Below, in pieces: positions 1 through 64,000 of a DNA stretch of 64,000 bases. The DNA is from Maribacter sp. HTCC2170. GTDB taxonomy: Bacteria > Bacteroidota > Bacteroidia > Flavobacteriales > Flavobacteriaceae. Below the pieces are notes generated by a model, which was not told where the DNA came from, did not search any database, and worked only from the letters and a program-made list of their open reading frames with translations. A program made the translations under genes and the position numbers. The stretch's first letter is position 1. Every line of letters begins with the position of its first letter. The stretch lies in assembly GCF_000153165.2 (NCBI RefSeq), contig NC_014472.1:3158001-3222000 (forward strand), given 5' to 3'.

Positions 1-88
1 CCAATGATGCATTCTAATCAAAATCTGTTCGGTTGAGCCAAATCGAGACCTAAATATCCAAACTTAATACGACTTGGCAATATGATTA
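1..88. other. left-edge intergenic stretch
   Basis: These 88 bases lie downstream of the minus-strand ettA stop. I see no open frame of useful length and no hairpin with a T tract. They may hold the end of a gene that lies outside the window. Confidence 0.3.
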
Positions 89-1780
89 TTATCGTATCAA
101 CTTCTTGTACTTGATACGTTTTGGTATCAAATCACCACCCAGTCGTTTCTTTTTATTCTCTTCATAATCGGAGAAAGAACCTTCAAAGAAATACACTTGG
201 GAATCACCTTCAAAAGCTAATATATGTGTGCATATTCTGTCTAGAAACCATCTATCGTGAGAGATAACCACTGCACAACCAGCAAAATTTTCCAGACCTT
301 CTTCCAAGGCACGTAATGTATTGACATCTAAGTCATTAGTAGGTTCATCTAAAAGTAATACATTGCCTTCTTCTTTTAAGGTCATGGCCAAATGAAGGCG
401 GTTTCTTTCTCCACCAGATAGCATATTAACTTTTTTATTTTGTTCACTACCAGAAAAATTAAAACGACTTAAATAAGCTCTTGAATTCACTTGCCTACCC
501 CCCATCATAACGAGCTCCTGCTCATCGCTGAAATTTTGCCAAATTGTTTTCTCTGGGTCAATGTTCGAATGGCTCTGATCAACATATGCGATCTTAGCTG
601 TATCCCCGACAACAAACTCACCCTTATCTGGAGTTTCCTCTCCCATTATCATTCTAAAAATAGTGGTCTTACCAGCACCATTAGGGCCTATAACCCCAAC
701 TATCCCAGCCTGCGGTAGATTAAAATTCAAATCCTCATAGAGCAATTTATCTTCATACCCTTTACTTACCCCATTAGCTTCAATAACGTTTGTTCCTAAT
801 CGAGGGCCATTGGGTATATATATTTCCAACTTCTCATCAAGCTGTTTTTGGTCTTGGCTCATGAGCTTGTCGTAATTCTTTAAACGTGCTTTTTGTTTGG
901 TCTGCCTGCCCTTAGCTCCTTGCCTAACCCATTCCAGCTCTCGTTCCAAAGTTTTTTGACGTTTTGAGGCCGTTTTGCTTTCTTGAGCCAATCGCTTTGA
1001 TTTTTGATCCAACCAACTGGAATAGTTTCCTTTCCAGGGAATACCTTCTCCACGGTCCAACTCCAAAATCCAACCTGCAACATTGTCCAAGAAATAACGG
1101 TCATGCGTTACTGCGATTACAGTTCCTTTATATTGTGCCAAATGATGTTCTAACCAATGTACCGATTCAGCATCTAAGTGGTTAGTTGGTTCGTCTAAAA
1201 GCAAAATCTCAGGTTCTTGTAACAATAACCTACATAAGGCAACCCGTCTTCGCTCTCCTCCTGACAGAACACCAATCTTTTTATCGCCATCTGGAGTACG
1301 AAGGGCATCCATGGCTATTTCAAGTTTAGTGTCCAATTCCCAAGCATTAGAAGCATCTATTTGATCTTGTAAAGCAGCCTGCCTATCCATAAGCTTCTGC
1401 ATTTTATCAGCATCTTCATAAACTTCAGGCAAACCAAACATATCATTGATCTTGTTGTATTCATCAAGAATGGCCACAGTCTCTGCCGCTCCTTCTTTCA
1501 CAACCTCCAAAACAGTCTTTTCTTCATCCAGTTTAGGCTCCTGTTCTAAGTAACCAACATTGTAACCAGGAGAAAAAACAACATCTCCCTGGTAGTTCTT
1601 ATCCTCACCTGCTATGATTCGCAATAGTGTAGATTTACCCGAACCATTGAGGCCTAAAATCCCGATTTTGGCACCATAGAAAAAGCTTAGGTATATATTT
1701 TTTAGTACCGGGGTGTTCGCATTTTTATACGTTTTAGTAACCCCGGACATTGAGAAAATGACTTTCTTATCGTCAGACAT
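89..1780 (-). CDS. ettA: energy-dependent translational throttle protein EttA (ABC-F ATPase)
   Basis: This is a cytosolic ABC-F ATPase that binds the ribosomal E site and gates early elongation according to the ATP/ADP ratio. Two ABC cassettes are visible in 563 residues. The first has Walker A GLNGSGKST at about 43-51, signature LSGGERRR and LLLDEPTNHLD. A charged linker rich in K/R/Q follows, then the second cassette with Walker A GPNGAGKTT, LSGGERNR and LLLDEPTNDLD. There are no membrane segments, as expected for ABC-F. The length and the C-terminal end GGDLIPKRIKYKKLIR match EttA rather than Uup or antibiotic-resistance ABC-F proteins. It appears monocistronic, 38 bp upstream of a small membrane-protein gene on the same strand. 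Confidence 0.95.
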   Translation of the reverse strand: MSDDKKVIFSMSGVTKTYKNANTPVLKNIYLSFFYGAKIGILGLNGSGKSTLLRIIAGEDKNYQGDVVFSPGYNVGYLEQEPKLDEEKTVLEVVKEGAAETVAILDEYNKINDMFGLPEVYEDADKMQKLMDRQAALQDQIDASNAWELDTKLEIAMDALRTPDGDKKIGVLSGGERRRVALCRLLLQEPEILLLDEPTNHLDAESVHWLEHHLAQYKGTVIAVTHDRYFLDNVAGWILELDRGEGIPWKGNYSSWLDQKSKRLAQESKTASKRQKTLERELEWVRQGAKGRQTKQKARLKNYDKLMSQDQKQLDEKLEIYIPNGPRLGTNVIEANGVSKGYEDKLLYEDLNFNLPQAGIVGVIGPNGAGKTTIFRMIMGEETPDKGEFVVGDTAKIAYVDQSHSNIDPEKTIWQNFSDEQELVMMGGRQVNSRAYLSRFNFSGSEQNKKVNMLSGGERNRLHLAMTLKEEGNVLLLDEPTNDLDVNTLRALEEGLENFAGCAVVISHDRWFLDRICTHILAFEGDSQVYFFEGSFSDYEENKKKRLGGDLIPKRIKYKKLIR

Positions 1781-1818
1781 TTGATATTGTATATTAGATT
1801 AATGGATATTTTGGATGA

Positions 1819-2001
1819 TTAAACTCTACCTTTTAGTGCATTGAAAACCCAAGCGATAGCGAAAAAGCCAATACCTACAGAGGCAAAACCCCAACCAGCA
1901 ACTTCGTCATATCTAAAGGCACCTAAAGCAATAAGCGCAAGTCCTACGATTATCATTATAAATGTAGCCCAAGCCAGCACTGTATTCTTATTCATTCCCA
2001 T
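1819..2001 (-). CDS. small two-helix membrane protein (CAL67264 family)
   Basis: A peptide of about 60 residues with two hydrophobic helices, the first around NTVLAWATFIMIIVGLALIA and the second around GWGFASVGIGFFAIAWVFNA. It resembles the flavobacterial CAL67264 family of small inner-membrane proteins, whose function is unknown. An in-frame ATG at 2031 would add ten polar residues. I prefer the start MGMNKNT at 2001, from memory of the family's usual beginning. It lies just upstream of ettA on the same strand and may be co-transcribed with it. Family placement is from recall, not a search. Confidence 0.75.
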   Translation of the reverse strand: MGMNKNTVLAWATFIMIIVGLALIALGAFRYDEVAGWGFASVGIGFFAIAWVFNALKGRV

Positions 2002-2077
2002 TTTGTTTAGTTTGGTTTTTGGTAACTCCAAATATCGGAATTTTTACAGGATTAATCTGTAATCAACAAGACCTTTA

Positions 2078-3064
2078 TCATTCAAATGGAAAAGTAATGT
2101 TGTTTTCAGTCCGAATATCCTGAATTAGTCGGGCCAAATCAAGGCTATTTTGATGGCTCCAAAGCTCACTCTGCAATCTATTGTTCAATAAACAATCATG
2201 TACCTCTTCAATTTCAAAGGTATACCCGTTCCCGAGTGTTGGCATATCAACATGCTCAACCTTGTCCCCTGTTTTAATGGAATAACCTTCTGCGCAATGC
2301 CACTGAGGCTTTAGAAACAATGTGCCTTCACTACCTGATATCTCAGCCTCCATTTTAGACCCGGAATTTAAACCACTATAAAGTATAGCCTGCGCTTCTT
2401 TATACTCGAAGAGCATAGATGTCTGTATTTCAACCCCGGTCTTATAGAATTTAGATTTAGAAATAACACTTTCTGGGTTTCCTAATAATAGATAAGAAAT
2501 AAAAATTGGATAAATACCAATATCCAATAAAGTTCCTCCACCCAGTTCTGGATTCAACAACCTGCCATCCTCAGGTCTGTCGAGCGCATAAAAAGCGAAA
2601 TCAGCATGTAAATATTTTAATTCCCCGATAGTACCATCATCAACCAATTCTTTTACCTTTCGAATAGCTGGATTAAAACGGGACCATAGGGCTTCCATAA
2701 GAAAGACATTATTCTCCTTGGCCACGGCAACCATTTCCTCAACTTCCTTCAGATTCATCCCCATTGGTTTTTCGCAAAGAACATGTTTTCCATGTTTCAT
2801 GGCCTCTATACTCAATTCCTTATGGGAAGTGTGCGGGGTAGCAATATAAATGACCTCAACTTCATCATTTTCGAAGAGCTCTGTGTAACTGCCAAAAGCG
2901 TGTGTGGCATTATACTCACTCTGAAAATCTTTCGCTTTTTCTATACTACGAGAAGCAACCGCACTTATTTCTGCTTTTTCCACAAGTTGAAGGTCGCTGG
3001 CAAATTTATTAGCGATTCCACCCAATCCAACAATTCCCCATTTGATTTTTCGTTCCATATTCAT
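2078..3064 (-). CDS. Gfo/Idh/MocA family NAD(P)-dependent oxidoreductase
   Basis: A cytosolic sugar or polyol dehydrogenase-like enzyme of 328 residues. The N-terminal Rossmann fold starts KWGIVGLGGIANKFA at about residue 8. The family EKP motif follows in LCEKPMGMN near residue 98, where the Lys is the usual catalytic residue. The C-terminal substrate domain contains GGGTLLDIGIYPI near residue 175. It resembles the trans-1,2-dihydrobenzene-1,2-diol dehydrogenase/xylose dehydrogenase branch, but the substrate cannot be read from sequence. It is divergent from the carboxylase gene at 3137, with a 72 bp shared promoter region. Confidence 0.9.
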   Translation of the reverse strand: MNMERKIKWGIVGLGGIANKFASDLQLVEKAEISAVASRSIEKAKDFQSEYNATHAFGSYTELFENDEVEVIYIATPHTSHKELSIEAMKHGKHVLCEKPMGMNLKEVEEMVAVAKENNVFLMEALWSRFNPAIRKVKELVDDGTIGELKYLHADFAFYALDRPEDGRLLNPELGGGTLLDIGIYPIFISYLLLGNPESVISKSKFYKTGVEIQTSMLFEYKEAQAILYSGLNSGSKMEAEISGSEGTLFLKPQWHCAEGYSIKTGDKVEHVDMPTLGNGYTFEIEEVHDCLLNNRLQSELWSHQNSLDLARLIQDIRTENNITFPFE

Positions 3065-3136
3065 TTTAGATAAATCCCAAATGTAATCAATTTTACTCCT
3101 TATCTTTAACCCAATATTTTATAAATCGGATACTAT

Positions 3137-4765
3137 ATGGACATTAAGTTCAACAAAAACGAAGATCAGAACAAACTTAAATTATCCCACCTTAGAAAGA
3201 AACTTGCACAGGTAAATTTAGGTGGAGGTAAGGCACGTATTGAAAAACAGCATGCACAAGGAAAAATGACAGCACGTGAACGAATTTCTTATTTGTTGGA
3301 CTCCGATGAAAAAAGCATAGAGATTGGAGCTTTGGTTGGTGAAAACATGTATGAGGAGCATGGCGGATGTCCGTCAGGTGGTGTTGTAATTAAAATTGGT
3401 CATATACAAGGAAAACAGTGTGTAGTTGTTGCTAACGATGCCACGGTTAAGGCAGGTGCATGGTTTCCCATCACAGGGAAAAAGAATTTGAGAGCCCAGG
3501 AAATTGCCATAGAGAACAGGTTACCCATCATCTATCTTGTTGATAGTGCAGGCGTATTTTTACCCATGCAGGATGAAATTTTCCCAGATAAAGAACACTT
3601 CGGGCGCATTTTCAGGAACAATGCGGTAATGAGTAGTATGGGCATTACTCAAATATCGGCAGTAATGGGAAGTTGTGTTGCGGGTGGCGCCTATTTACCC
3701 ATTATGAGTGATGAGGCAATTATCGTTGACAAAACAGCCAGTATTTTTTTAGCAGGTAGCTATTTGGTAAAGGCGGCCATTGGCGAAGAGGTTGATAATG
3801 AAACATTGGGTGGGGCAACTACTCATAGCGAGATAAGCGGCGTTACAGATTACAAGGCCAAAGATGACAAAGATGCCCTTGATAAGATAAAGAACATTGT
3901 AGATAAAATCGGAGATTTTGAAAAGGCGGGCTTTAATCGTTCAAAAACACAAAAGCCCAAGGAAAATGTTGAGGATATTTTTGGGATTCTTCCTGCATCG
4001 AGATCAGAGCAATATGATATGCATGAAATCATAAATCGTTTGGTCGACAAATCAGAATTTGAAGAATATAAAGCGGGCTATGGTAAGACCATACTCACAG
4101 GATATGCCCGGATTGATGGCTGGGCAGTTGGTATTGTAGCCAATCAACGTAAGGTTGTAAAAACAGCCAAGGGAGAAATGCAGTTTGGCGGTGTCATTTA
4201 CTCTGATTCTGCAGACAAAGCGACCCGTTTTATAGCCAATTGCAATCAAAAGAAAATACCATTGGTGTTTCTCCAAGACGTTACTGGGTTCATGGTTGGA
4301 AGTAAAAGCGAGCAAGGCGGAATAATAAAGGATGGGGCTAAAATGGTGAATGCTGTTAGCAACTCGGTCGTACCAAAATTCACCGTCGTAATTGGGAATA
4401 GTTATGGTGCCGGGAATTATGCCATGTGTGGCAAGGCCTATGACCCACGATTTATTGTTGCCTGGCCAAGCGCCGAATTGGCCGTAATGAGTGGAAATTC
4501 AGCTGCGAAAGTGTTGCTGCAAATTGAAAAAGCTTCTTTAAAAAAGAAAGGCGAAACCATTACAAAAGCTAAAGAAGATGAGTTGTATGGCAAAATAAAA
4601 CAACGATATGATAATCAAGTTTCACCCTATTATGCAGCAGCACGATTATGGACAGATGCTATCATAAATCCGTTGGACACTCGTAAATGGATTTCAATGG
4701 GAATAGAGGCAGCAAATCATGCACCAATTGAAAAACCATTTAATATGGGAGTGTTGCAAGTTTAA
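3137..4765 (+). CDS. acyl-CoA carboxylase beta subunit (carboxyltransferase, methylcrotonyl-CoA carboxylase-like)
   Basis: This is the carboxyltransferase subunit of a biotin-dependent acyl-CoA carboxylase, moving CO2 from carboxybiotin to an acyl-CoA. The 542 residues contain two crotonase-like halves. The first has VDSAGVFLPMQDEIFPD and the oxyanion-type stretch GSCVAGGAYLP. The second has FLQDVTGFMVGSKSEQGG and GNSYGAGNYAMCGKAYDPRF. The latter motifs are more like methylcrotonyl-CoA carboxylase than propionyl-CoA carboxylase. No biotin carboxylase or biotin carrier subunit lies next to it, so its partner is encoded elsewhere. Its stop overlaps the stop of the convergent gene at 4762 by 4 bp. 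Confidence 0.9.
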   Translation: MDIKFNKNEDQNKLKLSHLRKKLAQVNLGGGKARIEKQHAQGKMTARERISYLLDSDEKSIEIGALVGENMYEEHGGCPSGGVVIKIGHIQGKQCVVVANDATVKAGAWFPITGKKNLRAQEIAIENRLPIIYLVDSAGVFLPMQDEIFPDKEHFGRIFRNNAVMSSMGITQISAVMGSCVAGGAYLPIMSDEAIIVDKTASIFLAGSYLVKAAIGEEVDNETLGGATTHSEISGVTDYKAKDDKDALDKIKNIVDKIGDFEKAGFNRSKTQKPKENVEDIFGILPASRSEQYDMHEIINRLVDKSEFEEYKAGYGKTILTGYARIDGWAVGIVANQRKVVKTAKGEMQFGGVIYSDSADKATRFIANCNQKKIPLVFLQDVTGFMVGSKSEQGGIIKDGAKMVNAVSNSVVPKFTVVIGNSYGAGNYAMCGKAYDPRFIVAWPSAELAVMSGNSAAKVLLQIEKASLKKKGETITKAKEDELYGKIKQRYDNQVSPYYAAARLWTDAIINPLDTRKWISMGIEAANHAPIEKPFNMGVLQV

Positions 4766-6516
4766 TTCAATATTTGCTTTAACCCTATATCCATTGTGAA
4801 TAAATGGACATTCTGATTTTCATTTGAAAGTCTGAAAAGTTTTATTTCTTTCTTTTGTGATGGTTTACCATAATCAAAAAACGATGTTACTTTCAAGTAT
4901 GTTGGAAAGTTTGATCCGTTACCCAAGTAATTAATGTTTACTTTCCATTGTGCATTCAATTCATCTTCAAAAAACAGCTGCTTGGTGCTATACCCTTTTT
5001 GCACTTGATTTTGAAATAATTCATCAGTTTCATTTTTGGTTTTCTTCCAATTAAAAGTAGAATCATCAGAATCTATAAACTGAAGTTCAAATTCAGCTTG
5101 GTCATTGTTCCATTCAAATACCAATCTTGTACTTGACGTGACCATTGCCTCTTCAATTGTATTCTTTTTTTTGCTGAGTTGTTCTTCATTCATTTTAAGA
5201 ATATTGGAAACTTCCGTCGTCATAAGTATATCTGTACCATTGGCATCAAAAGGAATACTGTCTAATTCATTGATGGCCTTTTCATAACGTGTATAAAAAG
5301 CAAGAGCCTTACGGTAATTACCCAGCTCGTTATAAGTGTTCGCTACGTCTCGAAACGATTGGGCGGCTCTTGAATTCAATGATAAAATTTTCAAATAGGT
5401 CTTTAAAGTTTTACCATACTGGCCTAATATTTCATATTTATAGGCAGATGCCCTAAGGGCAGCCACGTCCTGTGGAAAATCCCTTTGCAAAACATCGAGT
5501 AATTCCCCTGCTTTTTCTCTGTTCTTCCATCTTCTATTAAAAAAATCGGAAACCTCAATAAAATAATAGGGTGTATCCCCGTACTCTTTTTTCAAGTCAT
5601 CGAATATCTTAAGCGCTTTTCCCATAGATGTTGCAGCATCGAACTTCTTCAAATAATTAGGAAAATCTGGTGCGTATTTGTCAATTGTGTTCAGTGCCAA
5701 GATTAGGCTATCCCTTAGACCAGAATTGTCATAGGTCCGCTTTATCGAGATATCATCCATCCAAGTCTTACTCTTAGTGTTTATGATGATGACGCCCCCA
5801 ATACCCTGTGGACCATATCTTGATATGGCCCCGTTTCTCACCATTATAGCAACTCTTTCAATATCGTTCACTTGTATGAAAGTTGGAGGCTTTTCATAAA
5901 TGAATCCATCCACATCAAAAATCGCCGTAGGCCGTGCACCACTGCTCCATTTTTGTAAAATAACTTTTGGACAAATTGGGTCAATTGGTTCACATTCACG
6001 AATTACCTTCATTTGCGGATACAGATTTTGTAAAGAGTATAAAAAATCCGTTCCCACGGGAATTAGCTCTTTACCATCAATGACCCGTAAAGAAAAAGAA
6101 GCACGATCTTTGTCCAAGATACCTCGAGAAGTCTTTATTAAACTCTTGTTCTTGGGGTATGCTATCAATAGTTCTTTTTGGGTAAAGGGTCTTTTCTTTT
6201 TTACAGTAACTTCATCCAACAACTCAACTTTTGGCAAAAGCTCTGCGTCCATAATTGAAGTATGGTCTTCCACCATTAATTCTAGCGTTTGCATACCTAC
6301 ATAGGAAAAAATCAGCACATCTTTTGGCTTGGCTTTGATTGAATACGCTCCTTTACTATTGGTTTGAACACCAATCGAAGTCCCTTTAATTAAAACATTT
6401 ACATTGGAAAGTGGCTTACCTGAATTAGTTACATTACCCCTGATTTGATTGACCGAATTTTGTGCCTCAACATTTAAAATGAAAAAGAAAAAAAACAAAT
6501 AAATAATTGTTTTCAT
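4762..6516 (-). CDS. secreted CarboxypepD_reg-like / TonB plug-like / TPR protein
   Basis: A 584-residue exported protein with an N-terminal signal peptide (MKTIIYLFFFFFILNVEAQ). A carboxypeptidase-regulatory-like beta sandwich at about 22-105 reads IRGNVTNSGKPLSNVNVLIK and ends near YVGMQTLEL. The LDEVTVK box typical of SusC/TonB receptors follows. A plug-like segment at about 195-250 reads PTAIFDVDGFIYEKP and RYGPQGIGGVIIINTK. After that come helical TPR-type repeats around residues 340-430. There is no outer-membrane beta barrel, so it is not a complete TonB-dependent receptor. It is probably periplasmic or anchored to the outer membrane. It shares a strand and probably a transcript with the next plug protein (6602-9316). 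The function is unknown. Confidence 0.75.
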   Translation of the reverse strand: MKTIIYLFFFFFILNVEAQNSVNQIRGNVTNSGKPLSNVNVLIKGTSIGVQTNSKGAYSIKAKPKDVLIFSYVGMQTLELMVEDHTSIMDAELLPKVELLDEVTVKKKRPFTQKELLIAYPKNKSLIKTSRGILDKDRASFSLRVIDGKELIPVGTDFLYSLQNLYPQMKVIRECEPIDPICPKVILQKWSSGARPTAIFDVDGFIYEKPPTFIQVNDIERVAIMVRNGAISRYGPQGIGGVIIINTKSKTWMDDISIKRTYDNSGLRDSLILALNTIDKYAPDFPNYLKKFDAATSMGKALKIFDDLKKEYGDTPYYFIEVSDFFNRRWKNREKAGELLDVLQRDFPQDVAALRASAYKYEILGQYGKTLKTYLKILSLNSRAAQSFRDVANTYNELGNYRKALAFYTRYEKAINELDSIPFDANGTDILMTTEVSNILKMNEEQLSKKKNTIEEAMVTSSTRLVFEWNNDQAEFELQFIDSDDSTFNWKKTKNETDELFQNQVQKGYSTKQLFFEDELNAQWKVNINYLGNGSNFPTYLKVTSFFDYGKPSQKKEIKLFRLSNENQNVHLFTMDIGLKQILN

Positions 6517-6601
6517 AAAAGGGTTGATTATAAAGAATTATTCCAAAAAAATCACACTGAAATTATGTTTTTAAGAGAGGTGTCTTTGCTTTCGAAAATG
6601 C

Positions 6602-9316
6602 TCATGGCCTTTCATTTTTGACTGGATAGACCATTTCCGTGTAGCCTATCTCTCCGTTTTCGGTTATGGCTTCTACAATAACCAACATTTTCCCAGATGT
6701 ATCCGCATTATAAAATGATGTTACAAAACTTCCATCACTATTAACTTCTGCAATTGGTTCCCAATGTATCAATGATCGTAAATCGGGTTGGAATGCTGTA
6801 CTTGTATTAGGTTTATTATAATTAGGTGCATTAAATTGTCTCGTGGGAGAAAATACTGGGATTAAATTTTGAGAAAGCCCTTTTGCCTTATGTACCCCTG
6901 AAATGCCCTTACCGGCATGTGTAAAGATCGCGATAACACTGCCTAATTTGGGTATGCTTTCAATAGCATAATCAGAAAAGACAGTTGTATATAACTTGAC
7001 AAAATTCTTGATGTATTTTATTAGTTCCACGCTCTTGACCTCGGACGGTGAAATATGGGGTATCAAGGGGTATTGAAAGTCCAAAACGGGTATGCCATCA
7101 ATAACCACCAATGTCGTACCACCGCCATTGATATGGGCCAACATAAAGCCATCAGGAAATTGCTCTATACTAATCTCATTAGGATAATTGAACAATAGCA
7201 CACTGTACAAACCATAAGACCACTTTTTTTCTTTATCTCTTATTTCTGTACCAGGAATCACTATATCTGGTTCTCCGTATTCATCTATTACTTTTTTTCG
7301 TTGGGGAGTCAATTTTTGACCTTCTACAATTACTTCAGCAAGCGCTGTAACCCCATAATCAGGTTTATAGGAATCTTCAATTGTTCTTCGTTCGCGGTGT
7401 TTTTCAGCAATTAAATGAACCACACTATCCAGCTTCTCTATAGATTTTCTGGAGTCAATTACTATGTCAGGCGTTTCCGTCGCATCTAAGGTAATCGCAT
7501 AACTCCTCTTTTTCCCCGACTTGTTCGCGCTCTGAATTAGTGCCTTTATAGGTGGGCCAAATTCATCCTGTAATTGAAATTTAAATCGCCCCAAACTATC
7601 AGTTACCTGATTATAAAAGGATGGTGTTTCCCCAAAGGTCATCATGCTCAGGTTTACACCGCCAAACTGCTTTTTTTTTGAATAATTAGCATTGACGGTA
7701 CCACCTAACTGTAGTGTAGGTTCAGTTTGATACATTATGGTATCCCTATGCCCCTCACTATAATTGTATTTCCGCCAACCTTGAGTTAGTAATAGAGCAT
7801 CTAAATCGTTAACCCTTTCCCGATTTTCAGAATTGAAATAATATCGTGGGTCTTCAATAGGACCCTTTAATTCAGAATCCAATAAAAAATAGGACAAGAT
7901 GTTCACACGACGATTTTGTAGTTCCCCCAATTGGTCTCTGTTTATGACAAGTATAGATAGGTTGGCATCTACAGCTTGTCTATCTTGACCAAATACCTGC
8001 GCCTTCAATTCGGTTTTTTCACGATGACCATAACTCTCTTTATCGGTACTAAGTTCTATTCTTAGTCTATTTCTTGGTAATTCGTTAAAATAAAGCCTTT
8101 CTGCAGTTGGCATTTTATTTTGGTCCAACATTGAAAATGCCAGAATACCCTCAGGAAGTTCATTCGCAGGTAGTTGGGCAATTAATAGCCTATCTTTAAA
8201 CGTTCCTTCAATAAGATAATGGTCAATTCCTCTACAGCTTACCCGTATAAATACACTATCGGTTTCCTTATAGTTGGAAAAAGCCTTTATTCTAATGTTT
8301 TTACCCGCTTTTGTAATTGAAAGAATACTGCCTTTATCAACGACCTTTGGTAGCGGATACTTTTGAAACAGGCCCTGATTTGAATGAGAAGGAATTCTAG
8401 CATAGTACGCCTTGTTCTTGTTTGCCTGAATAAGAAAAGTACCCATACCCTTTGGGTTACTGCCGAAAGTTTTAACAATACTGTCGTTTTCGTCAACAAC
8501 ATCTCCTGCCACATATGTACCTTTTCCAGAATAGTCAAGCGCTTTAAAAGCTATTTTGTTAGTCAAGCCATGCACCATTCGGCCGCTTTCAGGATAAAAC
8601 TGAATATCAAGATATTTATCATTAAGTACAACGGTTTGTGAATGGCGAATTAGATTATCGGTAACAAGTGTAAGCTTGACAAAACTTGCATTAAACGGTA
8701 CCGAATGTAATAATTGATAGGTATTGTCTTTACTTTTTTTTATAACAAGGGAATCTTTCTGTTTATCAAACGCTAAGTAAACATTGAGTTTGTTACGATG
8801 TTTCTCATCCAATAAATGGGGTTTAAGTGTTGCTTTTAGTATAAATTCCCCTTTTTGCATTTCTATCAGGGAGATATCACTAATAGGGGCTTCTTTTTTA
8901 TCTATAGTGTTTGAAAATACGTCTATGTAAGTATTAAATACGAAATCGTCCCCAAAATTTTTATTCCATTCCGTATAGGCCCGAACCAAATATAAACCTG
9001 CTTCATATGTTTGATTCAATTCAAAAAAGCCTTGTCCCAAACCATTAGTAAGCTTTACTAATTTCTTTTCAGTAATCTGACCTTTCTCATCGATTAATTC
9101 AACATGAAGAACCCCACTATCTACACTTGATTCATGATATGAGGCATTTACGACAATCGCCTTAAACCAAACAGTCTGATCTGTAGTATAAACACCTCCA
9201 TCCAACTGAAGATAAATCTTTTCAGCAGATGAACTTGGTAAACTTGTCTTTTGATCTTGGGAGAAAAGCGACCATGGGCCTTGAAATAACAAAAGAAAGA
9301 GCAAGACCTTTTTCAT
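6602..9316 (-). CDS. large secreted MG-domain / TonB plug-like protein
   Basis: A 904-residue exported protein with signal peptide MKKVLLFLLLFQGPWSLFSQ. The N-terminal part resembles macroglobulin (MG) domains of the alpha-2-macroglobulin type: KIYLQLDGGVYTTDQTVWFKA at about 33-53 and AGLYLVRAYTEW near 105. The centre has another MG-like block (ELSTDKESYGHREKTELKA). The C-terminal quarter carries a plug-like segment with GGGTTLVVIDGIPVL and EVKSVELIKYIKN. No beta barrel is visible. Such proteins are common in Bacteroidota beside TonB systems, but their role is not settled. It is 8 bp downstream of the M24 peptidase gene, which suggests an operon 10671 to 4762. Confidence 0.75.
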   Translation of the reverse strand: MKKVLLFLLLFQGPWSLFSQDQKTSLPSSSAEKIYLQLDGGVYTTDQTVWFKAIVVNASYHESSVDSGVLHVELIDEKGQITEKKLVKLTNGLGQGFFELNQTYEAGLYLVRAYTEWNKNFGDDFVFNTYIDVFSNTIDKKEAPISDISLIEMQKGEFILKATLKPHLLDEKHRNKLNVYLAFDKQKDSLVIKKSKDNTYQLLHSVPFNASFVKLTLVTDNLIRHSQTVVLNDKYLDIQFYPESGRMVHGLTNKIAFKALDYSGKGTYVAGDVVDENDSIVKTFGSNPKGMGTFLIQANKNKAYYARIPSHSNQGLFQKYPLPKVVDKGSILSITKAGKNIRIKAFSNYKETDSVFIRVSCRGIDHYLIEGTFKDRLLIAQLPANELPEGILAFSMLDQNKMPTAERLYFNELPRNRLRIELSTDKESYGHREKTELKAQVFGQDRQAVDANLSILVINRDQLGELQNRRVNILSYFLLDSELKGPIEDPRYYFNSENRERVNDLDALLLTQGWRKYNYSEGHRDTIMYQTEPTLQLGGTVNANYSKKKQFGGVNLSMMTFGETPSFYNQVTDSLGRFKFQLQDEFGPPIKALIQSANKSGKKRSYAITLDATETPDIVIDSRKSIEKLDSVVHLIAEKHRERRTIEDSYKPDYGVTALAEVIVEGQKLTPQRKKVIDEYGEPDIVIPGTEIRDKEKKWSYGLYSVLLFNYPNEISIEQFPDGFMLAHINGGGTTLVVIDGIPVLDFQYPLIPHISPSEVKSVELIKYIKNFVKLYTTVFSDYAIESIPKLGSVIAIFTHAGKGISGVHKAKGLSQNLIPVFSPTRQFNAPNYNKPNTSTAFQPDLRSLIHWEPIAEVNSDGSFVTSFYNADTSGKMLVIVEAITENGEIGYTEMVYPVKNERP

Positions 9317-9324
9317 AGCTCATT

Positions 9325-10671
9325 TTAATTGCCCTGATGAGACTTTACTCGTGGAATCAATAACAATTCAGTTTGTCTGCCATTTACATATCTAAAACCA
9401 TCTTCACCGTAAAAGCCCGCTTCTTCAAGCATGATACGAATATCTCTTTTCCATTCAGGAATTGTAATGGTAGTATTCAACTCAATGGCATAAACGGTAT
9501 TCTCGTTCAATGGGTAGTTTTCACCATCATCTTTCATAACACCACCTTGGGCATCCCACATTCCAATGGTGGTACCAGCAGAATGACCATAAAGCCCAAG
9601 TGGATGTGTGTATATAGCAGGACGAAGCCCTGCTGCCTTGGCATCTTGCAAAGCTTTTGCTAATATCTCATTTCCAGTCCGCCCCTTTATCATATTTGTT
9701 GTCAAGAAATCTTGAACCTGATTTCCAGCTTTCAAACCATCAATAAGAAATTTTGGAGCTGCTTTTTCCTCAGGCTTTAGAACATAAGCCAGTTCTTGAC
9801 AATCGGTATTCAAACGCAAATAGGTTATGCCAAAATCGCAATGCAATAAATCACCAGGTCGAATAATCATATCATCAGGTCGACCAGAAAACGAATACAA
9901 ATGACTTACTAATTCTTCACTTGTTCGCTGCACATCTACAGTAGGATGAAACCAAGTCTCCAGCCCCAAGTCGGTTACCTTTTGACGCATAAACCACTCT
10001 ACTTCTGTTGTAGTAGTAACGCCAGGGGTTATTATCTTTTCTGAAAAAGCTTCGGCAATTATGTCGTGCGTAACATCGACCAACTGATTAAAGATGACCA
10101 TTTCACGTTCTGTTCTAGTCTCAATCCATCGAACAGCCAATTGTTCTGCTGAAACTACTTTTTTATGGAATTTCTTGGGCAAATTTTGCATAAACTCATC
10201 GTAATCGGTCTTATCTAAACCATCGGCAATATTGTGGTCCTTGGAAAAATTCAATCCAATTTTAGTTGGGTTTCTTTCTTCAATCAATTGCATTAATCTT
10301 TTCCATTGATTGGGTTCCTTTACTTTGTCCCAAGCAGATACTATATTCTCTCCCACATTATACCTGGCAACGGCCAATTTCTCAATAGTCTTCTTAGCCT
10401 TATCTCTGTAAAAAACCAAAATCGTACGCCTCCTTGCGTTTAGCCAAGTGGCTGGCAACATAGTCCTGAGTACTGGGTCTTCGTTGTATTCTCGTGAAAT
10501 AAGGACCCACATATCAACACCTGTTTCATCCATTAATTGTGGTAAAAGGTTATTAAAGCGGTCAGCCAATATTTCATCCACTACTTTAGCACGTTCTTCT
10601 TCAGGCAGAATTTGTTGGGAAATGATTGTTAAAGGGAAAACAAAAAGGAATAGGAAAACAAGTTTTTTCAT
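9325..10671 (-). CDS. secreted M24 family metallopeptidase (Xaa-Pro aminopeptidase-like)
   Basis: A 448-residue peptidase with a signal peptide (MKKLVFLFLFVFPLTIISQ). The N-terminal creatinase-like domain is followed by a pita-bread M24 domain. The five metal ligands are recognisable: Asp in HCDFGITYLRLNTDCQE (two of them), His in THPLGLYGHSAGT, Glu in VYAIELNT, and a final Glu in GRQTELLLI. The family removes an N-terminal residue preceding proline or hydrolyses related substrates. Here it would act in the periplasm. It is the first gene of a minus-strand run with two plug-domain proteins. Confidence 0.85.
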   Translation of the reverse strand: MKKLVFLFLFVFPLTIISQQILPEEERAKVVDEILADRFNNLLPQLMDETGVDMWVLISREYNEDPVLRTMLPATWLNARRRTILVFYRDKAKKTIEKLAVARYNVGENIVSAWDKVKEPNQWKRLMQLIEERNPTKIGLNFSKDHNIADGLDKTDYDEFMQNLPKKFHKKVVSAEQLAVRWIETRTEREMVIFNQLVDVTHDIIAEAFSEKIITPGVTTTTEVEWFMRQKVTDLGLETWFHPTVDVQRTSEELVSHLYSFSGRPDDMIIRPGDLLHCDFGITYLRLNTDCQELAYVLKPEEKAAPKFLIDGLKAGNQVQDFLTTNMIKGRTGNEILAKALQDAKAAGLRPAIYTHPLGLYGHSAGTTIGMWDAQGGVMKDDGENYPLNENTVYAIELNTTITIPEWKRDIRIMLEEAGFYGEDGFRYVNGRQTELLLIPRVKSHQGN

Positions 10672-10714
10672 GAGTCTGGATTATCCCATGAAAATACAAA
10701 TTATCGAAGTATTA

Positions 10715-11815
10715 TTACCTTTTGGAATTTAAAAAACGTGCTAGAGTTTCAGCCCTTGCCAATTTTCCGTTTTTTGTCTGAATAAATCGAGGAACACAAA
10801 ATATTTCCTTGGGGATTTCATATTTGTTGAACGATTTTATGGAAGAAAGCTTTTGTTTTAGCTCCTCTTTATCGATAGAGCCTTCAATAAAAAGTACCAT
10901 TTGATTACCTAAGCGCTCATCCGGAATTGCAGCGACAAAAAATCGACTATCGATAATCGAAACCATTTTAGCTTCAATTTGCTCCGGGACCAGTTTCAAT
11001 CCTCCAGAATTAATGATATTATCAAATCTGCCAAGCCACTCAAATGCAGTTTTGGACATCAAGTTTACCACATCATTCGTAATTATGGGCTCCTTATTGA
11101 TTTTTGGAGCATTAATCACCAAACAACCCCTTCCATCTTTCCCAACCGTTACATTTGGTAGAGTTTTAAAATAACGCTCATCTTCTATAGAGCCTTCGTT
11201 AGTGGCATTATTGACTTTTTTTAGCGCTATATGGGTAATGGTTTCAGTCATGCCAAAAGTCTCATATATCGTGGTTGTAACCTCTTGTACTCTTATCTTA
11301 AGGGATTCTGATATACTCGCACCACCTACAATTAAGGTCTTAACCCTATTGATTTGCATCAATGAATTTTCCAATTGAAAAGGCACCATAGCACAAAAGT
11401 CGTAGTCATTCTTTGTGATTGACAAAGGAGCGGACAAGGGTTCAACCACGTCCAAATGCAAACCTAAAATCATTGCCCTAACCAACATCATCTTACCTGC
11501 TATAAACTCAGCAGGAAGACAAAGTAAAGCTTTCTCACCCGCCTGAAGATTAAGAAAGTCACCAGTGGCCAAAGCAGAATTGACCATATGTTGCTTTTTT
11601 ATGCTTATGTTCTTAGGAACTCCCGTTGAACCAGAAGTTTTAACAATTATTTCATCGCTGGAATCAATCCAATCCAGTAAAAATGCACCAATATAATGCT
11701 CAAAAGCTTCACCTTCTTTAATAAGACTATAACTAACTTCATCCAAATCTTCGAACGTAATGGCAATACCATTTAGCTTAAAACTTGGATGAACTCTTTT
11801 ATACGTCAGTTCCAT
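10715..11815 (-). CDS. menE: o-succinylbenzoate--CoA ligase MenE (short AMP-binding enzyme)
   Basis: This enzyme activates o-succinylbenzoate with ATP and CoA in menaquinone synthesis. At 366 residues it is shorter than the usual 450-490, as is common for flavobacterial MenE. The adenylate-forming signature is clear: VKTSGSTGVPKNISIKK at about 58-74, YETFGMTET near 188, and the A8 hinge region ending in NGKLARAETLARF with the catalytic Lys. Its start overlaps the CPBP protease gene by 17 bp. That gene in turn overlaps menC, so menC-CPBP-menE read as one translationally coupled operon. Confidence 0.85.
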   Translation of the reverse strand: MELTYKRVHPSFKLNGIAITFEDLDEVSYSLIKEGEAFEHYIGAFLLDWIDSSDEIIVKTSGSTGVPKNISIKKQHMVNSALATGDFLNLQAGEKALLCLPAEFIAGKMMLVRAMILGLHLDVVEPLSAPLSITKNDYDFCAMVPFQLENSLMQINRVKTLIVGGASISESLKIRVQEVTTTIYETFGMTETITHIALKKVNNATNEGSIEDERYFKTLPNVTVGKDGRGCLVINAPKINKEPIITNDVVNLMSKTAFEWLGRFDNIINSGGLKLVPEQIEAKMVSIIDSRFFVAAIPDERLGNQMVLFIEGSIDKEELKQKLSSIKSFNKYEIPKEIFCVPRFIQTKNGKLARAETLARFLNSKR

Positions 11816-12734
11816 TGGTATTTTGCGCTAGATACATCTCTTTCCCAATGACTTTTCCTGTAAGTCTTTCTTTCCAATTAGACCAACCGTACTTTTTAGA
11901 GAAAACAAACAGTAATATTGGATAAATCACCAGTACGGGTATAAATACGTCCCATCCCAAAGTAGGCTCCGACACATCTTTGTAAATAGAATTGGTCTGA
12001 AAGGCAGTCCAATCTGCTGTGACCAATAAGGCTGCCACAAGGTTGTTTGCTGCATGAAAACCTAAGGAAAGCTCCAAGCCTTCATCCATTAAGGTTAAAA
12101 TCCCAAGAAAAAAACCTGTACCAATGTAATATACCATGATTCCATACCCTAATTTTCCAACTTCAGGGTTCGCTGCGTGCATAATGCCAAAAAGCACAGA
12201 AGTCACGATCAAAGGAACCCACCTATTTTTTACGGCAATTCCCAGTCCTTGCATTAAATGTCCTCGAAAAAGGTATTCTTCAAAGCTTGTTTGAAATGGC
12301 ACTAATAAAATCGCCATCACAACCAAAATTATAAATTGAACTGGCTTAAAATTGTATTCGTAATCTTCTGGCGACAAAAAAATATCAACCCCGATCATTA
12401 ACGCAGTAATTCCTCCCCATAGGGCAAAAGCAAATATTATCCGTTTCCAATCAACTTTTTTTCGAGATGTGGTCAATGAGGTAATAGACTGGCCATGAAC
12501 CAAATAAACCCATCCCAAGATCACAAAAAAACCTGCCACCAATGGGCCAATTGCTAAAACAAAAAATACATTAAGCCCTACTTTGTCAATAAAACTCTTG
12601 ATCATAACATCAGGGTCAATGGGAGAGTTTATCGTCATAATATAATTAACGACCATTAGGGTCGAAAAACCTAAAATGGGAATCCAATATTTCCACATGC
12701 CAATATTTCCCTTGTATCCTTGTTCTATATACAT
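11799..12734 (-). CDS. CPBP family intramembrane glutamic/metal protease
   Basis: A polytopic membrane protein of 311 residues with about eight hydrophobic helices. It contains the three CPBP/ABI (Rce1-like) motifs: EEYLFRG near residue 149, FGIMHAANPE near 187, and GFHAANN near 227. These supply the catalytic Glu and His residues. Some relatives are prenyl-protein CAAX endopeptidases and others protect against bacteriocins. The substrate here is unknown. It sits between menC and menE with overlaps at both ends, an arrangement I recall as recurrent in flavobacteria, which hints at a membrane or quinone-linked role (inference). Confidence 0.85.
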   Translation of the reverse strand: MYIEQGYKGNIGMWKYWIPILGFSTLMVVNYIMTINSPIDPDVMIKSFIDKVGLNVFFVLAIGPLVAGFFVILGWVYLVHGQSITSLTTSRKKVDWKRIIFAFALWGGITALMIGVDIFLSPEDYEYNFKPVQFIILVVMAILLVPFQTSFEEYLFRGHLMQGLGIAVKNRWVPLIVTSVLFGIMHAANPEVGKLGYGIMVYYIGTGFFLGILTLMDEGLELSLGFHAANNLVAALLVTADWTAFQTNSIYKDVSEPTLGWDVFIPVLVIYPILLFVFSKKYGWSNWKERLTGKVIGKEMYLAQNTNGTDV

Positions 12735-13777
12735 AAATCTTTAATTAAATCTGCTTTCCAGCTTTCGTTATTATCGTAATAAATATATCCTTTTTTTACC
12801 TTTAAAGGACAATCAAAGTTATTTGTAAAAAGACCCCCAGTTCCTAAACCTTGAGGCATTGGATTTTTAAGTGAATAGGTCCATTGTGCAATGGCATTCA
12901 ACCCAATATTGCTTTCAAGAGCACTTGTCACCCACCAACCGATATCATATTTTTGGGCTAGCCTGATCCACTCGGAACTACCCTTAAATCCACCAACCAA
13001 TGTAGGTTTTAGAATTATATATTTTGGCTTTATGGTATGTAGCAATTCTTCCTTTTTAGTTACAGTCGTAATTCCTATTAGTTCTTCATCTAAGGCAATT
13101 GGCAGTGGTGAACGCTTACATAACCTTTTCATTTCAATAAAATTACCCTGTTTTATAGGCTGCTCAATCGAGTGTAAGTCGTAATTGGCAAGAACTTTTA
13201 ATTTATCCAGTGCTTCACTAGGTTTAAACGCCCCGTTCGCATCTACCCGTATTTCAATCTGGTCGTGTGAATAATTCTTCCTTATCGTCTCAAGCAATGA
13301 AATTTCAGTCTTAAAGTCAATAGCTCCAATTTTCATTTTAATACACGTGAAGCCCTCCTCTAATTTTTTTTGAATTTGCTCCAACATAAACCCTTCATCA
13401 CCCATCCAAACAAGTCCATTTATAGGTATTTGCGCTTCATTTTCGGTAAAGTCAGATGGAAATAACTCAAAAGGGTTATTTGAGTTAAGCGAAATAAACG
13501 CTTGTTCCAATCCAAACTGAATACTGGGAAAATTGATTAACTTATCAAGTAAATACTCAACACCCTTGTCAATATGCCGACATGTCCATTTCAACATGTT
13601 TTCATAGTCGGGAAGGTCATCATGACTAAGTCCCTTGAACATACCACATTCCCCTATTCCATAATTGCCATTGTCTTCCAGAATAAGAAACCATGTTTCC
13701 TTATTGGTCAGGATTCCACGTGAAGTGCCGCTTGGTCTTTTAAAATCAAGTATGTATTTTTTTACTCTTGCGTTCAT
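12725..13777 (-). CDS. menC: o-succinylbenzoate synthase MenC (enolase superfamily)
   Basis: This enzyme dehydrates SHCHC to o-succinylbenzoate, the substrate of MenE. It has 350 residues. The enolase-superfamily barrel has the Lys pair in CIKMKIG at about 167-173 and the metal ligands Asp in RVDANGAF, Glu in SIEQPIKQG and Asp/Glu in ALDEELIG. A second catalytic Lys lies in YIILKPTLVGG. The context decides MenC over dipeptide epimerase: it overlaps the CPBP gene by 10 bp and menE follows. The promoter region is shared with the divergent SDR gene at 13824. Confidence 0.85.
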   Translation of the reverse strand: MNARVKKYILDFKRPSGTSRGILTNKETWFLILEDNGNYGIGECGMFKGLSHDDLPDYENMLKWTCRHIDKGVEYLLDKLINFPSIQFGLEQAFISLNSNNPFELFPSDFTENEAQIPINGLVWMGDEGFMLEQIQKKLEEGFTCIKMKIGAIDFKTEISLLETIRKNYSHDQIEIRVDANGAFKPSEALDKLKVLANYDLHSIEQPIKQGNFIEMKRLCKRSPLPIALDEELIGITTVTKKEELLHTIKPKYIILKPTLVGGFKGSSEWIRLAQKYDIGWWVTSALESNIGLNAIAQWTYSLKNPMPQGLGTGGLFTNNFDCPLKVKKGYIYYDNNESWKADLIKDLCI

Positions 13778-13823
13778 TCGTTGCTGCCAAATTTAACTAT
13801 ATTTTAGCTCTAAAAACCAAAGA

Positions 13824-14618
13824 ATGAAAAGGATAAATGGTAAAACAGTTTGGATAACCGGTGCCTCATCAGGTATTGGCGAAGCGCTCACTTATGCCCT
13901 TGATCAGAAAAATTGCAAATTGATTATTTCTTCACGTAATGAAGAAGCGCTGAAAATCGTCAAAAATAATTGTACCCATAAGGAGAATGTCATCGTTTTG
14001 CCGTTGGATCTTGGTGATTTTGAATCAATGGTCATAAGGGTAAAAGAAGCACTTTCATTCTTCGGCCCTATAGATATTCTTGTGAATAATGCAGGTATTA
14101 GTCAACGCTCCTTAATTGTAGAGACAAATTTCAACGTCTACAAAAAACTCATGGATATTAATTATTTGGGTACGGTTGCTTTGACAAAGGCACTTTTACC
14201 ACATCTAATTGAGCATAAAAAAGGCCATTTTGTTACGGTCACAAGTTTGATGGGTAAATTTGGTTCACCATATAGGTCTGGGTATTGCGGGGCAAAACAC
14301 GCATTACATGGATTTTTTGATGTCTTACGGATGGAGCATGAAAAAGACAACATTGATGTAACAATGATCTGTCCTGGTTTTGTACAGACTAATGTGGCCA
14401 AAAATGCTTTGACCGCTAACGGAAGCATGCAAGAATCTGATGATACGGCTACACAAAATGGTCTGCCAACCAAGGTATTCGCAAAAAAAATGATCAGGGC
14501 TATAGAACGCAAAAAGTTTGAAGCCTATATAGGTCGTGGAGAAGTGAAGGGTATTTATATGAAAAGATTCTTCCCAAAACTATTACATAAACTAGTATTA
14601 AGAAGCCAAGTTAGATAG
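13824..14618 (+). CDS. SDR family NAD(P)-dependent oxidoreductase
   Basis: A classical short-chain dehydrogenase of 264 residues. The cofactor motif TGASSGIGEAL is at about 11-21, NNAG near 89, and the catalytic Ser/Tyr/Lys set lies in VTSLMGKFG and YCGAKHALHG at about 139-160. It resembles the DHRS7B-like SDR branch, often annotated as a short-chain dehydrogenase of unknown substrate. It is divergent from menC. Its 3' end overlaps the convergent hydrolase gene by 8 bp. Confidence 0.85.
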   Translation: MKRINGKTVWITGASSGIGEALTYALDQKNCKLIISSRNEEALKIVKNNCTHKENVIVLPLDLGDFESMVIRVKEALSFFGPIDILVNNAGISQRSLIVETNFNVYKKLMDINYLGTVALTKALLPHLIEHKKGHFVTVTSLMGKFGSPYRSGYCGAKHALHGFFDVLRMEHEKDNIDVTMICPGFVQTNVAKNALTANGSMQESDDTATQNGLPTKVFAKKMIRAIERKKFEAYIGRGEVKGIYMKRFFPKLLHKLVLRSQVR

Positions 14619-15291
14619 TCATTGATTCCCCTATTTCTAGAAGGTTCAATTGCTTTCCTGAATCTTTGAATTTTTTTACAGCATCCTTGTGATCAATTTC
14701 GATATAACCAAAGGTGTCATAGTGATACCCGAGAACAGAAGCACATTCAATAAAATCTGAAGCTATGACGGCATCATCTACGCCCATGGTAAAATTATCC
14801 CCAATTGGTAATACGGCAAGGTCTAATTTTGTCGTTATTGGGATAAGCTTCATATCCATGGTTAAGGCCGTATCACCTGCAATGTAAACATGTTTATCTT
14901 CGGTTGAAACAATAAATCCACCTGGTTGACCGCCGTATGAACCATCAGGAAAAGAAGAGGTATGAATGGCGTTAACATATTTTAAGTTACCAAAATCGAA
15001 TTTCCAATTGCCGCCATGGTTCATAGGGTGCGCCTTTAAGCCCTTAGTTTCATAATACATTGCAATTTCATAATTGCTTACCACAGTGGCCCCTGACTTT
15101 TTACCAATTGCCTCGACGTCTAAAACATGGTCTTGATGAGCATGGGTCACTAATATATAATCTGGATTCAATTCTTGAATATCGATTTTTCCAGAAGCTT
15201 TTTCATTTCCAGAAATAAAAGGATCTACTAAAATGGTTGAGTTTTCAGCTTCAATCAATAGAGAAGCATGACCTAAGAAAGTGATTTTCAT
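14611..15291 (-). CDS. metal-dependent hydrolase, UPF0173 / metallo-beta-lactamase fold
   Basis: A 226-residue cytosolic protein of the UPF0173 family. The metallo-beta-lactamase metal site is seen as VTHAHQDHVLD near residues 49-59, with further ligands in YIAGDTALTMD near 135 and in GYHYDTFGYIEID near 192-204. Family members are simple UlaG-like hydrolases with poorly defined substrates. It starts at 15291, just downstream of the histidine kinase gene on the same strand. Confidence 0.85.
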   Translation of the reverse strand: MKITFLGHASLLIEAENSTILVDPFISGNEKASGKIDIQELNPDYILVTHAHQDHVLDVEAIGKKSGATVVSNYEIAMYYETKGLKAHPMNHGGNWKFDFGNLKYVNAIHTSSFPDGSYGGQPGGFIVSTEDKHVYIAGDTALTMDMKLIPITTKLDLAVLPIGDNFTMGVDDAVIASDFIECASVLGYHYDTFGYIEIDHKDAVKKFKDSGKQLNLLEIGESMTI

Positions 15292-15328
15292 TTTTGAAGT
15301 ATTTAGAATACCTCAAAGTTACTGAACT

Positions 15329-17302
15329 CTATTTAAAATTGAACCAAAATCGGACACCATCCGAAGTTTTATCAACATTCAAATTGGTCTGTAATTGGTT
15401 TGCCAAACGGTTCATTAGCCTAATTCCCATTGATGACTTTGCACGTTCATCCGTATCTTCTGGTAATCCTACACCATTGTCAGTATATTCAAAGAAACCT
15501 TCTTGGCCATTCTGTTTTCTTAAATGAATGTAAATCTTACCATTTTCCTCATCATGCGGAAACGCATATTTAAAGGAATTGGAAACCAATTCATTCAACA
15601 TTAAACCAAAGGGTATAGCGCGGTCAATATCCAATTCTACACCTTCGGCATCAATTGTAATATTAATATTGTGACCTCCTTTTTTATATACCGATTGCAC
15701 GCTGTTTATCAAACTTTCAATATAGCCTTGCATTTCAATAACCGAAAGATCATCATTTTGATATAGCTTTTGATGAATCAAGGCCATAGCCTTTACCCTG
15801 CTCTTACCTTCTTCCAAAGCCTCTATAGCAGCCTTGCTCCTAGTATTCTTTGTTTGTAAGCTTAAAAGACTGGAAACCATTTGAAGATTATTCTTAACCC
15901 TATGGTGAATCTCTTTCAATAAAGAATCTTTCTCTATTAATGAATTTTCAATAATATGCTTTTGTTCTGCGATCAATCTTTGATTCTTGATACTTTTTAA
16001 ATAGGCATACACCAAACCTGCAAAGCCTAACAAGGTGAATACCAAAGAAATGAAAACCAAATTAATTTTCTCGTCCTGAGCGGACATTTCCAACCTTTGT
16101 TTTTCAAGGTCCTCTTTTTGAGCTTTCATTACGGCTTCCTTATTGGCCAAATCGCGCCCCATGACAGTGGCCAACTGTTGCTTTCTAAGCTCAGATTCAT
16201 TGGTGTCAACGGAATCCCTTATCCGCATATTACGCTTAAGGTAGTCGACTGAATTTCTGAAATTACCGGTCATATCATAATACGATGATAGTAATCTGTT
16301 TCGTTTAAGAATATGATTCGTTTTATTTGAATATAAATCCGAACTCAAGTATTCAACAGCTTTTTCAAAATTCTCCAATTGCAAATAGCAATTTGCGATT
16401 TCCAAAGTGTTTTCAACTATTTCACTGGAAAACTTGCCTTTACTATTTTCTGAAATAGCAACAATTCCTGACTCCAAATAAGGAATAGCAACTTCATACT
16501 GTCCAAGTTCTGAATAACATTTTCCAATATTCCCATCAATTATACCCATAAGGTTATTGGCACTGATCAGCTCACTTTCGGTTTTGACCAAGGTTATATT
16601 GTTAAGAAAAACCGTAAGATGGCCTTTAGCCTCTTTATATTTATTAAGAGCTACTGAAGGCGAATTATCCAAGCGCAAGTAGGTGCCGATGTTGTTATGG
16701 TATTTTGCCAAACTAAATAGATCATCATCGGCAAAGGTTTTGCGCATTTCGATGATATAAAGTTTCATTGCTTTATTATGTAATCCTAAGTTCGAGTAGA
16801 TATCATAAAAAGCAATGTCCTCTGTAATTCCAAGTTCTTTCTTTTCATTACGTATATCTATTTGCTCGTTATATAGGCCCAACTGCGAATAGGTGCTATC
16901 CATTAAGCCCAATAATTTTGTCTTGTAATCTAGATTGAAACTATCTTTAATATCATATAGTTCACTAGAAATGGCTAAACTGCGATTGTAATCCCCTAAA
17001 TCATAATAGACTTGTGATTGTATGATCATATAATGCCTGATGGCAATTGAATCCTTTTTCTTAATGGCATTGTCTAAATACTTGTTTACAGAATCGAGCC
17101 AATCATAGGGAGAATTTAATTTATACCTATTCGGTGTATCAAAGAAGAATGAAAATCTTTCAAGAGGTTGGTCCTGATTTTGAAAATTCTGGTAAACATC
17201 ATCTACCAAAGGAACCGAATCTTGTGAAAAACAGTTCAATGAAAGAAACAAGCAAATGATGCTAAAAATAAAAGACTTGTAAAGAAGTTTTTTCATACTC
17301 AT
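15329..17302 (-). CDS. TPR-containing sensor histidine kinase (HisKA_2 / HATPase)
   Basis: A membrane sensor kinase of 657 residues. An N-terminal signal anchor precedes a periplasmic stretch of TPR-like helical repeats (about 60-380), a coiled segment rich in E/K/Q, and one transmembrane helix (INLVFISLVFTLLGFAGLVY near 415). The cytosolic kinase has the HisKA_2 box KEIHHRVKNNLQMVSSLLSL with the phospho-accepting His near 470. The HATPase follows with LNELVSNSFKYA, YTDNGVGLP and MGIRLMNRLA. It belongs to the LytS/HWE-like class usually paired with LytTR regulators. The LytTR gene 18023-18781 lies on the same strand upstream, across a 720 bp gap. Confidence 0.88.
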   Translation of the reverse strand: MSMKKLLYKSFIFSIICLFLSLNCFSQDSVPLVDDVYQNFQNQDQPLERFSFFFDTPNRYKLNSPYDWLDSVNKYLDNAIKKKDSIAIRHYMIIQSQVYYDLGDYNRSLAISSELYDIKDSFNLDYKTKLLGLMDSTYSQLGLYNEQIDIRNEKKELGITEDIAFYDIYSNLGLHNKAMKLYIIEMRKTFADDDLFSLAKYHNNIGTYLRLDNSPSVALNKYKEAKGHLTVFLNNITLVKTESELISANNLMGIIDGNIGKCYSELGQYEVAIPYLESGIVAISENSKGKFSSEIVENTLEIANCYLQLENFEKAVEYLSSDLYSNKTNHILKRNRLLSSYYDMTGNFRNSVDYLKRNMRIRDSVDTNESELRKQQLATVMGRDLANKEAVMKAQKEDLEKQRLEMSAQDEKINLVFISLVFTLLGFAGLVYAYLKSIKNQRLIAEQKHIIENSLIEKDSLLKEIHHRVKNNLQMVSSLLSLQTKNTRSKAAIEALEEGKSRVKAMALIHQKLYQNDDLSVIEMQGYIESLINSVQSVYKKGGHNINITIDAEGVELDIDRAIPFGLMLNELVSNSFKYAFPHDEENGKIYIHLRKQNGQEGFFEYTDNGVGLPEDTDERAKSSMGIRLMNRLANQLQTNLNVDKTSDGVRFWFNFK

Positions 17303-17649
17303 TTAAAAACAAAACCAAACTTACTTGTAAATGATGGTTTCATTAAATTTTTGTTGTAAACCAAACCTACGGCTTGCAAAGTTTTAATCAGATTAAAACA
17401 ATATCTACACTAGTGATTGTTCTCGTTATTTTTTCTAAAAGCGCCACAAACTATTATAATATCCTACAAACGCAGTACACGTCCTGATCTTTGGATCTAT
17501 ATTAGAGCATAAGAAGATAGGCTAAAAAATGGCCCATAATTTTAGGTAAGTAAAAGGCAAGCTTTGGGAAGCAATTTGCTCTTCAAAATTAAAATATAGA
17601 AGTTTTGATATTACAATATTGTTGTGTAACCCACCTTTTTTGTTGTGAA
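17303..17649. other. intergenic region upstream of the histidine kinase
   Basis: These 347 bases have no convincing gene. They should contain the promoter of the minus-strand kinase gene. The only clear structure is the inverted repeat at 17381-17399, listed separately. The rest is AT-rich with scattered stops in all frames. Confidence 0.4.
17381..17399. promoter_or_regulatory. 19 bp inverted repeat upstream of the histidine kinase gene
   Basis: GTTTTAATC and GATTAAAAC form a perfect 9 bp inverted repeat around one base. It lies about 80 bp upstream of the kinase start at 17302. There is no T tract, so a protein-binding operator is more likely than a terminator. Which protein binds, if any, is unknown. 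Confidence 0.3.
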
Positions 17650-17781
17650 ATGAAGCAAACATCAATTTTACTGTATTTCATCGGTTTTTTGTGCGTTTCA
17701 TGGAGTTTTTGTGAGAAAAATCAATCTTGGGAAACCTTCTCCTTTTTTGAACAAAATACAATCAGATATGATAAAAACTAA
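17650..17781 (+). CDS. putative 43-residue exported peptide
   Basis: A short ATG-to-TAA frame not recognised from any family. The first 21 residues look like a signal peptide (MKQTSILLYFIGFLCVSWSF followed by Cys), then a polar tail ending NTIRYDKN. It runs opposite to the kinase and regulator genes on either side. A stem-loop with a T stretch begins at its stop codon, which is what a small transcription unit would show. An AT-rich chance ORF of this size is quite possible, so the call is tentative. Confidence 0.35.
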   Translation: MKQTSILLYFIGFLCVSWSFCEKNQSWETFSFFEQNTIRYDKN

Positions 17782-17814
17782 AAAGAGCCCTGTTATTGAA
17801 AACAAAGCTCTTTT
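17781..17814 (+). terminator. stem-loop after the 43-residue ORF
   Basis: AAAAGAGC (17781-17788) pairs with GCTCTTTT (17807-17814) around an 18-base loop. The T run on the plus strand and the A run on the other side make it a possible two-way terminator. The large loop weakens it. Confidence 0.45.
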
Positions 17815-17976
17815 ACGAGAACACTATATGAAAATGAAAAAATTATTTACTTCTTTTTAGTAATACCTCTTTCAGTATCACATTGCTAATGTATTGGGAA
17901 AGTTCCATGCCGAAAACTAAATGTTGTGAATTCTTAAATTCTTGTGGTGTACTATCTTTAAGATGCTATTGCAAAT

Positions 17977-18005
17977 AAAAAGGGGCGCATAATGCGCCCC
18001 TTTTT
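17977..18005 (-). terminator. Rho-independent terminator of the LytTR regulator gene
   Basis: GGGGCGCAT pairs with ATGCGCCCC, flanked by AAAAA and TTTTT, so it can work in both directions. It is 17 bp beyond the stop of the minus-strand response regulator, the natural place for its terminator. Confidence 0.85.
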
Positions 18006-18022
18006 ATTTTGCTGTCATCAAG

Positions 18023-18781
18023 TTAAGAATTCATCGCAGAGATGATAAATTCTTTAAAATCTTTTGAAATAGGTATAAGGTTATTATTGATCATAATATC
18101 CTTAGAATTTATGGCATCAATATGATCCACATTAACTATATAAGACTTGTGTGCTCTATAAAACTTGTTATTTGGTAGTTTTTGCAAATAATCTTTTAGC
18201 GGGGAGCGTACCAAGAACTTCTTATCAACCGTATTTACCTCTAAATACACATTGTCTGCTTTAATAAACTGAATATCGCCAAATTGAATTCTATAATATA
18301 AATGCTGTTTCTTTACAAAAATCGAATCCTTAAGCACAGAATTTGACATAGGAACATCTTCTTCCCGCACTCCATCAGCTTCCGAAGAAGACTTGTTGGT
18401 GCCGTAAGTAAAATTAGACAACGCTATCTCTATAGAAGTATACAAATCTTGCTGTTCAAATGGCTTAACCAAGTAACCATTTGGTTTTACAGTTTTTGCA
18501 TTTTCCACTGTAGCCCTATCGGAGTTGGAGGTCACAAAAATAAATGGGATATCATAATTCTCACGAATATGCTTTCCAAGATCAATTCCAGTTTTATCCG
18601 AGGCCAGGATAATATCAATCAAAACAAGATCAACTTGTTCGGTCTTTAGAACTTTTTCGGCTTGCTCGTAGACAATAACATTATCTACAATCTCATAACC
18701 AATCTCTTCTAACATGGATTGCATATCGTCCGCAATAATTACATTATCCTCAACGATAAGTATTCTAATAGGTTGTTCCAA
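18023..18781 (-). CDS. LytTR family DNA-binding response regulator
   Basis: A two-domain regulator of 252 residues. The receiver domain (about 5-120) starts IRILIVEDNVIIADD. Its phospho-accepting Asp is in VDLVLIDIILASDK and its conserved Lys in YLVKPFEQQD. The LytTR DNA-binding domain (about 150-250) contains NVYLEVNT and KFYRAHKSYIVNVDHIDAI. LytTR proteins bind direct repeats upstream of target genes. The best partner in sight is the HisKA_2 kinase at 15329-17302. The gene is followed by a strong terminator, and menA lies 20 bp upstream on the same strand. Confidence 0.92.
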   Translation of the reverse strand: MEQPIRILIVEDNVIIADDMQSMLEEIGYEIVDNVIVYEQAEKVLKTEQVDLVLIDIILASDKTGIDLGKHIRENYDIPFIFVTSNSDRATVENAKTVKPNGYLVKPFEQQDLYTSIEIALSNFTYGTNKSSSEADGVREEDVPMSNSVLKDSIFVKKQHLYYRIQFGDIQFIKADNVYLEVNTVDKKFLVRSPLKDYLQKLPNNKFYRAHKSYIVNVDHIDAINSKDIMINNNLIPISKDFKEFIISAMNS

Positions 18782-18801
18782 GGCAGTAGTAGTTTAGATA
18801 G

Positions 18802-19722
18802 TTACAACTCAAAATTACAAAAAATATTATTACTGATATAAAACAGTAAGGATAGTAAAAAGGTACTTATTGCCAGTTTCTTTAATTCTGGATCCAACAA
18901 TGACGGGCTTTTTGCCTTATATACTCTTCTTAAGTGCAATAGCACAGGAATAAAAATCAATAGTGGTATTAATTGTATATAACACTTATAATTCAAAATA
19001 ATAAATGATAAAATGGACAATAACCCTATTGCTATAAGTGCAGTATGATATTTAACTCCTTTAGCGTAACCCATTTTGACTACGAGTGTATTCTTACCCA
19101 CATTCTTGTCGGAGTCATGATCTCTTAAATTGTTCAAATTCAATACTCCTGTACTCAAAAACCCTATAGATATGGCAGGGAGTATTGCCATTTCATGTAA
19201 ACTCCTTGTATATAGAAACATGGAGCCCAATACCGCAAGTAATCCAAAAAAAAGAAAGACAAAAACATCACCCAAACCCCGATATCCATAAGCCGATGAA
19301 CCTACCGTGTACTTTATGGCCGCCCAAATACTTAAGCCTCCTAAGGCTAAAAACAATAGTATGAATTCTATATTCTCAATTCCAAAGGAAAAATATACAA
19401 CAGCTATCACTAGGATAATATTGATGAAGATTGAAAATATTATACCTCTTTTGAGTACTTTTCTAGATATTAATCCACTCTGCAATGCTCTCTTTGGCCC
19501 TATTCGCTCTTCATTATCGGTTCCTTTAACGCCATCACCATAATCGTTAGCAAAATTAGATGTGATTTGAAAACCAATGGCGGTCAAGAGGGCAAGTACA
19601 AAAACCACATAGTCGCCTTTGCCATAGAAATTGGCAAGACCAGTACCTACTAAAACTCCAGAAACTGAAAGTGGAAGTGTTCTTAATCTAGCCGCGTTGA
19701 TCCAAGAAGATAATTTTGGCAA
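18802..19722 (-). CDS. menA: 1,4-dihydroxy-2-naphthoate polyprenyltransferase MenA
   Basis: This integral membrane UbiA-family enzyme attaches the polyprenyl tail to DHNA, giving demethylmenaquinone. It has 306 residues and about nine hydrophobic helices. The first Asp-rich motif is NDYGDGVKGTDNEERIGP near residues 60-77, and the second is NNLRDHDSDKNVGKNTL near 197-213. GPKRALQSG is typical of MenA. Its start is one base from the stop of the SPOR-like protein gene, and the response regulator follows by 20 bp. Confidence 0.92.
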   Translation of the reverse strand: MPKLSSWINAARLRTLPLSVSGVLVGTGLANFYGKGDYVVFVLALLTAIGFQITSNFANDYGDGVKGTDNEERIGPKRALQSGLISRKVLKRGIIFSIFINIILVIAVVYFSFGIENIEFILLFLALGGLSIWAAIKYTVGSSAYGYRGLGDVFVFLFFGLLAVLGSMFLYTRSLHEMAILPAISIGFLSTGVLNLNNLRDHDSDKNVGKNTLVVKMGYAKGVKYHTALIAIGLLSILSFIILNYKCYIQLIPLLIFIPVLLHLRRVYKAKSPSLLDPELKKLAISTFLLSLLFYISNNIFCNFEL

Positions 19723-19723
19723 T

Positions 19724-20323
19724 CTAGTATGGGTCTTCTATTTGTAATCGTTTACCTTCCTTGTATGAAGCCACAAAAGCATCATTAAATCCAAGGTCCA
19801 CCAATTGTTTACGGAATTTCTGTGCTTCACCCAAAGTCTCAAAATTACCCAATGAATAAGAGTAAAACGGGTTAGTTTTAACAAATAAAGTATTGGTAAG
19901 TGATTCAGAAGCCAAGGTGACGTTGTTATCAACGAAGGATTTTATTTGCACAGAATAAATCTTTTCTTTCTCCAAGAAATTTTTGGCCAAATAAAACTCC
20001 TTGACCAAACTCAACTCTTCGTTTTGTTGTCTAAGATTATCTATTCTTGCCTTATGCGCTTCAAGACTATCAATAGAAACCAAAAGATTGTTTCTATTGT
20101 CATAGTCACTTGACGTACTTAATCCAGCAGTATAGGTGGTTATTCCAAAGGTTCCTATTAAGAACAGTGCCGTAATACCAGCCAAAAAATTACGCTGTAT
20201 TTTACTTTTCTTAAGCTCTTTGTTTTTTATTTTTATTTGATCTAAAAGGCGTTCGTTTATTATTTGCGCCTTGTCTATATCTTTATGCAATTCCAGTAAA
20301 TCGCTTTCTTCAATAAATGGCAT
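19724..20323 (-). CDS. single-pass membrane protein with C-terminal SPOR-like domain
   Basis: A protein of 199 residues. An N-terminal cytosolic coiled segment (about 8-40) precedes one transmembrane helix (NFLAGITALFLIGTFGITTY near 45-64). A second coiled coil follows, then a C-terminal SPOR-like fold from about 122: YSVQIKSFVDNN and FYSYSLGNFETLGEAQKFRKQL. SPOR domains bind denuded peptidoglycan glycan strands, so a cell-envelope role is likely. It is one base from menA and probably co-transcribed. Confidence 0.7.
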   Translation of the reverse strand: MPFIEESDLLELHKDIDKAQIINERLLDQIKIKNKELKKSKIQRNFLAGITALFLIGTFGITTYTAGLSTSSDYDNRNNLLVSIDSLEAHKARIDNLRQQNEELSLVKEFYLAKNFLEKEKIYSVQIKSFVDNNVTLASESLTNTLFVKTNPFYSYSLGNFETLGEAQKFRKQLVDLGFNDAFVASYKEGKRLQIEDPY

Positions 20324-20504
20324 GTGTTATTAGGTTTTTAGGGGTCTTATCGGCTAAAGGTAACCAAAAATGTTTAATGGTTCTGCAATATATTTGATTA
20401 AAGTTGTAAATATATAATTTTTCGTGGTATGGCCAATAAATAACGATGTATTTCATCGATACTATATTGATTAACACCTCTTTACAGATACATATTTCGT
20501 GCGT

Positions 20505-21350
20505 TTAGTTAACTGTTCCTTCAATTGCATAAATACCATCACTTTTTATCTGGATCTTCCTTGCTCTATACAACGTACCTATTCCTTTTTTAAAGGTTTT
20601 CTTGCTCATTTGAAGCTCATCCTTTATCAATTCTGGGTCAGATTTATCGTGCAATCCCAAATAGCCCCCATGCGCTATCAATTGATTAAAAATCTTATTG
20701 GCAGCTGGTTCCAAAATCTTTTCTCCAAGCGGTTGTAGCGAAACATCAATTTTATTATCAGGGCGTATTCTTTTAATAACTCCTTTTGTATTATCGCCAA
20801 TGGCGATTTTTTTAAAGACCTCATTAAAGTAAACAAGACCTTTATGGCTATTGTTGATTATTACCTCATAACCCAAATCGGTTTGTCTTGAAATCACCAA
20901 CTCAACAACATCATTTTCCTTAACGGACAAGGTATCATTGCTTAAAAACCTATCGATTTTATTCGAAGCCACCAATCGGTTACTTTGAGGATCCAAATAG
21001 CAATATACTATATACCAATTCCCTTCTTGCATTTTGTTGCGCTGCTCCCTAAAAGGCACTAGAAGATGTTTCTCTAAACCCCAATCCAGAAAAGCGCCAA
21101 AATCGTTAACCTCTACAACCTTTAATAATTGAAATTCATTTACCAGGATTTCAGGTTCCAAATTAGTGGCTACAGGTCGTTCTGAATGATCTAAATAACA
21201 AAAGACAGTAAGTGAATCTCCTATTTCGTAGCTTTCTGGAACATATTTATTTGGTAGTAATATGTCATTCCCTTCACCATCGCCTAAAAAAAGACCTACA
21301 CTCGTATCACGAAGAATTTCGAGGGTATTATATGTTCCTAATGCTATCAT
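20505..21350 (-). CDS. CvfB-like S1 RNA-binding protein
   Basis: A cytosolic protein of 281 residues that matches the CvfB/YitL family: tandem S1-like OB folds and a winged-helix C-terminus. S1-like strands are seen at VNDFGAFLDWGLEKHLLVPF near 92-111 and at GYEVIINNSHKGLVYFNEVF near 155. The C-terminal winged helix contains DPELIKDELQMSKKTFKKGI. The family regulates virulence genes in Gram-positives; the role in flavobacteria is unknown. It lies in the menaquinone neighbourhood, downstream of DUF2853 and menD, but a terminator separates it from DUF2853. Confidence 0.85.
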   Translation of the reverse strand: MIALGTYNTLEILRDTSVGLFLGDGEGNDILLPNKYVPESYEIGDSLTVFCYLDHSERPVATNLEPEILVNEFQLLKVVEVNDFGAFLDWGLEKHLLVPFREQRNKMQEGNWYIVYCYLDPQSNRLVASNKIDRFLSNDTLSVKENDVVELVISRQTDLGYEVIINNSHKGLVYFNEVFKKIAIGDNTKGVIKRIRPDNKIDVSLQPLGEKILEPAANKIFNQLIAHGGYLGLHDKSDPELIKDELQMSKKTFKKGIGTLYRARKIQIKSDGIYAIEGTVN

Positions 21351-21383
21351 GTTGCAAAAGTAAGATTTAAATGCATTGGGTAT

Positions 21384-21410
21384 AAAAAAAGCCGCTCTTT
21401 TTGGAGCGGC
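21384..21410 (-). terminator. Rho-independent terminator after the DUF2853 gene
   Basis: GCCGCTC (21391-21397) pairs with GAGCGGC (21404-21410) around a 6-base loop. On the minus strand the stem is followed by seven T residues. It lies 24 bp after the DUF2853 stop and so ends the menD-DUF2853 transcript before the CvfB-like gene. Confidence 0.85.
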
Positions 21411-21433
21411 TCTTTCTTATTTCGAATACTATT

Positions 21434-21772
21434 CTAGTAAACAGATTCTTTTTTGAAGTGTTTGCAAAGCATGTAATAAACTACTGCTCTGTGCTTGTTC
21501 TTGTTTGAAGAACCATACTTGTCCATTACAGTATTAATCCCATCCATTAGTTTAGCGCTATCGCTCATTCCTAATTTTTTGATTAAATAGTTGTTCTTAA
21601 CAGTTTCCAATTCTTTCTCATCAGCACCTGAAACTTTAGAAGCATCTAAATTATAAATAGATGGCCCTAAACCTATAGTTACTTTTGTCAAAAGATCCAT
21701 GTTAGCTGATTCACCAAACTTGTCTTTAATGTCTTCTGCGTACTTCTTGATCAAATCGTCTCTTTTACTCAT
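21434..21772 (-). CDS. DUF2853 family protein
   Basis: A small helical protein of 112 residues starting MSKRDDLIKKYAEDIKDKFG. It has the DUF2853 features GLGPSIYNLDAS near 50 and the C-terminal NKHRAVVYYMLCKHF. No biochemical function is known. It follows menD by 14 bp and is closed by its own terminator. In my recollection the same pairing recurs in flavobacterial menaquinone clusters. Confidence 0.88.
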   Translation of the reverse strand: MSKRDDLIKKYAEDIKDKFGESANMDLLTKVTIGLGPSIYNLDASKVSGADEKELETVKNNYLIKKLGMSDSAKLMDGINTVMDKYGSSNKNKHRAVVYYMLCKHFKKESVY

Positions 21773-21786
21773 AATAGTTAGTGTTC

Positions 21787-23559
21787 TTAATGAATATGAT
21801 TAATAATACCCGAAGATATAAAATCAAAGTATTCAATCAAAATTTTATTGTTCAATATTCTAGGTGTCTTAATCTCCAGAAGTTTGGGTATGGTCGAAGC
21901 TCCGAAGAATTTCGGCAATTCATTTTTGAGAGAATTTTCTTCAATTACACATGAATACTCAACGTTATGCATCTTACATAAATGAGCTGCATTTAACTCA
22001 TGAATGGTCTCAAAATAGGTGGAAAAATTCTCTGTCTCTTCCTGTCCGGGTAAAATCCTGAATATACCTCCCCCGTCATTGTTCACGAGGATAATTCTAA
22101 AATCCGCTTTAATATACTTGTTCCATAAACCATTACTATCGTAGAAAAAACTAAGGTCCCCGGTAATGAGAACGGTAGGTTTGCGCTGTACCAAGGATGC
22201 ACCTATTGCCGTAGAAAGGCTTCCATCTATTCCACTGGTTCCACGATTGCAAAATACCTCAATCGAGGGCTTAAGGTTAAACAACTGCCCATAACGAATA
22301 GTTGAACTATTCGCCATTTGCAACTGTGTATTTTCTGGAATTGCCTCGAATATCCTTTCAAAAACCTTAAAATCAGAGTATTCAATTTGCGACAAATATT
22401 CGGCCCGTTTAGCCTCATATGCCAATTTAAATTTGTTCCAACACCCAAAATATTCACTATCAACCTTGCTTAAAAGGGGGCAAAATCGATGAAAAAAAGT
22501 ATTTACATTAGACTTAAAATGGTGCGATAAAGAAAAAAAAGTGTCATATGCCCTTTGTTCATCAACATGCCAGTGGTGTTTTGGTTTGTGCACTCTTAAG
22601 AATGCCTTTACTTTTTTAGAAACCACCAAGCCACCAAAAGTGAGTAGAATGTCAGGTTGAAGATCACTGAACAATTTTTCTTTTACCTTCGACTTTTCAA
22701 TAGGAGCGATAATACTGTCAATACTTGGAAAGAAATTCGGATGATGAAGATTTGATGTCGTTTCCGTCAAAACAATGACAGATGGATCTGCGGCAAGTTG
22801 ATCTAAATATTTTTGCTCAACTGAATTTGGATGATTCACCCCTACCAGAATCATTTTGCGCTTGGCAGAATTCCATTGTTTTGCATAACCCTCAATCTCA
22901 ACCAAAGGCACATTCACCTGTACCTTTTGTTCAATATTCGGAGTAACAGTTAATTTTTCATGCGTATTGTACAACGGTTCTTCAAATGGAACATTAATAT
23001 GTACTGGAAGCTGTTTATGTATGGCCAAATTCATGGCCTTGTTCAACTCATTGTCATTATGCTCCTGGATCTTTTCTTGTTCATTGTCAATAGTCGTTTG
23101 AATACTGCCTGGAGCATATTTCTTGACTTTTTCTGTGGCATGCGAAACATCTTGTTTCAAATTTGCAGAATAGCCAATATGCCTATCAAAAACATAATCC
23201 TGTCGAATTGTCTGTCCGTCACCTACATCTATTTTGTAGAAAGGTCTATCCGCTGATATAACCATTAATGGAATCCTGCTATAAAAAGCCTCAGCCACGG
23301 CCGGGTAATAATTCAACAAGGCACTACCGGATGTACATAAAACAACAACAGGTTTCTGTAATTGTTGGGCCATTCCCAGCCCAAAGAAAGCAGCGCAACG
23401 TTCATCAACAATACTAAAACAGTTAAAGAAAGAATCTTCGGTGAAACCAATGGTCATCGGCGCATTTCTTGAACCTGGTGATATAATGATGTCTTTTATG
23501 CCCTTGGCTTTACAATGCTGAATGACGGTTTGGGCCGACGGTATGCTAGAGTAGTTCAT
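21787..23559 (-). CDS. menD: SEPHCHC synthase MenD
   Basis: This thiamine-diphosphate enzyme joins 2-oxoglutarate to isochorismate, the committed step of menaquinone synthesis. Its 590 residues match the family length. The N-terminal domain has DIIISPGSRNAPMTIGF near 21-37 and ERCAAFFGLGMAQ. The C-terminal ThDP domain contains NRGTSGIDGSLSTAIGAS near 433 and ITGDLSFFYDSNGLWN with the metal-binding Asp. NNDGGGIFRILPG follows. It lies between menF (57 bp upstream) and DUF2853. The later enzyme MenB is not next to it. Confidence 0.95.
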   Translation of the reverse strand: MNYSSIPSAQTVIQHCKAKGIKDIIISPGSRNAPMTIGFTEDSFFNCFSIVDERCAAFFGLGMAQQLQKPVVVLCTSGSALLNYYPAVAEAFYSRIPLMVISADRPFYKIDVGDGQTIRQDYVFDRHIGYSANLKQDVSHATEKVKKYAPGSIQTTIDNEQEKIQEHNDNELNKAMNLAIHKQLPVHINVPFEEPLYNTHEKLTVTPNIEQKVQVNVPLVEIEGYAKQWNSAKRKMILVGVNHPNSVEQKYLDQLAADPSVIVLTETTSNLHHPNFFPSIDSIIAPIEKSKVKEKLFSDLQPDILLTFGGLVVSKKVKAFLRVHKPKHHWHVDEQRAYDTFFSLSHHFKSNVNTFFHRFCPLLSKVDSEYFGCWNKFKLAYEAKRAEYLSQIEYSDFKVFERIFEAIPENTQLQMANSSTIRYGQLFNLKPSIEVFCNRGTSGIDGSLSTAIGASLVQRKPTVLITGDLSFFYDSNGLWNKYIKADFRIILVNNDGGGIFRILPGQEETENFSTYFETIHELNAAHLCKMHNVEYSCVIEENSLKNELPKFFGASTIPKLLEIKTPRILNNKILIEYFDFISSGIINHIH

Positions 23560-23616
23560 TGAAACAAAAATACAACCCCTAAATCATTTAACCCAATTCG
23601 AATTATCAATAGAAAA

Positions 23617-24741
23617 TCAATCCAAAATATTTAGCATTGTATTACTTTTTGCAACCGTCTCCAACCATTCCTTCTTTGGGTCGGAATCTTTGGTTATTCC
23701 CCCTCCCACATAAATATGGACATTGCCCTCTTTTAGCTGCATACAGCGTAGATTAACAAAAAGCTCAGTAGCAATTTTTATGGCTTTATACGATTTGTTC
23801 TCTTGGTTTCTGTTACTTCGATTTCTTTCTATTTCTTCTCTATGATTCAATTCTCCCAAAAATCCGGTATAGAACCCTCGATGGTAATTTTCATTTTGTG
23901 AAATAAACTGTTTTGCCAGTTCTAAAGGCATTCCACAAACGGCTGGGGTTGGGTGGAGCGAACAAATAATCTCATCTAGGTTATTATTATATTTAGCAGT
24001 GATTTTGGAACGCAGATGCAATAGTTGACCTGCACGTATCGACTCAACATTAGACACATTGATATCGGACACCTTATTTTCTAAAACATTGGTAATGTAA
24101 GTAGTCACTAACTGTTGCTCAGTCAACTCTTTTTTTCCCCAGGTGGGATTATCATTCCCTTTGTACGTCTGGGTTCCTGCTAAAGACATGGTGGTTACCC
24201 TATTATTCTCTGCTCGTAACAATATTTCCGGGGTAGCTCCTAACCACATACCAACCCTCGGATGATACCATAAGTAGCAAAAAGCGTTGGAATAGGTGAT
24301 TAATAGTTTATTAAACAATGAAAAAGGTGATTCTGTATTACCAATTTCAATCTTTCGGGAAAGTACCACCTTTTGAAGGTTTCCTGCAATAATGTACTCA
24401 ATTCCTTTTTGAATCAAATCCAAATGAAATTCTTTCTCCTCAACATCTTCCCTTGACAGCCTATCTTTGGTTCTTACTGAAGGTTCTTTTGGTTCAAAAT
24501 CAGCACTCAACCCCTCGTCCAGAAGTAAAAGAATAGTCTGTTCTTTTTTATCAAAAGGTGCGAAAACAAAGCCCTTCTCTGTATAATCAGAGGCATAATG
24601 CAGCTGATCATCTTTTTGTAGAATACCTTTGACCAAGGATTCTTTTGGCTTTCTATATATCACAAAAGGCAACTCATTTTTAAGTTGCTCCCCTGCCCTT
24701 TTCAAAAACGCCGAAAACATATTATTTTCTTGGTAATGCAA
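23617..24741 (-). CDS. menF: isochorismate synthase MenF
   Basis: This enzyme converts chorismate to isochorismate with Mg2+. It has 374 residues, in the short range for the family. Chorismate-binding motifs are present: GNLQKVVLSRKIEIG near 135 with the catalytic Lys, LHPTPAVCGMPLE near 278, GFYTGFLGE near 304, and IYVGGGITKDSDPKKEWLET near 340-360. EntC and salicylate-type enzymes share the fold; the adjacent menD settles MenF. Its start overlaps the hotdog thioesterase gene by 20 bp, implying coupled translation. Confidence 0.92.
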   Translation of the reverse strand: MHYQENNMFSAFLKRAGEQLKNELPFVIYRKPKESLVKGILQKDDQLHYASDYTEKGFVFAPFDKKEQTILLLLDEGLSADFEPKEPSVRTKDRLSREDVEEKEFHLDLIQKGIEYIIAGNLQKVVLSRKIEIGNTESPFSLFNKLLITYSNAFCYLWYHPRVGMWLGATPEILLRAENNRVTTMSLAGTQTYKGNDNPTWGKKELTEQQLVTTYITNVLENKVSDINVSNVESIRAGQLLHLRSKITAKYNNNLDEIICSLHPTPAVCGMPLELAKQFISQNENYHRGFYTGFLGELNHREEIERNRSNRNQENKSYKAIKIATELFVNLRCMQLKEGNVHIYVGGGITKDSDPKKEWLETVAKSNTMLNILD

Positions 24742-25144
24742 CAGTGGTAAGTTTACAGATGGAAATTAGGTTTTTCTCCTCATCGGTTATTTTTATTTCC
24801 CACAATTGGGTGGTTCTTCCCTTGTGTAAAAATGATGCCCTTGCATAAACATAACCTTCTTTTACACTTTTTACGTGATTAGCGGATATTTCAATACCAC
24901 GAACAAACAATTTTTCTGCATCCATGAATATATAGGATGCCATACTACCAACACTCTCGGCCAGGGCGACCGTAGCTCCACCGTGTAAAACGCCATCAGG
25001 TTGATGCACTTTGGGACTCACTGGCATTCTTCCCACTAAAAAATCCTCCCCTATATCAACATAATCAATCTCCAATGTCTGCATTAATGTATTCTTTGAA
25101 GATTCATTGCAAACCTTAAGGATTTTTTCTTTGTAATCGTCCAT
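24722..25144 (-). CDS. hotdog-fold thioesterase (PaaI/MenI-like)
   Basis: A cytosolic thioesterase of 140 residues with the PaaI-type motif QPDGVLHGGATVALAESVGS at about 49-68, which carries the catalytic Glu and the substrate loop. It leads the thioesterase-menF-menD-DUF2853 operon. A role as the DHNA-CoA thioesterase (MenI) of menaquinone synthesis is therefore likely. The family also hydrolyses phenylacetyl- and other aryl-CoAs, so the assignment rests on context. Confidence 0.8.
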   Translation of the reverse strand: MDDYKEKILKVCNESSKNTLMQTLEIDYVDIGEDFLVGRMPVSPKVHQPDGVLHGGATVALAESVGSMASYIFMDAEKLFVRGIEISANHVKSVKEGYVYARASFLHKGRTTQLWEIKITDEEKNLISICKLTTVALPRK

Positions 25145-25215
25145 CCAAATAATATTTTTTTGTAAAATTAAGCATTACTATTGCAACATTCATATATGAA
25201 TTAAAATAGAGTTAA

Positions 25216-25860
25216 ATGGGCCAAAAGGAGAAACAAGTTGCTTACGAGACCACCAATTCTTATAGAACACTGAATACGATAACGGATAAAACCAAAAATG
25301 TATGGATAGTCTTTCATGGTATTGGTTACCTGAGTAGGTTTTTCTTAAAGTACTTTGATCAACTACCCGCTGAAGAAAACTATATAATCGCCCCTCAAGC
25401 TCCTTCAAAATATTACTTAAATAATCAATATCGACATGTTGGGGCAAGTTGGTTGACCAAAGAAGATACTATTATAGAAACAGAAAACATCTTAGCTTAT
25501 ATAGATCAGATCTATGACGTAGAAAAATTACGTGAACACTCTAATCTTATAGTTTTTGGTTACTCCCAAGGGGTGTCTATCGCTACACGTTGGGTCGCTA
25601 GAAGAAAAATAGAATGTAATCATTTGATACTTTATGCAGGGGGAATTCCGAAAGAACTAACGCCAATTGATTTTGAACACCTGGTCAACACAGATACAAG
25701 AATCACCACCTTGGTCGGAAACAATGATGAATATATAAATGAGGAAAGGCTGGAAATAGAATCAAAACGAATAGAATTACTTTTTCAAGGTATAGCCGAA
25801 CAAATCATTTTTGATGGAAAACATGAGGTGAAAAAGGAAATAATAAATACTTTGGTCTAA
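25216..25860 (+). CDS. alpha/beta hydrolase (carboxylesterase/phospholipase-like)
   Basis: A cytosolic alpha/beta hydrolase of 214 residues. The oxyanion region is VWIVFHGIGYLSRFF near 29-43, and IIAPQAPSKYY is typical of the esterase YpfH/carboxylesterase branch. The nucleophile elbow is FGYSQGVS near 112-119, the acid probably lies in VGNNDEYI, and the catalytic His is in DGKHEVKKE near the C-terminus. The substrate is unknown. It overlaps the start of the GNAT gene by one base. Confidence 0.85.
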   Translation: MGQKEKQVAYETTNSYRTLNTITDKTKNVWIVFHGIGYLSRFFLKYFDQLPAEENYIIAPQAPSKYYLNNQYRHVGASWLTKEDTIIETENILAYIDQIYDVEKLREHSNLIVFGYSQGVSIATRWVARRKIECNHLILYAGGIPKELTPIDFEHLVNTDTRITTLVGNNDEYINEERLEIESKRIELLFQGIAEQIIFDGKHEVKKEIINTLV

Positions 25861-26420
25861 TGCAAAAGACCATCATCCTTGAAAACGATTTTGTAAAATT
25901 GTCTCCGCTAACAATAGAAAACCATCTTGAACTTATCCCTATTGCTTCTCAAGAGAAATTGGTGCAGTTCTCACCTTCCGATATTGAAACTCCTTCAGCC
26001 CTTAAGAAGTATGTTGAAACGGCTTTGGAGCAACAAAAAGAAAAGAAGAGTATCCCCTTTATCATTTTTGACAAGAGACAAAACTCCTTTACAGGATGTA
26101 CGCGATATATGAATATTAATTGGCAACATAAAGTGCTTGAAATTGGCTCTACGTGGATCGGCAGGGAATTTCAAGGGAGTGGACTTAATTCCCACATGAA
26201 AGATCTTATGATCAATCATGCATTTGAAAAAATGGACTTTGAAAAAATTGAATTTAGAATTGATGAGCGCAATGTAAGATCGCGAAAGGCCGTGGAAAAA
26301 CTAGGCGGAATTTTAGAAGGCACACTCAGAAAAAATGTATTTCTCCTAGATGGCTTTAAGCGAAATACCTGCTGCTATGGTATTTTGAAAGAAGAATGGA
26401 AAAACAGAAACTCGAATTGA
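25860..26420 (+). CDS. GNAT family N-acetyltransferase (RimJ/RimL-like)
   Basis: A 186-residue acetyltransferase of the RimJ/RimL type. It has EIGSTWIGREFQGSGLNSHM at about 95-114, carrying the acetyl-CoA pyrophosphate loop, and IEFRIDERNVRSRKAVEKLG near 127-146. The natural substrate could be a protein N-terminus or a small amine. It is translationally coupled to the upstream hydrolase, with its ATG sharing the last base of the upstream TAA. It ends one base from a convergent gene. Confidence 0.85.
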   Translation: MQKTIILENDFVKLSPLTIENHLELIPIASQEKLVQFSPSDIETPSALKKYVETALEQQKEKKSIPFIIFDKRQNSFTGCTRYMNINWQHKVLEIGSTWIGREFQGSGLNSHMKDLMINHAFEKMDFEKIEFRIDERNVRSRKAVEKLGGILEGTLRKNVFLLDGFKRNTCCYGILKEEWKNRNSN

Positions 26421-27368
26421 CTACTCCTCGTCCTTCCCGTCCTCTTCTACCTCATAATAAGAGATTTTACGAGTTGTATAGGTATTCGCAGGAGTAATTA
26501 TTTCCTTTATCCAATTGCCTTCCTCACCATTATCAAATTGATAGATATATTCTTTTACATCAACGGTATTGCCTGATTTAGATTCAGCTTTCACCAACAT
26601 TCCCTTTTCATCATACTCATATGTGATTATTTCGTGGGGAGCAAATTGATTCTTCTTTGGGTCTTGCTCAAACTTGGTTTCCAATACTAATTTTCCATCT
26701 TCATTATAAATGGCCTCCAAGGCAGACAAAGGCTCTCCCTCAAGGAATTTTTTAGTAAGTGTTATCTGCTGTTTTTTCTTGTTCTTTCCAATCTTCGTTG
26801 ACTTACGAACAGATTTTAAAACAGTACCGTTCAAAGAGTTGGTCTGTGTCTGCTCACCTTTATAATCGGTATATTCTATTAAGGTCTCATCATTACCGTC
26901 GTTATTGGTCCTAATAATCTTTACCAAAATACCATCGGCATTATATAAGTACTCGTACCGATCTAAAAATTCCTTTTCATATGTAATAATCTTTTCGGTT
27001 ACTTTCCGAACCGGAATCGTATCTATTTCATAAAAATTGGCATAGGAAGTACTTCTGTCAAAAATACTGTTTCGATAGTTCTCAAAACGCTTTTCGATAA
27101 GTTCTCCTTTTACGTATTTATAATAGGTAACATCGTAATCCTCATCATTATAACGAGTCACAGATTTTGTCAACAATCCTTCTTCATTAAACTCATATGT
27201 TTCTTTACCATATTTGGTACTCACCAAACAGGATTCAACCGGCCCTTTTAAATCAAAATCATCTAACGTGAATATTTTTATCTCTTGTGATTGGACAAAA
27301 TTTACCGTCCCAACAAACGCCAGGGTAAAGAAAAAATGTAGTACAGTAGCAAGGTAATTTTTATCCAT
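26421..27368 (-). CDS. exported protein with RHS/YD-like beta-hairpin repeats
   Basis: A 315-residue protein with a cleavable signal peptide (cleavage near FVQSQ). The rest consists of short repeated beta hairpins of the form YEFNEEGLLTKSVTRYND, LYNADGILVKIIRTN, YNEDGKLVLETKF and YEYDEKGMLVKAESK, which resemble YD/RHS-type repeats. The C-terminus is acidic. There is no catalytic motif that I recognise. It is likely a periplasmic or surface protein of unknown function. Confidence 0.7.
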   Translation of the reverse strand: MDKNYLATVLHFFFTLAFVGTVNFVQSQEIKIFTLDDFDLKGPVESCLVSTKYGKETYEFNEEGLLTKSVTRYNDEDYDVTYYKYVKGELIEKRFENYRNSIFDRSTSYANFYEIDTIPVRKVTEKIITYEKEFLDRYEYLYNADGILVKIIRTNNDGNDETLIEYTDYKGEQTQTNSLNGTVLKSVRKSTKIGKNKKKQQITLTKKFLEGEPLSALEAIYNEDGKLVLETKFEQDPKKNQFAPHEIITYEYDEKGMLVKAESKSGNTVDVKEYIYQFDNGEEGNWIKEIITPANTYTTRKISYYEVEEDGKDEE

Positions 27369-27519
27369 AGTTCAAAAGTACTTTATAATACGGTTACTTT
27401 AAAACAAAATACGTGCCGCAATATTGCGAAGACCCGTGGCATTTCGATGAAATCAAAATTTAATCAATGCTGTCGTGTATCTTTACATTGGATATCCCTT
27501 AATTTTATACAAAATATCA

Positions 27520-28422
27520 ATGAAAAAATTGATTCCTGTCGCGTGCATCTTGTTCTTTATCAGCTGTAATACCAAAAAAGAAAGTTCGACCGAATTTCCT
27601 GAATTCGAAATTGGCGTTATAGCCGATTGCCAGTATTGCTATTGCGAACCAACGACAACACGCTTTTACAAAGAATCCCCTGACCGTTTGAAAGAAGCTG
27701 TTGGTATTCTCAACAAACAGTCACTTGATTATACCATTCATCTTGGGGATTTCATTGATAAAAACTTTAGCAGTTTTGATACTATTGCTCCTATTTGGAA
27801 AAATCTAAAATCAGAAAAATACCATGTTCTGGGGAATCATGATTTTAGTGTAGCGGATTCTTTAAAATATTTGATTTTTAATAAAATGGATTTAAAAGAC
27901 CGGTATTACAGTATAGTGAAAAACGGATGGCGTTTTATTGTTCTGGATGGAAATGACCTTAGCATACATGGGGCTTTGACAGCTACAAAAAAACAACAAA
28001 CAGATTCACTTTTTAACCTATTGACCACTAAGAACCTGCCTAATTTAGAAACATGGAATGGTGGCCTGAGCCAAGAACAATTGGATTGGGTAGAAAATGA
28101 ATTACAATTGGCTGCAGCGAAAAATGAAAATGTAGGTTTTTATTGCCACTTCCCCACCCTTGGAGAAACAAATGACCACAACTTATGGAACTACAATCAA
28201 TTGCTCTCCATTATTGAAAAATATGATTGTGTGAAATTTTATTTTAATGGGCATAACCATGCAGGCGGATATGTTCAAAAAGATGGCGTGCATTACCTCA
28301 ACTTTAAAGGAATGGTCGACACTCAGGACAGCACTTCCTTTGCCACGGTGGCTTTCAGAAAAGATTCACTTTTCGTAACAGGATATGGTAGAGAACCCAA
28401 TCGAGCTCTAAAAATCAAATAA
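27520..28422 (+). CDS. metallophosphoesterase lipoprotein (ADP-ribose/CDP-alcohol diphosphatase-like)
   Basis: A calcineurin-like phosphoesterase of about 300 residues. The start at 27520 gives a lipoprotein signal (MKKLIPVACILFFISCNTK); an ATG at 27475 would bury it. The metal motifs are GVIADCQY, HLGDFIDKN, VLGNHDFSV, YCHFPTLGE and FNGHNHAGGY. The opening and the RLKEAVGILN stretch resemble Mn-dependent ADP-ribose/CDP-alcohol diphosphatases, an inference from recalled family sequence. It would act outside the cytoplasm. A terminator follows. Confidence 0.85.
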   Translation: MKKLIPVACILFFISCNTKKESSTEFPEFEIGVIADCQYCYCEPTTTRFYKESPDRLKEAVGILNKQSLDYTIHLGDFIDKNFSSFDTIAPIWKNLKSEKYHVLGNHDFSVADSLKYLIFNKMDLKDRYYSIVKNGWRFIVLDGNDLSIHGALTATKKQQTDSLFNLLTTKNLPNLETWNGGLSQEQLDWVENELQLAAAKNENVGFYCHFPTLGETNDHNLWNYNQLLSIIEKYDCVKFYFNGHNHAGGYVQKDGVHYLNFKGMVDTQDSTSFATVAFRKDSLFVTGYGREPNRALKIK

Positions 28423-28440
28423 TCTAGATCTGACTTAAAC

Positions 28441-28475
28441 AAAAACACCCTGACGAAATCGTCAGGGTGTTTTTT
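28441..28475. terminator. bidirectional terminator between the phosphoesterase gene and dnaK
   Basis: CACCCTGACGA and TCGTCAGGGTG form a perfect 11 bp stem with a 2-base AA loop, flanked by AAAAA on the left and TTTTTT on the right. It serves the plus-strand phosphoesterase and, in the other direction, dnaK. Confidence 0.88.
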
Positions 28476-28494
28476 GAATTTATAGTGAAGTAAA

Positions 28495-28565
28495 CTACTT
28501 GACTTCTTCGAAGTCTACCCTTCGTCTGCGCTCAGGACAGGCTACTTGACTTCTTCGAAGTCTAC
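28495..28565. repeat. 24 bp direct repeat of the dnaK 3' end around a 23 bp element
   Basis: The last eight codons of dnaK (VDFEEVK and stop, 28542-28565) are copied exactly at 28495-28518. The 23 bases between the copies (28519-28541) contain CGTCTGCGCTCAGGACAGG, a form of a short dispersed repeat that I recall as common in flavobacterial genomes. The period is 47 bp, so the second copy is out of frame and beyond the stop. DnaK itself is intact. Confidence 0.85.
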
Positions 28566-30449
28566 GTCTTCTACGTTATCACCTTCAGCTGCTTCAGCTC
28601 CTGGAGCTTCCTCACCATTTGGTGCGCCACCTTCTTGCTGAGCTTCTGCTTGAGCTTTGTACATTTCCTCAGAAGCAACTTTCCATGCTTCGTTGATTTT
28701 TTCCAAAGCTGGAGTAATTACAGCAACATCTTTGCTTTCATGTGCTTTCTTCAATTCTTCCAAAGCTTCCTCGATTGGTTTTTTCTTATCATCAGATAAT
28801 TTGTCCCCAAATTCGGTCAATTGCTTTTCAGTCTGGAAGATCATTCCATCGGCCTCATTCAATTTATCAGCAGTTTCTTTTGCTTTCTTATCAGATTCAG
28901 CATTGGCTTCTGCCTCTGCCTTCATTTTCTCGATTTCCTCATCAGTCAATCCAGAAGAAGCTTCGATACGAATATCCTGTGTCTTGTTCGTTGCCTTATC
29001 TGTAGCAGAAACTTTGATGATACCATTGGCATCAATATCAAAAGTAACCTCAATCTGTGGTGTTCCCCTTTGTGCAGGTGGAATTCCGTCTAAATGGAAT
29101 CGTCCGATAGTTTTATTATCCCCTGCCATTGGGCGTTCTCCTTGCAATACATGAATCTCAACCGATGGTTGATTATCAGCTGCCGTAGAGAATACCTGTG
29201 ATTTTTTAGTTGGGATAGTTGTATTGGCGTCTATCAATTTAGTCATTACACTACCCATGGTTTCAATACCCAAAGAAAGCGGAGTAACATCCAATAGCAA
29301 TACATCTTTAACATCGCCTGTCAAAACACCACCTTGAATCGCAGCACCTACAGCTACAACTTCATCAGGGTTAACCCCTTTTGATGGTTTTTTTCCGAAA
29401 AACTTCTCAACCGCTTCCTGTACAGCAGGAATCCTTGTTGAACCACCAACCAAGATAATCTCGTCAATATCACTTTTAGACAAACCTGCAGCTTTCAGTG
29501 CAGTTTGGCAAGGTTCAATAGTTCTCTTTACCAAATCAGAAATCAATTGCTCAAATTTTGATTTTGTCAAAGAACGAACCAAGTGCTTAGGTCCAGAAGC
29601 TGTTGCAGTCACGTAAGGTAAATTAATCTCGGTCTGTGAAGAAGAAGACAATTCAATTTTAGCTTTCTCAGCAGCTTCACGCAAACGCTGTAAGGCCATT
29701 GCATCATCACGAAGGTCAATATTTTCCTCGCTCTTGAATTCTTCAGCCAACCAATCTATGATTTTTTGGTCAACATCATCACCACCTAAATGCGTGTCAC
29801 CATCTGTAGACAATACCTCAAAAACGCCATCTCCCAATTCCAGAATAGAAACATCATGTGTACCACCACCAAAATCAAAAACAACTATTTTTTGATCCGT
29901 GTCTTTTTTGTCCATACCATATGCCAAAGAAGCAGCAGTAGGTTCGTTGATAATACGTTCTACTTTAAGACCAGCAATTTCACCAGCCTCTTTTGTAGCT
30001 TGTCTTTGTGCATCATTAAAATACGCAGGTACAGTAACTACGGCACGTGTAACATCATGACCTAAATAATCCTCGGCCGTTTTCTTCATTTTCTGAAGAA
30101 TAATGGCAGAAAGTTCTTGTGGTGTATATAAACGACCATCTATATCCACTCTTGGTGTATCGTTGTCACCTTTTACTACTTTGTAAGGTACACGGTCAGC
30201 TTCTTTTTTAGATTCAGAGAATTTGTTCCCCATAAAACGTTTAACCGAATAAACCGTTTTGGTAGGATTGGTCACCGCCTGACGTTTTGCAGGGTCACCA
30301 ACTTTGATCTCACCACCTTCTACAAATGCGATAACCGATGGTGTTGTTCTTTTTCCTTCGGCATTAGGGATTACAACAGGCTCGTTACCTTCCATTACAG
30401 AAACGCAGGAGTTGGTCGTACCCAAATCTATACCTATAATTTTGCTCAT
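28542..30449 (-). CDS. dnaK: molecular chaperone DnaK (Hsp70)
   Basis: This is the cytosolic Hsp70 chaperone of 635 residues. The ATPase domain starts [19 protein letters not shown] and has [34 protein letters not shown] and [13 protein letters not shown]. The substrate domain has [16 protein letters not shown]. The C-terminal lid ends in EDVDFEEVK. It is monocistronic here: dnaJ and grpE are not adjacent. A terminator lies downstream, and a 15 bp palindrome sits 79 bp upstream of the start. The only oddity is the duplicated 3' end just past the stop. Confidence 0.98.
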
Positions 30450-30527
30450 TATTTATGTTTTAAAATATTAGTGCTTGTTTTTCTATGTCGGGATGTAAAT
30501 GACAAACAACATGCCAATCAACAAAAC

Positions 30528-30542
30528 ATGACATGATGTCAT
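30528..30542. promoter_or_regulatory. 15 bp palindrome upstream of dnaK
   Basis: ATGACATGATGTCAT is a perfect inverted repeat around a central G. It lies between the divergent dnaK and 30655 genes, 79 bp upstream of the dnaK start. The position fits an operator for a heat-shock or other regulator. It does not resemble the CIRCE element. Confidence 0.35.
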
Positions 30543-30654
30543 TTCTAATAATCCAGAAATTCAAAGTAAAATTTTGTATATTGTAAACTACGATTACTTC
30601 CCCCTTTTAAATCAAATATTTTAACTGTACGAGTCTAATTTTAATCTATCAAGC

Positions 30655-31194
30655 ATGGAACATGTGCCATTAAATTCCAGATATGTTAAATTATTTTTCA
30701 TTTGCTTTTGTTCCATTGTTTTTGTCCAAGGACAACAAAAACCAAATATTACTGTCGGGGCAGGTATTCCAGAACTCTTAAACTTAGGTATTCGTTATGA
30801 ATTTAATGAGAACAATATTTTTGGTCTAAGTATTGGTAGTACGTTATCAAAAAATGAAGATGTTCTTTCACTTTCAGGCAGTTTTTTTCATCATTTTGGA
30901 GGTAAAGTCAATAAGGCCAATAGAAAACGAACATATTTTAGAATGGGCTTGGGTTATTTACGAGAGGATGGCTATTCGAGCATCAGTAAATATGGCACAC
31001 TGGACATTAGAATTGGTTGGGACTTCAGTCTTGGTGTAAAAACTGGTATTCAACTAGGTATTGGACCTATGTTTATCATTGCTGAAAACGAAATAGAAAA
31101 GTTTGAAAATGACGATGGCTGGTTCGACTTTGACTTTAAAAGTGGTAGCATTATATATCCAAGTATTGGAATAACATTATACCATCGCTTATAA
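30655..31194 (+). CDS. putative outer-membrane beta-barrel protein
   Basis: A 179-residue exported protein. A signal peptide (LFFICFCSIVFVQGQQ) is followed by alternating amphipathic strands: ITVGAGIPELLNLGIRYEF, NNIFGLSIGSTLS, YFRMGLGYLRED, GVKTGIQLGIGPMFI and YPSIGITLYHRL, ending in an aromatic-rich strand. This is the pattern of a small eight-strand outer-membrane barrel. No family was recognised and the function is unknown. It is divergent from dnaK and 75 bp ahead of sdaA. Confidence 0.65.
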   Translation: MEHVPLNSRYVKLFFICFCSIVFVQGQQKPNITVGAGIPELLNLGIRYEFNENNIFGLSIGSTLSKNEDVLSLSGSFFHHFGGKVNKANRKRTYFRMGLGYLREDGYSSISKYGTLDIRIGWDFSLGVKTGIQLGIGPMFIIAENEIEKFENDDGWFDFDFKSGSIIYPSIGITLYHRL

Positions 31195-31269
31195 AAAACG
31201 ATCTATATAAATACCTCCTCTTCATTCAACAATAATTCTATCTTTATCCCGACTAAATAAAAACTGTAA

Positions 31270-32694
31270 ATGGAGTGTGTCAGTATTTTTGATATGTTGA
31301 AAATTGGCATAGGCCCATCTAGCTCACATACTTTGGGGCCATGGCGTGCTGCCGAACGTTGGATAACTGAGTTAAAATCCTCGAAATTATTTCATGAAGT
31401 TGAGAAAGTCCAGGTACATATGTACGGCTCTTTGTCGTTAACAGGAAAAGGCCATGCCACTGATTATGCTGTAATGTTAGGTCTTTCAGGTGCGGATCCT
31501 GAATATATACCTGTTGATGATATTCATGGTATTGTTCAAAAAATAAAGGATAGTAAAGTGCTACACTTTAATAATGAAAAAACAGTTGCTTTTGATGCCG
31601 AAGTAGATATAAGATTTCACCGTGATTTTTTACCGTTTCATGCCAATGGCATGACCTTCGAGGCTATGTTAAAATCTGGGGGGAAGACCTCTGAGACTTA
31701 TTATTCAATCGGTGGTGGTTTTGTCGTAGTCGAGGCCATGGAAAACTCCAAGCATAAGTTCGAGGATTTCCAGACCTTTCCCTATCCCATAGAATTGGGG
31801 GATGAACTATTGGACTATTGTAAAAAAGAGAACAAAAGCATTTCGGAAATTGTAATCGAGAATGAACGTTCGCTTCGTACTACCATTAAAATAAATGAGG
31901 AAATACATCGTATATGGAATACCATGTTGGAGTGTATGTACACAGGCTGCCATACCGAGGGAAGTTTACCAGGCGGTCTCAATGTACGCCGACGTGCCTT
32001 TGATATGCACCAAGGGCTAAAAGGCGACCTACCCTACTCCAACCCCAAGGAATGGTTACAGACCATTCGCAGGACTGAAGTTAAATTCAGGCAGATCTTA
32101 AAATGGGTAAGCTGCTTTGCACTTGCGGTGAACGAAGTGAACGCATCTTTGGGTCGTGTTGTCACAGCACCCACGAACGGGAGCGCAGGAGTTATACCCT
32201 CTGTGTTGATGTATTATTTGGTCATCGAAGACCATAAAGCAGGTTTTGAGCAAATAAAGAAGTTCTTATTGGTAGCTGGGGAAATCGGCAGTATTTTTAA
32301 AAAAGGAGCTACAATCTCCGCTGCTATGGGTGGTTGCCAAGCAGAAATTGGAGTTTCATCTGCTATGGCCGCTGGGGCGTTGACCGAGTTGTTGGGCGGC
32401 ACACCAGAGCAAGTTTTAATGGCCGCAGAAATCGCCATGGAGCATCATTTGGGACTCACCTGTGATCCCATAGGTGGGTTGGTGCAAGTACCCTGTATAG
32501 AACGAAACTCTATGGGCGCAATCAAAGCCATAAATGCCGCTGAATTGGCCTTGGGCTCTGACCCAGAAGATGCCAAAGTACCATTGGACAAGGTAGTACA
32601 GACCATGTGGGAAACCGCAAAAGATATGAACTCAAAATACAAAGAAACCTCGGAAGGTGGGCTCGCTGTTGGGGTGTATTTAAGTGATTGTTAA
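31270..32694 (+). CDS. sdaA: L-serine ammonia-lyase (iron-sulfur L-serine dehydratase)
   Basis: This enzyme deaminates L-serine to pyruvate with a [4Fe-4S] cluster. It is the single-chain type, with 474 residues. The N-terminal beta domain has [18 protein letters not shown] at about 12-29. The alpha domain has [19 protein letters not shown] near 297, [20 protein letters not shown] near 357 and [20 protein letters not shown] near 397-416, including the cluster Cys residues. Immediately downstream lies a palindrome that looks like its damaged terminator, and then the cassette array begins. Confidence 0.95.
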
Positions 32695-32816
32695 ACTTTG
32701 TTATAAAAACACTTTAAACGTTTGTACTCATTTGTAACTGTTTACATCGCGCTTTTCTAAGTAAACACTTGTAATATTAATTTTTTTGTAGGAATTTAGT
32801 GATACTCATAAAAAAG

Positions 32817-32842
32817 GGCTAAGCGTAATATTACGCTTAGCC
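32817..32842. repeat. 26 bp perfect palindrome at the left edge of the cassette array
   Basis: GGCTAAGCGTAAT is followed directly by its exact reverse complement. Six A residues precede it, but the matching T tract on the right is absent: the sequence passes at once into AATTGTTGGGA, the first cassette boundary. It looks like a former bidirectional terminator of sdaA cut by insertion. It can still form a hairpin and would end minus-strand transcription. Confidence 0.75.
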
Positions 32843-32846
32843 AATT

Positions 32847-32856
32847 GTTGGGAACA
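32847..32856 (+). repeat. first cassette boundary (GTTRRRY-type core)
   Basis: GTTGGGAACA opens the first cassette. It is the exact complement of TGTTCCCAAC at 34358-34367, which opens the repeat after the amidohydrolase gene. No matching left half of an attC lies upstream, so this is the array edge. Confidence 0.65.
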
Positions 32857-32870
32857 ATTTAGAATAACCT

Positions 32871-34340
32871 TTGGAATTAATATTAAAAAAGATACAGATT
32901 TTAGGAATTCTGATTTTAGGAATCTATTCATGCAATAGCCCTAATATGGAAAAGACCGATGATTTAATTGCTATTACCAACACTTCTATTATTAACATGA
33001 ATGATGGTGAAATTGCAGAAGGAATGACCTTGATTATCAAAAAAGGTATAATTTCAACAATTGGAAAGTCAAATGAATTAGAAATTCCTTCTAAGGCAAA
33101 GGTAGTAGATGGAACAGGAAAATACATCATTCCTGGTCTTTGGGATATGCACGCCCATACGTCCTCTGAATCAGTTACAAGAAGCGTACTTTATCCCTCA
33201 TTTATTGCTAATGGTATAACAGGAATTCGTGTTTTAAGTGCTGATTGTTTTGAACCATGTTGGGAATTACAAATGAATATTGACCAGTCAAAAGGACTTC
33301 AAAGTGACGTTGAAAATTCAATTCTAGTTGGACCAAATGCAATATTTGGGAGTACATATATTAATGGTGCAATACCTGGAAAACCTTCAACTATAAAAGA
33401 ACCCGGTAACAGACAAGACGGAAAAAAACTTGTTCATCTTTTATTAGACAGAGGAGTTGATTTTATTAAGATTTACGACGAAATTCCTAGAAATGCATAT
33501 TTTGGAATAGCAGAAGAGGCTAAAAAGAAAGGCTTACCAATTGCAGGTCATGTTCCAGTATCAATAAAAGCATCTGAAGCTTCAGATGCAGGTCAAAAAA
33601 GCATTGAACATTGTTGTGCAGGCAGTCTGTTTGAAGAGTGTAGCTCAGAAGAAAAAAAACTTCGTGAACAAATCACTAAAGTTATCCAATCAAGAGAACC
33701 AAAAAACATGTATAGTTTGGTTTTAGAGTTGGTTAAAACTTATGATGATGCAAAATGTCAGGAAGTCATTAGGAAATTTCTCGAAAACAATACCTTTTAC
33801 ACACCTACTTTAGTTGCCACTGAAATGGATAATATCTTGAGAAAGGATGATTGGAGAGATGACCCAAGACTTAAATATTTACCTAAGATAGAGCATGAAT
33901 TTTGGATTGAGGATGAAATAACAACAAAGGAAGTTCTAGGAATACAAGACCCGTTAATTCGAGAAAAACGATTTGATATTGTAGGTGATATGAATAAAGC
34001 AGGAGTCAAACTTCTAGCAGGTTCTGACTGTGGTGTATTTGGAGTGCATTACGGATCTGGACTGCATGATGAGCTAGAATTGCTAGTTGAAGCAGGTTTG
34101 ACAGAATTGGAAGCACTTCAAACAGCTACGCTAAATCCAGCAGAATACTCTGATAAATTAGAATTTCTTGGAAATGTTAGAGAAGGTCTGAAAGCGGATT
34201 TAATCATTCTAAATGAAAACCCGTTAGATAATATTAGCAATACAAAACGAATTTATTCAGTTTTGTCTAACGGCAAATATTACGACAGACAAAGACTTGA
34301 TACGATGTTAGAGAATGTGGCAATTGAAGTAGCTAAATAA
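32871..34340 (+). CDS. amidohydrolase family lipoprotein
   Basis: A metal-dependent amidohydrolase of 489 residues, first gene of the cassette array. A TTG start at 32871 keeps a lipoprotein signal (ILKKIQILGILILGIYSC); a later ATG would remove it. The barrel metal motif is IIPGLWDMHAHTSSES near residues 89-104. The carboxylated Lys may be in DFIKIYDE, further His ligands are in IAGHVPVS and SIEHCCAGS, and the metal Asp is in LLAGSDCGVF. The family covers imidazolonepropionase and prolidase-like enzymes. The substrate is unknown. It would face the periplasm or the cell surface. Confidence 0.82.
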   Translation: MELILKKIQILGILILGIYSCNSPNMEKTDDLIAITNTSIINMNDGEIAEGMTLIIKKGIISTIGKSNELEIPSKAKVVDGTGKYIIPGLWDMHAHTSSESVTRSVLYPSFIANGITGIRVLSADCFEPCWELQMNIDQSKGLQSDVENSILVGPNAIFGSTYINGAIPGKPSTIKEPGNRQDGKKLVHLLLDRGVDFIKIYDEIPRNAYFGIAEEAKKKGLPIAGHVPVSIKASEASDAGQKSIEHCCAGSLFEECSSEEKKLREQITKVIQSREPKNMYSLVLELVKTYDDAKCQEVIRKFLENNTFYTPTLVATEMDNILRKDDWRDDPRLKYLPKIEHEFWIEDEITTKEVLGIQDPLIREKRFDIVGDMNKAGVKLLAGSDCGVFGVHYGSGLHDELELLVEAGLTELEALQTATLNPAEYSDKLEFLGNVREGLKADLIILNENPLDNISNTKRIYSVLSNGKYYDRQRLDTMLENVAIEVAK

Positions 34341-34358
34341 AATTGAAAAGAAAAAACT

Positions 34359-34493
34359 GTTCCCAACAACGTGTATAATTCATTGCTAGTACTCGCCTAC
34401 TTGGAAATTCCTGCGGAATTTCCTCTGGTTCGTTTTAGTTTACTAATTTAGTTGCTGAAACACGCAACGAAATCATACACAAACACGTTGGGC
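34359..34493 (+). repeat. attC-like site 1 (after the amidohydrolase)
   Basis: An imperfect inverted repeat of about 135 bp. The left end GTTCCCAACAACGTGTAT pairs with ATACACAAACACGTTGGGC at the right. The centre carries a perfect hairpin, GGAAATTCC/GGAATTTCC (34403-34423). The left core matches the opening of its own cassette over 10 bases. The arms are closely related to those of site 4. Confidence 0.7.
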
Positions 34494-34505
34494 AACATTT
34501 GAAAA

Positions 34506-35624
34506 ATGGCAAATTATGTGATTTTAGACACTTCGATTTACAGGGAACTTGGATTTAAATTCAATGAAAATATTGATTATCAAAACCTCTGTAATTTTAC
34601 AATGAATACTGATGGAGAAGTATTACTATCGAACATTGTAATTGAGGAGTTTACAAATTTTTACAAAGAGAGTTTAAAGTCTAAAACTAATGCATATTTA
34701 AAATCAACGAACGATTTAAAGAGAGATGGCTTTTTCAAAAGCCCTCAATTAAATACAGATGATGTAGAAAAGGAATTTAAAAAAGCTATTCAAAAATTCA
34801 GAAAAACATTATCAATTGACCCAGTAAAAAAACATAGAATAGCAGTTCTTCAACCGACTCAAATAGACGGACTTGAATTGACTAAATTTATTTTAGAAAG
34901 CCGTGAATCAAAAGAAAGTAATGTTCAAATTAGATAATCTCTAATTTGGGATTCAATTTTAAACTTTGCTTTTTTAGAAAGCGAAGATAGAATAGTAAAA
35001 TCAGGTAAAAGAAAAATTAAGTTCAATAAAAGTATAGTGACTTTTATAACAAAGGATAAGGGATTTGAAGAAAATGTTTTATTTCAAATGCTTCAAGAAA
35101 ATTACGGAGTAGAAAATATAGAAGTCGAAAAATCAATTTTAAACTTCTTGCACAAAAAAGGATTCAATTTCAATTTTATTACATCAGAATTACTACTCCA
35201 AAAAATTAAAAAAGAGAGAATACTAAAAGACTTGACAAAAGACATTGGAGCTTTATTAAGTTACGTCAGTGGCAGATATAGCAGTAATTGTTACGAAAAA
35301 AAAGTTGAAAAATCCGAAATAGAAAAAGTAGAAGTTATTGAATATTACACTTACAAAGATTCAGAAGATGACAAATATAAGTTTATAGCTCATTTAAAAG
35401 TATTTCCAAACGTAGTATATGAAGTAGATGAAGAAGGATACAATGAAAGTCTGGAAACCAATAAAACTAAAACGTATTTACGAAATTTAGAAACCTATGA
35501 TAGTGAAAAGAGACCATACTTTAAAGAACCTATTCTATTCATGTATGGAGGTTTAGTCAACATAGAACGTGAAACGATTAGAAGCATACGTTTTATAGAT
35601 TTTCTACCTTGGATGTATATATAA
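34506..35624 (+). pseudogene. PIN-domain (DUF4935/PIN_8-like) protein interrupted by an in-frame TAA
   Basis: Two open stretches, 34506-34937 and 35037-35624, lie in the same frame and are joined by an open reading frame broken only by TAA at 34935-34937. Read through, the 372-residue product has PIN-nuclease features: ANYVILDTSIYRE at the N-terminus (first acid), NIVIEEFTNF (second), then stop-SLIWDSILNF, where PIN_8 proteins carry an acid before xLIW, and VTFITKDKGFEENV (last acid). The second half (about 150-372) is of unknown function. The gene is probably inactive, or yields only the first 143 residues. It fills the second cassette. Confidence 0.75.
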
Positions 35625-35628
35625 AAAC

Positions 35629-35849
35629 GTTGCCCAACAAAACCTATAAACAATAAGGGCTTCCGGCTTAAACGAAAGGTTTGTCTATTTTTATGAAGCC
35701 TGCCTGCCGGCAGGCAGGTCCGCAAAATTTTTTGGATTTTGCTTTTTAGCGCGACAAAGAAAAAAAGAAAACAAAAAGATTTCGCTATGTGCGTGGCGGA
35801 AAGCAAACGCCAGTTTGCTCCCGTACTGTTCATAGCTCAACCGTTAGGC
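35629..35849 (+). repeat. attC-like site 2 (after the PIN gene), enlarged
   Basis: The left core GTTGCCCAAC is an exact 10-base complement of GTTGGGCAAC at 34487-34496, the opening of the PIN cassette. The right core is GTTAGGC at 35843. The arms CCTATAAACA and TGTTCATAG pair. At 221 bp it is the longest site, and it contains the 20 bp palindrome at 35699-35718. Confidence 0.7.
35699..35718. repeat. 20 bp palindrome inside attC-like site 2
   Basis: CCTGCCTGCC followed by GGCAGGCAGG is a perfect GC-rich palindrome in an AT-rich setting. I recall it as a dispersed repeat in Bacteroidota genomes. It may have entered the site later, or it may form the tip of the site's hairpin. Confidence 0.75.
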
Positions 35850-35875
35850 ATAATTTAAAAACTGAAATCAACATA

Positions 35876-36739
35876 GTGATTAATGCATACGAATACTTTA
35901 AAAATCATCCAAAATTCAACAAGCTTGTTGGAAATGATTTCTTATTCGTAGAATATAAATGCCCTCTTAATATTGAAGAATATCAATTGTGGATTGAGAA
36001 TCACTTAATAACGTATGTTGTAAGTGGTAAAAAAGATTGGATTACTTCAAATAAAACACATAAGCTTACAGCAGGAGACACTCTGTTTGTTAGAAAAGGA
36101 GTTTATACAACAAAGCAATATCTAGAAAGTGATTATTGTGTAATGCTGTTCTTTATCAACGATAAATTCATCAAAAGATTTATTACAGAAAACCCATCTT
36201 TTAAAAGAGAATTAAATCATCGGAAAGAGCATAATCAAATTTTCGACATTACTACTAATGAAGTGTTTAAAACATTAATAGAAAGCATATTCCATTATTT
36301 AAAGCAAGGAGAAGAAATTCCGAAAGAGCTAGTGGAAATTAAATTTAAAGAATTACTCTTTAATATAGTGCTTAATTCAAACAATAACCAACTACTTTTT
36401 TTCTTCAATTCAATAACGCAAGATGCCAAATCTAATATTGAAAATATTATGACAGAAAATTTTCAATACGATTTGAAAATAGCTGATTTTGCTAAACTTT
36501 GTGGTAAAAGTTTATCTTCTTTTAAACGTGAGTTTAAAGAATGTTTTAACACTACACCAAGTAGGTGGTTAATCGATAAAAGATTAGAACATTCCAAAGC
36601 CCTATTGATAGGAACGAATCTAACCGTAAGTGAAATAGGTTACGAATGTGGATTTAAAAACAACTCGCACTTTATTCAAGCTTTTAAAAAGAAAGTAAAC
36701 GTAACTCCCAAAAAATTTAGAACGCTCAAAAAAGAATGA
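35876..36739 (+). CDS. AraC family transcriptional regulator with cupin-like sensor domain
   Basis: A regulator of about 287 residues. No ATG fits; a GTG at 35876 is the first start inside the cassette, whereas upstream starts lie within the attC-like repeat. The N-terminal cupin-like domain (about 15-110) reads ITYVVSGKKDWIT and TAGDTLFVRKGVYTTKQYL. The C-terminal AraC double helix-turn-helix (about 205-285) has KIADFAKLCGKSLSSFKREF and SEIGYECGFKNNSHFIQAFK. It is followed by an 18 bp direct repeat and then an OsmC gene, all in one cassette. It probably regulates these neighbours. Confidence 0.85.
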   Translation: MINAYEYFKNHPKFNKLVGNDFLFVEYKCPLNIEEYQLWIENHLITYVVSGKKDWITSNKTHKLTAGDTLFVRKGVYTTKQYLESDYCVMLFFINDKFIKRFITENPSFKRELNHRKEHNQIFDITTNEVFKTLIESIFHYLKQGEEIPKELVEIKFKELLFNIVLNSNNNQLLFFFNSITQDAKSNIENIMTENFQYDLKIADFAKLCGKSLSSFKREFKECFNTTPSRWLIDKRLEHSKALLIGTNLTVSEIGYECGFKNNSHFIQAFKKKVNVTPKKFRTLKKE

Positions 36740-36746
36740 TAATTAT

Positions 36747-36785
36747 ACTTTTTGAACTTTTAAGAACACTTTTTGAACTTTTAAG
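36747..36785 (+). promoter_or_regulatory. tandem 18 bp direct repeat, candidate AraC operator
   Basis: ACTTTTTGAACTTTTAAG occurs exactly at 36747-36764 and at 36768-36785, a period of 21 bp or two turns of the helix. AraC proteins often bind such spaced direct repeats next to the promoter. It sits between the AraC gene and the OsmC start at 36846, within the same cassette. Confidence 0.6.
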
Positions 36786-36845
36786 GAATCTCGTATAAAA
36801 CATAAAACCTGTCCTTTGTATCAGTTAATTGGAAAAATTAATATC

Positions 36846-37424
36846 ATGCAAAGTCAGGAATTTTCAACTAGAGATTTAAAATCTATAAAGAATAGTTCTG
36901 TAGTACATAAAAGACATTTAGTTCTTCACGAAAAGTATCAAAAGAATCCTGCAACTGCTTGGATTACTGATTCTGCGGAGGTCAATGGAATTAATCTACA
37001 AGACCCTTTTAGAACAAAGGTTTCCATCAATAATGAAATGAAAGTTCCATTCAGAATTGGAGTTCATAAAGCAGTTGGTGGAGATCACGATTTTCCAAAC
37101 CCAGGCGATTTACTATGTGCTTCTTTAGCTTCCTGTTTTGAAAGTACCGTTAGAATGATTTCCAATAAACTAGGAATAGAACTCTTTGAAACAAAAGTAA
37201 GAGCAACTGCTCAAGTAGATGTAAGAGGAACGTTAATGATTGATAAATCTGTTCCAGTTGGATTTCAATCTATGCATATTGATGTATTAATTATTGCTAA
37301 AAACACCAATGAAAAGCTCTTACATAAACTAATTGAAGGAGCAAAACGCAGCTGTATTGTCTATCAAACTATAAAAAAGGGCATCCCAATTACTTTAAAT
37401 GCAGACGTTAAAATCAAAAACTAA
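36846..37424 (+). CDS. OsmC family protein
   Basis: A 192-residue OsmC/Ohr-fold protein. I take the ATG at 36846; a TTG at 36816 would add ten residues. The family core is seen in VGGDHDFPNPGDLLCASLAS near 80-99, with the first conserved Cys followed by CFESTVRMISNKLGI, and the second Cys in GAKRSCIVYQTIKKG near 171. OsmC/Ohr proteins use the Cys pair to reduce organic hydroperoxides, but many relatives have no proven substrate. It is 12 bp ahead of the methyltransferase gene and likely in one transcript with it. Confidence 0.85.
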   Translation: MQSQEFSTRDLKSIKNSSVVHKRHLVLHEKYQKNPATAWITDSAEVNGINLQDPFRTKVSINNEMKVPFRIGVHKAVGGDHDFPNPGDLLCASLASCFESTVRMISNKLGIELFETKVRATAQVDVRGTLMIDKSVPVGFQSMHIDVLIIAKNTNEKLLHKLIEGAKRSCIVYQTIKKGIPITLNADVKIKN

Positions 37425-37436
37425 AAACAATAAATT

Positions 37437-38174
37437 ATGAAAAAATCAATCATCTTATTATATGGAATTGTAGCTTATTTTGTCTTTCTAATTGCTTTTT
37501 TATATGCCATTGGGTTTGTAGGTAACATAATTGTTCCAAAATCAATAGACTCTGGTGCAGATACTACAATGTATTCTTCCATATTTATCAATGTAATATT
37601 ATTAAGTGTTTTTGCTTTGCAACATAGTATAATGGCGAGACCAAAATTTAAAGAATGGCTTAATTCCATTTTTAGTCAAGCTATGGAACGTAGCACTTAT
37701 ATTCTACTATCTAGTTTAGCTTTAATTTTAATCTATTGGCAATGGCAACCAATAACAACTATAGTTTGGGAAACCGAAAACACAATTCTTTCTAGTATTA
37801 TAACTGGAATATTTTTTCTAGGTTGGCTTATTGTTTTACTTTCTACGTTTATGATTAATCATTTTGAACTTTTTGGATTATCCCAAATTTTCGATAATCT
37901 AAAAAACAAACAAACTGCTAACCCAAAATTTCAAACCAACTATTTATATAAAATTGTTAGACATCCCATAATGCTAGGTTTTATAATCGCCTTTTGGGCA
38001 ACGCCTACTATGACAGTTGGACATTTACTATTTGCTCTAGTAACTACAATTTACATTTTTATAGCTGTAAAATATTTGGAGGAAAAAGACCTTCGTAAAT
38101 TTATTGGAGAAAAATATGAAACGTACCAAAAAGAAGTGCCCATGATTATTCCTTTCACTAAAAACAAGAGGTAG
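37437..38174 (+). CDS. mddA: methanethiol S-methyltransferase-like membrane protein (MddA/NnrU family)
   Basis: A polytopic membrane protein of 245 residues with about six helices. The C-terminal half fits MddA, which methylates methanethiol to dimethyl sulfide: HFELFGLSQIFDNL near 141-154, YKIVRHPIMLGFIIAFWATP near 171-190, TMTVGHLLFALVTT and VKYLEEKDLRKFIGEKYETY with VPMIIPF at the end. These are the isoprenylcysteine-methyltransferase-like SAM-binding motifs. It is the last gene of the three-gene cassette, next to OsmC, which suggests a shared role in thiol or sulfur stress (inference). Confidence 0.75.
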   Translation: MKKSIILLYGIVAYFVFLIAFLYAIGFVGNIIVPKSIDSGADTTMYSSIFINVILLSVFALQHSIMARPKFKEWLNSIFSQAMERSTYILLSSLALILIYWQWQPITTIVWETENTILSSIITGIFFLGWLIVLLSTFMINHFELFGLSQIFDNLKNKQTANPKFQTNYLYKIVRHPIMLGFIIAFWATPTMTVGHLLFALVTTIYIFIAVKYLEEKDLRKFIGEKYETYQKEVPMIIPFTKNKR

Positions 38175-38188
38175 ATAAAGAAAAAAAC

Positions 38189-38322
38189 TATGCCTAACAT
38201 TGTATAAAAGTAATAGCGGCTTGGGTTTTTATTCAAGCCGTTTTGCATTTAATTAAGTATCTTGTTTTCCGAAAAATAGTTGCATTCTAATCCGCTACTA
38301 CTCTTAAACTAGTACGTTGGCA
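38189..38322 (+). repeat. attC-like site 3 (after mddA)
   Basis: The left core TATGCCTAAC is an exact 10-base complement of GTTAGGCATA at 35843-35852, so AraC-OsmC-MddA form one cassette. The arm GTAATAGCGG pairs with CCGCTACTAC, and GGCTTG with CAAGCC in the centre. The right core is GTTGGCA at 38316. The arms resemble those of site 6. Confidence 0.72.
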
Positions 38323-38355
38323 GTAATTAAATCGAACATTCAATTCAAAATACAA

Positions 38356-39978
38356 ATGATAAAAAATTATTTAAAATTTTTAGTAGTAGCAATGCTTTTT
38401 AGCAGTTGTGAAAACGACAAAAAGCCAAATACGAAAATAGTTGAAATTGATCAAACAACTATCGGAAAGCACATTGAACGTCTAGCGTCCGATGAGTTTC
38501 TAGGAAGAAAACCATTTACTGAAGGGGAAATAAAGACCGTAAACTATTTAAAAGATGAGTTTGAAAAATTAGGAGTTTTACCAGGAAATGGTAGTAGTTT
38601 TTTTCAAGATGTTCCAATGGTAGAAATTACAGGAACTCCATCAGAAAAAATGATTATTTCAGGAAATAACGAAAGCTTTAATTTAGAATACTTAAAGGAT
38701 TTTGTTGCAACAACAAATAAAACAGAACCTGATCTAAACCTTGATAATTCAGAACTTGTATTTGCAGGTTATGGTATTGTTGCTCCTGAGTATGGATGGA
38801 ATGATTATGAAGGTATAGATTGGAAAGGAAAAACTGCTGTTGTTTTAATAAACGATCCTGGTTTTAATTCTGGTGATTCAACCTTATTTAAAGGAAATGA
38901 AATGACTTACTATGGACGTTGGACTTACAAATATGAAGAAGCTGCAAGACAAGGTGCCGATGGGCTTATAATTATTCATGATACAGAACCAGCTTCCTAT
39001 GGTTGGAATGTAATTGAATCTGGTTGGACCGGTGCACGGTTAATTATAGAAAGTGATTTACCTCAATTAAATATTGAGTCATGGATCAGTGGTGAAAGTG
39101 CTGAGAAAATGTTTGAAATTTCAACAATGAAAGGTCAAGACTATAAAACACTTTCTAGAAATAAAAACTTTAAACCAATTGCATTAGACTTAAAAGTTTC
39201 AGTAAAAATTAAAAATGAAATTAAGAAAGATGTTTCCAAAAATGTAGTTGCTCTTATACCAGGTACGGACAGAAAAGACGAGTTTATTATATACTCAGCT
39301 CATTGGGATCATTTTGGCGTGGGTAAAGCTATCAATGGTGACTCGATCTACAATGGATCAGTAGATAACGCATCTGGCACGGCAGGTTTATTAGCAATTG
39401 CCGAAGCGTTCAAAAAATCTGAAGCTACTAAACGTTCAATCGTCCTATTAGCTGTTACAGGAGAAGAGCAAGGCTTGTTAGGATCAGCGTATTATTCAGA
39501 AAACCCAATTTTTAGTCCTAAGAAAACAATAGCAAACATTAATATTGATGCGCTTGATAGTCCCGGGAAAATGAAAGATTTAACAATTACAGGTTTTGGT
39601 CAATCTGAAATGGATGAATATGCCAAAGAAGCTGCTAATCAACAAAACAGGTACATTATTCCTGATCCAGAAGCAGAAAAAGGATATTTCTTTAGATCAG
39701 ATCATTTCAATTTTGCAAAAATTGGAATCCCTGCCTTGTATGCAAGTGGTTCTTATGAAGGGTTTGATCTTAGTATTGAAGAAATAAAAAAGTACAATGA
39801 TAATTATCGTATGTATAAATATCATCAACCTTCTGACGAATACAATTCTGAGACGACAGAATTAAGTGGTGTTCAATTAGATTTACAACTATTTTTTAAT
39901 GTCGGCTTTAAATTATCTAATGAAGAATATTTCCCAAAATGGTACAATGGAAGTGAATTTAAAGCTGCTAGAAAATAA
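38356..39978 (+). CDS. M28 family peptidase lipoprotein with PA insert
   Basis: A secreted zinc aminopeptidase of 540 residues. The ATG at 38356 gives a lipoprotein signal (FLVVAMLFSSCEN); the earlier TTG at 38317 lies inside the attC core. A PA domain (about 110-280) includes FAGYGIVAPEYGWNDYEGI. The M28 domain has the zinc ligands in YSAHWDHFGVG, GSVDNASGTAGLL, VTGEEQGLLGSAY, NIDALDSPG and FFRSDHFNFAK. It probably releases N-terminal residues from peptides outside the cytoplasm. It fills its own cassette, whose closing core is degenerate. Confidence 0.88.
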   Translation: MIKNYLKFLVVAMLFSSCENDKKPNTKIVEIDQTTIGKHIERLASDEFLGRKPFTEGEIKTVNYLKDEFEKLGVLPGNGSSFFQDVPMVEITGTPSEKMIISGNNESFNLEYLKDFVATTNKTEPDLNLDNSELVFAGYGIVAPEYGWNDYEGIDWKGKTAVVLINDPGFNSGDSTLFKGNEMTYYGRWTYKYEEAARQGADGLIIIHDTEPASYGWNVIESGWTGARLIIESDLPQLNIESWISGESAEKMFEISTMKGQDYKTLSRNKNFKPIALDLKVSVKIKNEIKKDVSKNVVALIPGTDRKDEFIIYSAHWDHFGVGKAINGDSIYNGSVDNASGTAGLLAIAEAFKKSEATKRSIVLLAVTGEEQGLLGSAYYSENPIFSPKKTIANINIDALDSPGKMKDLTITGFGQSEMDEYAKEAANQQNRYIIPDPEAEKGYFFRSDHFNFAKIGIPALYASGSYEGFDLSIEEIKKYNDNYRMYKYHQPSDEYNSETTELSGVQLDLQLFFNVGFKLSNEEYFPKWYNGSEFKAARK

Positions 39979-39982
39979 AACT

Positions 39983-40118
39983 ATAGAACAACGTATATAA
40001 TTCATTGCTTGTTCTCGCCTACTTACGAAAATCCTCGCGGATTTTCCTAAGGTTAGGTTTACTTTTGTTAAATTAGTTGAGCTAGACTCGCAACTAAACC
40101 ATACACCTAACGTTGTGC
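39983..40118 (+). repeat. attC-like site 4 (after the M28 peptidase), left core degenerate
   Basis: The arms closely match site 1: AACGTATATAATTCATTGC on the left, GCAACTAAACCATACAC on the right and a central hairpin GAAAATCC/GGATTTTC. The right core is GTTGTGC at 40112. The left core reads ATAGAAC and does not complement the opening of its own cassette (GTTGGCAGTA), so it has decayed or been exchanged. Confidence 0.6.
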
Positions 40119-40137
40119 GTAATTAAGCCAAACGAAA

Positions 40138-41118
40138 ATGAAAACACCTTTTAAGGTATTATTTTTACTCTTCCTGACTATTTTTAGCACGAAATCTTTT
40201 TCACAGAAAATGGTCGAACATTACGACCCAGTAAAAAATGATAGCCTAAGAGTTGGAATAGGGGAAAATGACTTTTTACCTTTTATTCAAAAAGGGTATA
40301 CCATAATGCTTCCTGAAAATAAGATAATAAAAGGCGTGCTAATTTTCCTCGAAGATTCAAAGTATGACAACAAGAATAGGAGCTCAAAGCAGATGTATAT
40401 TCAAGCATCGGAAAAAGACTTTGCAGTATTATCTATTTCAACCGAAATTCCTCTTGATTTTTACTTTTCAAAATCATCTATGATTTCTACGCATAAGCTA
40501 ATTCGAGAAGTCTTTAAAAAACATCATTTACCAAATGACAACATTTTCTTTTTGGGAGCGAGTTTAGTCGGACATAGAGCGATGCGATATATTAAATTTA
40601 TGAAAGAGAGTGACTTCGAATTTCAATTGAAAATAAAAGGTATTGTCACTTGCAACTTCACAATGGATTTTACAAGAAAATGGTACCAACATAAACGTGA
40701 CATAAGACTTAATCGAATTGACCTTTGGGAACCAAAATTTATTAACTTTCTATTGGAAACGTACTTGGGAGGAACACCAAAAACCAATCCTGAAAATTAT
40801 AACAACTTCTCATCGTATAGCTACTTTGATGAAAAGAATGAAAATGTTAAGATTTACAAAGACTATGGAGTTCGAGCGTATATAGAACCCGCAATAAAAT
40901 ATAAGCTGACAAAACAACTAAGAACCTTATACGAGAATAATTCGACAGATATAGTTGGCTTTTTAGCTGAATTGAAACTAGCAGGAAATGAAAATACCGA
41001 ATTAATAGTATTACAACCCGAGGACAATCCATCAACCACAAAGAATACTCAATCAACTTGGGATGCAATAAATAAAGATGAACTTATGGATTGGATTCAA
41101 AAGCAGACGAAAAAATAA
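40138..41118 (+). CDS. secreted alpha/beta-hydrolase-like protein of unknown function
   Basis: A 326-residue protein with a signal peptide (LFLLFLTIFSTKSFSQ). A nucleophile-elbow-like stretch, FFLGASLVGHRAMRYIKF near 137-154, suggests an alpha/beta hydrolase fold. A lipase-like preceding strand (KGVLIFLEDSKYDN) would hold the oxyanion hole. A catalytic acid and His cannot be placed with confidence. I do not recognise a named family. It fills one cassette bounded by well-matched cores. Confidence 0.6.
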   Translation: MKTPFKVLFLLFLTIFSTKSFSQKMVEHYDPVKNDSLRVGIGENDFLPFIQKGYTIMLPENKIIKGVLIFLEDSKYDNKNRSSKQMYIQASEKDFAVLSISTEIPLDFYFSKSSMISTHKLIREVFKKHHLPNDNIFFLGASLVGHRAMRYIKFMKESDFEFQLKIKGIVTCNFTMDFTRKWYQHKRDIRLNRIDLWEPKFINFLLETYLGGTPKTNPENYNNFSSYSYFDEKNENVKIYKDYGVRAYIEPAIKYKLTKQLRTLYENNSTDIVGFLAELKLAGNENTELIVLQPEDNPSTTKNTQSTWDAINKDELMDWIQKQTKK

Positions 41119-41119
41119 C

Positions 41120-41192
41120 TACGCACAACAACGGGTATAATAAATGGCTGTTGTTAGGCTTAAATAATGGTCGTTGTACAAACACGTTATGT
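41120..41192 (+). repeat. attC-like site 5 (short form)
   Basis: The left core TACGCACAAC is an exact 10-base complement of GTTGTGCGTA at 40112-40121, the opening of the same cassette. The right core is GTTATGT at 41186. At 73 bp it is the shortest site, close to the minimum size of integron attC sites. Confidence 0.68.
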
Positions 41193-41357
41193 GTAAGCAT
41201 GTCAAAGAATGAAAATATAAGCCCTCACTAATATAACTAACTACAACAATGTATAAAAGCAATAGCGGTTTAGGGTTTAACTTGAATCGCTATTTTCTAT
41301 TAAATTAGTATCTTGAAAAGAAGTGTGCTATTATACCCTATTGATCTTATACGAGAC
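41187..41357 (+). other. tiny ORF-less cassette
   Basis: About 170 bases lie between the right core of site 5 and that of site 6, and most of them are site 6 itself. I find no credible ORF. The closing core CTACAAC does not complement the opening GTTATGT, so this may be a remnant of a deleted cassette. Confidence 0.45.
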
Positions 41358-41364
41358 GTTGTAA
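41241..41364 (+). repeat. attC-like site 6
   Basis: The left core CTACAAC and right core GTTGTAA (41358) are complementary over six bases. The arms AATGTATAAAAGCAATAGCGG resemble those of site 3 and pair internally with CGCTATT. It precedes the alpha/beta hydrolase-TPR gene. Confidence 0.6.
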
Positions 41365-41391
41365 CAATCATTAACCTATTGCATCTTTAAT

Positions 41392-42942
41392 ATGGACACT
41401 AATTCAAAAATAATGCGATTAACCATATTGATAACCTGTATCGTTCTATCCACAATATCTTATGGCCAGACATCATTAAAAGAAATAAACCTAATCAGCG
41501 GAAAGCATAAAGTAGGTTTTAAACATTATACAATTATAGATAGCACGAGAACCTATCAAATTAGAAATGACTTTAACAATCAATTCATTGATAGACCAAT
41601 TCCTATCAGCATTTGGTATCCCGCAAAAATTCAAAAAAATATTTCCAAACAGTTAGCTGTTTTGGATTATTTGGAGATTTTAAAAGAAGAGGAAGAATGG
41701 GAAAACTTGCCAAACGATTTTTTACTGGATTGGTTCCCATACTTATGGAATACGCCCGATAATAGAGCACATCTTTCTGAAAAAGTCAATGCTTTTTCAA
41801 ATTCAACTTTTTTAATTGGTAAATTTCCAGTTGTAGTATATGCGCCAAGTTACCAAGCTTCATCAATTGAGAATTTTACACTGTTCGAATATTTAGCTAG
41901 CAATGGTTTTGTAGTGATATCAAGTCCTTCAAGAGGAACAGATACAAGATGGTTGGAAGGAGGAACTACAAAAGATATGGAAACACAATCTAGAGATGTT
42001 GAACTTCTTTTGAAAGAAATTAATAAATACGAAAATATAGACTTTGACCGAATAGCTCTTATGGGATTTAGTTTTGGTGGACTTTCCAACGCTATAACAG
42101 TAATGAAAAATAAGAACGTAAAAGCAATTGTGAGCTTAGATGGAACGGAAAGATATAATTACCCTGTCCTGGAAAAATCACCTTACTTTAATTTAGAAAA
42201 GTTTACTATTCCATATATCCATTTTGCTCAAAAAGAAATTCCAGAAGAGGTTTTGACCAGTGATAAAATTCCTGCCGAATTGAATTACAAATTCCAATTA
42301 TATGACTCATTGAAATATAGCAAGGCGTACAGTTATAAATTACACGACCTAACTCATTCCTATTTTAGTTCTTTCGGTGTTTTATTTGCCAACAGAGATA
42401 AAAGGCAAGACAAAAGTGATAATAAAGTTATGGCATCCTATAAACTAGTTTCTGAACATACTTTACAGTTTTTAAATGCGACTTTGCAAAATGACAAGTA
42501 TGGAAAGGAGTTTATTGAAAATAGCCCTGATAAAAATGGTTTTTCTGAAACTTTGATTTCAAAAAAAATGAAACAAGTAAAAACGGGGGAATTCGATTAT
42601 AAAGATTTTAACGATTTAGCATTCAATCAAGGTTATAAAGATTTAATTCCGTTATATCAAAGAACAATTACCAAACATCCAGAGCTTGAGCTTCAAGAAG
42701 GTATGCTAAACACCTTAGGTTTGCGATTGTCACTTAATTCCAAACAGATAGAACAAGGTGTTAATGTCTTTTTGTTAGCTTTACATATATATCCGAAATC
42801 AGCAAATCTTTATGATAGTTTAGCTGAAGGTTATTTCTACAATAAAGATTTTAAAAATGCTATTTCCAATTACAAAAAGTCGTTGGAAATAAATCCTGAA
42901 AACCAAAATGCAATTGATAGGTTAAAACAACTTCGGGAATAA
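41392..42942 (+). CDS. secreted alpha/beta hydrolase with C-terminal TPR
   Basis: A 516-residue exported enzyme with a signal peptide (LTILITCIVLSTISYGQ). The platelet-activating-factor-acetylhydrolase-like hydrolase domain has ISIWYPAKIQ, KFPVVVYAPSYQASSIENFT, and the nucleophile elbow ALMGFSFGGLSNA near 222-234. The catalytic His is probably in LHDLTHSYFSSF near 318-329. The last 100 residues form TPR helices (SANLYDSLAEGYFYNKDFKN, then SLEINPENQNAIDRLKQL). The fusion is common in Bacteroidota esterase-like proteins. The substrate is unknown. Confidence 0.8.
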   Translation: MDTNSKIMRLTILITCIVLSTISYGQTSLKEINLISGKHKVGFKHYTIIDSTRTYQIRNDFNNQFIDRPIPISIWYPAKIQKNISKQLAVLDYLEILKEEEEWENLPNDFLLDWFPYLWNTPDNRAHLSEKVNAFSNSTFLIGKFPVVVYAPSYQASSIENFTLFEYLASNGFVVISSPSRGTDTRWLEGGTTKDMETQSRDVELLLKEINKYENIDFDRIALMGFSFGGLSNAITVMKNKNVKAIVSLDGTERYNYPVLEKSPYFNLEKFTIPYIHFAQKEIPEEVLTSDKIPAELNYKFQLYDSLKYSKAYSYKLHDLTHSYFSSFGVLFANRDKRQDKSDNKVMASYKLVSEHTLQFLNATLQNDKYGKEFIENSPDKNGFSETLISKKMKQVKTGEFDYKDFNDLAFNQGYKDLIPLYQRTITKHPELELQEGMLNTLGLRLSLNSKQIEQGVNVFLLALHIYPKSANLYDSLAEGYFYNKDFKNAISNYKKSLEINPENQNAIDRLKQLRE

Positions 42943-42953
42943 AGCCAGCAGGT

Positions 42954-43080
42954 AACAAACCTTATAATCAATTGCGGCTGAATTCCTAAACGGAAATCCT
43001 CGCTCATTAACTAACTTTATGCTATGACGGAAAAGTCCGGTGAACATTTTCCGCAACGCATCATGGCCGAGACGTTAGCA
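42954..43080 (+). repeat. attC-like site 7
   Basis: The left core AACAAAC leads into CTTATAATCAATTGCGG, and the right arm CCGCAACGCATCATGGCC ends at core GTTAGCA (43074). The central stems are CCTAAACGG and GAAAAGTCCGG-like. The left core does not complement the opening of its cassette (GTTGTAACAA), so this site is less certain than its neighbours. Confidence 0.52.
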
Positions 43081-43096
43081 CACATAAAAAACGATA

Positions 43097-43768
43097 ATGA
43101 AAAATTTTAAAGGAAATTTAATTTTGATTTTATTGGTATTAGGAATTTCAAGTTGTCAACAAAACAAAACTAAGATTTTGATAATTGGAGATTCTATTTC
43201 GATAGGATACACCCCCTTTGTTTCTGAAAATTTAAAGGGTATAGCAGATGTATACCATAATCCTGGAAATGCACAACATACAGGGACTGGACTAGAAAGT
43301 ATTGAAACCTGGGTTGGAGATAATGATTGGGATGCAATTCAATTTAACTGGGGATTATGGGATTTATGTTATCGCCACGCTGATTCTAAAGTTCAAGGAA
43401 ACAGGGATAAAGAAAATGGGAAAATCACTTTTACGATGGATGAATATGCTTCTAATCTTGATTCAATTGTTACTATCCTAAAAACGACAAGTAAAGCTAA
43501 ATTAATTTTTTTAACTACATCTTTTGTGCCCGAAAATGAGGCTGGTAGATATAAAAACGATGCAATAAGGTATAATGACGCAGCAAAAAAGATAATGCAA
43601 AAACATTCGATTATTGTAAATGATATATATGAACAATCTATTCCAATTCACCAAAAATATGGAAAGGGATTAGATGATGTTCATTATTCAAATCTAGGAT
43701 ATGAAAAACTAAGTGAACTAGTGACAAATTTTCTGAAAACAGAAATAGAATCAATGAATAACAAGTGA
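43097..43768 (+). CDS. SGNH/GDSL-family hydrolase lipoprotein
   Basis: A secreted hydrolase of 223 residues with lipoprotein signal MKNFKGNLILILLVLGISSC. SGNH blocks are visible: block I ILIIGDSISIGYTPFV with the catalytic Ser near 33, block III WGLWDL replacing the usual GxND, and block V DDVHYSNLGYEKLSELV with Asp/His near 201-204. Such enzymes are esterases or carbohydrate deacetylases. It is the last confident gene of the cassette array. Confidence 0.82.
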   Translation: MKNFKGNLILILLVLGISSCQQNKTKILIIGDSISIGYTPFVSENLKGIADVYHNPGNAQHTGTGLESIETWVGDNDWDAIQFNWGLWDLCYRHADSKVQGNRDKENGKITFTMDEYASNLDSIVTILKTTSKAKLIFLTTSFVPENEAGRYKNDAIRYNDAAKKIMQKHSIIVNDIYEQSIPIHQKYGKGLDDVHYSNLGYEKLSELVTNFLKTEIESMNNK

Positions 43769-43772
43769 TTAC

Positions 43773-43975
43773 GTGTGCTAACAATAAATATAATCAATAC
43801 GGGCCGATTTGGGCAATTTGAACTTTAGAGCATTTAATAAACAATGTAACGGTCTGATAAGTTGTAGCTTCGAAATCCCGCACTACGCATATTCGAGATT
43901 TTGGATCGGTTTGGATAGATGATGTGCAGATAGAAATTATAAAATAAAAACGACTCGTATACGAGGCCGTTACGA
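43773..43975 (+). repeat. attC-like site 8, right end of the array
   Basis: The left core GTGTGCTAAC is an exact 10-base complement of GTTAGCACAC at 43074-43083, the opening of the SGNH cassette. The best right core is GTTACGA at 43969, preceded by TATACGAGGCC, which resembles the end of site 6. At 200 bp the site is long, and its interior pairing is less clear. Confidence 0.55.
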
Positions 43976-44042
43976 AGGAAACTTTTTATTATCTTGTTGA
44001 ACAACCATCTGAATTCGCTTTCAGAAAACAAAAACACCGATT

Positions 44043-44450
44043 ATGAATCCAGTTATCAGAAATATTTTAGCGGTAATCGCTGGATGGCTTGGGGGTAGCA
44101 TTGTAAATATGGGTTTAATACAACTAGGTCATAAATTAATCCCTATCGAAGGTATTGACCCCAATGACATGACTGCCTTGGCTGAAATCATGCCTACGCT
44201 GGATTTTAAATATTTTATATTCCCTTTTCTGGCACATGCCCTTGGTACACTGGCCGGTGCGGCTATTGCCTTTATGATTGCGGCTACCTTCAAAATGAAA
44301 TTTGCATTAGCTATTGGGGCTTTATTCCTTATCGGAGGAATTATAGTAAGTACCATGTTACCTGGTCCAACTTGGTTCACAGTTGTAGATATTTTATTGG
44401 CCTATATTCCAATGGCTTGGTTGGGAGGCAAATTGGCAAATAAAACATAA
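44043..44450 (+). CDS. four-helix membrane protein (paralogue of 47524-47940)
   Basis: A 135-residue inner-membrane protein with about four helices, starting NILAVIAGWLGGSIVNMGLI and ending in YIPMAWLGGKLANKT. The arrangement of GG-rich first helix, polar loop with PxxL, and final GG helix matches the protein at 47524-47940. No function is known. Its last base is the A of the next gene's ATG (ATAATG overlap). It is the first gene right of the cassette array. Confidence 0.7.
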   Translation: MNPVIRNILAVIAGWLGGSIVNMGLIQLGHKLIPIEGIDPNDMTALAEIMPTLDFKYFIFPFLAHALGTLAGAAIAFMIAATFKMKFALAIGALFLIGGIIVSTMLPGPTWFTVVDILLAYIPMAWLGGKLANKT

Positions 44451-44638
44451 TGTACCCTTATCATAACAGAATAAAGCAACGGATCAACAACAATGAATTG
44501 ATCAATTATGAATATGTACAGAAATATAAAAACATTTCACCATGTCTATTGCTGTATTTTTCAACTGAACCCAAAATAAGACCCATTCGCGAGCACAGAT
44601 TTGAAGAATATGAAAGAATACTTAAAGTTTCGAAATAA
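44450..44638 (+). CDS. small conserved hypothetical protein (MYPYHNRIKQRI type)
   Basis: A 62-residue soluble protein starting MYPYHNRIKQRINNNEL and ending RPIREHRFEEYERILKV. I recall similar short proteins with the same opening and the TEPxxRPIRxHR stretch in other Bacteroidota. The function is unknown. Its ATG overlaps the previous stop, so it is probably translated together with the membrane protein before it. Confidence 0.65.
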   Translation: MYPYHNRIKQRINNNELINYEYVQKYKNISPCLLLYFSTEPKIRPIREHRFEEYERILKVSK

Positions 44639-44700
44639 ATCTTGATATCTCGTTCGAATGATAAAATGGAAAAAACTCGTTTAATCCTAAAACCATAATA

Positions 44701-44937
44701 ATGAAAAAAATGACCTGTAAACAACTTGGGGGAGCCTGTGATTTAGTATTTGAAGCTGAAACCTTCGAAGAAATGGCCGAAATGAGTAAAAAACATGGCA
44801 TGGAAATGTTCCAAAAAAATGATATGGCACATTTAAGGGCCATGAAAGAAATGAAAGACAAGATGCAGGCTCCCGATGCAATGGCCAACTGGTATGATGG
44901 TAAAAGAAAAGAGTTTAATTCCTTGCCAGAAGTTTGA
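44701..44937 (+). CDS. DUF1059-like small protein
   Basis: A 78-residue soluble protein. KKMTCKQLGGACDLVFEAET with two Cys near the N-terminus matches DUF1059, followed by a helical region FEEMAEMSKKHGMEMF. The tail MKEMKDKMQAPDAMANWYDG is longer than in simple DUF1059 proteins. The function is unknown. Confidence 0.75.
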   Translation: MKKMTCKQLGGACDLVFEAETFEEMAEMSKKHGMEMFQKNDMAHLRAMKEMKDKMQAPDAMANWYDGKRKEFNSLPEV

Positions 44938-44967
44938 TATTCAATGTAGAGGAGAGTTTTTCTAACT

Positions 44968-45423
44968 ATGATGAAAAGTACTGTAATCAGACCATACCAG
45001 CCATCAGATAAAAAGCATTTGGTGAAAATTTTCAATCTGAATACTCCAAAATATTTTGACAAGGGTGAAGTTATAGACTTTGAAAAGTATTTGAAGCAAA
45101 GAGCTGACACCTATTTGGTAACCGAACTGAACAATGAGATTGTTGGTGGGGCAGGGTATTATATCAACAACCAAGAAAGATCTGGGCACATTACTTGGAT
45201 TTTTTTTAATCCTAAATATTCAGGACAAGGGTTAGGAAGAGAGATTGTTGCATATTGCTTATCAATTTTAGAAAATGATGAGCGTGTACACAAATTTGTA
45301 GTTACAACATCGCAACTCGCCTATAGGTTTTTTGAAAAATTTGGTTATTCACTTAGCAGAACAGAGAAAGACTATTGGGGAAAAGGTCTTGATCTATATG
45401 AAATAGAAATGTTGAAAAAATGA
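44968..45423 (+). CDS. GNAT family N-acetyltransferase
   Basis: A 151-residue acetyltransferase. The acetyl-CoA-binding loop NPKYSGQGLGREIVAYCLSI is at about 75-94, with YRFFEKFGYSLSRTEKDYWG following. The substrate is unknown. Spacing of 30 bp to the DUF1059 gene suggests a shared transcript. Confidence 0.85.
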   Translation: MMKSTVIRPYQPSDKKHLVKIFNLNTPKYFDKGEVIDFEKYLKQRADTYLVTELNNEIVGGAGYYINNQERSGHITWIFFNPKYSGQGLGREIVAYCLSILENDERVHKFVVTTSQLAYRFFEKFGYSLSRTEKDYWGKGLDLYEIEMLKK

Positions 45424-45510
45424 AGTGTTAATAATTGAGATTATAGCACCTAGATAGTTTTGTCTTCATAAATTTAGGTGAAATGACAAATTCCTAATCA
45501 TAGCGTATCA

Positions 45511-46008
45511 ATGCCAAGACCAAAGACCAAAACCGAATTACTGCAATTAAGCAACGAGAACTATAAAAAGCTTAATAATTATGTTGATTCATTCCCTCTG
45601 GAAGAACATATGAAAGAATTTCCTGAAGGAACCATGAATAGAAATATCAGGGATGTTTTAGGTCATTTACACCATTGGCATTTGTTGGTCCAAGGCTGGT
45701 ATAAAGTGGGAATGTCAGGCGAAAAACCTGAATTGCCCGCAAAAGGTTATACTTGGAAAACCACCTCCGACCTCAATCATAACATTTTGAAAAAATACGC
45801 TAATGAAGAGTTAGGTACAGTTAGAGCCAACTTAGACGAATCATACGCTCAACTTCAAAAATTGATTAAGAAACATACCGATGAAGAATTGTTCGAGAAA
45901 AAACGATATAAATGGACAGGTTCAACTTCGTTGGGAGCTTATTTAATCTCAGCTACCTCAAGTCACTATGACTGGGCTTATAAGTTGATTAAAAAAGCCA
46001 GAAAGTAA
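45511..46008 (+). CDS. ClbS/DfsB family four-helix bundle protein
   Basis: A 165-residue DinB-like protein. It starts MPRPKTKTELLQLSNENYKK and has VLGHLHHWHLLVQGWYKVG near 47-65 and the C-terminal TSLGAYLISATSSHYDWAYK, with the His positions typical of ClbS/DfsB. ClbS itself hydrolyses the colibactin warhead and so protects its producer. No colibactin-like cluster is visible here, so a different substrate is likely. Confidence 0.85.
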   Translation: MPRPKTKTELLQLSNENYKKLNNYVDSFPLEEHMKEFPEGTMNRNIRDVLGHLHHWHLLVQGWYKVGMSGEKPELPAKGYTWKTTSDLNHNILKKYANEELGTVRANLDESYAQLQKLIKKHTDEELFEKKRYKWTGSTSLGAYLISATSSHYDWAYKLIKKARK

Positions 46009-46068
46009 AGTAATAAATGCATTTGAAATCAATTATCTTCGATCAAACTATTAAACTAGCGAGAGCAC

Positions 46069-46761
46069 ATGAAGTCTCAAGACCATATTATTATTAACGG
46101 GCATAAGCATTTTGAATACCGACGTACGGAAATATCTGAAGACGAAATCATTCCGAAAAGTGAAGAGTTTTACCAATGGTTGGATAAAAGAAGGTCTGTA
46201 CGTGATTTTTCAGACAAAGCTGTTCCTAAAGAAGTCATTGAAAACATTATAAAAAGTGCCTCTACTGCCCCATCAGGTGCGCATAAGCAACCCTGGACAT
46301 TCTGTGCCATATCCAATCCCACATTAAAAACAAAGATTAGAGAAGCAGCCGAGGTTGAGGAAAAAGAAAGCTATGAAAGTAGAATGAGTGAGCGTTGGAA
46401 AAAGGATCTTGAACATATTGGAACCGATATGCACAAACCATTTATAGAAATTGCTCCTTGGCTGATTGTTGCTTTTAAAAAAGTTCATGAACATGGTGAA
46501 AATGGGGAAAAACTGAACAACTATTATGTAAATGAGTCTATTGGTATTGCATGTGGCATGCTCATTGCAGCAATACACAATGCCGGTTTGGTTACTTTAA
46601 CACACACACCAAGCCCTATGAAATTTTTGACAAACATCCTTGAAAGACCAAGTAACGAAAGAGCATTCTTGTTGCTTCCCGTTGGATACGCAAAACAACC
46701 TGCATATGTGCCAGATTTAAAAAGAAAAGAAATGGATGAAATTGCAGTCTTTTATGAATAG
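46069..46761 (+). CDS. nitroreductase family protein (iodotyrosine-deiodinase-like)
   Basis: An FMN-dependent oxidoreductase of 230 residues. The FMN-binding motif is DKRRSVRDFSDKAVPKEVIE at about 38-57, then SASTAPSGAHKQPWTFCAIS near 63-82, and GIACGMLIAAIHNAGLVTLT near 159-178. The APSGxxxQPW pattern and length resemble the BluB/iodotyrosine deiodinase branch. The substrate is unknown. It is probably cytosolic and dimeric. Confidence 0.85.
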   Translation: MKSQDHIIINGHKHFEYRRTEISEDEIIPKSEEFYQWLDKRRSVRDFSDKAVPKEVIENIIKSASTAPSGAHKQPWTFCAISNPTLKTKIREAAEVEEKESYESRMSERWKKDLEHIGTDMHKPFIEIAPWLIVAFKKVHEHGENGEKLNNYYVNESIGIACGMLIAAIHNAGLVTLTHTPSPMKFLTNILERPSNERAFLLLPVGYAKQPAYVPDLKRKEMDEIAVFYE

Positions 46762-46800
46762 ATATCAATTGTAAAGATTAATTAAGACAAATTAGTTATA

Positions 46801-47436
46801 ATGAAAAGCATACTTCTTACTATGTTCCTAATCTTTACATCGCTATTAAAGGCCGATTATGTTCCTCCAAAAATTCACATGTTGGTATTAAAAGCTGATA
46901 AAATAGTTCAGGGAGAAATTAGCTGTGTTGATAATGATGTATTTCAAATTACCGTGATTAAGAGCATACTAGAAGATGAACATGTAATTACTGTCCAGAA
47001 ATTCAAAGAGTGGAATTGTGGTAAAAGATATATAGATTATGAAGTTGGCCAACAGAGTTTGTTTTTTCTTAGATATGATGGTGACAAGCTTCGAACTATG
47101 AGTGGTGGTAATGAAGGAGAAATGCCTATAATCATGGGAGCTGCATATGTTCATGCCTCATCGTTCAATTCAATAGATTAAATTGATTTTTTTGAAGAAT
47201 CTCATCTTAAAATAGATGATCTGGGATTCAATAATCCTTTAATGGGATACAAATTGAATTTAGGTGAATTATGGGAATGCATACAACTAATCAAGGGTTG
47301 TTATAAACTGGACGATTCTAAAATGTTCAAAAAAGATTTGTCAAAATGCTCTAAGAGGGTGATTGACAATGTCAATAGCAAAAATGTTATTTTCAATTGG
47401 ATATATGCACATCATGTGGCCAAAACTCCAATTTGA
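46801..47436 (+). pseudogene. exported hypothetical protein interrupted by in-frame TAA
   Basis: An open frame 46801-47181 (126 residues, signal peptide MKSILLTMFLIFTSLLKADY) ends in TAA at 47179-47181. The same frame continues open for 84 more codons to 47436 with sensible composition (IDFFEESHLKIDDLGF, LGELWECIQLIKGCYKLDD). Read through, the protein would have 211 residues. The second part has an ATG at 47242 but no obvious ribosome site. The likely reading is a nonsense mutation in a single gene. The family is not recognised. Confidence 0.6.
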
Positions 47437-47523
47437 TTCTATATCGTCTAACCCAGTACTTAAAATCGTATCTTTATTCACCTTGTTATCAATAATTTAT
47501 GTTGATAATTTAAACATTAAGGC

Positions 47524-47940
47524 ATGAGAGGTACCGTATCAATTATCATAGGTGCAATAGTTGGTTCCATTGTTTTTTTTATCATGGCTTTTATCGCCAA
47601 TTTGATAAGCCCTACCCCACCTGAATTAATGGATCCGTCAACCCCAGAAGCAGTGGCGGAACGTGTGGCTTCTACGAGTACCTATACTTGGTTTACTACA
47701 ATTATTGGTTTATCCATCGGCTCCTTCCTTGGAGGGTTACTGGGGGCCAGAATTACCCATAGCAGCATTTTTAAGGTTACTTTGGGAATTGGAATCATCC
47801 TTTCTTTATGGGCATTCTATACATTTTATGTTGTATATCCTGAAGCTTTATGGGTACCTGCAGCAATGCTGATTTCAATTTTCATATTTACATATCTTGG
47901 TGGTTTGGCATACGCCAAAAAAAACAAGGGTAAAGCATAA
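47524..47940 (+). CDS. four-helix membrane protein (paralogue of 44043-44450)
   Basis: A 138-residue inner-membrane protein. The helices are VSIIIGAIVGSIVFFIMAF, YTWFTTIIGLSIGSFLGGLL, VTLGIGIILSLWAFYTFYVV and a last helix ending IFTYLGGLAYAKK. A loop with SPTPPELMDPSTPEAVAERV separates helices 1 and 2. It shares size and layout with the protein at 44043. The function is unknown. Confidence 0.7.
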   Translation: MRGTVSIIIGAIVGSIVFFIMAFIANLISPTPPELMDPSTPEAVAERVASTSTYTWFTTIIGLSIGSFLGGLLGARITHSSIFKVTLGIGIILSLWAFYTFYVVYPEALWVPAAMLISIFIFTYLGGLAYAKKNKGKA

Positions 47941-48041
47941 GAAGAAAGCACTTTTTAGCCAACGAAAGCTTCGTTCCTAACATGATATTCTTTAACTTTA
48001 GATAAGATTCTTTTATTTGGTTATTGATTAATAATTTGGAT

Positions 48042-48464
48042 ATGGATGATCTAAGTATTTTCCCGGATAAAGCCAAAAAGCCTACTGAAAATAACCTGGC
48101 AAGTAAACTGGGTAAAACTCATGATTTATGGAAAAAAATTAACTCCCTTGTTTTGGAAAAATATCCTGAAGGGGCTGAAGAATGGTTTTATTCTGGAAAA
48201 AAGTATGGCTGGAACTATAGAATCAAGGATAAAAAAAGGGCAATCATTTATTTTTCACCCCGCGATAATTTTTTCAAAGCAGGTTTTATTTTTGGAAACA
48301 GGGCTCTAAAAGATATTATGGAAAGTACTATATCTGATACTATAAAAGAAGAATTAAGACGGGCTCCAAAATATGGCGAAGGCACTGGCCTTCGATTAGA
48401 TATAATAAATGATGGCATAATTCCAGATATTGAACAATTAATCAATTTTAAACTAAAATACTAA
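48042..48464 (+). CDS. DUF3788 family protein
   Basis: A 140-residue cytosolic protein. The ATG at 48042 gives MDDLSIFPDKAKKPTE, the family's usual opening; a TTG at 48024 would add six residues. The family features are EWFYSGKKYGWNYRIKDKKR near 53-72, RAIIYFSPRDNFFKAGFIFG and APKYGEGTGLRLDI. The function is unknown. The next gene starts 12 bp downstream. Confidence 0.82.
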   Translation: MDDLSIFPDKAKKPTENNLASKLGKTHDLWKKINSLVLEKYPEGAEEWFYSGKKYGWNYRIKDKKRAIIYFSPRDNFFKAGFIFGNRALKDIMESTISDTIKEELRRAPKYGEGTGLRLDIINDGIIPDIEQLINFKLKY

Positions 48465-48476
48465 GTAGACGAAAAT

Positions 48477-49454
48477 ATGAAATCAATAAACCCACTTTCA
48501 ATTTTTATATTCATCCTTTTCCTTAGTTGCAAAACCAATACAGAACCTGTTCCTAAATTCCAGCACGACGTCTCCAGTGGTCCTACTCCATGGACCGATA
48601 CCAATTTTGAGTTGGAAGAAGAAGATTTCACATTCGCTATTATATCTGACTTAAATGGAGGTGAAAGGCCGGGTGTTTATAGTACAGCTGTTTCACAATT
48701 AAATCGTTTGGATCCAACTTTTGTTTTAAGTGTAGGTGATTTAATTGATGGCGGCACCGAGGATTCTCTACAATTGGCCAAAGAATGGGATTCGTTTGAT
48801 CAAAGAACTTCAAAATTGAATATGCCCTTCTTTTACTTAGGGGGCAATCACGATTTGACCAACCCAGTAATGCGCGAGTTTTGGAAAAACAGGTTTGGAC
48901 CCAGATATTATCATTTCGTTTACGAAGACGTTCTTTTCTTAATGATGGATTCGGAGGATTATGAAGAAAAAAGAATGCTAGAGATTTATGAAGCCAGAGC
49001 TAAGGCATTAAAAATAATTGCCGGAGAACTAGAAGGTGAATATGAAGATTCTGAATACTTTCATATGGCAGAACGTAGAATTGGCGGCATGAGCAATGAT
49101 CAGTTCGAATATTTTAATAGTGTTCTAAAAAAGTATCCAGATCCAAAATGGACATTCATTTTAATGCATAAACCACTTTGGATGCGCGAAGACGATAAAG
49201 GCCTTGGACAACTGGAAGGTTTATTAAGCGAACGCCCTTATACGGTCATCAATGGTCATTTTCATTCGTTCTCCCATCGTAAGCGCCTTGGACGTGACTA
49301 TACAATTTTGGGGACTACCGGTGGAAGTCAACACAAAAATGATTCACTATCATTTGACCATGTGACAATAGTACGAATGGATAAGGAGCCTGTAGTTACT
49401 CATTTGAAAATGGATGGGATATTGGACGAAACCGGGAGTGTGCCAAGTAATTAA
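48477..49454 (+). CDS. metallophosphoesterase lipoprotein
   Basis: A calcineurin-like phosphoesterase of 325 residues with lipoprotein signal PLSIFIFILFLSCKTN. The metal motifs are FAIISDLNGGERPG (Asp), VGDLIDGG, LGGNHDLTNP, FILMHKPLW and VINGHFHSFSHR. It faces the periplasm or the surface. The substrate could be a nucleotide or a phosphomonoester. It is the second phosphoesterase lipoprotein in the window; the other, at 27520, belongs to a different branch. Its end overlaps the convergent gene by 4 bp. Confidence 0.85.
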   Translation: MKSINPLSIFIFILFLSCKTNTEPVPKFQHDVSSGPTPWTDTNFELEEEDFTFAIISDLNGGERPGVYSTAVSQLNRLDPTFVLSVGDLIDGGTEDSLQLAKEWDSFDQRTSKLNMPFFYLGGNHDLTNPVMREFWKNRFGPRYYHFVYEDVLFLMMDSEDYEEKRMLEIYEARAKALKIIAGELEGEYEDSEYFHMAERRIGGMSNDQFEYFNSVLKKYPDPKWTFILMHKPLWMREDDKGLGQLEGLLSERPYTVINGHFHSFSHRKRLGRDYTILGTTGGSQHKNDSLSFDHVTIVRMDKEPVVTHLKMDGILDETGSVPSN

Positions 49455-50149
49455 AATACCTCCTTCGCTTCAACATCATTCAATGATTTTTGCTCTTCGA
49501 GGTCAATTGCATGGTAAATGGCCGCAAAAGCCGCACCTATCCAAATAAACGCGATAAATACACCTACTACTAAGCAGAGTAACCCTAATATAAAAACAAG
49601 AATGGCAAGCAAGCCCATTCTGAATATTTTCCAACCATGTCCTCTGGTCATTGCCCAACTTTTCTCAACTGCGGCCACAGGATCTAAATTCTTATCCATT
49701 ACCAAATAGGAAACAAATGCCAGTCTACAGGCCAAGATTATTCCCGGTACAATCAAAAAAACAAACCCAATACCAATAATGGCAAAAGTGAGTAGGTTCG
49801 CTAGAATTATGTTCAAATAATTCTTTTTGAAACCATCAAAAAGTTCAGAAATATCTACTTTTTCATTTCTGATTCCTCTAAGATACAATTGGTCTCTACC
49901 ATATTTCACCACTGGTAACAGTAACATACCATATATGGCAATAAGAAAATGAAGTAAAATCATAAGTGCCCCTTTTTTATCTTCAGAATTCTGAATAGCT
50001 GACACCGGTGATTCAATAAGGCCTACAATGATCATTATCAAAAAGAAATAAAGAAAATACTTCCACATTTGTTGCCAGCCATATTTATAACTTCCCGTTG
50101 CTGTTACTTTTGGTTTAAGCCCTTCTTTTACCTCTTCCATGATCTTCAC
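49451..50149 (-). CDS. polytopic membrane protein (DUF975 / GlpQ-membrane-domain-like)
   Basis: A 232-residue inner-membrane protein with about six helices. YGWQQMWKYFLYFFLIMIIV opens the membrane part; GIGFVFLIVPGIILACRLAF and AAVEKSWAMTRGHGWKIFRM near 157-176 are typical of DUF975-type proteins of unknown function. It is the only minus-strand gene between 31 and 55 kb. It is divergent from the regulator at 50167 with only 17 bp between the starts, so the real start of one of them may lie further in. Confidence 0.75.
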   Translation of the reverse strand: MKIMEEVKEGLKPKVTATGSYKYGWQQMWKYFLYFFLIMIIVGLIESPVSAIQNSEDKKGALMILLHFLIAIYGMLLLPVVKYGRDQLYLRGIRNEKVDISELFDGFKKNYLNIILANLLTFAIIGIGFVFLIVPGIILACRLAFVSYLVMDKNLDPVAAVEKSWAMTRGHGWKIFRMGLLAILVFILGLLCLVVGVFIAFIWIGAAFAAIYHAIDLEEQKSLNDVEAKEVF

Positions 50150-50166
50150 TGTTTAAATTTTCATAA

Positions 50167-51231
50167 ATGTACGGGGCTCCTATTACATTTCCTTCCAACT
50201 TTAGTAGTGATTCCAAAATCACTACCAAGGTATTGGTTGCATTTAAAGGCATTTATATACTTTTAACCTATAAATCACCAACCTTGCTAAGTCTTACATT
50301 CATTGTCGTTTTTATTTTTTGCTTTGCAATTGCCATAGCGGCGGTTTTACTTGGGCATGGGTTCATATTAACCTATAACACAGCTTTTCACAGGAATTAT
50401 TTTTATTATCTGGTCACTTTTTTTGGATTTGCATTCTACGCCATTTGGGGTCAGATTCTCATGCGCGTCTTATTAGAGAGTATGAACACAGATAGTAAAG
50501 AAATTGAAATGATCGCTAACTTTCTTCCTGTATTGGGGGTACCGTTTCTTTTGATTTCCTGGATTATGTTATTAAAAATGGGACATTCACTATTGCAAAT
50601 ACCCATAAAGAATAATTTGATCCGGAGCCACTTGGTTATATTCATTTTAATCATCCCAATAGTATGGGGTTTATATTCTTTGTTAGGTAATTCAACCTGG
50701 TTTTTGGGAATACAATTGGCGTATACGCTAATTGGAATAATCATGCTCATAGAATTGCTGTATATGGTCATTTTTATAGGAACCGTTATTCGTCATTCCA
50801 AAAAGCAGAACAGACCTCATGATAAAACTGTAAAGCAATTTGTATTCTTTATGCTATTGGGTTTCTGTATTAGAGTTGTTGTAGTTCCTTTCCTTTTCAT
50901 GAACAGTTGGCTTCTTGCTGCATTGATTTTATTCTATTTCCTTTCAAACTTAATCCCCCTACTCTATCTCCGCCAAAATTCAGATTTGATATTCACGCCC
51001 ATCTCTGCTGTAAACCCCGTTGAGGAGAAGAAAACCTTGATATTTGAAAAGTATGGAATTACCAAGCGCGAAAGGGAGATTGTAGAACAAATCTGTAAAG
51101 GTAAAACCAATCAGCAAATCGCCGATGAGCTTTTTATTAGCCTACAGACGGTAAAGGACCATACACATAGAATATACACTAAAATAGGCATCAAAGGCCG
51201 TATGAATTTAGTACAATTAGTCAATGGTTGA
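50167..51231 (+). CDS. membrane-bound LuxR family regulator (7TM plus HTH)
   Basis: A 354-residue protein with about seven N-terminal membrane helices (about 35-275) and a C-terminal LuxR-type HTH (about 295-354). The HTH reads KREREIVEQICKGKTNQQIA, LFISLQTVKDHTHRIYTKIG and GRMNLVQLVNG. This one-component layout lets a membrane signal act directly on DNA. The start is uncertain because it nearly touches the divergent gene. The VOC gene follows 60 bp downstream at the start I prefer. Confidence 0.82.
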   Translation: MYGAPITFPSNFSSDSKITTKVLVAFKGIYILLTYKSPTLLSLTFIVVFIFCFAIAIAAVLLGHGFILTYNTAFHRNYFYYLVTFFGFAFYAIWGQILMRVLLESMNTDSKEIEMIANFLPVLGVPFLLISWIMLLKMGHSLLQIPIKNNLIRSHLVIFILIIPIVWGLYSLLGNSTWFLGIQLAYTLIGIIMLIELLYMVIFIGTVIRHSKKQNRPHDKTVKQFVFFMLLGFCIRVVVVPFLFMNSWLLAALILFYFLSNLIPLLYLRQNSDLIFTPISAVNPVEEKKTLIFEKYGITKREREIVEQICKGKTNQQIADELFISLQTVKDHTHRIYTKIGIKGRMNLVQLVNG

Positions 51232-51291
51232 CCTCCAAAGGTGAAAATTGAATTTGATTCCTTAAATTATGACTTATTAAATAAAAGTCAT

Positions 51292-51663
51292 ATGAAATTA
51301 GGAGCATTTTCAGTAAGCCTTAGTGTCAAAGACCTTGAGGCTTCTAAACAGTTTTATGAGAATTTGGGATTTTCGGTTTTTGCAGGTCAAATGGAATCCA
51401 ATTATTTAATCATGCAAAATGGGAGTACCAATATTGGCCTTTTCCAGGGTATGTTCGAAAATAATATTCTAACCTTTAATCCCGGTTGGGACCATAATGC
51501 CAATAAATTGGATTCATTTACCGATGTGCGGGATATTCAGAAAAGTCTAAAACAAAATGGCATAGACTTAATGGGCGAAGTTGATGAAAGCACAAATGGC
51601 CCTGCCAGTTTCATGTTTATGGATCCCGATGGCAATGTTATTCTTATTGATCAACATGTATAG
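51292..51663 (+). CDS. VOC family protein (glyoxalase/bleomycin-resistance fold)
   Basis: A 123-residue protein with paired beta-alpha-beta-beta-beta units: KLGAFSVSLSVKDLEASKQF YEN-type opening, then ASFMFMDPDGNVILIDQHV at the end. I take the ATG at 51292; a GTG at 51241 would add 17 residues with no family match. Members include glyoxalase I and antibiotic-binding proteins. The function here is unknown. Confidence 0.82.
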   Translation: MKLGAFSVSLSVKDLEASKQFYENLGFSVFAGQMESNYLIMQNGSTNIGLFQGMFENNILTFNPGWDHNANKLDSFTDVRDIQKSLKQNGIDLMGEVDESTNGPASFMFMDPDGNVILIDQHV

Positions 51664-51675
51664 AATTAACCGGGA

Positions 51676-52137
51676 ATGATTGAAAAATTGAACAACAAAG
51701 ATTCTGGGGTTGCAAGCCGAATACGGGATGTTTTTCAAATTTCTTATGCTGTAGAGGCAAAATTATTAAAAGCGAAAGAGTTTCCCCCTCTTAAAAGAAC
51801 AGTTGCCGAGTTTATAGATTGTGATAATGGGTTTTATGGTTTTATAGCAGATAAATTCTTGGCCGCGGTTATTGAAATTAAAGCTGATTGCGAATCAACC
51901 CATATTCAAAGCCTCGTGGTAGATCCCAATTTTTTTCGACAAGGAATAGGTCAAAAACTATTGGATTTCACTTTTAACACATTTAATACGATTCTTTTTA
52001 CGGTCGAAACGGGAGCCGAGAATCCTCCAGCAATAGCCTTATACGAAAAAAATGGTTTTGCGTTGATTGATGAATGGATGACTGAAATTGGAATTAGAAA
52101 GGTTAGATTTGAAAAAAGAATAACAACAACGCATTAG
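51676..52137 (+). CDS. GNAT family N-acetyltransferase
   Basis: A 153-residue acetyltransferase with THIQSLVVDPNFFRQGIGQK near 75-94 (acetyl-CoA loop) and PPAIALYEKNGFALIDEWMT near 116-135. The substrate is unknown. It lies 12 bp after the VOC gene and 4 bp before the Crp/Fnr gene, so the three are likely co-transcribed. Confidence 0.85.
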   Translation: MIEKLNNKDSGVASRIRDVFQISYAVEAKLLKAKEFPPLKRTVAEFIDCDNGFYGFIADKFLAAVIEIKADCESTHIQSLVVDPNFFRQGIGQKLLDFTFNTFNTILFTVETGAENPPAIALYEKNGFALIDEWMTEIGIRKVRFEKRITTTH

Positions 52138-52141
52138 TATT

Positions 52142-52714
52142 TTGAGTTCCTTTCTAGACATATTAAACCAAGATTTAAATCCATCCAGAGAAATTGAGGC
52201 ACTCAAGGCTAAAATCTCTGTCAAAACATTCAAGAAGGGAGAGATTCTACAACGCAATGGCGATAGGATTTCCAGAATTTACTACGTAAAAAAAGGTTTA
52301 CTACGTAGCTATATGATTGATGATAAGGGAAAAGAGCATATTTTCATGTTCGCACCAGAAGACTGGATAATTGCAGATGGAGCCGACTTTAGTTCTCCTT
52401 GTCAGCTTTTTATTGATGTATTGGAAGATTCTGAAATCGAAATTATAAACAAAAAGCTATTCGAGGAAGAGTACATTCCGGAAACACTTACCAGTGATAA
52501 ACAGCGCACAGCAGCAATGATCAAGCGAATTTCGGTTTTGCAGGAAAGGGTGATTATGCTAATGAGTGCAACTGCCATTGAACGCTATGAGCATTTTAAA
52601 TCTACATACCCGCAAATTATGCAGCGCGTGCCCCAACGAATGATTGCTTCTTATTTGGGAATTACGCCAGAAGCCTTGAGTAAGGTTAAAGGTAAAAGGG
52701 CAAAGTCTAACTAG
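52142..52714 (+). CDS. Crp/Fnr family transcriptional regulator
   Basis: A 190-residue regulator starting at TTG (SSFLDILNQDLNPSREIEAL). The cyclic-nucleotide-binding-like jelly roll (about 30-115) has FKKGEILQRNGDRISRIYYV and RSYMIDDKGKEHIFMFAPED. The C-terminal helix-turn-helix has MQRVPQRMIASYLGITPEAL near 160-179. The cAMP-contact Arg/Ser pattern of true Crp is absent, as is usual for this Bacteroidota group, and there are no Fnr Cys residues. The ligand and targets are unknown. Confidence 0.87.
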   Translation: MSSFLDILNQDLNPSREIEALKAKISVKTFKKGEILQRNGDRISRIYYVKKGLLRSYMIDDKGKEHIFMFAPEDWIIADGADFSSPCQLFIDVLEDSEIEIINKKLFEEEYIPETLTSDKQRTAAMIKRISVLQERVIMLMSATAIERYEHFKSTYPQIMQRVPQRMIASYLGITPEALSKVKGKRAKSN

Positions 52715-52834
52715 AACAATTTCATTTCTTAATCTAGGTTAATGCATAGCTATTATTTACGACTGATATTTGTATCATAAAAAGAGAATGGGATTTCGAT
52801 TCACGGAAAAAGCTTCTCAGCAAACAAAAAACAG

Positions 52835-53365
52835 ATGAAAAAAATAATAGCCCTTGGTGGTAGCAACAGTAAGAAATCCATCAACAAAGAACTAGCACAA
52901 TATACTGCCAATCAAATAACAAATTCAGAGACTATAGTGGCCGATTTAAATGACTATGAATTGCCTCTTTATGGAATCGACCTAGAAAACGAAAAGGGGA
53001 TTCCAGATAATGCTAAGCAGCTAAATAGCCTGATTGAAGAAGCGGACGGTATTGTAATCTCCATGGCCGAGCACAATGGCTCCTATACTGCAGCTTTTAA
53101 AAATACCATTGATTGGTTATCACGAATAAATCAAAAGGTTTGGAAAGATAAACCAATGTTCTTAATGGCCACTTCTCCAGGAGGCAGAGGTGGTGTCACG
53201 GTTTTAAATACAGCAAAAGCAGCATTTCCTTTTTTTGGAGGTAATGTCATTGCCGATTTTTCACTACCCGATTTTTACGATAATTATTCAAAAGAAGGAC
53301 TAAAAAATAAAGATTTAAATGAAACCTTAGGTCAAAAGATTCAAATGTTTCAGGAAGCAATTTAA
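52835..53365 (+). CDS. NADPH-dependent FMN reductase family protein
   Basis: A flavodoxin-fold reductase of 176 residues. KKIIALGGSNSKKSINKELA opens with the FMN phosphate loop, and ISMAEHNGSYTAAFKNTIDW near 76-95 and MATSPGGRGGVTVLNTAKA near 111 are family motifs. It may reduce quinones, azo dyes or chromate. It is 11 bp from the pirin gene, with which it probably forms an operon. Confidence 0.87.
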   Translation: MKKIIALGGSNSKKSINKELAQYTANQITNSETIVADLNDYELPLYGIDLENEKGIPDNAKQLNSLIEEADGIVISMAEHNGSYTAAFKNTIDWLSRINQKVWKDKPMFLMATSPGGRGGVTVLNTAKAAFPFFGGNVIADFSLPDFYDNYSKEGLKNKDLNETLGQKIQMFQEAI

Positions 53366-53376
53366 AAAATAACATC

Positions 53377-54243
53377 ATGTTGAAAAAGGTTAAGACATTG
53401 ATTCCCGCCTTTAATATAGATATGGGTGGAATTCCGTTAAAACAAGCCCTACCGACTAATAATGTGCAACAGGTTGATCCTTTTCTACTGTTGCATCATG
53501 GTACTTTGAAATATAGAAAAGATGGGAAAGCAATTCATCAAGGAGTTGGTGCACACCCTCATAGAGGTTTCACCCCTGTGACATTTATCATCGAAGGTGA
53601 GATACATCACCGAGATAGTCGTGGTAACAATCAAATTGCCAAGAAAGGAGAAGTACAATGGATGCATGCTGGATCAGGCATTGTGCATAGCGAAAGACCA
53701 TCACAGGATTTGATGGATAGAAATGGATCCAATGAAATGATTCAACTTTGGGTAAATTCCCCTGCTGATAGAAAAATGATCGAGCCAAGTTATCAATACG
53801 TGCCTGAGAATGAAATCCCTGTCTTTTATTCTGAAAATAAAAATATGACCACAAAAGTAATTACTGGTAATTATGGTTCATTGAAAGGGAAAATCAAAAC
53901 TGAAAGTGAGTTATTGATGCTTTGGAGTAATGGTATTGGAAAAGACACCCAGACCTTTAACATTACCAAGGGGTTCAATACTATGATCTATACCATAAAG
54001 GGAAATCTGAGAATCAATGGATACGGACTTGTGGAAAAAGAGAATTTGGTTATTTTCGAGGACGGTGGTGACCAAATTGAAGTCTCAACAAATGGGAAGG
54101 CCGAATTTCTTGTTTTATCCGGAAAACCCTTGAATGAGAAAATAGTACAACACGGGCCTTTCGTCATGAATTCTGAAACAGAAATACTTGAGGCGATGCG
54201 TGATTATCAAATGGGAAAAATGGGTATTTTGATAGAAGAATAA
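53377..54243 (+). CDS. pirin family protein
   Basis: A bicupin protein of 288 residues. The metal-binding cupin motif is HQGVGAHPHRGFTPVTFIIE at about 48-67, then EIHHRDSRGN and VQWMHAGSGIVHSERP. The C-terminal cupin begins near 170. Bacterial pirins include quercetin 2,3-dioxygenases and regulators of central metabolism. A strong terminator follows. Confidence 0.87.
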   Translation: MLKKVKTLIPAFNIDMGGIPLKQALPTNNVQQVDPFLLLHHGTLKYRKDGKAIHQGVGAHPHRGFTPVTFIIEGEIHHRDSRGNNQIAKKGEVQWMHAGSGIVHSERPSQDLMDRNGSNEMIQLWVNSPADRKMIEPSYQYVPENEIPVFYSENKNMTTKVITGNYGSLKGKIKTESELLMLWSNGIGKDTQTFNITKGFNTMIYTIKGNLRINGYGLVEKENLVIFEDGGDQIEVSTNGKAEFLVLSGKPLNEKIVQHGPFVMNSETEILEAMRDYQMGKMGILIEE

Positions 54244-54267
54244 GAATAAAGTTCATTTTTTTAATAA

Positions 54268-54310
54268 AGTGGTTTAAAGGAATATTCCTTTAAACCACTA
54301 TTTGTTTTAG
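54268..54310 (+). terminator. terminator after the pirin gene
   Basis: AGTGGTTTAAAGGAAT and its exact reverse complement form a 32 bp perfect palindrome (54268-54299), followed by ATTTGTTTT. It lies 24 bp after the stop and closes the 52-54 kb plus-strand unit. Confidence 0.75.
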
Positions 54311-54513
54311 ATACTTTGTTCGAGGTCAAAACAATGTAGGAATTCTATACAATTTTAAGAGTTAATTTGCAGTCTTACTATTTCATCCATTATTCTTCAA
54401 TACTGACTATTGTCATATTTTGCACCTCTACACCAAATTACTTTTACACTCTTTTCATTACTCAAATAATAATAAACGTTAGTCGAAAATTATCGTATTT
54501 CCTACAAATCATA

Positions 54514-55122
54514 ATGAAAAGATACACCACAGAATTTTTGGATAATCTTGGAGGGTTCGATTTTAATGTATTGGAAAAAAGCAGGTTTTCCATTTGCGCA
54601 CTCTCAAATAAATTAAAATTTATTTACGTTAACCATGACTGGTGCAGGTTTGCTGAGAATAACGGACATGTAAAACTTATTTCCGACGAAAAAGTTTTAG
54701 GCACTTCTGCATTAAGGTTATTTAAAGGCATTCGTCTTAAATTGTATTTTAGGAAAAACTACAAAAAAGTAATAAGCTCTGGCGAAATATGGCATCACCA
54801 GTATGAGAATATAGAAAAAACAAAACACAGGCTTCTACATCAAAGTGTATACCCGCTTGATAACAAGTCTGGTATATTGATTATACATTCAGAAGTGTAT
54901 AAACTACCCATGAGCAACATGAATTATGAAACATTCCATATTATTGAAGAAAGATATTTTCAATCAAACGGACATATTGTTCAATGCAGCAACTGTAGAC
55001 ATACTCAAAGAGCTGATCAGCCAGAAATCTGGGATTGGGTACCCGATTGGGTAGAAAAGTTACCTGCAAACTACAGTCTTTCCATATGCCCTACCTGTGA
55101 GCATTTGTATCAGGGTTCTTAA
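54514..55122 (+). CDS. PAS-like sensor protein with C-terminal zinc-binding Cys pairs
   Basis: A 202-residue soluble protein. The ATG at 54514 (MKRYTTEFLDNLGGFDFNVL) is preferred; the longer frame from 54367 adds 49 hydrophobic residues without a clear role. The N-terminal half looks PAS-like: RFSICALSNKLKFIYVNHDW with a conserved-type N/W, and SALRLFKGIRL. The C-terminus has two Cys pairs, VQCSNCRHTQ and SICPTCEHLYQ, with WDWVPDWVEKLP between them, suggesting a zinc ribbon. No output domain is seen. The function is unknown. Confidence 0.65.
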   Translation: MKRYTTEFLDNLGGFDFNVLEKSRFSICALSNKLKFIYVNHDWCRFAENNGHVKLISDEKVLGTSALRLFKGIRLKLYFRKNYKKVISSGEIWHHQYENIEKTKHRLLHQSVYPLDNKSGILIIHSEVYKLPMSNMNYETFHIIEERYFQSNGHIVQCSNCRHTQRADQPEIWDWVPDWVEKLPANYSLSICPTCEHLYQGS

Positions 55123-55179
55123 AAAAATTCCCAACCATTATAAACGATTAGGAATTTACTTTTCAAGTCAATTAACTAC

Positions 55180-56112
55180 TTAATTCATTATTGGGGTAAC
55201 CTCAATAGTCCTGAATTCCACAGGACCATGATCCCCTTGTATCAAAAAGGGGCCCGCTTCGGCCTCTTTGTTATCCAATGCACCTCCCGTCATACCAGGA
55301 ATATTCTGATTCGTTATTATTTCCTTTCCATTGGCAATAATGGTCACACGTCTGCCAATCAGAGTAATATCATACTCTTGCCACTCCCCTGCTGGCTTTG
55401 CAACCATTTCATTGGGTGTCAAAAATCCATAAATACCGCCGAACAATATGCTTGAAGGTTCCAATCCAATATTATCGGCGATTTGTACTTCATACCTACC
55501 TCTTAAGTAAACACCACTGTTACTGCCTTCTGGGTATCTAAATACTATGTGCAGCTTAAAATCATTGAATTTTTCGCTCGATACCAAATTAGCTCCTGAT
55601 TTCTCACTGGTCAATATTCCATCTTTTACCATCCATTGGTTTACACCCATCGCTTGCCAGCCATCAAGATTCTTTCCATTGAAAAGCGCCTTCGATTCTC
55701 CCCAAACAGGATTAGCGTTATATGTCAATTTTGGTGATCTTGTACCCACCCAGTTATAGCTTTTACCATCGGTGTAAAGCAAGGTGCCGTTTAGTTTACC
55801 ATCGGTTAGTTTTCCTTTAAACTTAAGGTCATTCCCTTCCTCCCATTGTGGAGGTATTTCGAAGGAAAACTCCCCATTTTCCAATTGTATTTCGGAAATT
55901 GGTCTTGCACTGCCATTAAGAAATACAAACCGACCAACAAGTGTACTTAAACCAGAATGGCCCACCTCTAACCAAGATGGTACTTCTTTACCGTCATAGG
56001 ACAAGGTTAAATTCCATCGCCCTTCCAGTGATTCGGAATTTTGTGCATTTATTTGAAGTGAAACTGTAGCTAAAACTATTAGCGGTAAGCCCTTTAATGA
56101 TCTGAAGTTCAT
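55180..56112 (-). CDS. secreted DUF1080 (3-keto-disaccharide hydrolase-like) protein
   Basis: A 310-residue exported protein with a signal peptide (LPLIVLATVSLQINAQN). An N-terminal beta domain (about 30-130) precedes a DUF1080 concanavalin-like domain (about 140-308): LFNGKNLDGWQAMGVNQWMV, FRYPEGSNSGVYLRGRYEVQ, and GPFLIQGDHGPVEFRTIEV at the C-terminus. DUF1080 proteins include 3-keto-glycoside hydrolases in sugar catabolism. It lies 40 bp downstream of the NTF2-like gene on the same strand. Confidence 0.85.
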   Translation of the reverse strand: MNFRSLKGLPLIVLATVSLQINAQNSESLEGRWNLTLSYDGKEVPSWLEVGHSGLSTLVGRFVFLNGSARPISEIQLENGEFSFEIPPQWEEGNDLKFKGKLTDGKLNGTLLYTDGKSYNWVGTRSPKLTYNANPVWGESKALFNGKNLDGWQAMGVNQWMVKDGILTSEKSGANLVSSEKFNDFKLHIVFRYPEGSNSGVYLRGRYEVQIADNIGLEPSSILFGGIYGFLTPNEMVAKPAGEWQEYDITLIGRRVTIIANGKEIITNQNIPGMTGGALDNKEAEAGPFLIQGDHGPVEFRTIEVTPIMN

Positions 56113-56152
56113 ATTTCGTAAGTGTTTTTTAATTTAAAAAATATTCTAACTA

Positions 56153-56614
56153 TTATTTACAACCTTTTTTTCGACGTGTGTCTATCAAATAAATGATTTT
56201 CCAATCTTCACCATCTTTGAAAAGTTGAAAAGAATTTACGCCACAATGGCTAAAGGCATCATTATACCAAAATTCATACGGTGTCCATGCATTTGCCATC
56301 GCCCCATCAACTTGAATATTGAAAGAAAGCAACTTTTCCTTAAAATTCACAGAATCAGGAATGCTTACAATTGATTTCAAAAATCTACCAAAATCCTCAG
56401 TTCTCATTGCTGTTGAACCATCTTTTTTTCGACCAATTGTCTGAGCGATAATTCCGTCTGAAACTGTTTGTTTTATCAACATCGAATCTTGTTTGTGAAA
56501 CCCGTCGAAAAAGGCCTCAATAGTGCTTTGCACTTTTAATTCTTCAGGTTCTTGTGCAGAAATGGTAACACCACCAAACAGTAATGCCATAAATAGTAGT
56601 CTTTTCATCCTCAT
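56153..56614 (-). CDS. secreted NTF2-like (SnoaL/DUF4440-type) protein
   Basis: A 153-residue exported protein. The signal peptide MKRLLFMALLFGGVTISAQE is followed by a cone-shaped NTF2-like fold: VQSTIEAFFDGFHKQDSMLI near 27-46, AMANAWTPYEFWYN, and FQLFKDGEDWKIIYLIDTRR near the end. Such domains bind small molecules; no catalytic residues can be assigned. It is likely co-transcribed with the DUF1080 gene. Confidence 0.8.
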   Translation of the reverse strand: MRMKRLLFMALLFGGVTISAQEPEELKVQSTIEAFFDGFHKQDSMLIKQTVSDGIIAQTIGRKKDGSTAMRTEDFGRFLKSIVSIPDSVNFKEKLLSFNIQVDGAMANAWTPYEFWYNDAFSHCGVNSFQLFKDGEDWKIIYLIDTRRKKGCK

Positions 56615-56737
56615 GTTGTTTCCTCAAAAATAAAAAAAGTAATGATCTATTTGCACAAGTTCGGTTTTAAAACCAATATTTGATGACTGCAACAATCGGG
56701 TAAAATCATTACATTTATCGCTTATAAAAAACCGCAA

Positions 56738-57556
56738 ATGTCCACAGCTAAAAAAGAATATAAAAGAGTTACCGTAAAATCACTCGTTGATATGAAGAAG
56801 AACGGTGAGAAAATCTCAATGCTCACGGCCTATGATTATTCAATGGCAAAAATTGTAGATGCGGCAAAAGTAGATGTGATTTTAGTTGGCGATTCTGCCA
56901 GTAATGTAATGGCGGGTCATGAAACCACTTTACCCATCACCTTGGATCAGATGATTTATCACGCTTCCTCAGTAATTAGGGCAATTGATAGAGCTCTTGT
57001 TGTTGTAGACATCCCTTTTGGAAGCTACCAGAGTGACCCAAAGGAGGCTTTACGTTCTGCCATTAGAATTATGAAAGAAAGTGGTGCTCATGCCGTTAAG
57101 GTTGAAGGAGGAGAAGAAATCAAAGAATCCGTTAAAAGAATTTTAAATGCTGGTATTCCGGTAATGGGACATTTAGGCTTAACCCCACAGGCGATTTACA
57201 AATTTGGCACATACTCCGTCCGGGCAAAGGAAGAAGAAGAAGCTAAAAAACTAATTGCTGATGCGAAGTTGTTGGAGCGTTTGGGTTGCTTTGCAATCGT
57301 TTTAGAAAAAATTCCGGCTGAACTGACCAAAATAGTGTCTGAAAGTATTTCTATCCCAACTATAGGAATTGGAGGTGGCAAACATGCAGATGGACAAGTC
57401 TTGGTCATACATGATCTTTTAGGGATGACCCATGAATTTAATCCACGTTTTTTAAGAAGATATATGAATTTATATGAGGATATGGGAAACGCCATTTCGC
57501 AATATGTAACCGATGTTAAAAGTAGGGACTTCCCTAACGATGAGGAGCAATACTAA
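56738..57556 (+). CDS. panB: 3-methyl-2-oxobutanoate hydroxymethyltransferase PanB
   Basis: This is the first committed step of pantothenate synthesis: 2-oxoisovalerate plus methylene-THF gives ketopantoate. It has 272 residues in a TIM barrel, probably a decamer. The metal and substrate motifs are [20 protein letters not shown] near 28-47, [31 protein letters not shown], and [32 protein letters not shown] is near 204-223. panC and panD are not adjacent. lspA follows 16 bp downstream. Confidence 0.95.
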
Positions 57557-57572
57557 TTCTCTTATTTAAAAT

Positions 57573-58055
57573 ATGTTAAAAAGAATTGGCATACTGTCAT
57601 TTATACTCTTGAATATTGGATGTGATCAAATATCCAAAGATTTGGTACGTAAAAATATTGAACCCATGCAGTATGTTCAGTTGGTCAACGATAATTTTAT
57701 TTTAACCAATGTGGAAAACACAGGCGCAATGCTTGGTTTTGGTTCAGATTTATCCCCTATTCTTAAAATGATTTTTCTACAAGGATTGCCTTTGATCGTA
57801 CTTCTTGTTTTATTGGCTAGGATGCTTCAAAAATCGAATCTCAATCGATGGATGGTACTGGCGTTCACTTTTGTAATTGGGGGTGGTATAGGCAATCTAA
57901 TTGACCGAATAGCCTATGGTTCTGTGACCGATTTTTTTCAAATAAAATGGGGAGTTTTTCGAACCGGCATTTTCAATATGGCAGACGTTTCTGTGACCGT
58001 TGGTGTTCTGTTGCTGCTTTTTTTGGTATTTCGTTATAGAAATTTATCAATTTAA
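57573..58055 (+). CDS. lspA: signal peptidase II (lipoprotein signal peptidase)
   Basis: A membrane aspartic protease that cleaves prolipoprotein signal peptides after diacylglyceryl transfer. It has 160 residues and four helices. The catalytic Asp pair lies in GGGIGNLIDRIAYGSVTDFF near 107-126 and in IFNMADVSVTVGVLLLLFL near 134-152. FILTNVENTGAMLGFG is the conserved N-terminal motif. Many lipoproteins in this window would be substrates. It may be one of two such paralogues in the genome. The RluA-type gene starts 2 bp downstream. Confidence 0.88.
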   Translation: MLKRIGILSFILLNIGCDQISKDLVRKNIEPMQYVQLVNDNFILTNVENTGAMLGFGSDLSPILKMIFLQGLPLIVLLVLLARMLQKSNLNRWMVLAFTFVIGGGIGNLIDRIAYGSVTDFFQIKWGVFRTGIFNMADVSVTVGVLLLLFLVFRYRNLSI

Positions 58056-58057
58056 GT

Positions 58058-58750
58058 ATGTCAAAAATACGCTCTAACCCAAAAAATCTTCAAATCCTAT
58101 ACGAGGATAACCACCTCATTGCCATTAATAAACGACCTGGGGATATTGTTCAAGGTGATAAAACCGGCGACAACCCCTTAAGCGATATAGTTAAACAGTA
58201 TATCAAGGAAAAATACAACAAGCCAGGGAATGTATATTTAGGTGTGCCACATAGATTAGACAGACCCACTTCAGGAATTGTCGTCTTCGCAAAATCATCA
58301 AAGGCTTTACCTAGATTGAATAAATTATTTGCAGAAAAAGAGGCTAAAAAGACCTATTGGGCAATAGTGAAAAACCAACCGCCCTCACAAGCAGATCAAT
58401 TAGTCCACTGGCTTAAACGAAATACTAGGCAAAACAAGTCTTACGCCAATAAGAAAGAAGTACCAGACAGTAAAAAGGCGATATTGGAATATAAGATTCG
58501 TAAAAAGTTGAATTCATATTTTTTGTTGGAAATTGATTTAAAAACTGGAAGACACCATCAGATTCGAGCTCAATTGACTGCCATTGGAAGTCCTATCAAA
58601 GGTGACCTTAAATATGGTTTTGATAGAAGTAACAAAGGCGGAAGTATTCATTTACATGCCAGAAAGTTGTCGTTCATACATCCAGTAAAAAAAGAGCCAT
58701 TAGAAATAGTAGCCCCGACACCAAATGACCCAGTTTGGAATGCTTGTTGA
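58058..58750 (+). CDS. RluA family pseudouridine synthase
   Basis: A cytosolic RNA pseudouridine synthase of 230 residues. The catalytic motif is HRLDRPTSGIVVFAKSSKAL near 67-86, with the nucleophilic Asp. KTYWAIVKNQ and LKTGRHHQIRAQLTAIGSPI near 160-179 follow, with GDLKYG. It lacks the S4 domain of RluA/RluD, as do short family members. The tRNA or rRNA target cannot be named. Confidence 0.9.
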   Translation: MSKIRSNPKNLQILYEDNHLIAINKRPGDIVQGDKTGDNPLSDIVKQYIKEKYNKPGNVYLGVPHRLDRPTSGIVVFAKSSKALPRLNKLFAEKEAKKTYWAIVKNQPPSQADQLVHWLKRNTRQNKSYANKKEVPDSKKAILEYKIRKKLNSYFLLEIDLKTGRHHQIRAQLTAIGSPIKGDLKYGFDRSNKGGSIHLHARKLSFIHPVKKEPLEIVAPTPNDPVWNAC

Positions 58751-58787
58751 TGTTTTTTTGTTACATTTAATTTCTAAACACTACACC

Positions 58788-59312
58788 ATGATTAAGAGAA
58801 CACTTTTATTTTTGAGCTTGATTCTTTTGACTTCCTGTGGAAGTTACAACTCTATTGACACTTTTTATAATGCACATAAAAACGATGACCATGTAACAGC
58901 GGTTAGGGTACCACAGTTCATGCTTTCATTGATAAGTGGAATTTCCCCAGAAATGAAAGCCCTAGTAGGTAACACTCGTGATCTACGATATATGCAGTTT
59001 CCAAGCGCAACCCCTGCAAGGACAAGATTTTTGAACAGTCAAATGAACGGTATTACCGGCACTTCATTTATTGAAGTTTTTCGCAAAAATGAAGAGTTAA
59101 AACGCAACGTGGTCTCAATAAGGGAAAAACGGAACAGTGTTAAAGAAATATTGATTTACAACAATAATAATATCAACGGTTCATTTCTATATTTCAATGG
59201 CGATTTTGACCCTGTTAAGGTAAGGGAAATGGCAAAAAATGATGAATTTGGCAAGTTGGGAGAAGGGCTCATTCAGCAATTTAGTACTGGTACCCCAGGT
59301 ATAAAAGAATAG
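58788..59312 (+). CDS. DUF4252 lipoprotein
   Basis: A 174-residue lipoprotein. The ATG at 58788 gives the signal MIKRTLLFLSLILLTSCGSY; the longer frame starting at 58725 would overlap the synthase gene and hide the lipobox. The DUF4252 core is VTAVRVPQFMLSLISGISPE, DLRYMQFPSA near 65 and KEILIYNNNNINGSFLYFNG near 117-136. The function is unknown; it is common in Bacteroidota near envelope genes. Confidence 0.82.
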   Translation: MIKRTLLFLSLILLTSCGSYNSIDTFYNAHKNDDHVTAVRVPQFMLSLISGISPEMKALVGNTRDLRYMQFPSATPARTRFLNSQMNGITGTSFIEVFRKNEELKRNVVSIREKRNSVKEILIYNNNNINGSFLYFNGDFDPVKVREMAKNDEFGKLGEGLIQQFSTGTPGIKE

Positions 59313-59334
59313 AGCACAAACTTATACTCTAAGG

Positions 59335-60195
59335 TCATTTTGATGACCTAACGCTCTCAATTATCACAGAACTTAATATAAGTGCACCACCAAAAAGAGT
59401 GGTTAGTGCGGGTATTTCGGATAGGAATAATGCTCCTATGATTATCCCATAAACGGGCTGTATACTACTAATGATGCTAACTGAGGTTATAGAAAAGTGT
59501 TTAAACGTCATTAAAAACAATGTATGCCCAATTGCTGTTGTCATTACGGCTAAGGCAACTATACCCTCCCACTGCCCATATAGTTCACTTGTTTCCACAG
59601 AAAATAAAAAAGGAAATAAAAACAGTCCAATTATACCGGTTTGGTAAACCATTAGCATTGAACCATGGTAATTTTTGACCTTCGTCTTTAGAATCAAGTT
59701 TCGTAAAGCATAAAATAATGCAGATAATATTCCCATACCAATTGCAATGGTTGATGAATTTTCCAAATTAAAATCAGGAACAAGAAAATAGATGCCCAAT
59801 AATACCAATCCACCCAACAATAAATGTACTCTTTGGAATTTCGTTTTTAGCAATAGCGGTTCCAAAAACGCAGTAATTACCGGATATGTAAACAAAGACA
59901 ACATTCCTATCGCCACGTTGGACATCTGCAATGAATAAAAATAGCTTAACCAATGAAGCCCCATGAGGATACCACTAATAAAAACCAAGGTGAAATCCTG
60001 CGCCCTGACCCTTAAAGAAATCCCCTTTATTTTGCAATAAAAAAAGAGTAGAAAAAACGCCAAAACACCCCTTGTTGCTATGGTTACGGGAACCGGCAGT
60101 TCAACATATCTACCTAATGCGCCAGATGTACTGATAAACAGCATGGCCAAGTTTATTTCCAACAAATGGGAAAGATGTGGGTTTTTAGCTTTCAA
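59335..60195 (-). CDS. EamA family (DMT) transporter
   Basis: An inner-membrane protein of 286 residues with ten helices in two EamA repeats. LGGLVLLGIYFLVPDFNLEN and MGILSALFYALRNLILKTKV lie near the repeat boundary, and HFSITSVSIISSIQPVYGII near 232-251 is the family's second-repeat motif. The direction and substrate (amino acid, metabolite or drug export) are unknown. It is 8 bp downstream of the 514-residue helical protein gene. Confidence 0.88.
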   Translation of the reverse strand: MKAKNPHLSHLLEINLAMLFISTSGALGRYVELPVPVTIATRGVLAFFLLFFYCKIKGISLRVRAQDFTLVFISGILMGLHWLSYFYSLQMSNVAIGMLSLFTYPVITAFLEPLLLKTKFQRVHLLLGGLVLLGIYFLVPDFNLENSSTIAIGMGILSALFYALRNLILKTKVKNYHGSMLMVYQTGIIGLFLFPFLFSVETSELYGQWEGIVALAVMTTAIGHTLFLMTFKHFSITSVSIISSIQPVYGIIIGALFLSEIPALTTLFGGALILSSVIIESVRSSK

Positions 60196-60203
60196 ACTAA
60201 GTT

Positions 60204-61748
60204 TTAGCGTGTGAGTTTTTTGGATTTCTCCCTTATTATCTGGGCTACCGGTTTACCTTCTAAATGACTTTCTAACCAAGAAAGAATATCCAAATAAAGG
60301 AACGCTCGCTTTTCATAAGGATGGTTCTCATACTTTTTAAGTTCATTGTAGAGCTTTTTAAATTCATTACGAAGTTCATTTGGGTAAATATTACCAAGGT
60401 TTCGCAAGAACTTGATCATTTCTTTTTGTACGGCATGTAAGTCGTTCATTTTCATTAAAAACTTGTACGTACTTTTTAATTGAAGTTCTAAATGATAATC
60501 CATCCCCGCTTCATAATGGGCTACCAAACTCAAAACCCTGGCAAAGCACATGAGGTCTTCCCTCATTTTTAAATTCTTATTCTCAATGATTTTCTTTAAG
60601 TAAAGTATACAGTTTTTGTTGTCACCATTCCCAAAATAGAGACTGGCTATCTTATAATATAGAACCATAATATGATGAGCATCTAAACGGTCTTTGTGTT
60701 TAACGATTCCGTATTCAATGATCTTCACCAAGTATAACCCTTTGTCAAAAGTGCCCTCAAGAAAATGTTGGTTTAATTTATTGGCATTTATATACAAGAA
60801 AGCTAATGAGCTAATATTATCATTTTTTGGAAAACTTTTGGCCTCCACCATAGCTTCCAGTCGCTGAAGTGTATCTTTAAATTGAGTGCTGTATTTAACA
60901 TAAAATAAAGATTCTAGCAAATAATGATTTCCCTTAAGAAAAAAAACAGGGTTCAACTTTATCATTTGCTCATTCTTATAAAATAGATCTACCCATTTTT
61001 TGGCATATTTATAACAAGAAAGAAAATCTTGAATTAAAAAACTATACCATAAATGTGCTTTGTAAAGCCATAATTTCTCTCTAAAGCCAAGGTCTTCCAT
61101 TCGGTATTTTGGAAGTTGTTTATTAAAATAAGTTTCAACATTTTTATAGTCCTCATCGTTTCGAACATACCCCACTTTTAACATAAGACCATATAACTGC
61201 AACGACAAATTAGAAAGCTTACTGGTCATAACATTTTGCTCGGATAATTTCTTGGCTTGAATAGCCAATTCATCGGCCCTATCTGGAATACTCCGAGTTA
61301 TGTATTGTGTTTCAATAATTTTCTCTAACTCAACTATTTCATAGGCGACGTTCTTTTCTTCATTGTCAATTGCCGTATACTTGGCCTTGTCCAATATCTT
61401 CAAACTCTGCTTATAAAGCCCTTTTTGATATAGAATCGTAGCAAAATCCAGCTGTTCTCTTAACTGAACCCTGATATTTTGATTAACAGGATTTAATCTA
61501 AGACTTACCAAAATCTGTTTGTAGAGATGGGCTTTAAGATTCGATAATTGTGATTTTTTTACAATACCACTTTCCATGATGACTTTCTCATCATATCTTT
61601 TTATCTTATCCAGAAGATTAAATAAGGCCAAGAATTTTGCGTCAGTATTCACTCCCAACCGGCCAACATAAAGTTTAAATTGCCGTTTTTCAGATTTTGA
61701 AAGTGATTTCACCAGAACAAACAATGCATCTTTATGCGCATTTGTCAT
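60204..61748 (-). CDS. large alpha-helical conserved protein, TPR-like
   Basis: A 514-residue cytosolic protein with no signal or membrane segment. It opens HKDALFVLVKSLSKSEKRQF KLYV-like and is helical throughout, with TPR-like pairs such as YQKGLYKQSLKILDKAKYTA near 114 and KNCILYLKKIIENKNLKMRE near 380. I recall related hypothetical proteins as widespread in Bacteroidota, without known function. It is divergent from leuA. Confidence 0.7.
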   Translation of the reverse strand: MTNAHKDALFVLVKSLSKSEKRQFKLYVGRLGVNTDAKFLALFNLLDKIKRYDEKVIMESGIVKKSQLSNLKAHLYKQILVSLRLNPVNQNIRVQLREQLDFATILYQKGLYKQSLKILDKAKYTAIDNEEKNVAYEIVELEKIIETQYITRSIPDRADELAIQAKKLSEQNVMTSKLSNLSLQLYGLMLKVGYVRNDEDYKNVETYFNKQLPKYRMEDLGFREKLWLYKAHLWYSFLIQDFLSCYKYAKKWVDLFYKNEQMIKLNPVFFLKGNHYLLESLFYVKYSTQFKDTLQRLEAMVEAKSFPKNDNISSLAFLYINANKLNQHFLEGTFDKGLYLVKIIEYGIVKHKDRLDAHHIMVLYYKIASLYFGNGDNKNCILYLKKIIENKNLKMREDLMCFARVLSLVAHYEAGMDYHLELQLKSTYKFLMKMNDLHAVQKEMIKFLRNLGNIYPNELRNEFKKLYNELKKYENHPYEKRAFLYLDILSWLESHLEGKPVAQIIREKSKKLTR

Positions 61749-61895
61749 CGTAATAAATATAGTTTAAGTCGTTGTTTTCTAATACTTTGTATTGACCAAA
61801 AAGTAACTTAACGTTGTAAATGTAATCTCAAAATTTAGGTCAATTCCCCTATTGGTCATATATTCGTAATGACTAGTTAAAACTACGTAAATATA

Positions 61896-63068
61896 ATGAG
61901 TAAAGATATAGTACAAATATTTGACACTACACTTAGAGATGGTGAGCAGGTACCCGGATGCAAATTGGATAAAGACCAGAAATTGGTCATTGCCCAACGT
62001 CTTGATGAGCTTGGTGTGGATATTATTGAAGCGGGCTTTCCAATTTCGAGTCCCGGTGATTTCAAAGCGGTCAGCGAAATTGCCAAAATTGTAAAAAACG
62101 CAACAGTATGTGGTTTGACTAGAGCGGTAAAAAAAGATATTGAGGTAGCAGCTGAAGCTCTAAAACCTGCCAAAACCCCAAGGATTCACACGGGAATTGG
62201 AACCTCAGATTCTCACATAAAACATAAATTCAATTCAGATAGAGATGCCATTATTGAACGAGCTGTTAGTGCCGTTAGTTATGCAAAGACATTTGTGGAG
62301 GATGTAGAATTTTATGCAGAGGATGCCGGTAGAACTGAAAATGAGTTTTTGGCGAGAGTCTGTGAAGCGGTCATTAAAGCTGGGGCTACGGTCTTAAATA
62401 TTCCCGATACGACAGGATATTGTTTACCCGAAGAATATGGCGCCAAAATGAAATATCTGAAAGAAAATGTCACAGGCATTCATAAGGCCGTGCTTTCCTG
62501 TCATTGCCATAATGATCTTGGCTTGGCAACTGCCAATTCCATAGCCGGGGTTGTCAACGGTGCTAGACAAATTGAATGCACAATTAATGGTTTAGGTGAG
62601 CGAGCGGGCAACACTTCTTTGGAAGAAGTGGTAATGATTTTAAGACAGCATCCGTACTTAGAATTAGACACAAACATCAATAGCAAATTACTTTATGATA
62701 CTAGCCAAATGGTCTCTGAAAAAATGGGGATGATGGTACAGCCAAATAAAGCAATTGTTGGGGCCAATGCTTTTGCGCATAGCTCTGGAATACATCAAGA
62801 TGGGGTTATTAAAAACAGGGAAACCTATGAGATAATAGATCCAGCCGATGTTGGGGTCAATGAATCCTCAATCGTGCTTACTGCAAGAAGCGGTAGAGCA
62901 GCTCTTGCCTATCGAGCAAAAAAAGTTGGTTATGAGCTTACAAAGGTGCAATTGGATACCGTTTATCAGGAATTTCTTAAATACGCTGATAGAAAAAAGG
63001 AAGTAATGGATGATGATATTCATGAAATTATTGATGTCAGCAAAATCAACATCGAAAGCATATCATAA
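61896..63068 (+). CDS. leuA: 2-isopropylmalate synthase LeuA (short form)
   Basis: This enzyme condenses acetyl-CoA with 2-oxoisovalerate in leucine synthesis. The TIM-barrel catalytic domain starts [20 protein letters not shown] near 7-26 with the metal Asp and Arg. The other metal ligands are in [20 protein letters not shown] near 200-219, followed by [16 protein letters not shown]. At 390 residues it lacks the C-terminal LeuA dimer domain that binds leucine in the usual 510-residue enzymes. Homocitrate or citramalate synthase are alternatives, but leuB follows with no gap. Confidence 0.88.
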
Positions 63069-64000
63069 ATGCAGTTAAATATTGCTCTTTTAGGGGGAGA
63101 TGGTATAGGGCCAGAAGTAATGGCCCAGGCCGTAAAATGTCTACAAGCTGTTGAAGAAAATTTTGGCCATGATTTCACATTTACCGAAGGACTGATTGGT
63201 GCCGCTGCTATGGACAAGGTTGGGGACCCTATTCCCAAGGAAACACTAAAATTGTGCAAAGAGTCAGATGCCGTCCTTTTTGGTGCCATTGGTACTCCTG
63301 AGTACGATAATAATCCAAATGCCAAGGTACGCCCAGAAGACGGACTTTTATATTTAAGAAAAGAGCTTGACCTTTTTACCAATATTAGACCCATAAAGGT
63401 CTTCCCGGCATTGATAAACAATTCGCCTTTAAAAAAAGAGGTTATCGCCGGAACAGATCTTGTTATCTATCGCGAACTCACAAGCGGTATTTATTTTGGC
63501 GAAAAAAGCTTAAGTCCTGATGGCTCCGAAGCCATGGATGTTTGTAAGTATACTGAGGAAGAAATAAGCAGGGTTGCCCATATGGCTTTTAAAGCAGCCA
63601 AAAAAAGAAAAAGAAAACTAACCTTGGTAGACAAGGCCCACGTACTTGAGACTTCAAGACTTTGGAGAAAAGTAGTCGGTAATATTGCTGAGAGTTACCC
63701 TGAAGTTGAGCTTACTTGTATGTATATTGATAATGCGTCTATGTTAATGTCACTCAACCCGAGTCAATTTGACGTAATTCTTGCCAGCAATATGTTCGGT
63801 GACATTCTTTCTGCCCAATGTAATGTACTCATTGGGTCTTCGGGACTTCTCCCGTCAGCATCAATAGGCACCGAAAATGCCATGTTCGAACCCATACATG
63901 GATCCTATCCTCAGGCCAAAGACAAAGACATTGCTAACCCGGTTGCTGCAATATTGAGCGCCGCCCTACTCCTCAATCACTTTGGACTAACAGATGAGTT
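63069..64000 (+). CDS. leuB: 3-isopropylmalate dehydrogenase LeuB (partial, runs off the right edge)
   Basis: The ATG at 63069 directly follows the leuA stop, and the frame is open to the window end (310 codons). The protein starts MQLNIALLGGDGIGPEVMAQ. It has KVRPEDGLLYLRKELDLFTN with substrate Arg residues near 80-99, YRELTSGIYFGEK near 134-146, LVDKAHVLETSRLWRKVV with the catalytic Lys, and ILASNMFGDILSAQCNVLIG with the metal Asp pair. The NAD site FEPIHGSYPQAKDKDIANP is near 277-295. About 40-60 residues are probably missing. Confidence 0.92.
   Translation, partial: MQLNIALLGGDGIGPEVMAQAVKCLQAVEENFGHDFTFTEGLIGAAAMDKVGDPIPKETLKLCKESDAVLFGAIGTPEYDNNPNAKVRPEDGLLYLRKELDLFTNIRPIKVFPALINNSPLKKEVIAGTDLVIYRELTSGIYFGEKSLSPDGSEAMDVCKYTEEEISRVAHMAFKAAKKRKRKLTLVDKAHVLETSRLWRKVVGNIAESYPEVELTCMYIDNASMLMSLNPSQFDVILASNMFGDILSAQCNVLIGSSGLLPSASIGTENAMFEPIHGSYPQAKDKDIANPVAAILSAALLLNHFGLTDE

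Follow-up and report, generated by a model that had tools for sequence, protein, structure and literature searches.

How genes come to be strung together between inverted-repeat spacers, in the manner of integron cassettes, where no integrase lies nearby is the question raised by a 64,000-nt stretch of the Maribacter sp. HTCC2170 chromosome (GCF_000153165.2; NC_014472.1, positions 3,158,001-3,222,000 of the forward strand), here called the window. A first-pass annotation read positions 32847..43975 of this DNA as an integron-like array without an integrase. That reading survived every test run, and this start/close signature is also seen next to canonical IntI genes from the same phylum; whole-genome searches with PF00589 and TIGR02249 likewise placed no recombinase in the window. 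An Rfam scan of the window gave no match. The locus is best read as an orphan platform for cassette attachment, belonging to a Bacteroidota integron system with an integrase outside the IntI clade, and we have good confidence in an explanation of the whole platform as part of a chromosomal integron system of many Bacteroidota, in which cassettes would be taken up through a palindromic site by a 375-aa recombinase acting in trans.

The array and its cassettes

The array begins at a palindrome 3' of sdaA, and all of the features described here lie on the plus strand. The palindrome, GGGCTAAGCGTAATATTACGCTTAGCC followed by AATT, makes up an attI-like attachment site (32809..32846) immediately 5' of cassette 1 (32847..34486), which carries an amidohydrolase gene (32871-34340; Pfam Amidohydro_1) and starts with GTTGGGAACA, the reverse complement of 34358-34367 in its closing site S1. 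This attC-like site (34358..34496) has a bottom-strand fold of R arm, internal loop and L stem, and scores 115 bits with R1, a covariance model built in this analysis, although S1 is itself in the R1 training set. Cassette 2 (34487..35842) holds a PIN-domain gene that is apparently split (34506-34937 and 35037-35624, with PIN_12 in the first piece); its start, GTTGGGCAAC, pairs with GTTGCCCAAC at 35629 in S2 (35629..35852), a long attC-like site of 222 nt that was found by a structural scanner and has no R1 match. By Pfam, cassette 3 (35843..38315) encodes an AraC regulator, an OsmC protein and an NnrU-like membrane protein, the last named MddA in the earlier annotation, and opens with GTTAGGCATA, matched by TATGCCTAAC at 38189 in the attC-like S3 (38189..38325), a site recovered by both R1 (74 bits) and the scanner but without a good thermodynamic fold.

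Segment 4 (38316..40111), an M28 peptidase gene (Peptidase_M28) closed by the attC-like S4 (39981..40121; R1 81 bits), has no self-match, its start being GTTGGCAGTA and its closing sequence CTATAGAAC. The match returns in cassette 5 (40112..41185), where GTTGTGCGTA is answered by TACGCACAAC at 41120 around a gene (40138-41118) whose product has no Pfam match; its closing S5 (41120..41195) is a short attC-like site (R1 19.7 bits, E 0.008) that folds no better than its shuffles. Segment 6 (41186..41357), without an ORF of 50 aa and without a self-match, is probably a deletion remnant, ending in the attC-like S6 (41238..41367; R1 57 bits, also seen by the scanner). It is followed by segment 7 (41358..43073), an alpha/beta hydrolase with TPR whose start does not match its closing attC-like site S7 (42946..43083; R1 43 bits), and by cassette 8 (43074..43968), an SGNH/GDSL hydrolase (Lipase_GDSL) with GTTAGCACAC at its start and GTGTGCTAAC at 43773. 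The last attC-like site, S8 (43773..43978; R1 28 bits over 43774-43908), has an uncertain right edge, the next GTT core lying at 43969.

Complementarity of cassette starts and closing sites

The five 10-bp start/close matches reported in the first-pass annotation are all present (32847/34358, 34487/35629, 35843/38189, 40112/41120 and 43074/43773), and the segments at 38316 (M28 peptidase), 41186-41357 (ORF-less) and 41358 (hydrolase) have no match to their own closing repeats. A scan of all GTT 10-mers of the window for exact reverse complements lying 150-4000 bp further downstream yielded 19 pairs, these five and 14 scattered ones, five of which start inside the array region, four of these five also ending there. 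Random start/close pairs, sampled from 12 arrays in 10 genomes (the array of relative G009 yielded no site), match over at least 9 bp in 363 of 19,853 draws (1.8%), a background rate at which five self-matches in eight segments have a binomial P of about 1e-7.

Among the sites found by the structural scanner, 98/120 cassettes have their genes on the site strand, and the start matches the closing arm of its own cassette over at least 9 bp in 97/120 cases, over exactly 10 bp in 75/120 and over a longer stretch in none, compared with 10/135 spacers in which the left and right arms of one spacer match each other; the match is indeed, as had been claimed, to the cassette's own start and not to the next one. 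Hairpins are common between co-oriented genes, and the spacers might on that basis be regarded as dispersed terminator or REP-like elements whose matches arise by chance or terminator symmetry, but this difference between own start and opposite arm, together with the presence at two locations of cassettes identical to their exact edges (see below), leads us to reject that explanation, to which we give practically no credence.

At 10 loci beside canonical IntI of the same phylum, matches of at least 10 bp are found in 35/66 pairs in cassette order and 2/37 in reversed order; a looser count for the present site family, to which repeated cassettes and their neighbours contribute, gives 123/234 and 16/91, respectively. 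A match beyond 10 bp is seen in 3/234 pairs of this family versus 23/66 in the canonical IntI loci.

A folded, strand-biased site family

The eight window spacers, real as first described, are members of a covarying, bottom-strand-biased site family. R1 matches seven on the plus strand at E <= 0.008, and the eighth (35629-35852) comes from the structural scanner alone, which recovers three of the eight. The scanner requires CGTT[AG] and YAACA and rewards bottom-strand G.T pairs, which partly predetermines its strand result; its 135 sites correspond to 117 distinct ones after removal of near-duplicates. Stem pairs and arm stability were counted on sites found without the G.T rule, near-duplicate removal taking these from 36 to 32, and comprise 400 Watson-Crick pairs, 68 bottom-strand G.T pairs, 7 top-strand G.T pairs and 37 others, with the bottom strand more stable in the arms of 31/32 sites and in 26/32 whole sites. 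For the model alignments, sites outside 128-144 nt and some others were dropped, leaving 24, of which 22 are given; another alignment has 17 and one window site. Covariation is strong, 10/19 pairs having changed on both sides and 0/500 shuffles reaching as high by any of five measures, in a test that leans towards its structure, which was taken from one alignment row. The family therefore has a conserved single-strand fold with bottom-strand preference; its L stem runs to about 16 bp, and G.T pairs are conserved at two positions in it.

The strict forms of the integron cores are rare among the scanned sites, with GTTRRRY at 8/135 starts and RYYYAAC in 9/135. The hairpins of the window spacers are uneven: of six of the eight folded as bottom strands, 34361 reaches z -2.7 and 42950 z -1.6, and 38189, 41123 and 41237 do no better than shuffles; spacer 39983 has z -3.9 with another fold, and the top strand of 34361 is equally stable (-19.2 versus -19.3 for the bottom; z -3.1) in another structure.

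The recombinase and the attachment site

About 570 kb from the window array, a second array on the same chromosome starts with a palindrome immediately 3' of a 375-aa tyrosine recombinase (C1:2616768-2617895). The window attachment site and the site after the recombinase (C1:2616.7k) are identical at 37/38 bp, and this palindrome, which folds with z -7.0, is present in 2/60 genomes, Maribacter sp. HTCC2170 itself and G009. As in an attI, which lies beside the integrase and is a common insertion point, the palindrome abuts the integrase and cassettes begin at the GTT after it.

The catalytic residues R, K, H, R, H and Y are invariant in the 18 rows of the recombinase alignment. The protein has an extra N-terminal domain, for which a single-protein Pfam search gave no match, and lacks the insertion of about 42 residues that defines integron integrases: its alignment to IntI4 has a gap at that position, its R and H are 90 residues apart, compared with 132 in the recovered canonical IntI (proteins outside 230-720 aa being dropped from this comparison), and its TIGR02249 score is 210.6, in two pieces, against a cut-off of 265. 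Judged by PF00589 plus the IntI domain, the additional domain is absent. The first-pass annotation had proposed searching the rest of the genome for an IntI with the patch III insertion; no such protein came up, the best candidate being this one without the insertion. In a tree of 79 of 200 proteins, with an arbitrary root and 16/76 inner branches open, all 16 rows of canonical IntI group in a single clade (100/100) with the patch-less rows outside, so a simple loss of the patch inside IntI is unsupported.

The best family score is that of XerA-type recombinases (NCBIfam NF040815; 218.4 versus a cut-off of 220), and the best PDB matches, 5hxy and 4a8e, are also XerA-type; unlike XerA, the protein is associated with cassette arrays and has an N-terminal domain not covered by the XerA alignments, these beginning only at residue 108-109. 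The genome also encodes two recombinases of XerC/D type (304 and 300 aa), a host pair that would be on hand in array-bearing genomes without a close integrase and might itself exchange the cassettes. This appears very improbable, however, as the loci of three other recombinases of this genome have self-matching pairs no more numerous than in block shuffles, or one more, and it is the 375-aa family that repeatedly stands at the head of arrays in relatives.

Relatives and distribution

The layout of integrase-led and orphan arrays is repeated in relatives. In G025, a complete genome, the attachment sites of the two kinds of array are identical at 97/98 bp, 8/10 repeated-cassette families are common to both, and whole cassettes of 1677, 765 and 741 bp are 100% identical between them with mostly unrelated flanks; among the matches listed, an array of about 65 kb is found there. 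Identical cassette order in relatives had been named as an observation against the integron reading, and fails because four congeners (G002, G003, G005 and G006) carry at sdaA a platform with first cassettes unlike that of the window. These differences and the cassettes common to both G025 arrays are the comparative signs that cassettes have moved. By eye, 8/13 relatives have a palindrome and a GTT core in the first 150 bp or so beyond the integrase stop codon, and 5/13 have no clear palindrome there. Orphan and integrase-linked attachment sites are dissimilar in G003 (11/34) and G006 (19/34), which rules out a uniform match between the two; the orphan site of G005 resembles the integrase-linked site of G006 (33/34), and that of G009 the Maribacter sp. 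HTCC2170 site (31-32/34).

The window array may be partly decayed, because 3/8 segments have no self-match and several spacers fold poorly. The cassettes may even have arrived in this way long ago on a platform no longer used, a possible but doubtful view to which the ORF-less remnant at 41186-41357, the split PIN gene and the weak sites S5 and S8 also lend some weight; the near-identity of the attachment site to the integrase-linked one, the exact 10-bp matches kept by five cassettes and the different first cassettes among congeners argue against it.

Sites were found in 25/26 genomes with a close integrase and 17/34 without, among the matches listed, the per-genome site counts being lower bounds with 55 candidates scored; 13 of those 17 have no close integrase by profile either (E <= 1e-60). 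Within the family alone, the co-occurrence is weak (p 0.06, with rows that are not independent). Canonical IntI is above the cut-off in 1/295 genomes of the class, with 135 more below it (among the matches listed), and passes it in 84/296 genomes of the phylum, nearly all outside class Bacteroidia, in line with the naming of Bacteroidota among phyla with integrons in part of a review (PMC8618304).

These figures bear on whether the window is an ordinary CALIN, with canonical attC cassettes left by a visiting IntI and an unrelated local recombinase. According to part of one report, IntI1 recombined attC2, but not attC1, of Polaribacter phage P12002L (PMC9892861), and the R1 site family, to which attC2 may belong, occurs in the same phage. 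Besides the rarity of canonical IntI in the class, the scarcity of GTTRRRY starts, the patch-less recombinase preceding the array start in many relatives and the lack of any significant R1 match in canonical-IntI loci (30 short, 10 longer) make such an origin unlikely.

How the platform may be loaded

At the sequence level, there is a cassette architecture, a covarying stem, strand-polarised pairing and a common attachment site, as well as cassettes identical to their exact boundaries in the two arrays of G025 and a recombinase from which the IntI-specific insertion is absent. In the platform explanation that we favour, a cassette would be a circle with one folded site, in which a core of about 10 bp (GTTRNNNNNM) pairs with the closing arm (KNNNNNYAAC) of the same cassette. 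New cassettes would enter at the palindrome after sdaA, insertion opening the circle at this core, so that one half would remain beside the start of the gene and the other part would become the closing spacer. The 375-aa recombinase stands at the head of an array of its own and most likely works in trans on that of the window; its substrate is probably the folded bottom strand, because the L stem has conserved G.T pairs there and A.C mismatches on the top strand. We infer exchange by this recombinase and its use of the single-stranded bottom strand, and deduce likewise the exact cleavage point and a role of the N-terminal domain in hairpin recognition; the window array could also be served by XerC/D or by an IntI from outside.

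The system resembles a sedentary chromosomal integron, or superintegron, in its head-to-tail cassettes with genes mostly on the site strand, start/own-close complementarity, bottom-strand bias, attachment site beside the integrase and long array (that of G025, among the matches listed). Canonical attC uses bulged extrahelical bases. Unlike IntI integrons, the present system has an integrase outside the IntI clade with an extra N-terminal domain and no IntI-specific insertion, a core other than GTTRRRY, a match that nearly always ends at 10 bp, the long L stem with its two G.T positions, a palindromic attachment site and an array that often shares the strand of the integrase. The CALIN label fits in that several sites lie without a nearby integrase, but is incomplete because the array opens with a copy of the attachment site, and elsewhere in the chromosome there is an integrase that probably acts on it in trans.

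Implications

Part of a paper on an 'integron-like' tyrosine recombinase subgroup states that the insertion is essential for integron function, and mentions no arrays beside patch-less members (PMC8138268). Work on archaea, in the part available, treats the additional domain of IntI as a defining characteristic, and says of IntegronFinder that its IntI calls depend on overlap with a profile of the IntI domain (PMC9668308); the Bacteroidota lineage should therefore be missed or filed as CALIN. No description of this integrase lineage was found among the titles and abstract openings of mainly open-access journal papers.

Taken jointly, and with the balance only slightly in its favour, Bacteroidia, where canonical IntI is rare, would have an integron lineage of their own that is widespread, extends to superintegrons of about 65 kb and also occurs on viral contigs, with integrases that recombine folded single-stranded sites without the I2/additional domain, regarded as the key innovation of IntI, and conserved G.T wobbles that set the strand; the N-terminal domain of the chromosomal forms, which may resemble the DNA-structure-recognition domains of UvsW, XPB and HARP, might read the hairpin, and orphan platforms like that of the window would be loaded in trans. 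A natural family with cassette arrays and bottom-strand-biased sites but without the IntI-specific domain makes the role of that domain testable, and may give access to a large pool of cassettes in Bacteroidota and the phages that infect them.

The array in the window and its counterparts on the chromosome

The chromosome of Maribacter sp. HTCC2170 (C1; 3.87 Mb, a single contig), of which the window covers C1:3158001-3222000, carries eight segments behind sdaA, at 32847 to 43968 of the window, with their genes on the plus strand. The first-pass annotation had proposed that these are integron-type cassettes, since the first bases of a segment are reverse-complementary to its own closing arm; the five 10-bp matches which it claimed are all present in the sequence, and the self match holds in five of the eight segments and fails in the other three. 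The palindrome AAAAAAGGGCTAAGCGTAATATTACGCTTAGCCAATT directly precedes the first GTT core at 32847, and before this attachment site lies a leader of ~110 nt (32695-32808), possibly containing a cassette promoter. Congeners keep this leader at their sdaA locus, and the other platform of the related genome G009 has it too. The PIN-domain gene of cassette 2 (34506-35624) seemingly forms two ORFs, with a Pfam match in the first piece alone. The ~11 kb after the last site (43969-55180) are also extra versus distant relatives, and a short part of this stretch (about 44688-44930) has a match in G009, on the downstream side of sdaA; the genes at 55180-58750 are syntenic with distant relatives.

Used as a similarity query, S1, the closing spacer of the first segment, has copies at C1:2595-2600k and elsewhere. 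In the 2595-2600k region, on the minus strand, lies a second array of ~23 kb and, by eye, roughly 20 segments, which starts right behind a 375-aa tyrosine recombinase (C1:2616768-2617895), here called the integrase, that has an extra N-terminal domain and is without the IntI-specific insertion ('patch-less'). The head of the second array is the window palindrome, 37/38 bp identical up to the GTT core, and eight start/close pairs fall inside the array, a ninth listed pair falling outside it. A third cluster, at 2766-2777k, has about 10 hits of R1, a covariance model built on these sites, and a PF00589 search placed no recombinase at this locus (C1:2765001-2780000). The nearest named homologue of the integrase is from an uncultured Maribacter (75%). 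An Acinetobacter plasmid recombinase (hits H27-H37, one record being annotated TnpF) is 53% identical to residues 143-375, and in Firmicutes bacterium HGW-8 (L196) four start/close pairs lie close to a patch-less integrase placed near the IntI clade in the tree. Among 60 genomes, the palindrome occurs besides its own genome in G009 only, where it heads an array with no adjoining integrase; neither a close-homologue search nor a profile search found an integrase in that genome.

The start/close signature

When 120 pairs of neighbouring sites were compared, the start of the segment was complementary to that segment's closing arm over at least 9 bp in 97, over exactly 10 bp in 75 and over more in none, compared to 10/135 spacers whose own two arms match over at least 9 bp and 1.8% of random pairs. 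Past base 10, the start has A in 134/135 and the close has C in 116/135. Ten loci from the same phylum, extending toward or past canonical IntI genes, served as positive control: pairs of at least 10 bp occurred in 35/66 in cassette order versus 2/37 in reversed order, and those of at least 11 bp numbered 23 and 1, respectively. The control loci are uneven, L322 having no pair of at least 10 bp and L323 one, and the arrays there may not be covered. As canonical systems display the same signature, the earlier reasoning from a segment's own start and close to integron-type cassettes is sound. By the same loose count, 12 new arrays gave 123/234 pairs of at least 10 bp in cassette order versus 16/91 reversed; only 3/234 were longer than that, and a ceiling of 10 bp therefore seems to be peculiar to this lineage.

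Site structure

Taking 36 sites between consecutive self-matching segments from this and related arrays, 27 are 132-142 nt and 9 are 195-222 nt long; their R arm encloses a short, asymmetric internal loop and then a stem of ~16 bp. Stem pairs in 32 non-redundant sites are Watson-Crick in 400/512, G.T on the bottom strand in 68, G.T on the top strand in 7 and other in 37. When 18 sites are aligned, pairing extends to 86.5% of cells versus 70.6% in shuffles, and 10/19 pairs have changes on both sides, values reached by 0/500 shuffles. At two pairs of columns, the top strand lacks a standard base pair in 18/18 and 17/18 rows; by eye, these are A.C there and thus G.T on the bottom strand. The bottom strand is the more stable in 31/32 sites for the arms and in 26/32 for whole sites. 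A structural scanner found 135 sites in 12 arrays and none on the opposite strand (block-shuffle means 0-0.4), a strand result that is partly built in, as the scanner rewards bottom-strand G.T and requires CGTT[AG] and YAACA; G009, one of the 12, gave 0 sites.

Traces of cassette movement

At the sdaA locus of four congeners (G002, G003, G005 and G006), a leader like that of the window is followed by attachment-site-like sequence and then by a first segment different from that in the window; G003 and G005 have first segments related to one another. No platform is recognisable at this locus in G009 and G007, and the picture in G010 is ambiguous. In more distant relatives sdaA precedes the genes that begin at 55180 or 56738 in the window.

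The complete relative G025 has two arrays, a (2728-2792k, integrase-led) and b (2215-2261k), headed by attachment sites identical over 97/98 bp. The 121 cassettes of the arrays include ten families of repeated cassettes, and eight of these families have members in each of the two G025 arrays. Arrays a and b share cassettes of 1677, 765 and 741 bp that are 100% identical over their whole length and, in a fourth case, 975 bp inside a longer segment. Identity starts and stops at GTT cores, while the flanks, among the 60 pairs listed, are mostly at chance and in a few cases alike (up to 1.0), some of these being where copies adjoin each other. Transfer in trans by the integrase is the best explanation; edges of this kind would not be expected from homologous recombination.

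Distribution

Sites are present in 42 of 60 relatives and a close integrase in 26, with sites in 25/26 genomes that have it and in 17/34 that do not; a profile search of these 17 found an integrase in four, with an inner stop in two. The IntI profile TIGR02249 passes its cut-off in 1/295 genomes of the class and gives any match at E <= 1e-28 in 136/295. Among those listed, nearly all sub-cut-off matches end near profile position 180 or start near 240, which is what a protein lacking the insertion should give; adjoining arrays were examined for some of these genomes. In a phylum sample, 84/296 pass the cut-off, G095 alone being marked as of the same class among the matches listed. Sites lie downstream of the integrase and on its strand in 15 of 52 named-contig loci (43 sites); in one locus a site lies upstream, another carries five on the opposite strand, and the remaining loci, many of them short contigs, have none. 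A further 28 loci, nearly all non-Bacteroidota by title, gave 0 sites.

The same site family occurs with a shorter patch-less integrase among 80 IMG/VR loci (L229-L308), of which 57 hold 227 sites, all oriented opposite to the integrase. Own matches of at least 9 bp number 94/168, and same-spacer matches 1/227. On these contigs, viral by database label, genes run opposite to the site in 129 cases and with it in 5, with 34 lacking an ORF of 50 aa; in chromosomal arrays, 98 run with it, 5 opposite and 17 have none.

Three R1 sites (14497-14630, 31112-31319 and 32792-32930; each E < 2e-8) were found in Polaribacter phage P12002L (L309), a lytic flavobacterial phage; two of them are near methyltransferase genes. 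PMC9892861 reports that IntI1 recombined P12002L attC2, with no recombinants from the top strand, and that attC1 of this phage was the exception among six sites; attC2 may be one of the three R1 sites.

Relation to integrons

Where the IntegronFinder 2.0 paper (PMC9024848) discusses Bacteroidetes, they appear as earlier having only In0 elements, with one complete integron, in Salinibacter. The present definition of an integron excludes the system described here on two counts, integrase domain and core consensus. The case for an integron-like mode of action is nevertheless good, on comparative rather than experimental grounds. What the window holds is an orphan attachment platform, five of whose eight segments are self-matching cassettes; it belongs to an integron system in which the integrase is not an IntI.
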